Shown here: piece after piece, positions 1 through 42,733 of the stretch | Position numbering within the stretch: position 1 is the first letter of the stretch | Layout of the letters: each line of letters begins with the position of its first letter | Source of the DNA: a virus | Strand: one strand, 5' to 3' | Virus record (IMG/VR): IMGVR_UViG_3300025325_000051 | Location: 1-42,733 of that record | Length of the DNA stretch: 42,733 nt | Made by a program: the position numbers and the translations under genes | Notes under the pieces: generated by a model | Databases searched by the model: none | Told to the model about the DNA's origin: nothing | The model's input: only the letters and a program-made list of their open reading frames with translations

Positions 1-15
1 ATCTCCTACTTAAAA

Positions 16-1785
16 TTATAGTTGTGCATCTCTCCAAGCACCACCAGTAAAAATTTGAATTCTAAAATTTGAAGTGTCAATAACAATAGGAACATATCCT
101 GCTATAGCAGTAGGAACTCCTGTAGGAACGCCTGCACAAGTAGGTAAATATATAAATCCATTTGTAGCTGTAGTAAGAAGTAGCCCTGCTCCAGCAGCAA
201 AATTTCTACTATTATCCCAGAAAGCACAAATATCAGGTGTAGCATTGAAAAGAGCACTTCTATCGGAAGAATCTGACCCAAGACCTCCTATAAGGACTCC
301 ACTACGTCTTATTGCATACATAATCAAAGAAGCTGCTGCTGCAACTCTATTTGATTCAATAGGTCTAGCTGTTGCTTCAAATCTAGCAGTACCAGCTGAA
401 TTATATAATACAGATTCTGTGCCTGTAGGACCTATTTGAAATCCTCTAAGAGCGCTTGTTGCAAAACGCATCCTGAAACGACCTGCACCTTTAAATTCTG
501 ACCTACCAAATACTGCTAAATCTGTAGTACTATTTAATATTGACATAGTAGATGGGTCATCTACTTCAACTGAAGCCCCATTTAAATGATTATTATTAAT
601 AGAAGTAATATCAGCACTACTAGGACCAGTTTGATATAAAGTAGTATTTGCTTGAATCCAAGAACCTACAACAGTTAGTTTACCTGTGCATAAAATAGCT
701 CTATCTGAATTAATTGAAGTAACTTCTGTCATTGTATGAACAAAACCTTGAGAAATAAAAGAAGTCGCAAAATCACTAACATAACAACCTTGAAAATCTG
801 CTCTATCAACGAATCTTGCTGGAATTAAACTTATATCTCCAAGCTGTATGCCAACACCCCCTGCTACTCCAGATCCTTGTCCTATGATTCTACCAGCACC
901 TATTCTTATACTTACAGTGCTATAAGGAATATATATTCCTCTAAAATATCCATCTATTTCATATCTATCTACAAATAAATCTCTTGCTGTTAAAGGAGGT
1001 ACTGAACTTGTTATAGCTATACCTGATGTAGAAGTAAGACAATCTATCTTAAAACCAAATATATTATTATATCTAGAATTAGCCGCTGGAGTATTAGCAA
1101 GAGTTATAGCATTTCCTACTACTGGAGTGTATCTAAGAACAGTAGCTACTACACCAGCTCCAAGAAGAGAAACATTACTTGGAACTGTTATACCTGTATG
1201 TCTATATATTCCTGGTGGGAATATTACTTGTGCACCATCTCCATCACTATTTGTGCCAGTATTAGAAGCTGCATCTATAGTTGCCTGGATAGCTGCCGTA
1301 TCGTCAGTAGCATTATCCCCTACTGCACCATAAACAAGTACTGAAAATCCTTGAAATCCAAGCACATCAAAATCATATTCGCATCCATGAGGAGATACAA
1401 ATGTAACTGAACCATCTTCATTATTTCTTATATAAGGCTCATCTCCTACTTTTTCTTCTACCCAAGTAGGTAAACAGCCTTTACAAAAAACACCAATTAT
1501 ATCATCAGATGCTATTGGTTCATCTACATTTACTAAAAAAGAATCATCATATTCAAATACATATTTAAAAGTATTACCGCCACATGCAGCATTATATTTT
1601 GAAAAAGTAACAAGGGATGCTTCTATATAACTTAAATTAAAAGGCTGCGATCCACTTGATTCAGGATCACATACAAAAGGAGCTAATAAAGAATTATCTT
1701 GAAGACAAAGTACTATATTAGATGGCAGGCATTCAATACAAGAAAGTTTAACTGAAGAACAATATCCAACTTGTTTAAGTGCCAT
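16..1785 (-). CDS. Tailspike: Cys-rich anchor plus pectate-lyase-like beta-helix
   Basis: 589 aa. Probably the receptor-binding or depolymerising tailspike. Residues 1-145 are a Cys-rich domain homologous to the whole neighbouring 144-aa protein (shared features: FEYDD, FCKGC, SPHGCEY), presumably the virion anchor. From about residue 147 the sequence turns into a pectate-lyase-3-type right-handed beta-helix: YGAVGDNATDDTAAIQATI, then FPPGIY and SNVSLLGAG. The C-terminal third is Gly/Thr/Ala-rich and fibre-like, ending in FTGGAWRDAQL. The start overlaps the stop of the upstream gene as TAATG, so the two are translationally coupled. The fold is inferred from motifs; substrate and catalytic residues cannot be read. 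Confidence 0.8.
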   Translation of the reverse strand: MALKQVGYCSSVKLSCIECLPSNIVLCLQDNSLLAPFVCDPESSGSQPFNLSYIEASLVTFSKYNAACGGNTFKYVFEYDDSFLVNVDEPIASDDIIGVFCKGCLPTWVEEKVGDEPYIRNNEDGSVTFVSPHGCEYDFDVLGFQGFSVLVYGAVGDNATDDTAAIQATIDAASNTGTNSDGDGAQVIFPPGIYRHTGITVPSNVSLLGAGVVATVLRYTPVVGNAITLANTPAANSRYNNIFGFKIDCLTSTSGIAITSSVPPLTARDLFVDRYEIDGYFRGIYIPYSTVSIRIGAGRIIGQGSGVAGGVGIQLGDISLIPARFVDRADFQGCYVSDFATSFISQGFVHTMTEVTSINSDRAILCTGKLTVVGSWIQANTTLYQTGPSSADITSINNNHLNGASVEVDDPSTMSILNSTTDLAVFGRSEFKGAGRFRMRFATSALRGFQIGPTGTESVLYNSAGTARFEATARPIESNRVAAAASLIMYAIRRSGVLIGGLGSDSSDRSALFNATPDICAFWDNSRNFAAGAGLLLTTATNGFIYLPTCAGVPTGVPTAIAGYVPIVIDTSNFRIQIFTGGAWRDAQL

Positions 1786-2219
1786 TAAGGTATTAAAGCT
1801 CCACTAAACGTATATTCACATCCATGAGGAGATATAAAAGTTATAGTACCATCACCATTATCTCTAAAATAAGATTCATTACCAATTTTCTGCTCTACCC
1901 AATTAGTTATACATCCTTTACAAAATGCTCCTATTATATCAGCAGATGTTAAAGGCTGAGAAGGGGCTAATAATAAAACATCATCATATTCAAAAATATA
2001 TTTATAAACACTAGTGCTGCAAGAACTACTGGATTTAGAAAAACTAATTAAAGAAGCTTCTATAATGTTAAAAAGAAAAGGAGTATCTACATCTGTTTCT
2101 GGGCAAGTAATAGGAGCTAATAATTCATCACTATCTAAACAAAGAATTACATTTGCTGGCAAACAGCCTGTACAAGATAACCTATTTCCTGAGCAATAAG
2201 TAACTGACCTAGTAGCCAC
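1785..2219 (-). CDS. Stand-alone paralogue of the tailspike anchor domain
   Basis: 144 aa, starting at GTG. It aligns end to end with residues 1-145 of the following tailspike, including nine Cys at matching places and the C-terminal SPHGCEY signature, but lacks a beta-helix. It may be an adaptor that shares the tailspike's binding interface, or a duplicated spike that lost its receptor domain. It lies after the capsid-gene terminator, so it needs read-through or its own promoter; only a weak GGGG ribosome site precedes it. Confidence 0.75.
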   Translation of the reverse strand: MATRSVTYCSGNRLSCTGCLPANVILCLDSDELLAPITCPETDVDTPFLFNIIEASLISFSKSSSSCSTSVYKYIFEYDDVLLLAPSQPLTSADIIGAFCKGCITNWVEQKIGNESYFRDNGDGTITFISPHGCEYTFSGALIP

Positions 2220-2238
2220 TTCTACCCCACAAAAGAGT

Positions 2239-2267
2239 AAAAGGGAGTAATTTCTTACTCCCTTTTT
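2239..2267 (-). terminator. Rho-independent terminator after the major capsid gene
   Basis: Twelve-base arms AAAAGGGAGTAA and TTACTCCCTTTT enclose a 4-nt loop that reads GAAA on the minus strand. T-runs occur on both sides, so it could work in both directions. It lies 9 bp beyond the capsid gene stop and separates it from the spike genes. Confidence 0.8.
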
Positions 2268-2275
2268 AAACTATA

Positions 2276-4117
2276 TTAACTACATTGTGTAGCAGTTGGT
2301 CCACCGCATGCAGGGCATGAAGCATCAGTTGCAGTCGGTACACAGACTGAAACAAGACCACCAACAGTATCACAGAATACTGTAGCACCGTAATCGACTA
2401 CCCAAGTATTAGTTGTGTAGTCAATACTTATAATGGTTACATCACTTGTAGTTCCATCACCATTTGTAATTGTGATAGTTTCACCAACATCACCCTTAAT
2501 TGGATTACTTAATACTAAGTCAACCCTGGTGTTATCAGTACAATTTGGACGGTAATCAATTATATTTGCAGAGCAACCTAATGTGTCATCACAGAAGATA
2601 GTTGTGAATCTGTCACAATTACCTAAATCAGTTCCTTGTGGGAAAGTGACTTCTACTGAAAGACTATCGGCTGATACTCCTGTTACAGTACCTGTTACAT
2701 AACCGCCAGTATCAATTCCAAATTGAATTTCATCAGTTACTACAGCAGTAGTCGGTACTGCTAAAGTAATAATATAACTATTTCCAGTTATTGGGTTAGC
2801 TGTAAAGCCAAGTATTAATGGGCAAGGACAAGTCACATCTGGTACTTCATTATCACAATCCACTGTTTCTGGAGGACATAATGGCTCACATAGCCATGTT
2901 GCCGCAAGATTAGGTTGTACACGTTCTACAAGTATTGCAAAGATTCCATCGCTATACTGTTGACTGATACCGATAGTAGCACTTGTAGCAAAATAACCAA
3001 GACGCCTAAATGGATCTTCCATAGTAAGTGGATTAATCCAAGCCCAATTATTAAAGAGACTAAATTCAGGACCAAATGAAGTATTTTGCCCTAAACTTTG
3101 TTCAGTCGGCATTACAAATATACTAAATGGAAATTTTCCATGAAGTATAAGTTCTTCATGAGTAGCTGCTTCATATAAAGGATTAAATCCTGTAAATGAG
3201 CCTACTTCCATTGGGATTTCATCTACAAAAGGAAGTACTTCAGTTGCTACACCTGTTACAGCATCTAAAATAAAACGTCTTGGGTAAAGCACAGGAGCTG
3301 CTATAAACATACCCCTAATAGTACTCATGAAATTATATTTACTTAGTAAATCATTGGCTAAACCAGAGAATCTTACATCTTGACGCAAATCCTGGTCATC
3401 TCTATACAATCTTCCAAGTAATTGATGTGAAGCTATAATTGAAAATATTGGTGATCCATTTACTACATCATAAGGAACACAATCTGGAATTTTTCTCATA
3501 TATTCATAGAAAAATTCAAGCATTTCAATATTTAATGTAGATAATCTAGCTGTTCCAGCAGGCCTATACACATACGGATTTTGTGTATTTGGTTTTGGTC
3601 CGCCTGAATCAACTACATATTTCTTAGCTAATTCAGTTAGAATGTTTTGACCAATATTAAGTTCTTTAAAGTAATCAACTTGTGCATAAAGATTTTCAAC
3701 TACTTTCGCAAAAACTTCTTTAAAATTTGAAGTAGTTTGAATCTCTTTAATACAATAAGGAGGTGATTTAAACTCCCTACTCATAAGGCTAGTTACTTTT
3801 CTCTCAATACCTAGTCCTGGAAAAGTCGTCCAGTTATAAGAACAATCTGGACCATCGCAGGGATCACAACCAGTGTTATTATTTAATTTCTTCCAAGCAG
3901 CAAAACCACGTTCAATTTTTGGTCTACCGCCCCTAACAATTAATTGCTGCATTTGAGTGCCACTACCTCTAGGCCACTCTTGAATTTTATAAAGGTCCCT
4001 CAACCAAACTGGATTAATAATTGATAAGTCTATAATTGCTTGTGAAATCGCAGGAGGTGCTGCTAAAAACGCATCTGATACTTCCTGTTCTGTAAGATTG
4101 CATTCTGCTACTGGCAT
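2276..4117 (-). CDS. Major capsid protein (probable)
   Basis: 613 aa from the ATG at 4117, which has GGAG 7 nt upstream; an in-frame TTG at 4132 contains that GGAG and is rejected. Identification rests on position (portal, scaffold-like gene, then this), its own promoter and terminator, and a capsid-like middle region (ARLSTLNIEMLEFFYEYM, RGMFIAAPVLYPRRF). The last 190 or so residues are a beta-rich, Thr/Val/Asp-rich extension with about 14 Cys, perhaps an Ig-like surface domain. The Cys content is unusual for a capsid protein. A large tail protein is the alternative. Confidence 0.65.
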   Translation of the reverse strand: MPVAECNLTEQEVSDAFLAAPPAISQAIIDLSIINPVWLRDLYKIQEWPRGSGTQMQQLIVRGGRPKIERGFAAWKKLNNNTGCDPCDGPDCSYNWTTFPGLGIERKVTSLMSREFKSPPYCIKEIQTTSNFKEVFAKVVENLYAQVDYFKELNIGQNILTELAKKYVVDSGGPKPNTQNPYVYRPAGTARLSTLNIEMLEFFYEYMRKIPDCVPYDVVNGSPIFSIIASHQLLGRLYRDDQDLRQDVRFSGLANDLLSKYNFMSTIRGMFIAAPVLYPRRFILDAVTGVATEVLPFVDEIPMEVGSFTGFNPLYEAATHEELILHGKFPFSIFVMPTEQSLGQNTSFGPEFSLFNNWAWINPLTMEDPFRRLGYFATSATIGISQQYSDGIFAILVERVQPNLAATWLCEPLCPPETVDCDNEVPDVTCPCPLILGFTANPITGNSYIITLAVPTTAVVTDEIQFGIDTGGYVTGTVTGVSADSLSVEVTFPQGTDLGNCDRFTTIFCDDTLGCSANIIDYRPNCTDNTRVDLVLSNPIKGDVGETITITNGDGTTSDVTIISIDYTTNTWVVDYGATVFCDTVGGLVSVCVPTATDASCPACGGPTATQCS

Positions 4118-4149
4118 ATAAAGCTCCAACAAGAAAAAATTAAAATAAT

Positions 4150-4177
4150 ATTATACTGTGTAAAACACAGTTGATAA
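4150..4177 (-). promoter_or_regulatory. Capsid-gene promoter with a palindrome in its spacer
   Basis: On the minus strand TTATCA (4172-4177), a 16-bp spacer and TATAAT (4150-4155) predict a start near 4143, giving a 26-nt leader with a Shine-Dalgarno. The spacer is almost entirely a palindrome, ACTGTG TTTTA CACAGT (4155-4171), placed as an operator would be. This palindrome differs from the CAATCA operators elsewhere. The rest of 4178-4330 is AT-rich, with a weaker GCCTA/TAGGC inverted repeat. Confidence 0.55.
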
Positions 4178-4330
4178 TTTAACTATTTTTCCCTGCCTAG
4201 CTTTACGTAGCCACCGATTTAGGCTGGTGTCCTTATTTTGTAAAGTAGACTAACTTTAATTCTTACTAACGTAAAGAAATAACGTAATTACAGGATATAT
4301 TAAAATATTAAAATAACGCAATAGGTTATT

Positions 4331-5674
4331 TTAAAATCTACTTCTTTTAGATAAAGTACTTTCTAGTAAATTAGCAGCAGCACTTTCTGCTGGATTTTCT
4401 GGAGTTTGTCTAGGAGAAACATTTCCAACACCAGGAGCACCTCCTCCAATTGGAGGTCTGATGTAATTAGTAGTACGTTTAACATTTTTTTCTAATTCAT
4501 TAATTGTTTGTACGGCAGCCTCTCTAGTGTCAATTGAATTATAGGAGCTTATAGCATGTAAAGTCATCCTGGCTAAAGCATGTGCTAATTCAGAAGGAAG
4601 GTCTTTTAACCCTAAATCTCTTAAACCACTTACTAATTTTTGATATTCAGTTCTAGCTTTCTCTACAACTGGCTTTATATAAGTATTATTATATTCAGTA
4701 TCATTTTCTTTAAATATAAGTTCTTTAGCTTTACCTTCTTTTTTTATAAAATCGAGAGCGCCGTCCCAAGAACTCTCAGCTTGTTCATGTATCTTATTTT
4801 TTCTATTAACTTCTAATGATTCTGATAATTTTGTACTTTCTAATTGTAAATTTATTAAAGTTTCTGTTGGTTTATTTTCTGCTTCTTTAGCTTCATGCTC
4901 TATGTTTTTTACTTTATCTATTAATTGTTTTACTTCTAAAGCACCTACATCATCAAAATGATCACTAAGAAATCGATTAATCTCAGCTCTGTTATTAAGT
5001 GTAAGAACTTCAGCCATTACATCTTCTGGAATACTATAATCTTTTGCTATTTCATTTATTTTAGTTTTTACTTCAGTTATTGGTGTTATAAAATTATCTA
5101 CGTATTCTTTAGAAGTTTTTAAATTTACTATTTTTTCATATTTTTCTAAGTCTGCTATTCTTTGTTCTTTTTCTTTTAATAATTTTTGAGTAGCTTCTGG
5201 GACGGCTTCTCCTTTATTATATTTTTCTAAAGTTTGTGTTAATGTATATTTATCATTTTCAATTTCTTTTAATGTTTTTGATGTTTCTTTAAGTTTTGTT
5301 CTAAGTTTTTTAAAGTTTTCTCCTGTTGAATTATCTGGTAAAATATCTAATTCATCATCTTCTTTAACTTCTATTTTTTGAGGAGTGGTTTCTATTGAAG
5401 GTGTAGTAACTGCAATTTCTTTAATTTCTTCTTTTAGTACTTCTTTAATTTCTTCTTTTGGCTTTTGTATAATTTCAGAAGTTGCAGAATTTAATAGTTC
5501 ATTAACACTTATAGGTTGTGTATTTGGAGCAATTTGTGGCGCTATACTCTTAGAATTATTTAATATAAACTCTAAAGGACTATTGCCGTCCTTTAAATTT
5601 TGAAGTATAGAAGCAGCATCTTTTCCAGGACTATGAATTGATGTAACTTGGCTTGGTGTTGTTTCTGATGGCAT
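4331..5674 (-). CDS. Scaffold-like coiled-coil protein
   Basis: 447 aa, very rich in Lys and Glu. It has a low-complexity N-terminus (residues 1-110, with EEIKEVLKEEIKEI), a long predicted coiled coil (about 120-340), and a Pro/Gly patch with a basic end (TLSKRSRF). Placed directly before the capsid gene and after the portal, it fits a scaffolding protein whose C-terminus contacts capsid subunits. No protease motif is seen. The start overlaps the upstream gene by 44 bp. Confidence 0.6.
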   Translation of the reverse strand: MPSETTPSQVTSIHSPGKDAASILQNLKDGNSPLEFILNNSKSIAPQIAPNTQPISVNELLNSATSEIIQKPKEEIKEVLKEEIKEIAVTTPSIETTPQKIEVKEDDELDILPDNSTGENFKKLRTKLKETSKTLKEIENDKYTLTQTLEKYNKGEAVPEATQKLLKEKEQRIADLEKYEKIVNLKTSKEYVDNFITPITEVKTKINEIAKDYSIPEDVMAEVLTLNNRAEINRFLSDHFDDVGALEVKQLIDKVKNIEHEAKEAENKPTETLINLQLESTKLSESLEVNRKNKIHEQAESSWDGALDFIKKEGKAKELIFKENDTEYNNTYIKPVVEKARTEYQKLVSGLRDLGLKDLPSELAHALARMTLHAISSYNSIDTREAAVQTINELEKNVKRTTNYIRPPIGGGAPGVGNVSPRQTPENPAESAAANLLESTLSKRSRF

Positions 5675-6002
5675 TTATTTCTTCCTTAGTTAAATATCCT
5701 TTTTCTTCTGCTAAGTCTAAAGCCCCATAATCAGGAGACAGCATAGCACCCTCCCCTAATTGCTGATCTAAATATAGTTTTTTAAAATTAAATAAATCTT
5801 CTAAAGCTTCCATATAACCAGCACTTCTTGCTGCTTGAGTAGCAAGAACTTGGACATTTTCTCCTATACCAATTATTCTTACTCGACCTTTTTCTTGTAA
5901 AAAATCAAATATTCCTGATTGATAAAGTTTACTCATGCCGTCAAGATAAAGAACTAAAAATCCTTTATCTTCTTTTATGCTTTTTAACTTATCTATAATC
6001 AT
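5631..6002 (-). CDS. Unknown virion-module protein, 123 aa
   Basis: Not recognised. An alpha/beta N-terminus (GFLVLYLDGMSKLYQ, RVRIIGIGENVQ) is followed by a helical C-terminus (GYLTKEEINAIRNN). It overlaps the next small gene by 4 bp at its start and the scaffold-like gene by 44 bp at its end, so it is part of the head operon. It may be a minor head or head-completion protein; that is only from position. Confidence 0.6.
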   Translation of the reverse strand: MIIDKLKSIKEDKGFLVLYLDGMSKLYQSGIFDFLQEKGRVRIIGIGENVQVLATQAARSAGYMEALEDLFNFKKLYLDQQLGEGAMLSPDYGALDLAEEKGYLTKEEINAIRNNTKPSYINS

Positions 6003-6187
6003 GCGACAGGAACTTTTTCATCAATTGCTGTTGCTTTTGCTACTAATTCATCAATTTTTGCTTGAACTTCTGCTGGAATACCAACATTAGCTAAAGCATC
6101 TTTTAACTCTTGAACAGTAACTAATAAACTATCAACATCAACACCAATATTATTAAGATGTGCTTCTAATTCTTCTAATGTACTCAT
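5999..6187 (-). CDS. Small coiled-coil protein in the head operon
   Basis: 62 aa beginning MSTLEELEAHLNN. An upstream in-frame start at 6253 is rejected because AAAGGGA sits at proper distance before the ATG at 6187. The protein is one amphipathic helix region (LLVTVQELKDAL, VQAKIDELVAKA) and is acidic. Function unknown; its position between portal and scaffold suggests a virion or assembly role. Confidence 0.6.
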   Translation of the reverse strand: MSTLEELEAHLNNIGVDVDSLLVTVQELKDALANVGIPAEVQAKIDELVAKATAIDEKVPVA

Positions 6188-6249
6188 TATTTTAGTTCCC
6201 TTTAAAATATAATTTATAAATCTAATTCTATACGATATTTTACAAAATC

Positions 6250-6507
6250 TCATGCTGCTAATTTAATATTTTTAGTAAGTTCTATTTTTCTAAAAAATTT
6301 ACTAAATATTGATGCCAACTCAATCTTAAAGTTATTATCATCTAGTACATTTAATTCATTAAAATTAAATAAAACTTTAGCAGGAGAATTCATATCTTTT
6401 AAAATAATACCTTTTTCATTATCTATAAAATCGTAACAAATAAAAAGTTCACTACATAGCCTAGCAGCATTAACTCGTATACTTTCTTCAAAAATATAAT
6501 TATTCAT
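6250..6507 (-). CDS. Unknown small protein after the portal gene
   Basis: 85 aa, not recognised. No Cys-pair or nucleotide-binding motif is seen; the C-terminal half is predicted helical (FKIELASIFSKFF). Its start is 2 bp beyond the portal stop, so it is probably translated together with the portal. Confidence 0.55.
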   Translation of the reverse strand: MNNYIFEESIRVNAARLCSELFICYDFIDNEKGIILKDMNSPAKVLFNFNELNVLDDNNFKIELASIFSKFFRKIELTKNIKLAA

Positions 6508-6509
6508 AA

Positions 6510-8975
6510 TTATTGCAGCTCAATATCATTTGGAGAAATCGTTGCGCCTTGAATAGTATTAATATCTCCTCTAAGTTCTTCAGTTGACCTTTCGTCAAGC
6601 TTTGATTTATTATCAATTATTTTGTTTGAATTTTCAAGATGTATTTTTAATCTTTGATTATCTGCATCCATTTTAACTTTATCACGCATAACATCTGCCC
6701 TGTTCTCATTAGCTCTTGCTGCCCTAGTTACTTGGCTTTGAATTTTAAAGTCTTTTCTCTTTTCATCTTGAAGAGTTGTAAATTGATTTAACTCTTCTTC
6801 ACTCATAGCTTTTTGCTGATTTTCTTGATCTTTCTGACGTTGCTTTAACTCTGCTTGAAGCATACTAGAAGCATTTTTACGGTTTAAAGTAGCATATTGT
6901 TTAAATTGATTATAAGATTGTGCTATTGACTGTACAAAATTACGATTAAATGGACTTCTTTGAAGTGCTTGAAAATGTTCATCTACATGTGGAAGTAATA
7001 CATTAAATATTTTATCAGCTTCTACAGGATCTGTTTGCTGCTGTCCTAACTGCTCAATTGTATCCTTTGCTAAAGCCATATGAGTTATAAAATGAGAACG
7101 ATGTTCGTTATCAAGAGAAAATACTGGAGATTCGCCTTGCCGCATTGCTATATTTTCTAACCCCGCTAAAGAAGCTCCACCTGCCATTTCATCAGGAGTT
7201 TCATTTTCTGAAGTAAATGCTTCCACTTCGTCTTTGCCCATAGTAGCCATAACATACTTCCTCTCATACCAAGCACTAGCTTTTGGACCGAAATTAGCAC
7301 TAATTGGTCCAAGTTCTTGAAGTCCCATAAGAAGTCCTAATGTAGAACCGTCTCCTGCAACACGAGTCGCTTTAACATCAAGTTGTCTTGGAAGACCCCA
7401 TTCAGATTCATCTTTTATTGAGAACATCTCTTCTGGAACACCATCTTCTAAACATCTGTCTTTCCATTCTTTAGCATACTCATAACCTGGATAGCCTTTT
7501 TTAGAATGAAGCATTTTTGCTACCATATTACGAATAACAATATCAAATTGGGAATAAAAATGAGCAATATTATGTTTAAGTACTCCAAATTCACGGTAAC
7601 TTTCCATCCTGGCTTGAGTAGGTGAAATTGAACCATAATTCCTATCAGGCACTCCTGGATCGTCCCCTGAATTTGCAGTATTATATTGAAGTTTTTGATT
7701 AATATATTGACTAGCACCAATAAGTTGACTGATGTTTGAACCAAAATTATTCTGAACAAATTCAGCAGTTCCAATATTAGTAGGCGCTCCTGGAACAAAT
7801 CTAATTGCTTCAATATCTTTACTACCAGTTGCAAGAGATTTTAAGAAAATAGTACTCGCCCATTTAGCACTATCTACAATTGAGCAATCTAACTGCATCA
7901 TAGCTTGGCAGCCTGCAAATATTTTATGTCCAAGACCGCGGTTAGAATGTAGCGTAAATTCGCCAGGACTAGCTGTAAATATCACTAATGCTTCCTGAAT
8001 TTCTTTATATTGTTTATCAACAAAATATAAAAAGTTACCATGGTCGTATACTGAATCAAATAAATAGTGACTAACACCGCTTTTACCATCACTATTTTCA
8101 TATTCTTGCTGAAGAAGTGATACTAATCTAACTGAATCTGTAAATAATCCATCGAAACGCAAATCACCATTTTGAAGTCTAAGTTGTAAATCCATTAGGT
8201 TTATAATTTCCTGCCCTCTATCTTTTACATAGCGATTAGCCCTAAAAAGTAAAAACTTCTCTAATTCTTCTATATTCCAAGGGCTTTCTTTTTTTGAAAC
8301 GTCTTTAAATTCATTATAAACTTCAAATAAATACTGCACTGTAAAAGTAGTTTCTACAAAAATTGAAGTAAGTCTTTCAACATCAGCTTGAGCTTGGTCA
8401 GTTATAAAAAATCTTGATAATTCTACAGTTCGCCACCTCCAATCTCTTTCATCAGGCCAAATTACAGGAGAAAGTCCAAATTTAATTATCTGAGCACTTA
8501 AAGTATTTACTTGAGTATAAAAACTAGGCCACTTTCTAACTACATAGTCCCAATTTTTAGCCATAGTAGCAGCTACTTTTGGAGCTTCTGGATTCATATC
8601 ATGAATATAAAATTTACATAAAGTTTCTGCTTCATTAAGTAAATTCCAATAAGCTAAAGCACCTCTTTCATAAAGTGCCCGACCATCTAAATTATTAAAA
8701 TTTGATATATGAGATAATCCGTGTCTATCAAGTTCCACTGGATTATAAGGAGGATTTCCAGCAATAAGTCCTTCAATTCTAGCATAAAGTTCAATTCTTC
8801 TAAGGGCTTCAAAACGATATTTATAATAAAGTGTTTTTGCGGCAGTTACAGTTTGAATTATATTAATTGGAGCTTTAAGTTTTCCGTCTTCTTCTCTAGT
8901 AATTTGACCGCGGAGACCGTCAGTTGAAGATTGAATCGGCACTGATTTTTCAGGCTGATTTTCTTTCTTTGCCAT
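6510..8975 (-). CDS. Portal protein (podovirus-like)
   Basis: 821 aa. Forms the head-tail connector through which DNA passes. Evidence: the length, the place after TerL and before scaffold and capsid genes, an alpha/beta N-terminal half, a central region typical of podoviral portals (PTQARMESYREFGVLKHNIA, then FYSQFDIVIRNMVAKM), and a long Gln/Lys/Asp-rich helical C-terminus (about 690-810, with MRDKVKMDADNQRLKIHLEN) as in the barrel and tail of long portals. The start overlaps the upstream gene by 26 bp. Confidence 0.75.
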   Translation of the reverse strand: MAKKENQPEKSVPIQSSTDGLRGQITREEDGKLKAPINIIQTVTAAKTLYYKYRFEALRRIELYARIEGLIAGNPPYNPVELDRHGLSHISNFNNLDGRALYERGALAYWNLLNEAETLCKFYIHDMNPEAPKVAATMAKNWDYVVRKWPSFYTQVNTLSAQIIKFGLSPVIWPDERDWRWRTVELSRFFITDQAQADVERLTSIFVETTFTVQYLFEVYNEFKDVSKKESPWNIEELEKFLLFRANRYVKDRGQEIINLMDLQLRLQNGDLRFDGLFTDSVRLVSLLQQEYENSDGKSGVSHYLFDSVYDHGNFLYFVDKQYKEIQEALVIFTASPGEFTLHSNRGLGHKIFAGCQAMMQLDCSIVDSAKWASTIFLKSLATGSKDIEAIRFVPGAPTNIGTAEFVQNNFGSNISQLIGASQYINQKLQYNTANSGDDPGVPDRNYGSISPTQARMESYREFGVLKHNIAHFYSQFDIVIRNMVAKMLHSKKGYPGYEYAKEWKDRCLEDGVPEEMFSIKDESEWGLPRQLDVKATRVAGDGSTLGLLMGLQELGPISANFGPKASAWYERKYVMATMGKDEVEAFTSENETPDEMAGGASLAGLENIAMRQGESPVFSLDNEHRSHFITHMALAKDTIEQLGQQQTDPVEADKIFNVLLPHVDEHFQALQRSPFNRNFVQSIAQSYNQFKQYATLNRKNASSMLQAELKQRQKDQENQQKAMSEEELNQFTTLQDEKRKDFKIQSQVTRAARANENRADVMRDKVKMDADNQRLKIHLENSNKIIDNKSKLDERSTEELRGDINTIQGATISPNDIELQ

Positions 8976-9552
8976 TTATTTCCTTTTTTTGCCAACAAAA
9001 ATGAGGTAACTTTTCTACTTCTTCTTTAGTTAAGTCCAGCTCACCACTATAAAATACTTTTGCTTTTAAAATGCAGCTACAGATTTCACAAGAACCAAGT
9101 TCATCATGATACTTAGACCTCTTTTCTCCTATAGAATGTAATGCTATCTCATCTGTCCATTTAACGAAATTACCTTTATCTGGAAATATATTATAAGGGC
9201 ATTTTATACATATTTCAGCTCGTGCATCAGCTACTTCTTGTGTAACAAATTTCTTAAAAGCCATTTGTTTAAGAAGTGCCAAACCTCCTTTAATATAAGA
9301 AAGTACTCCTCTTTGTAACTTATTATTTGTTTCACACATACCAGAATTCATTGGCAATTTACATTGATAATTATCAAGCACCGCATCAAGTAAATCCAAC
9401 TTAGAAAGTTTATTTTGACTTCGATAAGAAACAATCATTTGGACTAGTTCTTTTCTAGAGTTAGCTTTATACTGATGTTGAGTATCTGGATCTATAAACA
9501 CGTGCTCTTTAGAGCCTTGAAAGGGCTTAAAAGTTAAGAAGTTGATTGGCAT
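8950..9552 (-). CDS. Cys-cluster (zinc-ribbon-like) protein at the head of the virion operon
   Basis: 200 aa. First gene of the leftward virion operon. The C-terminal half has paired cysteines: CIKCPYN, then about 40 residues later CEICSC, and a final HFCW, consistent with a zinc-binding treble clef or ribbon. Such proteins next to terminase and portal genes occur in other phages, but I cannot name the role; DNA packaging or early head assembly is a guess. No Shine-Dalgarno precedes the ATG; the predicted promoter start is 1 nt upstream. Confidence 0.65.
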   Translation of the reverse strand: MPINFLTFKPFQGSKEHVFIDPDTQHQYKANSRKELVQMIVSYRSQNKLSKLDLLDAVLDNYQCKLPMNSGMCETNNKLQRGVLSYIKGGLALLKQMAFKKFVTQEVADARAEICIKCPYNIFPDKGNFVKWTDEIALHSIGEKRSKYHDELGSCEICSCILKAKVFYSGELDLTKEEVEKLPHFCWQKKEINGKERKSA

Positions 9553-9559
9553 ATAACTG

Positions 9560-9589
9560 ATTATAAAGATTAACCTAATGAGTAAGCAA
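9560..9589 (-). promoter_or_regulatory. Leftward virion-operon promoter, nearly leaderless
   Basis: Minus strand TTGCTT (9584-9589), 18-bp spacer, TATAAT (9560-9565). The predicted start is about 9553, one base before the ATG at 9552. The -35 box lies within the first codons of the divergent TerL gene. Only 25 bp separate the two divergent genes. Confidence 0.5.
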
Positions 9590-11452
9590 TACCCCTTTGA
9601 TGATATTATATACGCTGAAGGATGGAAAATTGAAAATAAGCTAGGAAAAAGAATAGTTATTATTGGAAATAAAGAGTTTACTTATAATCATCCTTTTGCA
9701 ATGCACGCTAAGCTTTATAGAGAAAGTAAAAATTCTGAAGAAAAATACCTACATATAAAAGCTATGCATGATTATGCGTGGCCTCATTTAATTCCTACAT
9801 GGAACTATTGGGACGAAAGAAGGCTTCAAGCACACTGTAATGGTCATAACTATATAAGTTATGCAGGCGGTGCAAGTACTGGTAAAAGTCATATGGCAGC
9901 TAGAATTGCAATATTATTTTGGTTAGCTGCTCCTAATAAAAGAACGGTAATTGTCGCTTCTACTACCCTAGAATCAGCTACAACACGTATCTGGGGATAT
10001 ATCACTCGTTTATTATCTGAATTAGCGATTCAATATCCTTATAGATACTTTCGAGGTAATTGCCCAAAAGTTTTATATGATAAAAATGATCCAATTCACG
10101 GTATGTACGCGGTTGCCGCAGGGCGCGGCACTGATGAACAAACAATTTCAAATTGGATAGGAAAACACCCTAAAGAAGCTATAATGGTAGTTTTAGACGA
10201 AGCTACTGATTTAAATCCAGCAATTTTAAAAAGCTTACCTAATTTAGAAGCAGGTGGAGTAGAATTTAGCTGTATTGCCATAGGAAACAGCGCTTCTAAA
10301 TTTGATCTACATGGGGCACTCAGCACTCCTTTAGCAACTTGGAATTCAGTAGATCCTTATAAAGACAACAAATGGGATACTACACAAAAAAATGGAATAT
10401 GCCTATTTTTTAGCTGCTACGAGTCCCCTGCTATCCATGAGGGAGATCCTGAAAAAAAAGTATTATTAGAAAGATTTTTTGTAACACAAGAGCAAATTGA
10501 AGAAAAAGAAAAGCTTTATGGTAAAGAATCTGACTCATTTTGGCGTATGGTAATTGGCTTTTGGAAATTAGATAGCACAGAAGAAACAGTTATAAGTAAG
10601 CTATTTATTGATGATTTTAGAGTATTTGAAAAAGCTGAATGGTCAGGAATAGATAAACTTAAAGTTATAGCTGGTTTAGACCCCGCCTTTAGCACGGGCG
10701 GCGATCAATGTATTTTAAGACTAGCTATACTTGGTCAAGATGTGACTGGAAAAATAATATTAGATTTTAGAGGAAATGAATTACTATTTAAAATACCAAT
10801 AACAGCACATAGTAAAGACAGTGCCGATATTCAAATAGCAAAAAAAGTTATAAGTATTTTAAAAGATTATGGTGTTAGATTAGCGGATTTAGCAATTGAT
10901 GCTAACGGGCAAGGCAGAGCACTTGGTGAAGTAATAAGACTTCAAGCAGGAGCACTAGATGTGCCAATTAAAATTTACTGCACCAAAGCAGGACAAGTAG
11001 CTGTAAAAAGCTTCGATGTCACTATAAAAAATCCATATGAGCTATGGTTTTGCTTTAGAGACTTTATCCAAAATAAACAAATAAGGGGGCTAGATAACAT
11101 AACAATTTATCAACTTACAACAAGGCAGGTTCACTATAAAAACGGAAAAGCTAGTTTAGAGCAGAAAAAAGATTATAAAAACCGTATGGGGGCAATCATG
11201 CCTAGTTTAGCGCGTTCGCCTGATGAAGCAGATGCGGCGGCACTATGCCTTCAAGTAGCTATAATTAATTATGGCTTTCATGCAGGACAAATGGTTAGAA
11301 AAAAAGAAGATAAAGCCTTTGAATATGATAAATTCAGTACCTATCAAGCGTTACTAAAACAAGAAAGAGAAATTAAAGCAGTTAGTAGAATGGGCGGAAT
11401 AGAAGCATCATTTACTGGCGATTTAGCAGATATTAAATTCCCTTTCTCTTAA
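9578..11452 (+). CDS. terL: Terminase large subunit (ATPase/nuclease)
   Basis: 624 aa. DNA-packaging motor. N-terminal ATPase: Walker A in AGGASTGKSH (about residue 95-104), Walker B MVVLDEATD (about 205-213). C-terminal RNase H-like nuclease with acidic residues in AGLDPAFSTGGDQC (about 368), LAIDANGQGRALGEV (about 440) and SPDEADAAAL (about 548). Length is normal for TerL. It is transcribed away from the other virion genes and overlaps the next, opposite gene by 20 bp. No clear Shine-Dalgarno is present. Confidence 0.93.
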   Translation: MSKQYPFDDIIYAEGWKIENKLGKRIVIIGNKEFTYNHPFAMHAKLYRESKNSEEKYLHIKAMHDYAWPHLIPTWNYWDERRLQAHCNGHNYISYAGGASTGKSHMAARIAILFWLAAPNKRTVIVASTTLESATTRIWGYITRLLSELAIQYPYRYFRGNCPKVLYDKNDPIHGMYAVAAGRGTDEQTISNWIGKHPKEAIMVVLDEATDLNPAILKSLPNLEAGGVEFSCIAIGNSASKFDLHGALSTPLATWNSVDPYKDNKWDTTQKNGICLFFSCYESPAIHEGDPEKKVLLERFFVTQEQIEEKEKLYGKESDSFWRMVIGFWKLDSTEETVISKLFIDDFRVFEKAEWSGIDKLKVIAGLDPAFSTGGDQCILRLAILGQDVTGKIILDFRGNELLFKIPITAHSKDSADIQIAKKVISILKDYGVRLADLAIDANGQGRALGEVIRLQAGALDVPIKIYCTKAGQVAVKSFDVTIKNPYELWFCFRDFIQNKQIRGLDNITIYQLTTRQVHYKNGKASLEQKKDYKNRMGAIMPSLARSPDEADAAALCLQVAIINYGFHAGQMVRKKEDKAFEYDKFSTYQALLKQEREIKAVSRMGGIEASFTGDLADIKFPFS

Positions 11453-11696
11453 TTCTTTTATTAAGTTCTTTTTTTATAACAGTCTTCATTTTGGATTTAA
11501 TATCATTAATTAAACTTTCTGGATGCACTATAAGAGTGCCGTCCTGCAATTCTACACCATGAGCACGGTCTGAGGTAATAAGATAATGTTTAAGATAGTT
11601 TATATTTATATTTAAAACACTAGCAGCTTTCTCTTTTGAATAGAATTTTTCAAGCTTAATACGCTTTAAGCGTGGGCAACGCTTATAAAAAGCCAT
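11433..11696 (-). CDS. Small HTH/excisionase-like protein
   Basis: 87 aa from the ATG at 11696, which follows the upstream stop by one base (TGAAATG), so the two genes are coupled. It contains a possible DNA-binding helix pair (YSKEKAASVLNININYLKHY) followed by a short hairpin (GVELQDGTLIVHPESL), similar in layout to MerR or excisionase folds, then a very basic tail. Function unknown; a small-terminase or regulatory role is possible next to TerL. Confidence 0.55.
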   Translation of the reverse strand: MAFYKRCPRLKRIKLEKFYSKEKAASVLNININYLKHYLITSDRAHGVELQDGTLIVHPESLINDIKSKMKTVIKKELNKRIKRKGI

Positions 11697-11697
11697 T

Positions 11698-12009
11698 TCA
11701 ATCAATTGGGTTAATGAAATCGCTCTTGAAGCTGATACTTTTAGCACCATATTGCTGCATTAAAATGTTGCGTCTTTCTTTAATCGCATTAAACGTAGCG
11801 GCTGAGAGCTTACACACTTGTCCAATAGTAGTTACTTTGCCCCAAGCAGCATGCATAGCATGTAATATCCCATTAGCAAATCTTAGATCTGCCTCAACAA
11901 TATCTTCTATGGTAGAATCACGATGCACAGGAAGCGGCTCTTCAATACTAGCTAACGGATCATCTAAGTCTGTTTCTACTGGTATTAAAGCCATAGTTTC
12001 CTTTGACAT
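11698..12009 (-). CDS. Unknown protein, possible small terminase subunit
   Basis: 103 aa. An acidic N-terminus (residues 10-40) precedes a helical region (WGKVTTIGQVCKLSAATFNA, then IKERRNILMQQYGA) that could be a DNA-binding and oligomerisation segment. Position next to TerL makes it or its coupled neighbour a candidate TerS, without direct sequence proof. The predicted promoter start coincides with its ATG, so the mRNA would be leaderless. Confidence 0.5.
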   Translation of the reverse strand: MSKETMALIPVETDLDDPLASIEEPLPVHRDSTIEDIVEADLRFANGILHAMHAAWGKVTTIGQVCKLSAATFNAIKERRNILMQQYGAKSISFKSDFINPID

Positions 12010-12015
12010 AGAAAC

Positions 12016-12045
12016 AGTATAACAGCTTCATTGGAGTTTAAACAA
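12016..12045 (-). promoter_or_regulatory. Leftward promoter giving a leaderless mRNA
   Basis: Minus strand TTGTTT (12040-12045), 18-bp spacer, TATACT (12016-12021). With the usual geometry +1 is 12009, the A of the ATG. The spacing and boxes match the 9560-9589 promoter on the same strand. Confidence 0.5.
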
Positions 12046-12046
12046 T

Positions 12047-12583
12047 ATGCACGATAAACTAGATTTTGTATGGGAAGCAGCACAAAAATTTAAAATAAAA
12101 GCCAAGAAAGACGAGTTTCTAGCACTTATTAGAATAATGCATGGAAGAAAAGTAAAGTCTATATTAGAAATTGGCACTGGCACTGGCGGTTCGGCACGTG
12201 GATTCCTTGAACTATTTAATAGAGTTACAAGTGTGGATAAGATAAAATATGTAGGAGTCGATGCACTGATAAAGAAATTCGGCTGGCGTTTTAATTTTAT
12301 ATTGGGGGACAGTCGTGACGTAGAAGTTATTGGAGAATTTGACGTACTTTATATAGACGGTGATTACGAATATGCTGGAGTCAGGAATGATTTTGAAAGA
12401 TTTAGTCCACTAGTTAAACACGGTGGATTAGTAATATTTAATAATATAGTAAAAAATGATAACGAAGCAATTAAAGGGCATGAAGTATGGAAACTATGGG
12501 AAGCACTAAAAATGCAATACATGCACATAGAATTAGTATATGAAGATCCTAAATGGGGTGGGGTGGGGGTGCTATTTGTATAG
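12047..12583 (+). CDS. Class I SAM-dependent methyltransferase
   Basis: 178 aa. Motif I is ILEIGTGTGGSA (about residue 40-51), followed by VGVDA, LGDSRD and DVLYIDGDYEYAGVRNDFE, then KHGGLVIFNNI. This is the Methyltransf_24/CmcI-like pattern, in which an Asp-rich VLYIDGD element follows the SAM fold. The substrate is unknown; small molecules, sugars or a modified nucleotide are possible. It stands alone, divergent from the TerS-like pair, with a good GGAG site 10 bp before the ATG. Confidence 0.8.
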   Translation: MHDKLDFVWEAAQKFKIKAKKDEFLALIRIMHGRKVKSILEIGTGTGGSARGFLELFNRVTSVDKIKYVGVDALIKKFGWRFNFILGDSRDVEVIGEFDVLYIDGDYEYAGVRNDFERFSPLVKHGGLVIFNNIVKNDNEAIKGHEVWKLWEALKMQYMHIELVYEDPKWGGVGVLFV

Positions 12584-12592
12584 GTGCATATT

Positions 12593-12701
12593 CAATCAAA
12601 TAGAATGCTTTATATAGGTATAACAATCAAAAAGATTGCTTGTGTATGAGGGAAGCTGCGGAATGAGTAGTTCAATATAAGTATTTCAATCAAAAAGATT
12701 G
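12593..12701. promoter_or_regulatory. Three phased CAATC operators
   Basis: Three 15-bp sites: CAATCAAATAGAATG at 12593, and CAATCAAAAAGATTG at 12624 and 12687. Start-to-start distances are 31 and 63 bp, close to 3 and 6 helical turns, so bound proteins would lie on one face of the DNA. Each is followed at a fixed distance by an AT-rich box (TTATAT, TGTGTA, TATATA), but no good -35 box is visible. Confidence 0.65.
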
Positions 12702-12824
12702 CTTATATATGACGATGTGAGTAAAAAATACGGATGTACATATAGAGTACATACGGGGGTGGTCTGAATTATCCTACTCATCTTGAATTCCTATAAAAAA
12801 GAAATTGTTTATTTTTAACCTTCC

Positions 12825-12893
12825 AGTCCTAATCTAATCAAAGTCTAGATCACGAGAATTATTATTCTCAGGATGTGATGCATAGTAAGGACT
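12825..12893. other. Nested-hairpin element in a non-coding region
   Basis: Three nested complementary pairs: AGTCCT (12825) with AGGACT (12888); ATCAC (12849) with GTGAT (12875); GAGAAT (12854) with ATTCTC (12864) around a TATT loop. It could be a folded RNA or a cruciform. The rest of 12702-13029 has an ATGTAC/GTACAT inverted repeat (12734-12752), an AT-rich stretch (12901-12958) and a direct repeat ATGTGTGAGTGT (12984 and 13000). No gene is seen in 12584-13129. Confidence 0.45.
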
Positions 12894-13029
12894 TAGCTAA
12901 TAACACACATAATATATACATATAATACATTGAATATACTGAATTAATATACTAATAAGTGCGAGGCTTGCGGCATGAGCTAAATGTGTGAGTGTTTTTA
13001 TGTGTGAGTGTGAATAATTTTTATTATTT

Positions 13030-13047
13030 CAATCAAAATGATTGACA
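13030..13047 (+). promoter_or_regulatory. Perfect CAATCA operator overlapping a -35 box
   Basis: CAATCAAAATGATTG (13030-13044) has perfect 6-bp arms and runs into TTGACA (13042-13047), the same geometry as at 19906-19923. The matching -10 is weak. A further degenerate site, CAATCAGAAGGATTA (13111-13125), covers the ribosome-binding site of the next gene. Confidence 0.6.
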
Positions 13048-13129
13048 CATATTAAAAATTATGCGAAAATGTTTTTATTGCAAATAATGCAATAATTTAA
13101 TCAATTAAATCAATCAGAAGGATTAAAAA

Positions 13130-13684
13130 ATGAATAAAAAATTAAAATTAGAAATTGGCTGCTACTTAGACATGAGTATTAGAGATAATCGTAATGTACT
13201 TGGTTTTTTGCATGACTTACTAAATGAAAGTCTAACAATACAATTAGCTATAAAATGCAATAAAACAAAGGCTTTATTACTTGAAATAGGTAAATTTATT
13301 AGTTCAACTAATAAAGAACTAAATGAAATATATCGTAATTCTAATGTAGATTCTGATCTAGATGGTGAACTAGAATCTATTGCAGATGAGTTAGTCACTG
13401 AAGCATGTGATATACTTAATACCTACACTCCAGACTATACATACCTAGGTTTTAACGATGGATCTTTTGGCTTATGGTGCAGCATAGAAAATGTAAAATA
13501 TGACTTTGACGGTATAATTTTGCAAGGTCTCGATACTCATTATCTTATACCAAAAGACTTTATGCATCTTGTACCAGAAAAATTTACTGGACACATATTA
13601 TTAACTGATAATTCTAATAATCCATTAGAATTATTATTAAAAACAGAAAATGTTGAAAAAATAGAAGTAATTTGGCGTATATAA
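13130..13684 (+). CDS. Unknown early-type protein, 184 aa
   Basis: Not recognised. N-terminal two-thirds helical (KALLLEIGKFISSTNKELN, ELESIADELVTEACDIL), C-terminal third beta-rich (FDGIILQGLDTHYLIP, HILLTDNSNNPLELLL). Good AGAAGGA ribosome site, overlapped by an operator-like sequence. First gene of the rightward 13-16 kb block. Confidence 0.65.
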   Translation: MNKKLKLEIGCYLDMSIRDNRNVLGFLHDLLNESLTIQLAIKCNKTKALLLEIGKFISSTNKELNEIYRNSNVDSDLDGELESIADELVTEACDILNTYTPDYTYLGFNDGSFGLWCSIENVKYDFDGIILQGLDTHYLIPKDFMHLVPEKFTGHILLTDNSNNPLELLLKTENVEKIEVIWRI

Positions 13685-13768
13685 TTACTGTAATTGATAA
13701 CTCACATTGCATTATTAACATATGAGTTATTATTAGAGTAATTATACTCTCTTAAAGAAAGGCATAAT

Positions 13769-13996
13769 ATGGACTATACAAAAAAAGCTAAAAACGAGCA
13801 AAGTTACTATAAACTAACTGATAACGATTATTACAATGCTGCAATAGCTGATTATGTGCAGCAGTATAATAAACGACCTCCACATAAAGATATACCAACA
13901 AAACATATGATTAAGGCTTTGCGACTCATGCCGTGGGAAAATACATGTGAGGATTGGGCTAGACTGCATGTAACTGAAATGTTTTTAAGAGCATAA
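13769..13996 (+). CDS. Unknown small protein, 75 aa
   Basis: Tyr/Lys-rich N-terminus, then a segment with DIPTKHMIKALRLMPWENTC. The AAAGAAAGG ribosome site is good. Not recognised; the compact helical prediction would fit a small regulatory or host-interaction protein, which is only a guess. Confidence 0.6.
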   Translation: MDYTKKAKNEQSYYKLTDNDYYNAAIADYVQQYNKRPPHKDIPTKHMIKALRLMPWENTCEDWARLHVTEMFLRA

Positions 13997-13999
13997 TAT

Positions 14000-14104
14000 A
14001 TGATACAACTACTTGATTTTATTAAACCTTTTGTACAAATAACTCTAACAGCAATTATTCGTATAATTGGATTAATTATTATATTAAATTTATTTTGTAT
14101 TTAA
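14000..14104 (+). CDS. 34-aa single-span membrane peptide
   Basis: ATG at 14000, 3 bp after the previous stop. The peptide is almost wholly hydrophobic (ITLTAIIRIIGLIIILNLF) with one Lys and one Arg. No clear Shine-Dalgarno, so translation may be coupled to the upstream gene. Could be chance in AT-rich DNA, but the tight spacing argues for a gene. Confidence 0.4.
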   Translation: MIQLLDFIKPFVQITLTAIIRIIGLIIILNLFCI

Positions 14105-14105
14105 C

Positions 14106-14162
14106 TTGACTCAATCATTTTGATTGATTATACTTAAGAAGTAAATTCAATCATAAAAATTG
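14106..14162 (+). promoter_or_regulatory. Promoter with operator in the spacer and a second operator downstream
   Basis: TTGACT (14106-14111), 17-bp spacer, TATACT (14129-14134). The spacer holds the palindrome CAATCATTTTGATTG (14112-14126) with perfect 6-bp arms. A second, weaker site CAATCATAAAAATTG lies at 14148-14162, just after the predicted start (about 14141). A protein bound here would block polymerase. Drives the 14193 gene. Confidence 0.75.
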
Positions 14163-14192
14163 AAGATTTTAACTTCAAAAAAGGTATAACTT

Positions 14193-14591
14193 ATGAATAA
14201 CACTGAAGAAAAAAGAGAATTAACGCAAGCTGATTTAAATCAATTTTATGGTACTTTTAACTATCATAAACTCACATTGTTTAAAAATGTCGTATTCACA
14301 GACGGCATGGCTTATTTAGCTAATGAAGCAAATTGCTATTGGTTAATGAATGAAATAGCCGCTAAAACATTAGAATTATACAAGAAAAATAATGATAATG
14401 TATTTATTGTAGTTAGATTATTTAAAAAAGGAAAAGAAGCGGTTATTCAATATTCCGACGGTAACAATAATATTCTAGATCAAACTAAACTAAGTTTTAC
14501 TGACTTTCCGCTTAGTCCTTTTCAATGTTACAGCCAACTAGCTGATTATGACCCCGTTAAGTTTGTCATAATGCTCACCACTGAGTATTAG
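14193..14591 (+). CDS. DUF6876 family protein
   Basis: 132 aa, the usual length for the family. Diagnostic features: LNQFYGTFNYHKL near the start, FTDGMAYLANEANCYWLMN (residues 37-55), then FTDFPLSPFQCY and a C-terminal ending in EY. DUF6876 proteins occur in phages and mobile elements and have no assigned function. It has its own operator-controlled promoter and good AAAGG site. Confidence 0.8.
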   Translation: MNNTEEKRELTQADLNQFYGTFNYHKLTLFKNVVFTDGMAYLANEANCYWLMNEIAAKTLELYKKNNDNVFIVVRLFKKGKEAVIQYSDGNNNILDQTKLSFTDFPLSPFQCYSQLADYDPVKFVIMLTTEY

Positions 14592-14635
14592 GCTAAGTCA
14601 TTGATGCTAGGTACATGGTCTAGCATGTACTTAGC
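14592..14635. other. Nested inverted repeat
   Basis: GCTAAGT (14592-14598) pairs with ACTTAGC (14629-14635), and inside it TGCTAG (14605-14610) pairs with CTAGCA (14620-14625). No T-run follows, so it is not a standard terminator. It may stabilise the upstream mRNA end or process the transcript. Confidence 0.5.
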
Positions 14636-14675
14636 TAAAATCGTTTAACCTAGACCTTAAAAAGGGCTAAAAATT

Positions 14676-15029
14676 ATGAAAGCAACAACTAAAAACTTAG
14701 AAGGCATCTTTAAAGTATTTTGTGACAGTTACGGATATAGAGTAGCTAAAAATAGATTAGACGAAGGCGCATTGGCACTATGGGATAATGGTACTAATTC
14801 ATGGTCTATAGCCCGTATGTTAGATAATTATGGAATTACTATGCCGTTTGGACATGAAACATACACTAAAACAGAACTATACTATAATTTAAAGTTTGCT
14901 ATTGAATTATCAAGAGATATTAAACGCGCACAAGCTATGCCAGCAAATGCAAAATTAATAGGTAATGATGATAAAGGCAAAGATTTGTACACTCAACATT
15001 TAATTAACAATATACAAGGCAACTTATGA
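14676..15029 (+). CDS. Unknown protein, 117 aa
   Basis: Not recognised. Contains ARMLDNYGITMPFGHETYTK and a helical region (LKFAIELSRDIKRAQAMP). AAAAAGGG ribosome site. Its end overlaps the next start by 4 bp (ATGA). Confidence 0.6.
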   Translation: MKATTKNLEGIFKVFCDSYGYRVAKNRLDEGALALWDNGTNSWSIARMLDNYGITMPFGHETYTKTELYYNLKFAIELSRDIKRAQAMPANAKLIGNDDKGKDLYTQHLINNIQGNL

Positions 15030-15379
15030 ACAAAGCAAAAGAACTAGCAGAATCGTGGATAAATGGTAATTTATCGCATGTGTTTAGTGAATTAAATTAC
15101 GACTTTGATCTTATATTTGATGTATCGGTTCAATTGGACACTCAAAACAAAATTAACTTTCTTACATTTTGTGTGCAACAATTAATTAATAAACCGTATA
15201 AATCTGAAAATGAAATATCTCACACAGTCAATATCTCACATATTAAAGCTCTAAATACTAAACTCTCTAAAGCACAAGCCAGAGAAGTATTAAATCACCT
15301 CAATAACAATATTGATGATGAATTCGGACTAACCGACACTACAATAAAGTGCGCTATTGAAGAATTATTTGATTTATAA
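15026..15379 (+). CDS. Unknown helical protein, 117 aa
   Basis: Not recognised; predicted mostly helical (TKLSKAQAREVLNHLNNN). Coupled by ATGA overlap to the upstream gene. Same length as its neighbour but no clear sequence similarity between them. Confidence 0.6.
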   Translation: MNKAKELAESWINGNLSHVFSELNYDFDLIFDVSVQLDTQNKINFLTFCVQQLINKPYKSENEISHTVNISHIKALNTKLSKAQAREVLNHLNNNIDDEFGLTDTTIKCAIEELFDL

Positions 15380-15392
15380 AAGGAATAAATAT

Positions 15393-16148
15393 ATGAATAA
15401 CAATATATTAACTGAACTAATTGACATTATGCATAGTGATTTACATGCTTGTTTTTTTGACGCTGAACAGCATCCTAAAAACACATTTCAACCGACTAGT
15501 AATTTGTCTGATTATAGTAAAATAGTTTATTATGCACCTTCATTATTAGTTTACGGCGATTACACTGGATGCAGTGTAACACGTTCTAATCATGAAGTTT
15601 TTTATGAAAATTTTAAAAATATGCCATGGCTGGAAGTGTATAAAGAGATGCATAATTCTAAATCATTACTTATAAATATAAAGCTATTTGACAGCATAGA
15701 AGCCCTTAAAACTTTAAAAGACTTAGAAAATTATCCATTAATTAATGAAGAACACCATAGTAATCTTGAAAATGATTTAGAATGGGAAGCCTGGGAATCA
15801 ATTTATAGATCTGATTTTAGCTATAAATTAGTAGCTCATTTAGAAAATAATACTGATTTTAGCCCTAAGTTTATAGAAAAAGTAGAATTATTATGTGATG
15901 CAGCACTATTTAGCTTATTTCAAACCCTAAAAGAAACAACTAACACATATTTTTCACATGAAACTGGCTGTGAGTGTTCAATTGATCTAGATAGGCTTAT
16001 TAATCCCATTGGCACAAGTAAAACTTTTGATATTTATCATAATTGTGAGCCTATAACTCTCTTAGATGTTACTTTATCAGAGCAAACACTGGATAAAATC
16101 ATAGATCCGTATAAATATCATGATCCTAAGCAAGTAAAACTTTTATAA
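15393..16148 (+). CDS. Unknown acidic protein, 251 aa
   Basis: Start at the ATG at 15393, preceded by AAAGGA; a longer in-frame reading from 15357 would overlap the upstream gene and is rejected. Acidic and aromatic, with no recognised motif (LENDLEWEAWESIYRSDF in the middle). Last gene of this rightward block; it overlaps the end of the opposite gene by 6 bp. Confidence 0.65.
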   Translation: MNNNILTELIDIMHSDLHACFFDAEQHPKNTFQPTSNLSDYSKIVYYAPSLLVYGDYTGCSVTRSNHEVFYENFKNMPWLEVYKEMHNSKSLLINIKLFDSIEALKTLKDLENYPLINEEHHSNLENDLEWEAWESIYRSDFSYKLVAHLENNTDFSPKFIEKVELLCDAALFSLFQTLKETTNTYFSHETGCECSIDLDRLINPIGTSKTFDIYHNCEPITLLDVTLSEQTLDKIIDPYKYHDPKQVKLL

Positions 16149-16562
16149 ACTCATATTACTTTTATTAGGTAATTTAAAATTAATACCCCAATCCCAGTCT
16201 TTAGGCTTATATATAGTTGCGTTTATATTTAATTTAAAAGCTTTTACTTTCCAATTTAACATTAAAGCTGCTGTAATCATTACGCCATTAGAAATATAAG
16301 AGCTTAACCAGCGCTCACAAACATGTTTTAAGCTATAAGAACTAAAGTTATTACCTTTACTTAATATTTTAGGCTGAAGTTTAGCATACAGCAAAAATAA
16401 CATAGCTGATTTTATGCTCGATTCGGCAGTTATTAGTTTATTTCTTGAAACTAAAAACTCCTCTTTAAATAAATCCTCCCCCCAAGAAAAACCAAAAATA
16501 TGTAAGTTTTCATATATAGAAAGCACTTCATAGAGTTTATAGTTAAATTTCTTATTCATCAT
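16143..16562 (-). CDS. Unknown protein between the convergent block and the origin, 139 aa
   Basis: Start taken at the ATG pair 16562/16559; a TTG at 16601 would run through an iteron-like sequence. Features YEVLSIYENLHIFGFSWGED and SLKHVCERWLSSYISNGVMI, then NWKVKAF near the end. Not recognised. It shares strand and probably transcript with the primase-helicase, with the candidate origin between them, so a replication role is possible. Confidence 0.55.
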   Translation of the reverse strand: MMNKKFNYKLYEVLSIYENLHIFGFSWGEDLFKEEFLVSRNKLITAESSIKSAMLFLLYAKLQPKILSKGNNFSSYSLKHVCERWLSSYISNGVMITAALMLNWKVKAFKLNINATIYKPKDWDWGINFKLPNKSNMSL

Positions 16563-16587
16563 AGGTTTAATTGACTTAAACCAGTTT

Positions 16588-16995
16588 GTCCACCCTTGCA
16601 AATTGACTTAAGTTATTCATAATAATGTAATTTTCCGAAAATTTGTCCACCCTGAGGACAGGCTAGGACACTCTGATTCTTATAACCTATTGATATTGTT
16701 CCACTGTCCACCCTGTCCAGGCTATTCGGGCATCTCTTTCCTATATATAAATATATACACTATATGTCCACTCTATAGTATACCTATATAATATTTTATA
16801 TAGAATAAGGTTAAGTAATATAAGACACAGCCTGGACACACATACTTAACTTATTGATAAATATAAATATGTTTGTCCAGTCCAGGCTAGCCCAGGCTAA
16901 AAAAATCGCTTAGCCTGGACACGGAAACACGGTTACATATATATTTATCAATAAGTTATGTGTTAAGCGAAAAAAGTACAGCCTGGACACGGAAA
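16588..16995. other. Candidate replication origin: iterons and large palindrome
   Basis: A gene-free region of about 390 bp. AGCCTGGAC occurs at 16829, 16912 and 16980, and inverted (GTCCAGGCT) at 16715 and 16880; related GTCCACCC elements lie at 16588, 16645 and 16706. GTCCAGGCTA (16880-16889) and TAGCCTGGAC (16911-16920) form a perfect 10-bp hairpin, enclosed by a perfect 17-base inverted repeat, AACTTATTGATAAATAT (16848-16864) with its complement at 16941-16957. An AT-rich stretch lies at 16741-16803. It directly follows the primase-helicase stop. Confidence 0.65.
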
Positions 16996-19521
16996 TTATT
17001 TTATTAATAAAACCCGCATTTTTACGCAATAAAACGTGGCTTTCACCTTATTTTTGTGTGTTCGTAACTTTAACACTTTTTGCTTAGATGTTAAAATAGT
17101 GCCCAGTTGTTGGATACTTATCGGTGTTAAGCTTGAATTTTTATTATACCATTCTTGGATACTATTTAATGAGTGCCAGTCGTTTTTGTTGTTTTCGTCA
17201 CCTTTTATTATTAATTCTGCTGCTGTTTTCTCATGTATAAAGTTATCTGCCCTGTATTCAATAAGCTTTACCGTACATTCTTCAGGATAATTAAAACTAT
17301 CTAAAATTTCCTCACCGTTTTCATCTTTTTTGATTTCTAAGTAGCGTACTAGCCCTTCTATTGCCCAATTTAATATACCTGAGCTTTCTTCTCTTATCAT
17401 TTTTTGTAATAATGCTTCTTTAGCTGCATTAGGGGTAAATTCTCTATTGTAAGGGATAATGCATAGTCGTCGAAGCAGTGCTTCACTTTCGCTCTGTGTT
17501 TTAGGTATATCATTACAGCCTATATGGAATTTAGCTCTATTTAGTACTTCCTCCTCTTCACCAAAGAGCTTTCTTGATAATACATATGCTCCTAGTAGAC
17601 TTTTAACTAGTGCCTCTCCCCATACCGAATCTGTGTCAACTTCATCCATAATAGCAATTCTTTTACCTACTAATTTAACTCCTATTCTAAGTGGATCTTT
17701 TTGTATTCCATATTTTGTAGTGCTTAAAGATTTACAGTCTAAGACAGCGGCATAATTATCAAGTAAATAACGTAAGCAATATAACACAATACTTTTGCCG
17801 TTTGAGCCACTGCCGCAGTGTATGAATAACTTTTGTGCTGCAATAGAGGCAGTTAAACTATAGCCGAATACTTCTTGCAGAAAAGAAATCATAGCTTCTG
17901 GTGCTTCGTTATTTTCAAAAATCTCAGCTAAGAATTGTTTCCATTTTGGGCATTTTGCCGAAGCATCAAAAGAGATTTTTGTTTTTAAAAGCAGATAGTC
18001 ATTGGATTTTGGTGCTCTAATTGTGCCTTCAATTAAATTTACATAGCCATTTTTGCAGTTAAGATGTGCTTTATCACTATCAAAATCATCTAAATTCTTT
18101 GTTTCAATATTAAATACTGAGTTTTTTAACTGTGCCAGCACTCCTGATATACGATTATTTGATAAATATTTTTCTGTTTCTTTATCGTACTTAAGTGTAG
18201 AAAAGCCTTTTTTATCGTAACATCTTTCTTTAAACTTTTGTTCAGTGAAAACATCTTTAACGCATTCAATTGCAAACGCATTAACTACGCTTGTATTGTC
18301 TTTTTGCGAATACCAATTATTATCATGCTGGTTGAAAGCATAAAGTACATTGCCTACAGCGCATAAGTACTCCTTATAACGTTGTACTATTCTAGCTTTA
18401 ATTGACACGTCTGATATTGTGCCTGTCATTATGTGTGGGTCGCTATAATCGTATTTAAAGCTCTCACACCGCTTTTCTTCACTCACACCACCTTGACTGC
18501 CCTTTTCCTCATAATGTCCGTTCTGCGGCTCGCTTTTAGCCTCTAATCCTCTTGTTATAGCGGAAGTTATAGTTTTAGTGATTTCTTCTTGACTAAGTGG
18601 TTTCTCAAAATGAGAGTTAGCATATTGTGCCAGTGCCGCAACTTCCTCACACAGCCTTTTTTTACTTTTCATAGCTTTATTTTTCCTAATATATGTAGAA
18701 AGTATACTATATAAACTATTGTTTCTATGACCGATTTTGCCTAGTTCAGTAGCTAGTGCTGTGTCAATTGATTCACTAAAACAGCCGTTTGATTTATTTT
18801 CAAATGCTCGTGTTATTAAATTATGTATCTTTTTTTTATCTTTACTTTGTGTTAAAATTGCTTTCTTGCCTTTTCCTAATATCCCTGGAAATATCGCAGT
18901 TAAATCAGTTAGGACATAGGGTTTATGAGGTAGGTCGCAGTCGTATAGAGTCGGCATAAAACGCACATCGGCGACACCTTTACATATGCGCTCACATCCA
19001 GGCACACGAACTGTGTGCTGCACCTGTGCTAAATTTAGATCACCATCAAACTTGGCAGCAATTCCTGCTTGCAATAGTTTCCAATTTTCTAGGCTGATTC
19101 CTGGATCAATTTTCCAGTAAAAGTGATAGCGTTTCGGCGACGTTTCGACTACAAAATTTACCTCATACCGTACTATTTGTTCCCACTCCTTTCTATCCAA
19201 TTCTCTATCAATATCCAAACATAATACCCTTGGTGCTACCATGTGCTCACGACGTCTGCCTTTAAAATTGGTTTGGTTTAAGCACACGTGCAGCGTGAAC
19301 GGTTCACATATTCTAGCTAAGTATTCACTCACTTCCAAAGACTGTAGCTGCACTGTGCCACAACCTGGAAGCACTTTTTTACTTTCTAAATCCATAAAGC
19401 TAAAGCAGAGCACATCACAATCAATGACACTTAACAGTTTTAAGTATCTCAGTATTTCTTCTATTTTATAATTGACTTTGTTATTTCTAGGTGTTATAGA
19501 TGATTCATACTTATCATTCAT
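16996..19521 (-). CDS. Primase-helicase: RepB-type primase plus D5/SF3 helicase
   Basis: 841 aa. Replicative protein that primes and unwinds DNA. The N-terminal 220 or so residues resemble an archaeo-eukaryotic RepB-like primase (PRVLCLDIDRE, VVETSPKRYHFYWKID, HTVRVPGCERI). The C-terminal half is a poxvirus D5-type superfamily 3 helicase: Walker A HCGSGSNGKS (Lys576), Walker B RIAIMDEVD, motif C region FHIGCNDIPKT and arginine finger region LLRRLCIIPYNREF. AAGG lies before the ATG. The adjacent iteron region is the likely binding site of this protein or a partner. Confidence 0.88.
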   Translation of the reverse strand: MNDKYESSITPRNNKVNYKIEEILRYLKLLSVIDCDVLCFSFMDLESKKVLPGCGTVQLQSLEVSEYLARICEPFTLHVCLNQTNFKGRRREHMVAPRVLCLDIDRELDRKEWEQIVRYEVNFVVETSPKRYHFYWKIDPGISLENWKLLQAGIAAKFDGDLNLAQVQHTVRVPGCERICKGVADVRFMPTLYDCDLPHKPYVLTDLTAIFPGILGKGKKAILTQSKDKKKIHNLITRAFENKSNGCFSESIDTALATELGKIGHRNNSLYSILSTYIRKNKAMKSKKRLCEEVAALAQYANSHFEKPLSQEEITKTITSAITRGLEAKSEPQNGHYEEKGSQGGVSEEKRCESFKYDYSDPHIMTGTISDVSIKARIVQRYKEYLCAVGNVLYAFNQHDNNWYSQKDNTSVVNAFAIECVKDVFTEQKFKERCYDKKGFSTLKYDKETEKYLSNNRISGVLAQLKNSVFNIETKNLDDFDSDKAHLNCKNGYVNLIEGTIRAPKSNDYLLLKTKISFDASAKCPKWKQFLAEIFENNEAPEAMISFLQEVFGYSLTASIAAQKLFIHCGSGSNGKSIVLYCLRYLLDNYAAVLDCKSLSTTKYGIQKDPLRIGVKLVGKRIAIMDEVDTDSVWGEALVKSLLGAYVLSRKLFGEEEEVLNRAKFHIGCNDIPKTQSESEALLRRLCIIPYNREFTPNAAKEALLQKMIREESSGILNWAIEGLVRYLEIKKDENGEEILDSFNYPEECTVKLIEYRADNFIHEKTAAELIIKGDENNKNDWHSLNSIQEWYNKNSSLTPISIQQLGTILTSKQKVLKLRTHKNKVKATFYCVKMRVLLIK

Positions 19522-19547
19522 AATTTATGCCTTAATTAATCGTAGAG

Positions 19548-19585
19548 TGCTGGAATTTAACTTACTTAACTTCCAGCATTTTTTA
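19548..19585 (+). terminator. Rho-independent terminator, rightward
   Basis: TGCTGGAA (19548-19555) pairs with TTCCAGCA (19571-19578), followed by six T. It faces rightward although no rightward gene lies within 3.4 kb upstream. It may stop antisense transcription across the primase gene, or act as a leader hairpin on the leftward primase mRNA. Confidence 0.65.
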
Positions 19586-19604
19586 TTTTAAAGAGCCAAT
19601 ATTA

Positions 19605-19644
19605 CAATATTTTTGATTGCATACACTCGAATTGAGTGTATTAA
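19605..19644 (+). promoter_or_regulatory. Divergent control region: CAATC operator, second palindrome and candidate promoter
   Basis: CAATATTTTTGATTG (19605-19619) matches the main operator at 13 of 15 positions. It abuts a perfect palindrome, ATACACTC GAATT GAGTGTAT (19621-19641). TTGCAT (19617-19622), 16 bp and TATTAA (19639-19644) form a rightward promoter whose spacer is the palindrome. The predicted start is near 19651. Confidence 0.5.
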
Positions 19645-19650
19645 AAATAT

Positions 19651-19809
19651 ATACGCTAATGAAATTAATTTGGCTAGCTAAATTTAAAATAATCAGTTAT
19701 TATAATTTTTAAGCAGTCAAAGTACGACTGTTCTCCTTAAATAGACTTAACATAAATAACAATAGTATTTCGGCAGCCTCTTAGAATTAATATTTTAAGG
19801 GGCTGTTTT
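19651..19809 (+). ncRNA. Candidate short transcript upstream of the tRNA
   Basis: Runs from the predicted start of the 19617-19644 promoter to the strong terminator at 19774-19809, about 160 nt. It contains CAGTC/GACTG complementary arms and only a 17-codon ORF (ATG at 19659), which could be a leader peptide. It could equally be a leader that reads through into tRNA-Cys. Confidence 0.3.
19774..19809 (+). terminator. Rho-independent terminator just before tRNA-Cys
   Basis: CAGCCTCTTA (19774-19783) pairs over 10 bp (one G-U) with TAAGGGGCTG (19796-19805), followed by TTTT. Confidence 0.65.
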
Positions 19810-19828
19810 ATTGTACTGATTATAATAT

Positions 19829-19900
19829 GGTTTAGTAGCAAAGTGGTAATGCATTGGATTGCAAACCCAATATTCGTGAGTTCGATTCCCACCTAAGCCT
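19829..19900 (+). tRNA. tRNA-Cys (anticodon GCA)
   Basis: Complete cloverleaf: acceptor GGTTTAG/CTAAGCC, D arm GCA-AAGTGGTAA-TGC, anticodon loop TTGCAAA with GCA at 19861-19863, T loop TTCGATT. The unpaired base after the acceptor is T, as expected for tRNA-Cys. Two stem positions are A-C mismatches: the pair next to the anticodon loop and one in the T stem. CCA is not encoded. Cys is abundant in the capsid and tailspike proteins, which may be why the phage carries it. Confidence 0.92.
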
Positions 19901-19905
19901 AGTTC

Positions 19906-19946
19906 ATATCAAAATGATTGACAGCTTTTAATTCTCGTGCTAATCT
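19906..19946 (+). promoter_or_regulatory. Promoter with overlapping CAATCA-type operator
   Basis: TTGACA (19918-19923), 17-bp spacer, TAATCT (19941-19946). The operator half TGATTG is part of the -35 region, within ATATCAAAATGATTG (19906-19920). It drives the rightward block beginning at 20047; predicted start about 19953. Confidence 0.7.
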
Positions 19947-19952
19947 TTATAA

Positions 19953-20033
19953 AAGTTGATCAAACTTTTAAAAAAGCATGGGCTTTCTGTGCGCCGTAGT
20001 ACAATCATGCTGCGGTGCATAGTTTTTATTTTT
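19953..20033 (+). ncRNA. Structured leader with attenuator-like terminator, or small RNA
   Basis: Three successive hairpins follow the promoter: AAAAGTT/AACTTTT (19951-19969), AAAGC/GCTTT (19973-19986), and a 12-bp stem TGTGCGCCGTAG/CTGCGGTGCATA (19988-20021, three G-U pairs) followed by GTTTTTATTTTT. The last is a full rho-independent terminator placed between promoter and first gene. AGCATG (about 19975) can instead pair with CATGCT in the third hairpin, which would compete with the terminator. Confidence 0.55.
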
Positions 20034-20046
20034 AATAAAGGTATAT

Positions 20047-20310
20047 ATGTCAGAAGCTTTTAAAATCGGAGAAAAAGTATTTATTAGAACTGTGACGTAT
20101 CATTGCACAGGCGAAATAACTGAAATAGTAGGTGGTTTTATATTTTTAAAAGATGCTGCTTGGGTAGCAGATTCAGGACGTTTTGGTGAAGCTATTGAGA
20201 CGGGCACTTTAAGTGAAGTCGAATGTGTTACGTGCCCAATTAGAGTTTCAATTGCATCTATTGTTGACGTGTATGAATGGCGACATCCTTTGCCAAGAGA
20301 AACTAAATAA
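20047..20310 (+). CDS. Unknown protein, 87 aa, with SH3-like beta pattern
   Basis: Predicted mainly beta (FKIGEKVFIRTVTYHCTGEI, GGFIFLKDAAWVADSGRF), like a small KOW- or SH3-type barrel. Not assigned. AAAGG site before the ATG. The stop overlaps the next start (TAATG). Expression would depend on escape from the upstream terminator. Confidence 0.65.
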   Translation: MSEAFKIGEKVFIRTVTYHCTGEITEIVGGFIFLKDAAWVADSGRFGEAIETGTLSEVECVTCPIRVSIASIVDVYEWRHPLPRETK

Positions 20311-20546
20311 TGATTTATTTTATAATTAAAAAGCCTTATTATTGTTCTAGATCAAAAAGCGCTTATTTTAAAATGTGTGGTTCAGTCTGTAGAGTACATA
20401 AATATGAGTATAAATTTACTTCTTTTTGTGCATCTCGACTAGATTCCAGATGGAGAGTTTGTTCTAGATCTTACTCTAGATTTAAAGATGGATTTTTTGG
20501 TTTTGCATATTCTAATTCACTTTGTAATTCAGGTAGACATTTATGA
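20310..20546 (+). CDS. SR/YC-rich micro-protein A1 (78 aa)
   Basis: Basic protein rich in Ser, Arg, Tyr, Phe and Cys, with motifs YYCSRSKSAYFKM and VCSRSYSRFKDGFF. It is a full-length paralogue of the 20865-21101 protein; the two genes are both 237 bp long. Start and stop overlap with neighbours (TAATG, ATGATGA). No known family; function unknown. The regular aromatic-Ser-Arg spacing suggests a repetitive, surface-exposed or RNA-binding structure, which is inference. Confidence 0.65.
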   Translation: MIYFIIKKPYYCSRSKSAYFKMCGSVCRVHKYEYKFTSFCASRLDSRWRVCSRSYSRFKDGFFGFAYSNSLCNSGRHL

Positions 20547-20686
20547 TGCACTTTATACGCAATTATAAAAATAATAGGTTTTCATATTCCCACACATATC
20601 ATTGGCAGTATAGATGGTCATATTCAAGAAGCGGAATGTGGGAGTTACCATATAGCGATTCTACTTCTCAAAGCTTAAAACCATGA
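20543..20686 (+). CDS. SR/YW-rich micro-protein B (47 aa)
   Basis: Starts with ATGATG overlapping the previous stop and ends with ATGA overlapping the next start. Composition as for its neighbours: HWQYRWSYSRSGMWELPYS. Coupling on both sides and the shared YSRS motif support a real gene. Confidence 0.55.
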   Translation: MMHFIRNYKNNRFSYSHTYHWQYRWSYSRSGMWELPYSDSTSQSLKP

Positions 20687-20868
20687 CTCATTTAGTAGCT
20701 AATAAATTGAAACCCTGGATTTGGTCAAGATCATTTTCTAGACAAAAATTTCTATCTACTTCATTAAATTGGTCTTTAACTAACCCAAAACCTTGGTCAT
20801 GGATGTGCTCTAACTGCAAGTCTAAAATGTGGAAAAGATATAAATCTAATTCTGGTGAAAGATTATGA
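20683..20868 (+). CDS. SR/W-rich micro-protein C (61 aa)
   Basis: Trp/Ser/Lys-rich: KPWIWSRSFSRQKF, then PWSWMCSNCKSKMWKRY with a Cys pair. It shares the SRSxSR core with the A-type proteins. ATGA overlaps at both ends. Not recognised. Confidence 0.6.
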   Translation: MTHLVANKLKPWIWSRSFSRQKFLSTSLNWSLTNPKPWSWMCSNCKSKMWKRYKSNSGERL

Positions 20869-21101
20869 TTTATTTAATGGTTAAAGAGTCTTATTATTAT
20901 TCTAAATCTAGAAGTGCTTACTTTAAAATAGGTACTTCAATTTGTAGAACACATAACTATGAATATAAATTCAGTTCTTTTTGTAGGTCTAAAATAGATT
21001 CGAGCTGGAGAGTTTGTTCAAGATCTTATTCTAGATTTAAAGACGGATTTTATGGGTGTGCCTATTCTACTTCACTGTGTGAATCAGGAAGAAACGTATA
21101 A
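20865..21101 (+). CDS. SR/YC-rich micro-protein A2 (78 aa), paralogue of A1
   Basis: Aligns with the 20310-20546 product over all 78 residues without gaps (shared WRVCSRSYSRFKDGF, and YYYSKSRSAYFK against YYCSRSKSAYFK). It ends in TAATG, overlapping the helicase start. The two paralogues are separated by two shorter members of the same composition. Confidence 0.65.
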   Translation: MIYLMVKESYYYSKSRSAYFKIGTSICRTHNYEYKFSSFCRSKIDSSWRVCSRSYSRFKDGFYGCAYSTSLCESGRNV

Positions 21102-22399
21102 TGCTGCAAACTCCTTTAAAACTTTTTACATTTCAGGAAGACACGGTAGGTCAAATACTTTATTTTCTAAAAGAGAAAAATAAAGAAAGGTCTTGCTACT
21201 GTGCTTTGGAAATGGGACTGGGTAAAACTATATGTGCTATTCGTGCTGCCAAGTATTTAAATGCTGAAAATATTCTTATAATTTGTCCCGCCATAATGCG
21301 CTATACTTGGGAAGCTGAGATTATGAAATGGGGTGTTAGTGCGGACATTGATGTTATATTAGCATCTAAGCAGACGCTGCTTTATAAAAAGTACACTATT
21401 GTGTCTTACGACATTGCTCGTTCTGATGTATTTATAAATAAATTGCCAGCTAAAATTGATTTACTTATTCTCGATGAAAGTCACTACATAAAAACCAGAA
21501 AAACAAAACGAACTGTAGCAATATTAGAAAAAATTTGGCATCTAGCTGCTTATCGCCTAGCATTATCGGGCACTCCTTTCACGCAATCAGTCGCAGACGG
21601 ATATACTCTTTTTAATAAAATGCTGCCTGAAAAATTTACTAATTACTATAGTTTTATTAATGAATATGCTTACCAGAAACCGACACCTTGGGGCGTTAAA
21701 ATTATTGGTGCTAGGAACACTAAGAAACTTTCTAAAATAATTAAAAGTAATTTCTATATAAGACTAAAAAAAGATGAAGTCTTAAAAGATTTACCGCCTA
21801 AGATTTATACTGAAATAAAACTTGGTGCTGAGTATTTACTTAAAACTACTAAAGAAGAAAACGATAGATTAGAAACTGACATTGCGGATTATGCAAAAAC
21901 TGCGGTTGTGCCTCATTCTTTAGCAGAGCATCGCCGCCTTCAAGCAGAGCTTAAAGTGCCTGCTATAGCTGAGTTTGCAAGTAATTTATTAGAAAATAAT
22001 ATACCAGTAGTGCTGTTTGCTTATCATAGAGAATTCATAAGAAAACTAAGTGCTGCATTGGCTAAATTTAAACCAGTAATAATTACTGGTGACACAAGTG
22101 CTAAAGACAGGTTTGATTATGTAGAAGCTTTTCAAGAAGCTAAAACTAATTTATTTATTGGGCAGTTTACTGCGGCCGGCACTGGTATAACTCTAACTCG
22201 CGCTAGTCACGTAATATTAGCAGAACTAGATTGGAGTCCTGCGGTTATAAACCAAAGTGTAGATAGGCTGCATCGGATAGGACAGAAAAATTCTGTTAAT
22301 ATTTATTACTTTGTAGTAAAAGATTCATTAGAAGAATATATTGTAAAAGTATTAATTAATAAAACAGAAACATTTAAAGCAGTACTTGATAGGAAATAA
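21101..22399 (+). CDS. SNF2-family DNA helicase/translocase (SMARCAL1-like)
   Basis: 432 aa, a minimal two-lobe SF2 enzyme. Motifs in order: Walker A EMGLGKT (about residue 38-44), DEAH-type box ILDESHYIK (about 126), SGTPF (about 154), then in lobe 2 FAYHREFIRK, GTGITLTRASHV and the arginine-finger motif QSVDRLHRIGQ (about 386). Phage enzymes of this type probably remodel replication forks or recombination intermediates. Translationally coupled to the micro-protein chain upstream. Confidence 0.9.
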   Translation: MLQTPLKLFTFQEDTVGQILYFLKEKNKERSCYCALEMGLGKTICAIRAAKYLNAENILIICPAIMRYTWEAEIMKWGVSADIDVILASKQTLLYKKYTIVSYDIARSDVFINKLPAKIDLLILDESHYIKTRKTKRTVAILEKIWHLAAYRLALSGTPFTQSVADGYTLFNKMLPEKFTNYYSFINEYAYQKPTPWGVKIIGARNTKKLSKIIKSNFYIRLKKDEVLKDLPPKIYTEIKLGAEYLLKTTKEENDRLETDIADYAKTAVVPHSLAEHRRLQAELKVPAIAEFASNLLENNIPVVLFAYHREFIRKLSAALAKFKPVIITGDTSAKDRFDYVEAFQEAKTNLFIGQFTAAGTGITLTRASHVILAELDWSPAVINQSVDRLHRIGQKNSVNIYYFVVKDSLEEYIVKVLINKTETFKAVLDRK

Positions 22400-22402
22400 A
22401 TT

Positions 22403-22528
22403 ATGAAAGAATCTAATATTTGGGTTAATCTTATATTTGCTTTTATTTTAGGTGCGGCTTTATTTTCGAGCTGTGGGCATAATTATTATTCTCCTACAGA
22501 TGATGATTATCCTTTTGATGTGATGTAA
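22403..22528 (+). CDS. Small lipoprotein 1 (41 aa)
   Basis: Hydrophobic segment (FAFILGAALF) followed by lipobox FSSC with Cys24, leaving an 18-residue mature peptide rich in Tyr and Asp. Begins 3 bp after the helicase stop. Size and type resemble an outer-membrane spanin subunit, but no partner is evident; a superinfection-exclusion lipoprotein is the alternative. Confidence 0.55.
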   Translation: MKESNIWVNLIFAFILGAALFSSCGHNYYSPTDDDYPFDVM

Positions 22529-22549
22529 AAATATTTAAAAAGGAACTTT

Positions 22550-22813
22550 ATGGCAAAGAAAAAACTATCTACTGAAGTAGAATTAAAAGAATTAAAAAAA
22601 GAATTTTTAAAAGAGTCAGTTCCTGATTGGAAAGCTGACTTATTTAAACAAAAAAAAGATATAATAATAATCATAAAACAGTATCAAAAAATAGGCATAG
22701 ACTCTGAAGGTTGGGTAGAACGGGGTAGGCTTTCAATAAATAACTATATTAAAAAAAGAAATGCTTTAACTGGTGTTAAGAAAGCATTTAGAAAAATTAT
22801 TGCTAGCAGGTAA
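22550..22813 (+). CDS. Unknown basic protein, 87 aa
   Basis: Lys-rich and helical, with KKDIIIIIKQYQKIGIDSEG in the middle and a basic C-terminus (GVKKAFRKIIASR). AAAAAGGAAC ribosome site. Not recognised. Confidence 0.6.
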   Translation: MAKKKLSTEVELKELKKEFLKESVPDWKADLFKQKKDIIIIIKQYQKIGIDSEGWVERGRLSINNYIKKRNALTGVKKAFRKIIASR

Positions 22814-22833
22814 AAATGATGAGAGGAAATAAT

Positions 22834-23052
22834 ATGAAAGAAACTGAAATGACAAGTGAACTAGAAATAAGTAGGCTTGAAGCTAAATTAGATAAAAATT
22901 TAGAAATTATTAACGAAAGACTGGATGTTGTTTTTAAAAATCTAGAACTTACTCGTAGTAGTCTTATTGTGCATTTAGACGCAATTAAAGGATTAAGAAA
23001 TATGTTTACAAATATTACTAGGAAGTCTGATTCTACGGAAAAAATAGTATGA
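22834..23052 (+). CDS. Short coiled-coil protein, 72 aa
   Basis: Start at the ATG at 22834, preceded by GAGAGGA; the ATG at 22816 lies before that site. Predicted coiled coil throughout (ISRLEAKLDKNLEIINERLD). Overlaps the next start by ATGA. Confidence 0.55.
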   Translation: MKETEMTSELEISRLEAKLDKNLEIINERLDVVFKNLELTRSSLIVHLDAIKGLRNMFTNITRKSDSTEKIV

Positions 23053-23222
23053 ATAACGAACCAATTCTCTATATACTAGCTATAATTTTACTGCTTATTA
23101 TTTATATACTGCACACTCTTTATGATATAACTGTGTGTAAGTTTAAATCTGATAAAGAGATAGTAGATATTATAATAAAACATTTAGAAGCACATGATGA
23201 CTTTTTAAGAAATAAAAAATGA
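23049..23222 (+). CDS. 57-aa membrane protein with cytoplasmic or periplasmic tail
   Basis: One N-terminal membrane span (ILYILAIILLIIYIL) followed by a charged 30-residue helix (KEIVDIIIKHLEAHDDFL). The layout would suit an inner-membrane spanin or an exclusion protein, without further evidence. ATGA overlaps at both ends. Confidence 0.5.
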   Translation: MNNEPILYILAIILLLIIYILHTLYDITVCKFKSDKEIVDIIIKHLEAHDDFLRNKK

Positions 23223-23410
23223 AACATTTTTGTTCGTTTCAAATAGCTAAAACAGATGATAAGCACTACGTTCTATATTATAAAACTATGCATTCTTCGG
23301 AAGAAATAGTTGAAGTTTATAATTCTAAACAATTTAGAGAGCTTTCTAATAGAATTACTTCTATATTATTTGATTGTAATGAAGACGAAGAGACCCCTCC
23401 AAATGAATGA
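23219..23410 (+). CDS. Unknown small protein, 63 aa
   Basis: Not recognised. Beta-type N-terminus (FCSFQIAKTDDKHYVLYYK), helical middle and an acidic end. Coupled to both neighbours by overlap. Confidence 0.5.
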   Translation: MKHFCSFQIAKTDDKHYVLYYKTMHSSEEIVEVYNSKQFRELSNRITSILFDCNEDEETPPNE

Positions 23411-23609
23411 CAAAAAAAGTAGTATTGAACCAGTTTTTTATGTAAATGATAAAAAACAAGATACTTATTCTAAATGGGTAATATGCGATAATTGCGGTCA
23501 TTATCATGTGGCTACTTACAAAAAAAGAATATTGGAAGTTAACCAAACAATTATTTGTAAAAGATGTGAAGTACCGTTAGGTAGTGTTACTAAACTTGTA
23601 AAGGACTGA
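23403..23609 (+). CDS. Zinc-ribbon protein, 68 aa
   Basis: Start at 23403, overlapping the previous stop; a longer reading from 23310 lies inside that gene and is rejected. Two Cys pairs, CDNCGHYH and CKRCEVPLG, about 25 residues apart, are a classic zinc ribbon. Probably binds nucleic acid or protein. It ends 1 bp before the methylase ATG. Confidence 0.65.
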   Translation: MNDKKSSIEPVFYVNDKKQDTYSKWVICDNCGHYHVATYKKRILEVNQTIICKRCEVPLGSVTKLVKD

Positions 23610-23610
23610 G

Positions 23611-24045
23611 ATGCCTAAATTTTCAAAAGTCCTTTGGTCTAAAAAATCTGATGAGTGGGAAACACCTCAAAAATTATTTGATGAATTAAATGAGGAATTT
23701 CATTTTACATTAGATTCTTGTGCGACTGCTAAAAATGCAAAATGTATGAAATTTTATACTAAAAGAGATAATGGATTAGAACAGGATTGGGTAAGTCAGA
23801 ATGTTTTTATGAACCCACCTTATAGTGAAATATATAATTGGGTAGAAAAAGCCTATAATACTAATCTAAATCACACCTATGCTATAACTGTAGCACTACT
23901 TCCAGCTCGTACTGATACTAAATGGTTTCATGAATTTTGTTATAAAAATTCTAATTGCGAAATACGTTTTATAAAAGGTAGACTTAAGTTTAATGGTGCT
24001 AAAAATTCAGCACCTTTTCCTTCAATGATTTGTATTTTTAGGTAA
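23611..24045 (+). CDS. Phage DNA N6-adenine methyltransferase (Dam family)
   Basis: 144 aa, short like other phage Dam_2-type enzymes. Signature: SDEWETPQKLFDELNEEFHF, LDSCATAKNAKC, then the catalytic NPPY in VFMNPPYSEIYNWVEKA (about residue 70), and a C-terminal FIKGRLKFNGAKNSAPFPS. Methylates adenine in DNA, probably to protect the phage from restriction or to mark its genome. Target site unknown. Confidence 0.9.
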   Translation: MPKFSKVLWSKKSDEWETPQKLFDELNEEFHFTLDSCATAKNAKCMKFYTKRDNGLEQDWVSQNVFMNPPYSEIYNWVEKAYNTNLNHTYAITVALLPARTDTKWFHEFCYKNSNCEIRFIKGRLKFNGAKNSAPFPSMICIFR

Positions 24046-24050
24046 AATTT

Positions 24051-24452
24051 ATGCCAGAATTTATACGTTATTATATACCAAATATTTTTGTCGACAAAAA
24101 AGCAAATTGTGAAATAAAAGATGCTTTTATATCTGCTCTTGGTGCAACTGCTAATCAATTATTAGTAGCTGGTATTCCTGGTAAAAAATTAGTGATTTTA
24201 TCGGGATGTGTATCAAGTAGTGGTATTGTAACAGCGATAACATTTAAAAGTGACAGTGGAGCTAATGCTGTAATTAAGAGAGCTTATTGGACACCTTTGA
24301 ATACAGGTGGTGGGCAACTAGGTGGTGTTACTGAAATGTATTTTAATCCGACTGGAATCTTTAGATGTGATGCTGGTAAAGGTTTATTTATTGATAATTC
24401 TGCTGCTGTACTTGCACAAGTGGCGGTAAGTTATATTGAAGTGAATGTTTAA
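24051..24452 (+). CDS. Unknown beta-rich protein, possible decoration or fibre subunit
   Basis: 133 aa, predicted all-beta, with Gly/Ala/Val/Asn-rich strands (GKKLVILSGCVSSSGIVTAI, GGVTEMYFNPTGIFRCDAGK, AQVAVSYIEVNV). Resembles phage head-decoration or jelly-roll-type proteins in composition. No signal peptide. It precedes an exported fibre-like protein, so the two may act together. Confidence 0.5.
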   Translation: MPEFIRYYIPNIFVDKKANCEIKDAFISALGATANQLLVAGIPGKKLVILSGCVSSSGIVTAITFKSDSGANAVIKRAYWTPLNTGGGQLGGVTEMYFNPTGIFRCDAGKGLFIDNSAAVLAQVAVSYIEVNV

Positions 24453-24464
24453 AAAAGGAAATTT

Positions 24465-25439
24465 ATGTTAAAGAAAATATTATTAAGTTTATTACTTACT
24501 AATTTATCTTATGCGGCTGATGTAACTGTATCTGGAGCAGATGATGCGAGTTCTTATACTATAGAAGGTGGCTTAGGCTTTACTGATACGGATGGAGCTA
24601 TTATTCAAATATTTGGTAATACTCATGCTACTCAACCAGGTCGAGCAGCACTTTTAACTGGGACAGCTAGCTATATGTCTATTGGTACACGTGGCCCAAA
24701 TTCAATTTTCTTTTTCAATAATAATATAAATACTATGACCATGAAAAATAATGGTAAAGTAGAATATTTAGGAGATTCAACAAATTTTAATACTCAAGAT
24801 ATTTCAATGACTGCTAATACTTCTAGAATAAAAATAGGAGGTGGTTCTGATTCTGATACTTCTACTGGTGGAAGATTATTACTTCACGGCATTGATCACA
24901 CTTTAGCTTCAGGTCAAGCGGGGATAGATGCAGGAGATACAAATAATGTCGGCTCTATTGCTGGTGCTAGTGCTTATATTTATACACATAGTCAACAACG
25001 TGTTTATTTTGGTACAGATTCCATGGAAAGGTGGGCTATTTCTGGAGGTCTAGTTGGTGACGTTGGGGAGCTTTATCAAGAATCAATTAATGGAGATGAT
25101 ATAGTTTTTAATAAAAGTTCTACACAGGTAAGAAACACTGTGACAGAATCTCTAGCTGCAACTGGTGCGACTCAAGGAACTGCTTTAGCTTTACCATCTA
25201 CTATAAATGAAATAACTACAGCTAGCGTCACAGATTTAGCTCTTAAACTTCCAATAGCTGAGCGCGGTAAACAAATTACAATTATAAATAGTACTAGTAC
25301 TGTTTTAACTGTGTTTCCAGATACAGGAGATCAAATTGCACCTAAAGCAGTAAATATAGGTCAGCCTATGCATAGTAATATAAATATGGTTTTTTTAGCT
25401 TTAAGTGACTCAAAATGGATAATATTAAATGCTTGGTAA
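24465..25439 (+). CDS. Exported tail-fibre-like protein with signal peptide
   Basis: 324 aa. The first 18 residues form a signal peptide (KKILLSLLLTNLSYA, probable cleavage before ADVT). The rest is beta-rich and fibre-like: Gly/Ser/Thr-rich stretches, ASYMSIGTRGPNSIFFFNNN, YFGTDSMERWAISGG, and a C-terminal strand-rich module (GKQITIINSTSTVLTVFPDT, MVFLALSDSKWIILNAW). Virion fibres do not normally have signal peptides, so this may be displayed or secreted by the infected cell. AAAAAGG site. Confidence 0.6.
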   Translation: MLKKILLSLLLTNLSYAADVTVSGADDASSYTIEGGLGFTDTDGAIIQIFGNTHATQPGRAALLTGTASYMSIGTRGPNSIFFFNNNINTMTMKNNGKVEYLGDSTNFNTQDISMTANTSRIKIGGGSDSDTSTGGRLLLHGIDHTLASGQAGIDAGDTNNVGSIAGASAYIYTHSQQRVYFGTDSMERWAISGGLVGDVGELYQESINGDDIVFNKSSTQVRNTVTESLAATGATQGTALALPSTINEITTASVTDLALKLPIAERGKQITIINSTSTVLTVFPDTGDQIAPKAVNIGQPMHSNINMVFLALSDSKWIILNAW

Positions 25440-25638
25440 AGTAACTATAGAAGAAGATCCTAATTTAAAATTAAAACAAAAAATTCATAATTTATTTTCT
25501 AAGTTTAATAAAAGAAAATTTAATAAAAGAAGATTCAACTTAGTAAAAAGAATAAATGGCTTATTAAATAAAATAAAAGAATTAGAACCTGATTATTACA
25601 ATAAAATGTGTGATAAAATAAAGGAGTTACTAAAATGA
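25429..25638 (+). CDS. Small Lys-rich protein, 69 aa
   Basis: Strongly basic and helical, with an FNKRKFNKRRFNLVKR patch. It starts inside the end of the upstream gene (11-bp overlap) and overlaps the next ATG by 4 bp. Could bind nucleic acid; not recognised. Confidence 0.5.
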   Translation: MLGKVTIEEDPNLKLKQKIHNLFSKFNKRKFNKRRFNLVKRINGLLNKIKELEPDYYNKMCDKIKELLK

Positions 25639-25862
25639 AAGATACTAATATAGATGGATTTAGAGAAGGCTTTTATACGGCTAAACTTGCTATAATAATA
25701 CTACTTAGTAAATTCTTTTTTGAAAGTAAAAGTAATACCTTTAGAGGGCTATCTACTGTAATTAAAATAAAACAGTTTGATATCAATGATCTATTTAGAT
25801 TAATTGAAGCCCTAGAATTAGAAGTATTTGATTTTGATTTAGATAATCAAATAATACATTAA
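25635..25862 (+). CDS. Unknown protein, 75 aa
   Basis: Has one moderately hydrophobic segment (YTAKLAIIILLSKFFF) and an acidic C-terminus (LELEVFDFDLDN). AAGGAG site inside the upstream gene. Not recognised. Confidence 0.5.
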   Translation: MKDTNIDGFREGFYTAKLAIIILLSKFFFESKSNTFRGLSTVIKIKQFDINDLFRLIEALELEVFDFDLDNQIIH

Positions 25863-25867
25863 TTAGC

Positions 25868-25896
25868 TTGCTATCAATCTGATTGAGTGCTATAAA
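25868..25896 (+). promoter_or_regulatory. Promoter with compact CAATC operator
   Basis: TTGCTA (25868-25873), 17-bp spacer, TATAAA (25891-25896). The spacer begins with the palindrome TCAATCTGATTGA, which has the same half-sites as the other operators but a 1-bp instead of 5-bp centre. The predicted start is 25903, the A of the next ATG. Drives the lipoprotein/protease genes. Confidence 0.6.
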
Positions 25897-25902
25897 AACT
25901 AT

Positions 25903-25998
25903 ATGAAAGAGGATAGAGCTGTTTTAATTAGTTGTGTTATAATTGTAGCTATTTATATTATAGTACAAGCTTTAATTGTTTTTATATTTACTAGGTGA
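25903..25998 (+). CDS. 31-aa single-span membrane peptide
   Basis: Charged start (KEDR) then a hydrophobic helix (VLISCVIIVAIYIIVQALIV). No Shine-Dalgarno; the predicted transcript begins at its AUG, so it would be leaderless. It ends 5 bp before the lipoprotein ATG. Confidence 0.4.
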   Translation: MKEDRAVLISCVIIVAIYIIVQALIVFIFTR

Positions 25999-26003
25999 CT
26001 TTT

Positions 26004-26213
26004 ATGAAAAAATTAATTTTTATATTTTTTTTATTATTTGTTTCTTGTGGTGATACTAGCACATCTGTATCAGTAGATACTGATCAACAGCAAGGAGATG
26101 ATTCACATGATACTGATAATTGTAATATCTGTAATACTTCTCAAGATTGTGCTGATTTAGGTTGTTTTGATAGTGATAAAACAGAAGAAAGTACAGAAGA
26201 AAATTCTTTATAA
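26004..26213 (+). CDS. Lipoprotein 2, acidic (69 aa)
   Basis: Start at the ATG at 26004; an upstream GTG adds only three residues. Signal peptide with lipobox FVSC (Cys15). The mature part is acidic and Ser/Thr/Asp-rich, with a Cys cluster (CNICNTSQDCADLGC) that may form disulfides. It directly precedes the secreted protease gene, 9 bp away, so it might be an anchor, inhibitor or chaperone for it. Confidence 0.65.
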   Translation: MKKLIFIFFLLFVSCGDTSTSVSVDTDQQQGDDSHDTDNCNICNTSQDCADLGCFDSDKTEESTEENSL

Positions 26214-26222
26214 TAAAATTTT

Positions 26223-26861
26223 ATGTATAAATTTTTAAGCTATTTATTAATAGTAATATATTTTTTTAACTTAAATCCAGCCGAAGCTCTCTTATCACTT
26301 AAAGAAAGAACGTTTTATGTAAAATTTATAGTAGCTGACTATGCTATAAATAAATTTATTCTTAAAGAATCATTTAAATTAGCTAAAGTAAAATTTAGAA
26401 AAATAGGAGTTATTATAAAACTCAGAAAAATTTATTATGTTAAAGATTTTACAAGTTCTTTACGTGCACCAGAATATTTTTATACTAGGTTTTACAAATG
26501 GATAAATGCATATAAAAATAAAAGAGTAAAAAGAAAAACTTTTACAATGTTTATTGTAACTCCTATTGTAAATGAATTTGGTGGTAATCTTTATGGTGGA
26601 CTTGGGTACGTTTGTGGAGAAGTAGGTCATAATTTTAGCATGATTCATGCTCATTATAATATTTATAGAGTAGCTTTAGTTATGGCGCACGAACTTGGAC
26701 ATAATTTAGGAGCTATACATGATGATTATATTATTCCTAGTGTTATGAATAGTAATGCAAGCTTTACCTGCGCTCCTAATTACAACTGCGACTTTAGTTT
26801 AGAGAGTAAAAAAGATATTAAGTATTGGCTAAGATTTGAAAAAAGAGAAGGAGAAATCTAG
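26223..26861 (+). CDS. Secreted metzincin metalloprotease (reprolysin/ADAM-like)
   Basis: 212 aa. Signal peptide about 1-22 (LLIVIYFFNLNPAEA). The zinc site HELGHNLGAIHDD has His156, Glu157, His160, Gly163, His166 and Asp167, the full HExxHxxGxxHD of metzincins; Met175 in PSVMNS follows at the Met-turn distance. Cys residues in FTCAPNYNCDF suggest a disulfide. The enzyme looks intact and exported. Substrate unknown; it could act on host surface proteins or neighbouring cells. Very unusual in a phage of this size. Confidence 0.85.
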   Translation: MYKFLSYLLIVIYFFNLNPAEALLSLKERTFYVKFIVADYAINKFILKESFKLAKVKFRKIGVIIKLRKIYYVKDFTSSLRAPEYFYTRFYKWINAYKNKRVKRKTFTMFIVTPIVNEFGGNLYGGLGYVCGEVGHNFSMIHAHYNIYRVALVMAHELGHNLGAIHDDYIIPSVMNSNASFTCAPNYNCDFSLESKKDIKYWLRFEKREGEI

Positions 26862-26977
26862 TGGAATATATTAGTTGTTTCCAAACTACGGGTTCAACTG
26901 GAACTTTTTATTATGGCAATGATAATTGTTATTTATATTATTGGAATGGCTATTTTTGGGTCGGTAGAAAGTTATGA
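26861..26977 (+). CDS. 38-aa aromatic micro-protein
   Basis: GTG start with AAGGAG 7 nt upstream, overlapping the protease stop; the end overlaps the next ATG as ATGA. Tyr/Trp/Gly-rich (YYGNDNCYLYYWNGYFWVG). Spacing supports translation; function unknown. Confidence 0.45.
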   Translation: MEYISCFQTTGSTGTFYYGNDNCYLYYWNGYFWVGRKL

Positions 26978-27330
26978 ACGATGATTCAATAAAAAAAATA
27001 TTACAAGATGGACTAGATAATCCAAACACTATAGCGATAAAAAGTCTAAGTATAATATATCTCGATAAATCATCGAAGCCTTATACTGAACTATTAGATG
27101 GTATACAAATTGAATGTGAAATAGAAGGCGAACAAAGGTTAACTGCTTATTCGATCATAAAACTAACAATGAGTCAACTTATAGAAGCTGTAAGAAGGTC
27201 TCACGAGCTAGGTCTTCATAATAAAAATAAAGAATTTAGAGAAAAAATTAGATACGAGCATGAAAGAAAGAAAAATAATTTAAAAAATTTAGAAAAAATA
27301 AAATATTTTTCTACAGGGAGTGAGGTTTGA
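26974..27330 (+). CDS. Unknown helical protein, 118 aa
   Basis: Not recognised. A beta-type middle (IQIECEIEGEQRLTAYSIIK) is followed by a long basic helix (KIRYEHERKKNNLKNLEKIK). ATGA coupling to the previous ORF. Confidence 0.6.
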   Translation: MNDDSIKKILQDGLDNPNTIAIKSLSIIYLDKSSKPYTELLDGIQIECEIEGEQRLTAYSIIKLTMSQLIEAVRRSHELGLHNKNKEFREKIRYEHERKKNNLKNLEKIKYFSTGSEV

Positions 27331-27352
27331 TTAAGCAAATAATAGAGGAAAT

Positions 27353-27595
27353 ATGAAAAAGAAAATAAAAATTAAAGAGCGTATAACGAGTAGTGAGGAG
27401 TTATTAAAAAAGATTATGAAATCTAAAAGAGCTTTAGTTTTTGACTATACTTACGAACATGGAGATTTAATTATACTAATCTATTCGTACGATATTAAAG
27501 GGATTGCTTTTGCAAAAATCTCGATCAAAGAGTTGATCGAACGTAGGAAAAATCTTAAAGGCATTGGTAAGAAATTTAAAAAACTAATTAAATAA
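27353..27595 (+). CDS. Unknown basic protein, 80 aa
   Basis: Lys-rich at both ends, with an alternating hydrophobic core (RALVFDYTYEHGDLIILIYS). AGAGGAA site. Not recognised. Confidence 0.55.
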   Translation: MKKKIKIKERITSSEELLKKIMKSKRALVFDYTYEHGDLIILIYSYDIKGIAFAKISIKELIERRKNLKGIGKKFKKLIK

Positions 27596-27612
27596 GGGAA
27601 TATAAGGAAAAA

Positions 27613-28116
27613 ATGACAACTAAGACAATATCAGAATTAGGTGAGGAATACCGCAATTTTAATCAACCAGCACAGGGACGAACTTATATAACAACCGATA
27701 ATACTGAAACGCTAGAAGAAAAAGCTGAAAAATATTTAGAATATCAATGTTGTGATTTTTACTTTTCTACTGTAGAGAAAACTTATCTTTCTTATTCTAA
27801 GAATCATCTCAAAAAAGCATATGCAGATGGTTACGAAAGAGGTTACAAACAACGCGATATAGATTTAGATAAAGCAAGCGGCGCAGATGATATTGAAAGA
27901 ACAGCAGCACTTGCTAATTATAATCCAATGCCTGAGTGGAGATTAGGTGATGCTCTTTTACATGAAGATTACGGATCTGTAATTATAACAGATATCCAAG
28001 CTTTTAATACATACGCACGTAGTGCAACTGGGGTAAGAATTGAAATAACATCAGTGTGGATAAAATGTATCTATCGCGATGGCAAACTTATTTGGAGTAA
28101 AAATAATGACAAGTGA
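27613..28116 (+). CDS. Unknown protein, 167 aa
   Basis: Two parts: a helical N-terminal half (YADGYERGYKQRDIDLDKA) and a beta-type C-terminal half (WRLGDALLHEDYGSVIITDI, VWIKCIYRDGKLIWSK) that looks like a small barrel. Not recognised. The end overlaps the next gene by 11 bp. Confidence 0.6.
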   Translation: MTTKTISELGEEYRNFNQPAQGRTYITTDNTETLEEKAEKYLEYQCCDFYFSTVEKTYLSYSKNHLKKAYADGYERGYKQRDIDLDKASGADDIERTAALANYNPMPEWRLGDALLHEDYGSVIITDIQAFNTYARSATGVRIEITSVWIKCIYRDGKLIWSKNNDK

Positions 28117-28336
28117 ATTACAAAAAGCAGCAATTGCTTATGGGCTTGCAATATCAAACTTTTCTGGTAATGACTTTGACAGATTTTTACCACAACAAGA
28201 TTTCATAAAAGGTGCTCTATGTCTTTTAGGGCAGGCTGAGAAATATGAGGAAAATATGATGTGTGTAAATGAGGAGGCAATAGGAGTTTTTGATTATTTA
28301 AGAGAATTTTGTGAGAAGGAATCAAATGACAGATAA
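28106..28336 (+). CDS. Unknown acidic protein, 76 aa
   Basis: Start at the ATG at 28106, preceded by TTGGAG; an in-frame start at 28079 is less well placed. Helical, acidic; contains FIKGALCLLGQAEKYEENMM. Overlaps the next start by 11 bp. Confidence 0.55.
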   Translation: MTSELQKAAIAYGLAISNFSGNDFDRFLPQQDFIKGALCLLGQAEKYEENMMCVNEEAIGVFDYLREFCEKESNDR

Positions 28337-28550
28337 AACACCAAAGATAGAAGTAACTGCACCACCTAATAGTTTTATGTTTCTTAATAAAGATAATAAA
28401 ACAGTAATAACTATATATGGTGACGGTACAATTAAATTTAATAAAGAAGATTTTCCTAATTTAACAGCAGATGACTTTGCTAAAGAATTTATAGAAGTAA
28501 TTGAAAAACATGTTTTCCGTTATTCAGGAGACGCAAAAGATGACAAATGA
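28326..28550 (+). CDS. Unknown protein, 74 aa, beta-helical pattern
   Basis: GAAGGAA site before the ATG at 28326. Motif FMFLNKDNKTVITIYGDGTI resembles a small phage protein type with strand-turn-strand layout. Overlaps the nuclease gene by 11 bp, so it belongs to the replication operon. Confidence 0.55.
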   Translation: MTDKTPKIEVTAPPNSFMFLNKDNKTVITIYGDGTIKFNKEDFPNLTADDFAKEFIEVIEKHVFRYSGDAKDDK

Positions 28551-29733
28551 CCATTCTGACCGCACACATGCTGCACTTGGCGGCTCTACTGCTGAAAGAT
28601 GGCTTAATTGCCCAGGTTCAGTATTTTACATTAGGGATTTACCTAAAGAAATTCCTAGTGAAGCAGCACTTGAAGGTACAAAAGCGCATGAATATGCTGA
28701 AGTAATATTAGAAGGCTTTTTAAGTTATAAATTAGATGGAGTTCCACAAGACCCTCTTCTTGTTTTAAACGATGAATTATTTACTTTAGGAGAAACTTAT
28801 AAAGATTTAGTTTGGAAAAATGTATTACAAGAATCAATTACTGATAAAAGTTATGCGTTAGAAGATAAATTAGTGTTAGACAAACATTTAGAAATGTTTG
28901 GTTTTGTAGACTTTTGGGCTATTTATATTGACGATCACGGTAAAAAAACAGGAGTAATTGTAGACTTTAAATCAGGTTACACAGAAATCACTGTTAAAAA
29001 CAATGCACAACTTGCTTTTTATGCCTGTGCTTTACGTGAAGAAATAGTTAGAAAAGGAAAAGATTTAGACAGAGTAAGGGCTATAATAATTCAGCCTAAA
29101 GTACATGAACCTTATAAAGAAGTTAATTTTACAGCGAAGCAATTAGATGTTTGGAGAACTAAATTTTTTAAAGCGGCTGAGCAGATTTTTGTTAAGAAAA
29201 AAGCTACTTTCAAAGTTGGAAGCTGGTGTAAATTCTGTCCCGCCCAAAGTATATGCAGTGTATATGCTAAAAAATTACAAAGTGAATTAAGTTTAAAATT
29301 AATTGAACCTGACGAAGAACTACTTCCTTTACCAGATAAATTAACTAATGAGCAATTGATAGCAGTCGTTTCAAAAGAAGATAAACTCATAGAATTTATA
29401 AAAGAATGTAAAAAATATATATTTAATAAAATAGATAGTGGTGATAAAAGCTATCCTTTTAAAATTGTGGAAGGTGTAAGTCGTAGAAAATGGCAGGAAA
29501 ATCAAACTAAAATAGGGCTAGCACTTACTAAAGCTGGACTAACAGACGTGTATAGAACTGAATTACGAACAATTACTGAAATAGAAAAAATGTTAAGTGA
29601 TGAACATGGAAAAGATGATGCTAAAAATATTGTAAGTAAATATTGTGAGATGACTACTCCAAATAAAATTTTAGTTCCTATAGATGATAAAAGAGAAAGT
29701 GTAAAAACTAAATTAGATTATCTTAAGAACTGA
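28540..29733 (+). CDS. DUF2800 protein, PD-(D/E)XK nuclease of Cas4-like type
   Basis: 397 aa from the ATG at 28540 (AGGAG 9 nt upstream). N-terminal HAALGGSTAERWLNCPGS is diagnostic of DUF2800. The nuclease core shows VDFWAI, then VIVDFKSGY, the (D/E)xK element. CKFCPAQSICSVYAKKL gives the C-terminal Cys set that, with the N-terminal Cys, could hold an Fe-S cluster as in Cas4/AddB. Usually paired with DUF2815, as here. Probably a replication or recombination exonuclease. Confidence 0.87.
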   Translation: MTNDHSDRTHAALGGSTAERWLNCPGSVFYIRDLPKEIPSEAALEGTKAHEYAEVILEGFLSYKLDGVPQDPLLVLNDELFTLGETYKDLVWKNVLQESITDKSYALEDKLVLDKHLEMFGFVDFWAIYIDDHGKKTGVIVDFKSGYTEITVKNNAQLAFYACALREEIVRKGKDLDRVRAIIIQPKVHEPYKEVNFTAKQLDVWRTKFFKAAEQIFVKKKATFKVGSWCKFCPAQSICSVYAKKLQSELSLKLIEPDEELLPLPDKLTNEQLIAVVSKEDKLIEFIKECKKYIFNKIDSGDKSYPFKIVEGVSRRKWQENQTKIGLALTKAGLTDVYRTELRTITEIEKMLSDEHGKDDAKNIVSKYCEMTTPNKILVPIDDKRESVKTKLDYLKN

Positions 29734-29775
29734 AAATTAAAAACTTAAAAAACTTAAAATATAAGGAAATATAAA

Positions 29776-30525
29776 ATGAAAAAATATAAAAGTAAATATT
29801 ATAAACACCCAAAATTCGGTCACGTTTACGGAGAACCAATTATGACTCCAGTAGGAAGATTCTGCTGGCCTAGTCTCATAAAACCAAAAGATGTGCCGCA
29901 AGGTTTTGATGGTGCCCCTCGCTATGAAGTAACTCTACTTCTTGATCAAAATGATAAAAAAGTTAAGGAATTTTACCGTAAAGTAAATTTTATGGTTAAA
30001 GAGATGTTAGAACTTTATAATCATAAAAATCCTGCTAAATTAAGTGGCCTTGACGCTGCAAAAGACGGCGATGGATTTGACTTAGAAAAATATCCTTACT
30101 ATGAAAATAGATTTATTCTAGTTGCTCGTAATGCAAAAGCAGTAGATATTTATAGTAAAGATGAAGAGAAAATTATGCCGTCTGAAATTATTGGTGGTGC
30201 TGAAGGTCGTATTTTAGTGACTCCAATTATAACTGCTAAGGGAGTCAGCTTTAAACTAGAATTAGTGCAGTTTATAAAAGACGATGGTACTCGTTATGGC
30301 GGTGCTAATCGCGACTTAAGTTCATTTTTAACAGCTCTAGATGAAGATTCAAAAGAGGAAGATGAAGATGAAGATGATGATGATTCAGAAGATGATAATG
30401 ATGAGGATGAGGATGAAGACGAAGAGAAAGAGGAACATGATGATGAAGAAATTCCGACAAAGCTTGCAGCTAAAGGAAAAGGAAGACCCAAAAGAAAATT
30501 AGATTCAGCTTTAAATAAACTATAA
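29776..30525 (+). CDS. DUF2815 ssDNA-binding protein
   Basis: 249 aa. N-terminal OB-type domain with GRFCWPSLIKPKD and GAPRYEVTLLLD, as in phage DUF2815/Enc34-like ssDNA-binding proteins. Residues about 195-225 are a long run of Asp/Glu, as expected for an acidic tail that recruits partners, followed by a short basic end (AKGKGRPKRKLDSALNKL). Sits between its usual partners, DUF2800 nuclease and family A polymerase. Confidence 0.85.
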   Translation: MKKYKSKYYKHPKFGHVYGEPIMTPVGRFCWPSLIKPKDVPQGFDGAPRYEVTLLLDQNDKKVKEFYRKVNFMVKEMLELYNHKNPAKLSGLDAAKDGDGFDLEKYPYYENRFILVARNAKAVDIYSKDEEKIMPSEIIGGAEGRILVTPIITAKGVSFKLELVQFIKDDGTRYGGANRDLSSFLTALDEDSKEEDEDEDDDDSEDDNDEDEDEDEEKEEHDDEEIPTKLAAKGKGRPKRKLDSALNKL

Positions 30526-30543
30526 ACTACCGACCATACTTTA

Positions 30544-30581
30544 GTGGGTTACTTTTGTCACAAGTAGCCCACATTTTTCTT
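30544..30581 (+). terminator. Terminator/attenuator between SSB and DNA polymerase
   Basis: GTGGGTTACTT (30544-30554) pairs over 11 bp with AAGTAGCCCAC (30562-30572), 7-nt loop, then ATTTTTCTT running up to the polymerase ATG at 30582. It would lower polymerase expression relative to SSB. Confidence 0.75.
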
Positions 30582-32423
30582 ATGAAAATTAAAAAATTTA
30601 GAATAAAATTTAACGGCGAAACTTATAAAGCTAAGTATATAACTAACGATACTATGCTTGAAAACGCACTTAAAGTTTTAAATAAGTGTGATAACTTACT
30701 TGGTCTTGATATTGAAACAGCACCATTATCTGAATATACACATTTAGGAAAAACGGCAGGATTATCGCCACATCTTGCTTATATTAGACTCATTCAAATT
30801 TTTGATGGTGTTACTTCTTACGTAATTGACATGAAAAAAGTTAATTGGGAAAAATTTGAATTAGCTAAATTACTTCAAACTAAAAGGTTTATAGCACATA
30901 ACGCGATGTTTGAAATGAAATTTCTACTTAATTACGGTATAAAAAAGCCAAATATAGGTTGTACTATGATATTAGCTAAACTCATTATGCATGCAACATA
31001 CCCAAATGATGCTGGACTATCCTTTGGACTAGATGCACTTATTGAAACAGTTTTTAAGGAAAAAGTTAATAAAGAGTTACAAGCTTCTGCTTGGGGTAAT
31101 AAGTTTCTTACCTTTGAACAAATTGAATATGCTGCTCTTGATGCAGTGTTAGTTTTAAAATTAGCGGAAAAATTAGTAATCGGCTTAGAGAAATTTAAAC
31201 TAGAAAGAATTTATAAACTATATAAAGATGCAATTTATCCAATAGCTAAATTAGAACTAAACGGTCTTAGAATTAATAAAGAACACCATCAAGAAATGAT
31301 ATTAAAATGGCGTGAAGACCTTTATAAAGCTAAAAAAGAAGTTGAACGCATAACTGGACTTAGTAAAATTACAAGTCATACTATAGCTACTTGGCTAGAA
31401 GAAAAGTTACCTAAAGATGTACTAAGTATATGGCCTAAAACTGAAAAAGGAAAACTTTCTACAGATAATCATACCTTTAGTGACTTTTCTTATTTACCTA
31501 TTGTGAAACCTTTTCACGAATTTCAAACTAAAGAAAAGCTAACAAGCACTTACGGATTTAATTTAATTAGTATGATTAACCCTAATAGCGAGAGAATCCA
31601 TGCAAGTTACAATATATGCGGCACAAGAACAGGTAGATTATCTAGTACTCGACCTAACATGCAAAATGCCCCGAAAGACTCTGGTATACGCGGTAACTTT
31701 ATACCAAAAAATGGTTACACATTTATCTGTGCCGATTATAATCAAATAGAACTTAGAGTAGCAGCCGAAGTGAGTCAGGATAAGAATATGCTTAAAGCTT
31801 ATAGAGATGGTCTAGACTTACATGCGTTAACTGCCGCTAAAATATCAGGAAAAAATATTAAGCATGTAACAGAGACTGAACGCCAAAGTGCTAAAGCTGC
31901 TAATTTTGGGTTTCTTTTTGGTTTAGGCGCTAAGAAGTTTTCACACTATGCTAAAAAATCTTATGGTGTAGAAGTAAGTGACGATGAAGCATATGACGCA
32001 ATAAATGCTTTTAGAACTACTTACTCTGGCTACACTAAATGGCAGATGAATCAAGTCGATATTGGTTCAAGTACTCTTAGAGTAACTACACCATGCGGTA
32101 AAGTAAGAAAATTAGATAAAGAAAATACTTATGGTACTGCTATGAATACTCCTATTCAAGGCGGTGCTGCTGAAGTTATGCTTTATGCTTTAGTTATTTT
32201 ACAAAATATTATTGACGAAAAAAAATTAAATGCTCATATTGTAAATTGTGTGCATGATGAAATTCTAGTTGAATGTTCTGATGGTAAAGTTAATAAATTA
32301 ATAGTAAAAAATGCTATTAAAAAAGCTATGATTGATGGCTACTTAAGTGTTTTTCCAAATGGTGTTATAAATAATTTAGTTAAAGTAGGAAGTGGTAACT
32401 CTTGGGCTGCGGCAAAAACATAA
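30582..32423 (+). CDS. DNA polymerase, family A with 3'-5' exonuclease
   Basis: 613 aa. Exonuclease: LGLDIETA (about residue 41), FIAHNAMFEMKFL and YAALDAVLVLKL. Polymerase: motif A FICADYNQIELRVAAE (about 383), motif B RQSAKAANFGFLFGLG (about 434), motif C VHDEILVE (about 557). Length is close to T7-type enzymes. In motif B both positions usually held by the O-helix aromatics are Phe (NFGFLFG), where many relatives have Tyr at the second. No Shine-Dalgarno is visible; the ATG abuts a terminator. A TTG at 30555 lies in the terminator loop and is rejected. Confidence 0.93.
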   Translation: MKIKKFRIKFNGETYKAKYITNDTMLENALKVLNKCDNLLGLDIETAPLSEYTHLGKTAGLSPHLAYIRLIQIFDGVTSYVIDMKKVNWEKFELAKLLQTKRFIAHNAMFEMKFLLNYGIKKPNIGCTMILAKLIMHATYPNDAGLSFGLDALIETVFKEKVNKELQASAWGNKFLTFEQIEYAALDAVLVLKLAEKLVIGLEKFKLERIYKLYKDAIYPIAKLELNGLRINKEHHQEMILKWREDLYKAKKEVERITGLSKITSHTIATWLEEKLPKDVLSIWPKTEKGKLSTDNHTFSDFSYLPIVKPFHEFQTKEKLTSTYGFNLISMINPNSERIHASYNICGTRTGRLSSTRPNMQNAPKDSGIRGNFIPKNGYTFICADYNQIELRVAAEVSQDKNMLKAYRDGLDLHALTAAKISGKNIKHVTETERQSAKAANFGFLFGLGAKKFSHYAKKSYGVEVSDDEAYDAINAFRTTYSGYTKWQMNQVDIGSSTLRVTTPCGKVRKLDKENTYGTAMNTPIQGGAAEVMLYALVILQNIIDEKKLNAHIVNCVHDEILVECSDGKVNKLIVKNAIKKAMIDGYLSVFPNGVINNLVKVGSGNSWAAAKT

Positions 32424-32425
32424 GC

Positions 32426-32454
32426 TTGTAATTACAATCGTTTTGATATATAAT
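32426..32454 (+). promoter_or_regulatory. Regulator promoter with CAATC operator, leaderless
   Basis: TTGTAA (32426-32431), 17-bp spacer, TATAAT (32449-32454). The operator CAATCGTTTTGATAT (32435-32449) fills the spacer. +1 is predicted at 32461, the A of the regulator ATG. Confidence 0.75.
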
Positions 32455-32460
32455 GAAGTT

Positions 32461-32835
32461 ATGAAAAATAAAAAATTAGATCTTCGTGGTGGAGAAAGAC
32501 ATACTCTTAAAAGAACGCAAGGTCAAGCACTACTTATTCAATATCTTTGGGAAAAGTTTGGGGGGGTTACTGAAGTAAGTAAACTTTTGAGAGTGCATCA
32601 ACAAGCTCCTCTTAATTGGAAACTTAGGGGCAAAGTACCTCTACATTTAGTAGGGCATGTTTCTAGAAAACTTAAAGTACCGAGACTTGGGCTTAATTAT
32701 GAAGATGTAGTACTTTATGAAGGTAAAGGAGTCCCTTGGGAGGATATAGTTAAAGGAATTGGCTTTGATGCCAGGACTACTAATCATATTCTAAATAGTA
32801 TCCATCCTAAAAGCATTAAAGAGATATTAATTTGA
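32461..32835 (+). CDS. HTH transcriptional regulator (Cro/CI-like), candidate repressor
   Basis: 124 aa from the ATG at 32461. N-terminal part has a Cro/YdaS-like helix-turn-helix: ALLIQYLWEKFGGVTEVSKL, LRVHQQAPLNWKLRGKVP, then HLVGHVSRKLKV. A second possible helical pair near the C-terminus (VPWEDIVKGIGFDARTTNHI). The transcript would be leaderless and the promoter contains the phage's recurrent operator, so autoregulation is likely. It is the best candidate for the protein that binds the CAATCA sites. No peptidase (LexA-type) domain is present. Confidence 0.7.
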   Translation: MKNKKLDLRGGERHTLKRTQGQALLIQYLWEKFGGVTEVSKLLRVHQQAPLNWKLRGKVPLHLVGHVSRKLKVPRLGLNYEDVVLYEGKGVPWEDIVKGIGFDARTTNHILNSIHPKSIKEILI

Positions 32836-32993
32836 GATTAATACTTATTATAATTATTATAGAATTTATCGCGTTATTTATTATAGTATTTTTAAGCAGT
32901 TGTACGCCTCTTACAGTTAATAAAAAATGTATTCGTTATCAATATATAAATTGTCCCACAGATAATTTTTGTTATATGGATTATCATTGTTGA
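32832..32993 (+). CDS. Small lipoprotein 3 (53 aa)
   Basis: TTG start overlapping the regulator stop (TTGA). Very hydrophobic leader (LILIIIIIEFIALFIIVF) with lipobox LSSC, Cys24, and a 30-residue mature part with further Cys residues (KKCIRYQYINCPTDNFC). If the regulator is a repressor, this coupled lipoprotein could be an exclusion protein made in the same state. An o-spanin is the alternative. Confidence 0.5.
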   Translation: MRLILIIIIIEFIALFIIVFLSSCTPLTVNKKCIRYQYINCPTDNFCYMDYHC

Positions 32994-33023
32994 CTTAACC
33001 TGCATTCCATATTATTTTGATTG
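32990..33023 (+). promoter_or_regulatory. Promoter of the Acb2/Tad1-like gene with operator half-site
   Basis: TTGACT (32990-32995), 17-bp spacer, TATTTT (33013-33018). ATATTATTTTGATTG (33009-33023) has one good operator half, TGATTG, over the -10. Predicted start near 33025, leaving a 25-nt leader with AGGGA. Confidence 0.5.
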
Positions 33024-33049
33024 AAACTTTATTTTTTAGGGAAATTAAT

Positions 33050-33322
33050 ATGGAAACTAATTGTAAAAGAAACTCTACTTGTAATTTTGCTTATATTTCT
33101 GATTTATCTGATGATAATAAGCTTAAATGCGAACTTCTAAGAGAAATGTTTAGTCATTTAGAACAAATGCTTAGATCTAATTTAAGCTGTTCTCGTGAAA
33201 CAGCTCTTTGCTATACTAAGTTAGAAGAAGCACTTATGTGGGGTATAAAAGGAATTTGTTTAGATGATGTGGCTAGCAGAAATATTAATGGAGAAGAAAT
33301 AGAACAATCGCCATGCGCTTAA
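33050..33322 (+). CDS. Acb2/Tad1 hairpin-domain-like protein (candidate anti-CBASS/anti-Thoeris sponge)
   Basis: 90 aa from the ATG at 33050. The helical core, residues 29-69 (LLREMFSHLEQML, then SRETALCYTKLEEALMWGIK), matches the pattern I associate with the phage Acb2/Tad1 hairpin domain: two helices joined by Ser-Arg-Glu, ending in TKLEEAxMW. Such proteins bind and sequester cyclic nucleotides that activate host defence. The Cys-rich N-terminal 26 residues are extra. Own promoter and terminator. Assignment is from memory of the family pattern; ligand unknown. Confidence 0.6.
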   Translation: METNCKRNSTCNFAYISDLSDDNKLKCELLREMFSHLEQMLRSNLSCSRETALCYTKLEEALMWGIKGICLDDVASRNINGEEIEQSPCA

Positions 33323-33327
33323 TTAAA

Positions 33328-33362
33328 TACTCCATATTCTTTAAAATATGGAGTAATTTTAT
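33328..33362 (+). terminator. Rho-independent terminator after the Acb2/Tad1-like gene
   Basis: TACTCCATATT (33328-33338) pairs perfectly with AATATGGAGTA (33345-33355), followed by ATTTTAT. Confidence 0.65.
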
Positions 33363-33376
33363 AAAGGAAAAATAAA

Positions 33377-33553
33377 ATGCCATTAACTAGTAAAGGCGCT
33401 AAAATTCTTAAGAGCATGCTTAAACAATATGGAGCAAAAAAAGGAAAGCAAGTATTTTATGCAATGGAAAATGAAGGTAAATTAGAAGGAATTACTAAAA
33501 GTAAGCATGGAAAAAAGCGAAGAAAGAAAAAACGAACTAAGTCTAAAAAGTAA
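33377..33553 (+). CDS. Small basic protein of a common phage type (58 aa)
   Basis: Starts MPLTSKGAKILKSM, then QYGAKKGKQVFYAMENEGKL, ending in a Lys/Arg tail. This KGxKIxxxMxxxYGxxKGxxVFYA pattern is common in small phage proteins of unknown role. AAAGGAA site. Its end overlaps the next gene by 47 bp. Confidence 0.7.
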   Translation: MPLTSKGAKILKSMLKQYGAKKGKQVFYAMENEGKLEGITKSKHGKKRRKKKRTKSKK

Positions 33554-33926
33554 ATATGTAGTTTTTAGAGGTAAAGTACTAGAAATTACTAAAGATGTTT
33601 GGGGATTTTGGAGAGATAAAAGTAATACTATTTATGCTTTTTATAATATTGATTCTTCAGTAGATCCTGTAAATAGATGTGGTGTAGGAAATATTTCATT
33701 GCCATATGACCATGTTTTAACTGATGTTTGTAAAGTACATGATTATATGTATTCTAGTCCAGTTTACCAAGTATTTCATACGAGAAAAGAAGCCGACCTT
33801 TACCTTTATAAAAATATTATCTTGATTGGTAAAGGAAAATGGTATAAATTTTTAGCAGTTCCATTCTATTATTTAAGTAGAATTTTTGGAAGGAGTTTTT
33901 GGGAAAATGACAACAGTAACACCTAG
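33507..33926 (+). CDS. Phospholipase A2-like protein (candidate)
   Basis: 139 aa. RCGVGNISLP resembles the Gly-rich calcium loop (CGxGN) of PLA2-type folds; about 20 residues on, VCKVHDYMYS gives a His-Asp pair as in their active site, and KEADLYLY matches the conserved Ala-Asp helix. The C-terminus is hydrophobic and basic (FLAVPFYYLSRIFG), which could touch membranes. Comparable to the parvovirus-type PLA2 domain; a DUF1353-like reading is the alternative. Near the holin-like gene, so a lysis or entry role is possible. Confidence 0.45.
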   Translation: MEKSEERKNELSLKSKYVVFRGKVLEITKDVWGFWRDKSNTIYAFYNIDSSVDPVNRCGVGNISLPYDHVLTDVCKVHDYMYSSPVYQVFHTRKEADLYLYKNIILIGKGKWYKFLAVPFYYLSRIFGRSFWENDNSNT

Positions 33927-34914
33927 TTCTTTTGAAGTACTTTGGATACAACACGAAAATAAATTAGCTGTGCTTGAGCCTCTTTTTCAACAATTTAGTG
34001 CTGAACTTGCAGCACTAGTTGTTAATATAAATAATAGTCAAGCGACTTTAAATACAAAAGTAGATACAGCTTTAGCATTAATTAATCCTGTAGCTATAGC
34101 TGCTTTAGTTTCTGATGTAGAAACTCTTAAACAAGATATGATAGATGTTAAAGCTGCTTTACAATCCATAAATGCAGATGAAGTAGTCGCTCTTAGTGCA
34201 GATGCTGTACTAATTAAACAAGATATAATTGATATTAAGTTAACTTTAGAAACTCTTAATACAGGCGCAGTACTTATTTTGACTGAAGATGTGGCGACTG
34301 CTAAAACAGATATAGTGAATATTAATGCAAATTTAGCTACTATTGATTCAGATTTAGATACTGTAGAGGCAAATTTAGTAGCTACTAATATACTTGTAGG
34401 TAATGTTGATGCAAATTTTGCCGCTACTAACGCTAATGTAGCTGCTCTTAATGCTTCTGTAGTTACTCTTACTACAAATTTAGATATTACTAGTACAAAT
34501 GTATCTACACTTAGTACTCTTATATCTTCAGTTGATACAAATTTATTTGCTACTAATAATAATGTTGCTAATCTTGATACTAGTTTAATAGCTACTAATA
34601 ATAATGTATCTGCTATTAGTGCGGCTACAGCTATTGTTGAATCAGGGTTAATAACTACTAATGCTAATGTATCAGCTATTAATACTAATGTTGCTAATCT
34701 TGATTCAAGTCTATCAATAGCTACTACTGATATAACTTCAATTAATACAAATATCGGTCTTATAAATTCTAATGTAACAACTATTCAATTAGATGTAACT
34801 TCTCTTAGAACAGATGTAGATCAAAGTAAAAATGATATAGTAGTTATTAATACAGATTTAGTATCTATTCATGCAGATATAACAGAACTTCAAACTCTTT
34901 TACCTCCAATATAA
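33907..34914 (+). CDS. Long coiled-coil/fibre-like repeat protein, 335 aa
   Basis: Start at the ATG at 33907; GGAAGGAG upstream lies inside the earlier candidate start (33886), which is rejected. Residues about 40-335 are repeats of roughly 7-15 residues of the type LxATNxNVxAIxxxV (LIATNNNVSAISAAT, LITTNANVSAINTNV), almost free of aromatic and Cys residues. This would form a long trimeric or dimeric coiled-coil rod. It may be a fibre stalk or, since it is outside the virion operon, an infected-cell factor. Confidence 0.6.
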   Translation: MTTVTPSSFEVLWIQHENKLAVLEPLFQQFSAELAALVVNINNSQATLNTKVDTALALINPVAIAALVSDVETLKQDMIDVKAALQSINADEVVALSADAVLIKQDIIDIKLTLETLNTGAVLILTEDVATAKTDIVNINANLATIDSDLDTVEANLVATNILVGNVDANFAATNANVAALNASVVTLTTNLDITSTNVSTLSTLISSVDTNLFATNNNVANLDTSLIATNNNVSAISAATAIVESGLITTNANVSAINTNVANLDSSLSIATTDITSINTNIGLINSNVTTIQLDVTSLRTDVDQSKNDIVVINTDLVSIHADITELQTLLPPI

Positions 34915-34925
34915 AGGACTGTAAT

Positions 34926-35105
34926 ATGGCTAATAATGAACAATATATAAATGATATTTTAACTGGTGTTATAAAACAAAAAGGAGCAAAAAACATGCCA
35001 AAAGCAAAAAAAGTAAAGAAAGTAAAAGCTGTAAAAAAAGCTAAAAAAGTAAAGAAAACCAAAAAAGTTAAAAAAGCAAAAAAACTAGCAGCCGCTGGTT
35101 ACTAA
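34926..35105 (+). CDS. Lys-rich histone-H1-like protein with possible internal start
   Basis: 59 aa; residues 24-54 are repeated KKVKKAK-type units, like histone H1 tails, with the end LAAAGY. A second ATG at 34995 has AAGGAG 8 nt upstream and would give a 36-aa product of the basic part alone. Likely binds or condenses DNA or another polyanion. Confidence 0.6.
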   Translation: MANNEQYINDILTGVIKQKGAKNMPKAKKVKKVKAVKKAKKVKKTKKVKKAKKLAAAGY

Positions 35106-35162
35106 GCTTTTTTAATGATATAATTGGTGTTGTAAGTTGTTCTTTTAAAAAGGATTTAATAT

Positions 35163-35507
35163 ATGAGTAAATTCATAGAAAAACTGTTATTCAAATCTAA
35201 GGGAGTAAAGCGAGGTATTGCTGGTGCTTTATCAGCTCTATCTAGTTTAATTGCCTTAATTCCTGGAGCTGATACTGTTAATCAAATAGTTCAGTTATTA
35301 GCTGGTTTATTTGGAGCTACTGGATTAGGTCATGCTGTTATAGGCAGTACTTTAGATAAAAATAAATTAAGTAGTTTTGCTTCAGTAGCAGCAACTTTAC
35401 TTACTTTATCTTATGGTATTCCTTGGTTACTGCCTTATAGTAATGAATTACAGATTATAGCAGCTACATTAGGTGCTGCTGGTTTTGGGGCTAATTTAAA
35501 GAAGTAA
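35163..35507 (+). CDS. Holin-like small membrane protein, 114 aa
   Basis: Basic N-terminus (KLLFKSKGVKRG) followed by three hydrophobic, Ala/Gly/Leu-rich segments at about 18-38, 42-62 and 75-110 (GALSALSSLIALIPG, LLAGLFGATGLGHAV, LQIIAATLGAAGFGANL). Size and pattern fit a phage holin. No endolysin is recognisable nearby; the transglycosylase in the giant virion protein is the only wall hydrolase seen. Confidence 0.55.
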   Translation: MSKFIEKLLFKSKGVKRGIAGALSALSSLIALIPGADTVNQIVQLLAGLFGATGLGHAVIGSTLDKNKLSSFASVAATLLTLSYGIPWLLPYSNELQIIAATLGAAGFGANLKK

Positions 35508-35517
35508 TTATATTTAA

Positions 35518-35540
35518 GAACCGTTATTAAGTAACGGTTC
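35518..35540. other. Perfect hairpin between genes
   Basis: GAACCGTTA (35518-35526) pairs with TAACGGTTC (35532-35540) around a 5-nt loop. Without a T-run it is an incomplete terminator or an mRNA-processing hairpin after the holin-like gene. Confidence 0.5.
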
Positions 35541-35552
35541 ATCGCTTTATGT

Positions 35553-35975
35553 ATGAATGATATTAATGGTTGTACGAACGGCATTAATTATAAACTAGAT
35601 GAAAATTTAATAAATTATTATTCGCCAGAACATTTGCCTGTTATATTACTTTATGGTGCAATGCTTCAAAGAGCACTTTGGGATCTTCAGAGTCATGCAC
35701 CATATCGGTTCAGACGCGATGCTATTTTATGGTTTACAAGAAATTATAATGGATCAAACAATGAATATATTAAATTTGAAGATGTAAAAGACCTTTTAAA
35801 TTTAAATGAAAAACATTTAACTTACATAAAATATAGAGTAGACTATGCAATTAAGCTCAATCGAAGAATCCTTAAAAGTGTTAGAGAAGAAGATGCTCTC
35901 GAAGGAGAAATTGGGAAAAATATATTCTCATACGGGGAAGAAATCAAAACACAAGGGGTCGAGAAGAGAGCGTGA
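35553..35975 (+). CDS. Unknown protein with possible winged-helix pattern, 140 aa
   Basis: The core LQRALWDLQSHAPYRFRRDA, then ILWFTRN and IKFEDVKDLLNLNEKHLTYI, resembles a small phage/bacterial protein type (Arg-x-x-Ala-x-x-Trp-Phe followed by a helical DNA-binding-like segment). Function unproved. The C-terminus overlaps the nuclease gene by 83 bp. Confidence 0.55.
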   Translation: MNDINGCTNGINYKLDENLINYYSPEHLPVILLYGAMLQRALWDLQSHAPYRFRRDAILWFTRNYNGSNNEYIKFEDVKDLLNLNEKHLTYIKYRVDYAIKLNRRILKSVREEDALEGEIGKNIFSYGEEIKTQGVEKRA

Positions 35976-36276
35976 ATGGGCTAATTTTCTAAAATTTCAT
36001 GGTGCTAAATCAGCACGTAGGTCAGCCCAATTTAATGGTAAAGAAGGATTGGGAGATGTAATTGCTCCAGATGATTTACCTGAATTTTCAATGGAAGTTA
36101 AAGGCACTGAGAATTTTCCAGTACATAAATATATGAAACAAGCTAGGCACGATGCTAAAGGACTAATCCCAATGATAGCACAGAAAAAAAGCAGTGAGCC
36201 TTGGCTAGTAGTTATGGATGCTACAGATTGGCTTAAATTAGTACTTAAGGAAAAGTATATTGAAGACGAAGCTTGA
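35893..36276 (+). CDS. PDDEXK endonuclease, Holliday-junction-resolvase-like
   Basis: 127 aa from the ATG at 35893; a start at 35845 would lengthen the overlap and has no ribosome site. Motifs: basic KHKGSRREREWANFLK with the conserved Glu, GLGDVIAPDDLP with the Asp, and FSMEVKGTE with the Glu-x-Lys pair. This is the compact phage PDDEXK layout used for resolving branched DNA before packaging. The TTG of the next gene lies inside its end. Confidence 0.75.
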   Translation: MLSKEKLGKIYSHTGKKSKHKGSRREREWANFLKFHGAKSARRSAQFNGKEGLGDVIAPDDLPEFSMEVKGTENFPVHKYMKQARHDAKGLIPMIAQKKSSEPWLVVMDATDWLKLVLKEKYIEDEA

Positions 36277-36490
36277 ATTTTTAATTGAATCAATAGAAGA
36301 TGAAGAAAGATTAGAAGCCATTATACGTGCTGAAGACCTTAAATATGCTTTAAAAGAAGTTATAGGAGAAATAGATAAATTAGCTAAAACGTATTCTATG
36401 AGTTTACTAGGTGAAGCTATAGTAGAATGTCAAAAAAAATGTTATAATATAGTAGAGAATTTAGAATTAAAATATTTTGTTAATATTTAA
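36260..36490 (+). CDS. Unknown acidic helical protein, 76 aa
   Basis: TTG start with AAGGA upstream, overlapping the nuclease end by 17 bp. Helical and acidic (FLIESIEDEERLEAIIRAED). Overlaps the opposite giant virion gene by 11 bp, leaving no space for a terminator. Confidence 0.5.
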   Translation: MKTKLEFLIESIEDEERLEAIIRAEDLKYALKEVIGEIDKLAKTYSMSLLGEAIVECQKKCYNIVENLELKYFVNI

Positions 36491-39400
36491 AATATTTAAT
36501 TTTTGCATTACGTCTTGCTTCTTTAGTCATTTTTTCTATTTCATCTTGTAATTTTTCACCAGTTAATTTTTTATTCATAAGTCTATTTATACCTTGTTTT
36601 ATCTGTGGTCCAGCTAATTTAGTAAGTTCATATATTTCATCATAAGTAAGAACATCATAAGCTGCTCGACCTAAAGTTTCTACTCTTTGTTTTTTAAGTC
36701 TTTCTTCTTTTATCTCTTGCACAGCACTTTTACCTGAAATACCAATTGACGTATTAGTTCCCATTTGAGGCACATAAGCACCGTTTTCTACTAAAAATTT
36801 CCACTCTGGATTTACTGTTTTAGTAGTAGCAAATCTGCCAGCAATTGGAGTTACAAAAGTAGATAATGCGGGATAATCTTTTAAAAATTGATAAGTTTCA
36901 ATTGGTTCGCCAAAAGCATTAAGTGCTGGTTTACCAGCATATCCTTGAATAAAGGGCAGTCCTCTAACTGTAGCTGCTAAAAATGATTTTGGGTCAGTTT
37001 CAAATGCGTCAGTAGTTTTTGCTATATCATTTAAAAGTCCTTTAAAAGGTATAAGTGATTTTGTTGGATTAAGAACTAAATCTCTTGGAGATTTTTCACC
37101 ACGAATAGTATCGACTAAATTAGCTGCTCCTTTTAAAAAGCCAGTGTCAAGTACTACTTTACCTACATTTGTAAGACCTATTAGAAATTTTTCTCCTGGA
37201 TCTTTTTTATTAAAGGAAGGACTATACCTATAAGCATCATGAAGTTCTCCGATCCAAGCTAAAAGCGGCGCAAGGGGTGTTTCTGAATATCTTAAATAAG
37301 TATCACCTATTTTAATTGTATAAGGTTTAAATCCAGCACTTTTTAAAGTAGCAGCTTCACCTTTATTTGTCGGACCTCTAGCATATATAGAAAATTTAGG
37401 ATCAGGATCATCTAAATATTTTTCAGCTTCTTTATAAATTACAGCTCCTAAAGTAGTTCCTATTATGCCAGCACCTAATCTTTGAAGTCTTTCTTCTGGT
37501 CCAAATGTAATTCCTGATGTTTTGCCTCCAAGTTTTTGCTGCATAAAATCAGTAATATGTTCACCAAGAGCTGCTCTTGCTATTCCAATAGGAGAAAAAT
37601 CTAAACTTTGTGAAAGCACATTTGAAACTACATCAACAAATGGAAATATAATTTTAAGGGGCGATATATATTCCATACCAGCTTTAAGCATTTTAGCAAT
37701 ACCTCCTAAAGAACCTGCTGGTGGCTCAGTGAAAGTAATTAATTGCCCAAACCTTTTTGATATTTCTTTTATAGCTTCTGAACGTAAATTATCAATAATT
37801 TCATAAGCTCTTAAGTTAACATCTCTATCTTTAAATTTAAGTCCTGAAGCTTCCCATTCACGAGTAGCTTGTTCTTTCGCGTTAATAAATTCATTAGTTG
37901 AATTATGAAGTTCTTCAGATATTTTAACTCTTAATGCTTCACCACGAAGTCCTTCTTGTTTAAGTGCACGTTTTGTTGCAAAATAAGCTTGTCCTTCTTT
38001 TCCAGTTACATAGAAAAAAGCATCAGCACTATTCATAGCTTTAAAAACAAATGATAATTTATTATTTAAAAAGTTTAAAGGTTTAGCCATTAAATTATTA
38101 AATAATTTATTCTCAAAACCAGTTATAGGTATTATTGTTTTACCTAATATTCTATTTTCATATTTACCTGAAATTGGATATTTTCCAGTAAAAACTCCTT
38201 TTGCAGATTCAATTGCTTTTGGTGCTGCTTTGACAATACCTTTAATAAATGCATCAAAATTTTTAGGATTAGTTATAGCAGTAGCTAATCCTCTTCCAAA
38301 TAAGTTCATACCAGAGCCAGCTATATTTATAGTTTGAGTGGAAAGACCACTTAACATATTAGCATACCAATAATATGAAAGTGCTTTAGAAAGTGGTGCT
38401 TTTATTTGAGTAGAAATTAAATTAAGTGCTTCTCTTGTAAGAGCATCGACAACTAAATTACTTGTTTCTTTAATTTCATTAGTTGGTATTTTTGCTTCAG
38501 TGAATACTTCTTGTATTTTATTATGTATAGCTTTTATTTGCTCTTCTAGTTCAGGAGGTATTTCAAAATCTTTACCATTAAATTTTTTAAGATCTCGTTT
38601 AAACTTTTTAAGCATGCTTTCTCTACTCATAGAACTGAAAAGAGTAAAAGCTTGTACGCCTTGTCCAAGACGAGTTCCTTCTTCTGCCATTTTACCCACT
38701 AAATCAGCTTCCTTTGAAGTAAGTGCATCTATAGATTTACCTTCTTTTTTAGAAGTTTCAATCTGTCTTCTAAGTTCATTTATAATTTCAATACCGTAAG
38801 CAGTTCTATCTTGATAACTTAAATTATTATCAAAATCAGTTGCTTCATTTATATTTTCATCTATAGTTTCTGGTTTAATTTTTTCTCTAAAAAACTTAGC
38901 AGCTTCTTTAGGGCTTTTTGGTTTATAAGATTTTTTACCTATTTTTTCTGCTGTTTCAGCAGTCGTACTTTCTGCTTCCCGAACACGTTTAGCAAATTTA
39001 CGTTCTTTTTCACCTTCTTTAAATATTTTAGTTGGTTCTTTTTCTGGAGGCAATGTTTCTAAAAACTCTTTACCACGTGTAGTATCAAAATAGTCATTTA
39101 ACCAATTTTGTATAGATTCGCTTGGTCTAAATGCATTTTTAAGTCCTGTCCAAAGTTCTTTAAATTTTTCTGCTATATTTTTATAAAAGCTATCAGCTAA
39201 AGTAGCTGGTCTTTTTTTTGGATTAAGTAAAAATTCAGAAACATTATTTGCAAAATATTCAGATTGATGTAAAAGATAGGATTTTTCTTCAGGAGTTAAA
39301 CTATTATAAGGCCTAGTATCTCCCTCAAAAATACTATCTGGTCCTATTATTTGAGATGCCCACTTACTTACAGGATCGTTTAAATTGAGTCCTCCTATAG

Positions 39401-42400
39401 CTTTAGCTAAGTCTTTAGATACAGCATCTTTCATTTTAGGAGAAGCTTCTTTAAATGCACTAGTTTCAAGTACGTGTCCTATTTCATGAGAAGCTACTCT
39501 TGCTGATTCATAATTAAGATCTCCTTTACCTAATATAACAATTCCTTTGTCTCCTACAGTTTTACCAGCTCCTAATAAAGTTTTTGGAGTAAATTGTTTA
39601 GTAACTTCATCTACAAATTTTAATTGTTCTTCTGATAAATGTTTTCTAAATTCAGGATTATTTATATCTTTAAGAGTAGCAAAAATAGTTTCTGGAAGTT
39701 TTAAAGCATGTGCCCAATAGTTAAGTAAATTTCTAAATTCTGGTTTAATTTCATCAGAATACATAGCTCCAGTTAATTTAGATCTTTTCATAGCTGGAAT
39801 TTCTTCAGCTATTTTAGGAACTTCTATAGTCTTTTTAAATTGAAGCGGTTTTTCTATTATTCCTTTTTCTACACTTGGTATAAAACCACGTTCAGCTTCT
39901 GTACTTATAATCCCTTTAGCTGTATTTGCAGCATCTATAAAATAATCCATACCATTACTAAGTGCTTCACCTTTTTCATTTAATACATACCATTTTTTTT
40001 CAAATGGATAAATATAACGTTTACCTTTTTTAGTTTCTATGATTGCGCCTTGCTGCTCTCTACGAACTTTTTTAGCTATTTCTTTTTCCTGAGATACTCT
40101 TTCAAGTTCTCCAATTTCTTTAGTAATAATTAAATCTTTAAGTTCATTTTCTTTAGCTTTAATATTATTTAAATAACTTGGTCTACCTATTTGTTTAATA
40201 TTATCATTTACTAATTTAAGTTCAGTTTTTAATTCAGATAAATTATTTTCTAAAGGATGTTCTTTTAAAAATGTATTTATAATAGCTACTTCATTTCTAA
40301 CATCAGCTAATCTAGATTTTATAAGAGCTTTATTTGCTCCTTCTTTTTTAGAAGATCTTTTTAAAGTGGTCACCTCTTTAATAAGTTCTTGTCTTTTAGG
40401 TATAAGCTCATTTACAGTACCAATAATTGCTTTAGTTTGTGGTTCTAACTCTTTTATTTTTGTTTGAAGTTCAGTTCTTCTTGCTATTAAATTAGGTACT
40501 TCCTCTTGTTTTGGTATAACTGCTAATTCTTTAGAAAGCATTTCTATACGAGGAATAGTTCCTTCTGGTGCTTCGCCTGTTATTTCTTCTGGTACGTGTG
40601 TAGTTTCTTTAGTAACTTTAAGCCTTCCATCTGGAAGTATTTCTGGTACATAACCAAAATTAGCAACTAGTTCAGGATCTACATCTGAAGGAGATCTAAT
40701 TATAAAAGTTCTTTCCATATCAGGAGAATTTTGAAAGTCTTCAAATGATTTTGCAAGTCTTATCTGTTCATCAGGTTGAGGTAAATCTAGTGCATGTAAT
40801 TTTGTTCCTGCTTCAATTGGTGTAGGGTCTTCTGGATTATAAGGAAGTAATTTCTTACCTTCTGCTGACCAAGGAAGTTCTCTTGTTTCAGGAGCTGAAA
40901 GTGCTTTTTGTGCTTCAGGCACAGGAAAATCTTTATCTAAAACTTCTGGTCTAACTTCGTATTTTGAAGTAAAAGGATAAGTAACTGCACCAGCTATTCC
41001 CATAGCTAAAGCTGCTTTACCTGTTTCTTTTAAAGAAGTTACATCTTTATTAATTGCAGCACTTACTCCTAAATCTTGTACATATTTTTGAGCAGCACCT
41101 GATGCTCCCATTATAAAAGCACCTTTTCCTGCTTGAGTGGCTATAGCTTTAGCTCTATTTACTGGTCCAAGACCTTTTATCCATGCTTTACCTCCGCCTG
41201 CTACTATAAAGTCTCCTAATGCTCCAGCAAGTACTGAAGGTTCGGCAAATAAAGCAGCTTTTAAAGCTTCGTTGTCAGTTACTCCTTCTTCTTTAGCTTG
41301 AAGATAGGCACTATTTGCTGTAAGTAATACATTTTGACTTATACCAAAAGCTACTGCTGCACGAGGCATATTAGCCGCTTGAAGAGCTTTGTAAGGAGCT
41401 ATAAAAGAAAGTACATTTCCTACTGCTCCTGTCCATTCGGCTTGAAAAGTAGTAATAGGGCGACCATATTCATCTCGCCTTATATAACCTTTATCATCTA
41501 CAGAATAGACTGTGTTTCTAGCTGGATCTGGTAAAAGTTCTGAAGTTTTATCTATCATTTTAGCAAAATCTTCATATCCAGCTAATCTGAAAGGTGCTGC
41601 TGCCATACCTGATAAACCACTTACAAATCCTTTACCAACTAATGCTGCTGTACTAGTTCCCTCTGAAAGTGCAGTTCCTACTAGTCCTCTATTTCTATAT
41701 CTTGAAGCTGTTTTTTCATTATCAATAGCCGCATCTAAATAACCAATAATGCCGTTTCCAAGAAGTATAGGATCATAGCCACTAGATCGTAGCATTTCTA
41801 ATTGTTTATTTTTCCAAGTATTTAATAATTTATCTGGATCTTTTTCATTACCCGTAATTTCTGGTACAGAATTTATAAGTGATCCATAATTAGGCTTTTC
41901 ATTAGGCATAGCACTATCCCAAATTTCAGTTGAAAGTTTTTGAATAGTATCTCTAGCTTTTTTATTCCAAAAAGTTTTTGAGTCATAAACTCTTTTAAGA
42001 ACTTGCATTGACTGAGTAGCACTTAATGTATTAAAAGCAGGATCACTTATAATTGGATCTAATACTTTTTTTAAATCTTCTTCTGTACCTAATGTTTCAC
42101 CAGAACTATAAGAATTTAAAGTATCTTCTTTTGAAGCATATAATTTTGATTTTACAGATGGTACATATTCTTGAGTTATATCTGGTAAATATGCTTTAAT
42201 ATCATCAAATGTTATATTTTTAGCATCTTTTATAGAATAACCAGCTTTTTCTATTGCATTGATTACAGCAGGACTACCTGCATTATAAGCAGCTAATGCT
42301 AAATCTTCATTTCCTGAAAAACGTGTAATTTCATCTAATAATATATTTGCCCCAATATCTACATTTTCTTCTACATTATAAGGGTCTTCTCCTCCACCAT

Positions 42401-42722
42401 ATTTTTTCCAATTGGTAGGCATTATTTGCATAAGTCCTGTTTCACCAGAAGTTCCTTTAGCATTTGGGTTAAAACCTTCTTTTGTACCTGATTCTTGCTT
42501 TGCTATAGCTTTAAGTAAACTAGGTTCTAAATTATATTTATAAGCAGTTTCTTCTAAAGTAGTTTGGATAGGATCATTACTTATCGCTTCTTCTGTAGTT
42601 GAAATTTGAGTAGTAATAGGGCTTCCTTCCACTGAAGATACTGTATTTTGAAAATCTCCTTCAAAGTTTGTAACAAACTCATCAGGTGACAATAATTCAA
42701 CACTTTCCTCTCCATTAGCCAT
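36480..42722 (-). CDS. Giant virion protein with lytic transglycosylase and zinc-peptidase-like motif
   Basis: 2,080 aa. Residues about 58-160 form a soluble lytic transglycosylase domain: YKYNLEPSLLKAIAKQESG (catalytic Glu77), GLMQIMPTNWKKYGG, DLALAAYNAGSPAV. Around 720-900 is a long coiled coil. At 1079-1083 HEIGH is a zincin-type HExxH (ARVASHEIGHVLE). Several hydrophobic stretches follow (MLSGLSTQTINIAGSGMNLF, GAGIIGTTLGAVIY). Comparable to podoviral internal core or ejection proteins, which cross the wall and membrane with the DNA. Its ribosome site AGGAG lies at the start of the window, so the gene follows the tailspike on the circular genome. Confidence 0.8.
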   Translation of the reverse strand: MANGEESVELLSPDEFVTNFEGDFQNTVSSVEGSPITTQISTTEEAISNDPIQTTLEETAYKYNLEPSLLKAIAKQESGTKEGFNPNAKGTSGETGLMQIMPTNWKKYGGGEDPYNVEENVDIGANILLDEITRFSGNEDLALAAYNAGSPAVINAIEKAGYSIKDAKNITFDDIKAYLPDITQEYVPSVKSKLYASKEDTLNSYSSGETLGTEEDLKKVLDPIISDPAFNTLSATQSMQVLKRVYDSKTFWNKKARDTIQKLSTEIWDSAMPNEKPNYGSLINSVPEITGNEKDPDKLLNTWKNKQLEMLRSSGYDPILLGNGIIGYLDAAIDNEKTASRYRNRGLVGTALSEGTSTAALVGKGFVSGLSGMAAAPFRLAGYEDFAKMIDKTSELLPDPARNTVYSVDDKGYIRRDEYGRPITTFQAEWTGAVGNVLSFIAPYKALQAANMPRAAVAFGISQNVLLTANSAYLQAKEEGVTDNEALKAALFAEPSVLAGALGDFIVAGGGKAWIKGLGPVNRAKAIATQAGKGAFIMGASGAAQKYVQDLGVSAAINKDVTSLKETGKAALAMGIAGAVTYPFTSKYEVRPEVLDKDFPVPEAQKALSAPETRELPWSAEGKKLLPYNPEDPTPIEAGTKLHALDLPQPDEQIRLAKSFEDFQNSPDMERTFIIRSPSDVDPELVANFGYVPEILPDGRLKVTKETTHVPEEITGEAPEGTIPRIEMLSKELAVIPKQEEVPNLIARRTELQTKIKELEPQTKAIIGTVNELIPKRQELIKEVTTLKRSSKKEGANKALIKSRLADVRNEVAIINTFLKEHPLENNLSELKTELKLVNDNIKQIGRPSYLNNIKAKENELKDLIITKEIGELERVSQEKEIAKKVRREQQGAIIETKKGKRYIYPFEKKWYVLNEKGEALSNGMDYFIDAANTAKGIISTEAERGFIPSVEKGIIEKPLQFKKTIEVPKIAEEIPAMKRSKLTGAMYSDEIKPEFRNLLNYWAHALKLPETIFATLKDINNPEFRKHLSEEQLKFVDEVTKQFTPKTLLGAGKTVGDKGIVILGKGDLNYESARVASHEIGHVLETSAFKEASPKMKDAVSKDLAKAIGGLNLNDPVSKWASQIIGPDSIFEGDTRPYNSLTPEEKSYLLHQSEYFANNVSEFLLNPKKRPATLADSFYKNIAEKFKELWTGLKNAFRPSESIQNWLNDYFDTTRGKEFLETLPPEKEPTKIFKEGEKERKFAKRVREAESTTAETAEKIGKKSYKPKSPKEAAKFFREKIKPETIDENINEATDFDNNLSYQDRTAYGIEIINELRRQIETSKKEGKSIDALTSKEADLVGKMAEEGTRLGQGVQAFTLFSSMSRESMLKKFKRDLKKFNGKDFEIPPELEEQIKAIHNKIQEVFTEAKIPTNEIKETSNLVVDALTREALNLISTQIKAPLSKALSYYWYANMLSGLSTQTINIAGSGMNLFGRGLATAITNPKNFDAFIKGIVKAAPKAIESAKGVFTGKYPISGKYENRILGKTIIPITGFENKLFNNLMAKPLNFLNNKLSFVFKAMNSADAFFYVTGKEGQAYFATKRALKQEGLRGEALRVKISEELHNSTNEFINAKEQATREWEASGLKFKDRDVNLRAYEIIDNLRSEAIKEISKRFGQLITFTEPPAGSLGGIAKMLKAGMEYISPLKIIFPFVDVVSNVLSQSLDFSPIGIARAALGEHITDFMQQKLGGKTSGITFGPEERLQRLGAGIIGTTLGAVIYKEAEKYLDDPDPKFSIYARGPTNKGEAATLKSAGFKPYTIKIGDTYLRYSETPLAPLLAWIGELHDAYRYSPSFNKKDPGEKFLIGLTNVGKVVLDTGFLKGAANLVDTIRGEKSPRDLVLNPTKSLIPFKGLLNDIAKTTDAFETDPKSFLAATVRGLPFIQGYAGKPALNAFGEPIETYQFLKDYPALSTFVTPIAGRFATTKTVNPEWKFLVENGAYVPQMGTNTSIGISGKSAVQEIKEERLKKQRVETLGRAAYDVLTYDEIYELTKLAGPQIKQGINRLMNKKLTGEKLQDEIEKMTKEARRNAKIKYFKY

Positions 42723-42733
42723 TATTTAATATA

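Follow-up and report, generated by a model that had tools for sequence, protein, structure and literature searches.

The window analysed here, i.e. the whole 42,733-nt stretch of the IMG/VR virus record IMGVR_UViG_3300025325_000051 (positions 1 to 42,733), is a fragment of a phage genome, to which the sister contig G002 adds a further 15.4 kb with tail genes. Its large terminase matches phrog_2, which assigns the phage to the Caudoviricetes. The gene order is terminase, portal-like, scaffold-like and capsid-like (Table 1), and it is on this order, beside a recognizable terminase, that the labels "capsid" and "portal" are based. The capsid-like and portal-like proteins have no homologue in PHROGs, Pfam or the PDB, and the same holds for the nozzle-like proteins except for a single one with a weak match to phrog_20702 (unknown function). 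Likewise, none of 50,697 phage records was matched when the capsid, anchor, terminase and portal served as tblastn queries, megablast of window positions 1-20000 against phage records returned nothing, and profile scans of genome contigs with the capsid and portal alignments were equally empty, so that no host was found. Besides the near-identical sisters G001, G002 and G004, nine more distant relatives were found, whose capsid-like proteins are 37-61% identical to that of the window. The family comparisons below cover ten genomes, i.e. the window species and these nine relatives, which are best read as a lineage of undescribed, uncultured bacterial viruses.

Table 1. Features of the window discussed in the text (window coordinates).
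Feature	Position	Strand	Remarks
Tailspike	16..1785	-	589 aa; type I anchor, then pectate-lyase-like domain (PF12708, E 1.3e-12)
Type I Cys-rich anchor of tailspike	1348..1785	-	52% identical to the 144-aa protein
Stand-alone anchor domain	1785..2219	-	144 aa, 9 Cys, type I module
Major capsid-like protein	2276..4117	-	613 aa, 20 Cys; named by gene order; aligned in 10 genomes
C-terminal tail of capsid-like protein	2279..2332	-	C601, C604, C612; Cys in 10/10 genomes
C-terminal Cys-rich extension of capsid-like protein	2279..2890	-	residues 410-613, 14 Cys
Second six-stranded beta domain of extension (predicted)	2333..2581	-	residues 513-595; AlphaFold2 model
First six-stranded beta domain of extension (predicted)	2582..2830	-	residues 430-512; AlphaFold2 model
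N-terminal Cys cluster of capsid-like protein	3752..3868	-	C84-x2-C87-x4-C92-x29-C122
Scaffold-like protein	4331..5674	-	447 aa, no Cys; function by gene order; contrast set
Large terminase	9578..11452		phrog_2, E 1.4e-15 (PHROGs)
tRNA-Cys(GCA)	19829..19900	+	ARAGORN; Rfam RF00005, 59.6 bits
Ejection-type protein	36480..42722	-	2080 aa, N-terminal transglycosylase-like region, no Cys; contrast set

The capsid-like ORF runs from an ATG at 4117 to a stop at 2276 (it can also be read from a TTG at 4132). Its product contains Cys at positions 6, 84, 87, 92, 122, 213, 410, 414, 421, 430, 432, 501, 509, 515, 526, 582, 592, 601, 604 and 612, i.e. the C-terminal 200 of the 613 residues hold 13 of the 20 (hypergeometric P 0.0026). 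A preliminary description of this DNA had placed about 14 Cys in a capsid extension of roughly 190 residues. The enrichment holds, while the figure is slightly generous, since the 14 Cys spread over 204 residues (410-613) and the last 190 hold 11. Across the ten genomes, Cys is the best-conserved residue type of the protein, with 12 of 20 retained in nine or all ten genomes versus 142 of all 613 residues; in a five-genome comparison, 16 of the 20 were invariant. Within the N-terminal cluster, C84, C92 and C122 are Cys in every genome, and C87 is kept in seven, displaced by about one residue in two and lost in G010. Judged by this conservation, the Cys richness of the capsid-like protein exceeds what chance would provide.

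AlphaFold2, run on ten sequences, models the extension as two tandem six-stranded beta domains (mean pLDDT 69.5, core 75-89). In each predicted domain, one Cys lies beside the first strand and one at the last (C432/C509 and C515/C592), which makes C515 and C592 the strand-based equivalents of C432 and C509 at an offset of 83. A profile comparison of the two repeats gave weak homology (P ~0.001, one comparison) and paired C509 with C582, unlike the strand-based pairing with C592. Taken separately, each modelled repeat resembles EF-Tu domain 2 and the N-terminal barrels of V/F-ATPases; with Z < 8, this likeness may reflect a common arrangement only, and kinship is not claimed. For the full-length protein, the model (mean pLDDT 39) is unusable for judging an HK97 fold.

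A further pointer comes from the way in which capsid Cys disappear within the family, a Cys within four residues of its aligned place being scored as kept. Identical loss patterns were found for C414/C421, for C87/C501 and for the set C432, C509, C526 and C582. C414 and C421 vanish together in a step without any other loss, as do C87 and C501. The set of four is lost jointly in G012 and G014, and partners within it are not fixed by this co-loss because all four losses fall on one branch. G008 has lost C6 alone, i.e. unpaired. Under a branch-length null, with the loss events mapped onto the tree by hand, so few unpaired losses have a P of ~0.02. Such mostly pairwise loss is as expected of disulfides.

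Cys-rich modules recur in the tail. The tailspike anchor and its 144-aa paralogue had been credited with nine conserved Cys each, and indeed all nine occupy invariant columns of the alignment. The tailspike gene itself lies outside the interval given in the preliminary description. Type I modules occur also in G003, G005 and G006, and short Cys-rich N-terminal modules are common to many otherwise unrelated tail proteins: 43 of 116 tail-module ORFs have a Cys-rich N-terminus versus 22 of 355 ORFs elsewhere (odds ratio 8.9, P 1.2e-14). The type III module, whose four Cys are arranged as C-x2-C-(x)-C ... C, has above-threshold matches in nine of the ten genomes, its profile having been seeded with eight sequences from seven of these nine. 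The trait is not uniform, since G014 has no type III match and a lower tail-module Cys content (0.89%). We infer that the Cys-rich N-terminal modules serve to anchor outer domains of otherwise unrelated kinds on the particle.

Conceivably, the Cys could instead bind zinc or iron-sulfur, with small metal modules formed by the tags and by the Cys cluster near the capsid N-terminus, in a particle that is not disulfide-linked. The type III tags have four Cys at a spacing able to hold a zinc ion, the capsid cluster (C-x2-C-x4-C-x29-C) likewise offers four, and the nearest Pfam match of the type III tag is Cys_rich_CPXG, albeit weak and below the cut-off (E 0.016). However, the disappearance of C414/C421 and C87/C501 two at a time fits disulfides better than four-ligand metal sites, His is rare in the capsid-like protein (3 of 613 residues, none invariant), and the type I and II modules vary in Cys number, often having more. 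A metal-built particle is thus considered unlikely, if with some weight left to it. A combination of disulfides in the capsid beta domains with metal bound by the N-terminal tags, by the Cys cluster near the capsid N-terminus or by both would agree with pairwise loss being found mainly in the C-terminal extension and with the resemblance of the tags to four-Cys modules. Yet phage Milano (see below) shows that linker proteins can form disulfides through their N-terminal Cys; this mixed arrangement is judged distinctly improbable.

The distribution of Cys over protein classes is uneven. In the ten genomes, Cys accounts for 181 of 6214 capsid residues (2.91%), 825 of 41285 tail-module residues (2.00%; 0.89-2.54% per genome) and 55 of 8256 portal residues (0.67%), versus one of 4479 in the scaffold and three of 35542 in the ejection proteins, i.e. 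four in ~40,000 residues for the latter two. The remaining, non-virion ORFs have 1213 in 68111 (1.78%). These counts comprise all ORFs of at least 90 aa, assigned by position, and include some wrong-strand ORFs because the selection was mechanical; a 685-aa ORF of G010 (8 Cys) among the ejection genes was counted with the non-virion ORFs. A hand-picked outer set from five family genomes, which leaves out several tail-module ORFs, gave 1.94-2.63%.

As controls served the short-tailed phages T7, P22, N4, epsilon15, P-SSP7, phiKMV, Sf6 and Syn5, whose portal, scaffold, capsid and large ejection genes follow one another broadly as in this family. Their outer proteins contain 0.44-0.96% Cys, and their capsid proteins 0-2 Cys each, in contrast to 12-22 per capsid-like protein here. 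T7 gp13 (3 Cys in 138 aa) and N4 gp53 (4 in 885), whose place is unclear, were left out of both control classes, Syn5 gp42 (3 in 174) was set apart, and the N4 virion RNA polymerase was counted in part (2342 aa). Of the seven control phages with a classed scaffold, six have no Cys in it (Sf6: 3 in 294), and the control ejection proteins contain 0-0.19%. With nearly the same in all eight controls, Cys-free ejection proteins were rejected as a lineage-specific trait. The 1.78% of the non-virion ORFs might suggest that drift or host composition raised Cys throughout, without special function. This value is ordinary, however (T7 1.97%, P22 1.82%), and a neutral origin is already contradicted by the conservation of Cys above all other capsid residue types across ten genomes and by the near-zero content of ejection and scaffold proteins in the same genomes, which leaves it a negligible chance.

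In the literature consulted, the detailed accounts of disulfide-locked tailed phages concern the Milano group (PMC10491603, PMC10811340, PMC12796354). The Agrobacterium phage Milano has a contractile tail and a disulfide network proven by cryo-EM, including N-terminal Cys of linker proteins; its structural proteins contain 2.1-2.4% Cys, and those of Milano, 7-7-1 and OLIVR4 together 2.1-2.6%. Several capsid Cys of the group engage in disulfides, decoration and linker proteins are attached by Cys near their N-termini, and the short tail fibre is bonded to the baseplate through Cys38 (PMC10491603, PMC10811340, PMC12796354). Weakening of the particles by DTT would be a hallmark of such virions, as would disulfides within and between virion proteins. 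The present family is similar in that Cys in its structural proteins is well above that of other phages (compare its capsid and tail module with the controls above) and in that its capsid Cys are conserved among relatives. It differs in that no sheath gene was recognized and in that its Cys-rich parts are the two-domain capsid C-terminal extension and the shared N-terminal modules. The disulfides of Milano are proven, those of the present family predicted. Milano was presumably among the 50,697 records in which tblastn found no match to the capsid, portal and terminase of the window. The best reading is an outer virion locked by disulfides, similar to that of Milano, in a lineage so far undescribed.

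The combination of conserved, Cys-rich outer proteins with Cys-poor injected proteins suggests particles locked by sulfur bonds. It seems rather probable that the outside of the virion is built on conserved Cys that are most likely disulfide-bonded after exit from the reducing cytoplasm, with tags docking the outer domains, a nearly Cys-free scaffold and ejection machinery, and a tRNA-Cys that is incidental (see below). The extension with its two beta domains would then probably be stapled by C432-C509, the equivalent C515-C592, C526-C582 and C414-C421, while the N-terminal cluster (C84, C87, C92, C122) may tie to the extension via C87-C501 or to a neighbouring subunit. The Cys-rich N-terminal modules of the tailspike and of other tail and decoration proteins would attach the outer domains. 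The scaffold, which must leave the shell, and the ejection proteins, which would cross membranes, carry almost no Cys. A search of 11 records revealed neither a sulfhydryl oxidase (PF04777) nor a thioredoxin (PF00085), so that the bonds would have to form spontaneously or with the help of the host. In G008, one PF04777 match below the threshold is interrupted by stops and was taken as chance.

If this disulfide-locked reading is true, the strategy recurs in a second, apparently unrelated lineage, and the Cys-rich outer and near Cys-free ejected proteins would offer a simple, testable rule on redox and protein ejection. The short N-terminal tags of the family would also form a natural collection of devices by which proteins of widely differing kinds may be joined to virions. 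In a more far-reaching and tentative version, which is possible at best, the type I, II and III modules would be interchangeable covalent plugs, such that any receptor-binding, enzyme, collagen-like or beta-helical domain behind them is disulfide-docked to a Cys-rich surface oxidized after lysis. Such a general docking code would have evolved independently of Milano in this undescribed lineage, and Cys would be excluded from scaffold and ejected proteins so that both stay free to leave.

The preliminary description had combined a disulfide- or metal-stabilized particle with a phage tRNA-Cys that compensates for a poor host supply. Its first half is supported by the conserved, mostly pair-lost Cys, the Cys-rich outside and the nearly Cys-free scaffold and ejection proteins. 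The tRNA-Cys(GCA) is real as well, and it is well-formed in the window and in its near-identical sisters. Nevertheless, the idea that it meets the demand of Cys-rich virions fails, because a tRNA-Cys is missing from all nine more distant relatives, whose virions are Cys-rich too, and because the non-virion ORFs of the family use Cys about as often as those of T7 and P22. Moreover, the Cys usage of the ORFs is higher in seven of the nine relatives than in the window species (1.26%). A supply function is therefore very improbable, and the tRNA-Cys is probably incidental and unrelated to the Cys-rich virion.

Cysteine (Cys) is partitioned in these viruses by a protein's place in the particle. Across ten genomes, i.e. 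the window species (read from its sister record G002) and nine relatives, it accounts for 2.91% of capsid and 2.00% of tail module residues, for 0.67% in the portal, for one of 4,479 residues in the scaffold and for three of 35,542 in the ejection proteins, while other ORFs stand at 1.78%. By our reading, two of the three ejection Cys (in relatives G009 and G012) fall within N-terminal stretches upstream of the presumed conserved start. The outer proteins of eight control podophages (T7, P22, N4, epsilon15, P-SSP7, phiKMV, Sf6 and Syn5) contain 0.44-0.96% Cys, with 0-2 Cys in each capsid protein, and their ejection proteins 0-0.19%. Since Cys reaches 1.97% and 1.82% in the non-virion ORFs of T7 and P22, the remaining proteome of the lineage is ordinary in this respect. 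The peculiar feature here is the Cys-rich particle outside; the Cys-poor ejected set is general. Ejection proteins are almost Cys-free in the window, its nine relatives and all eight controls; this near-absence looks like a general rule, perhaps reflecting passage across an oxidizing periplasm. Amid the Cys-free ejection genes of relative G010 lies a 685-aa ORF with eight Cys, possibly an inserted gene, for which a PHROGs search gave no match.

The window (42,733 bases, 31.7% G+C, an IMG/VR virus record) overlaps the sister records G001 (34,148 bases) and G002 (55,982 bases) at 99.2-99.9% identity. G002 extends beyond both window ends, which makes the window a fragment that lacks many of the tail genes bearing on the Cys finding: in G002, a further stretch of about 15.4 kb of late genes separates the tailspike from the 2080-aa gene (L012-L014 in G002; window positions 1 and 42733). 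Queries with capsid, anchor and terminase matched near-identical sisters and a single distant genome, G003; portal alignments added G005, G006, G008, G009, G010, G012, G013 and G014, as well as G007 and G011, two short fragments without a capsid gene. A capsid gene is present in each of the nine distant genomes, at 37-61% identity to that of the window. A tblastn search of 50,697 annotated phage records gave no match to any of four queries (capsid, anchor, terminase, portal), so the lineage appears undescribed within that collection. Capsid, portal, scaffold and nozzle are named by gene order beside the large terminase, which matches phrog_2 in a PHROGs profile search; profile searches returned no named homologue for any of these four.

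Coordinates of the features discussed, in the window and in related genomes
Genome	Position	Strand	Feature	Size	Cys
Window	16-1785	-	Tailspike	589 aa	
Window	1785-2219	-	Anchor	144 aa	9
Window	2276-4117	-	Capsid-like protein	613 aa	20, of which 14 within residues 410-613
Window	8950-9552		Protein between terminase and portal	200 aa	8 (8-10 in relatives)
Window	19829-19900		tRNA-Cys		
Window	20307-20549		Direct repeat, first copy, with small ORF	243 bp; 78 aa	6
Window	20862-21104		Direct repeat, second copy, with small ORF	243 bp; 78 aa	5
Window	24465-25439		Protein with signal-peptide-like start		
Window	26223-26861		Metalloprotease		
Window	36480-42722	-	Ejection-type gene	2080 aa	
G002	11119-12186		Cys-tagged tail protein		
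G008	L046:6479-7747		Collagen-like tail protein		
G008	L046:7749-9227		Collagen-like tail protein		
G010	L068:5021-7077		ORF amid ejection genes	685 aa	8
G012	L072:4172-5914		Protein with tandem type III modules	580 aa	

The preliminary description had counted 14 Cys in the C-terminal extension of the capsid; the number holds, with the length of the stretch slightly corrected. The first five genomes share 16 of the 20 capsid Cys without change, compared with 181 of all 613 residues (hypergeometric P = 3e-6), and nine of the 20 are invariant in ten genomes. Losses, scored at 18 sites with displacement of up to four residues tolerated, mostly come in sets: C414 and C421 disappear together in G014, C87 and C501 in G010, and C432, C509, C526 and C582 in both G012 and G014, while C6 is lost alone in G008. 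Because G012 and G014 are sisters in a Cys-masked tree, the four-Cys loss is best read as one branch, and under a branch-length null, finding no more than one branch on which Cys were lost in odd number has a P of about 0.02. This pattern favors disulfides in the capsid, as supportive rather than strong evidence. AlphaFold2 on the extension alone, run with ten sequences, predicts two six-stranded beta domains (core pLDDT 75-89). C432 and C509 lie next to the first and last strands of domain 1, and the equivalent positions of domain 2, at an offset of 83, are taken by C515 and C592. The strongest single reason to expect strand-closing disulfides is this common placement of the two pairs, together with the joint loss of one of them. 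When the two repeats are compared by profile, the similarity is weak and C509 falls opposite C582, not C592. In a fold comparison each repeat comes out close to the six-stranded barrels of EF-Tu domain 2 and V/F-ATPases, but with Z below 8, and we claim no kinship. That the Cys bind metal, or serve in a mixture of disulfides and metal sites, is, both variants taken jointly, a tentative alternative; disulfide locking of the outer particle is the reading we hold, with moderate confidence.

Cys-rich N-termini, defined by at least four Cys per 50-residue stretch near the N-terminus, occur in 43 of the 116 ORFs between the capsid and the gene we read as the adaptor and in 22 of the 355 other ORFs (odds ratio 8.9, P = 1.2e-14). 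Three kinds recur. Type I is the 140-residue anchor, aligned in two copies each from the window, G003, G005 and G006, with four Cys invariant across all eight and one more copy recognized by eye in G013; in the window, the nine Cys reported earlier for anchor and paralogue do align between the 144-aa protein and the tailspike N-terminus (52% identity). Type II, by eye, starts with MxCxxCG and runs on into a common domain. Type III comprises 35 residues, C-x2-C-(x)-C and after it a helix-like stretch with an L-C end; a profile built from eight seeds out of seven genomes finds it N-terminally in nine of the ten genomes, two of them beyond the seed genomes. One protein of G012 bears two tandem type III matches at its N-terminus. 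Downstream of the modules lie a pectate-lyase-like spike and, by eye, glycine-rich and beta-rich proteins, which suggests that the modules fix very different proteins to the virion. Two collagen-like tail proteins of G008 carry short Cys-rich N-terminal tags. Glycine-rich beta repeats, again by eye, are seemingly common to a Cys-tagged tail protein of G002 and the window protein whose start resembles a signal peptide.

Disulfide networks have a precedent in Agrobacterium phage Milano, for which two papers (PMC10491603, PMC10811340) give 1.4% Cys in the proteome and 2.1-2.4% in structural proteins, a cryo-EM disulfide network that takes in the capsid and decoration proteins as well as the linkers and tail, linkers LP1 and LP2 bonded via Cys3/Cys7 and Cys6/Cys10, a short tail fibre bonded via Cys38, and particles weakened by DTT. 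Phage 7-7-1 is similar, with 2.58% Cys in four capsid proteins according to PMC12796354. On present evidence the lineage would work like Milano, yet a place in the 'disulfide-networked' class depends on observed bonds. A search of the literature on Cys-rich phage tails or virions and Cys-free ejection proteins found nothing on the lineage or its modules. The Cys-rich outer particle is a real, conserved trait of this seemingly undescribed lineage and probably functional.

The tRNA-Cys, which had been proposed to match the Cys-rich virion, is well formed and present in the window species, including sisters G001, G002 and G004. None was found in the nine relatives (190 end bases of G013 and 1313 of G014 left out), G003 having a tRNA-Ile call in its place, and in seven of the nine, Cys usage exceeds that of the window species; such matching is therefore very improbable. 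Just past the tRNA gene lies an ungapped direct repeat, its copies 80% identical, each with a small Cys-rich ORF; 25 of the 39 changed codons alter the residue.

Two other window genes may be mentioned. The 200-aa protein between terminase and portal looks to us like a zinc-ribbon protein, with no convincing family match in PHROGs or Pfam. The metalloprotease carries HELGHNLGAIHDD, matches Reprolysin (PF01421) above the cut-off and appears from its sequence to be exported; G010 encodes two homologues, 25-34% identical.
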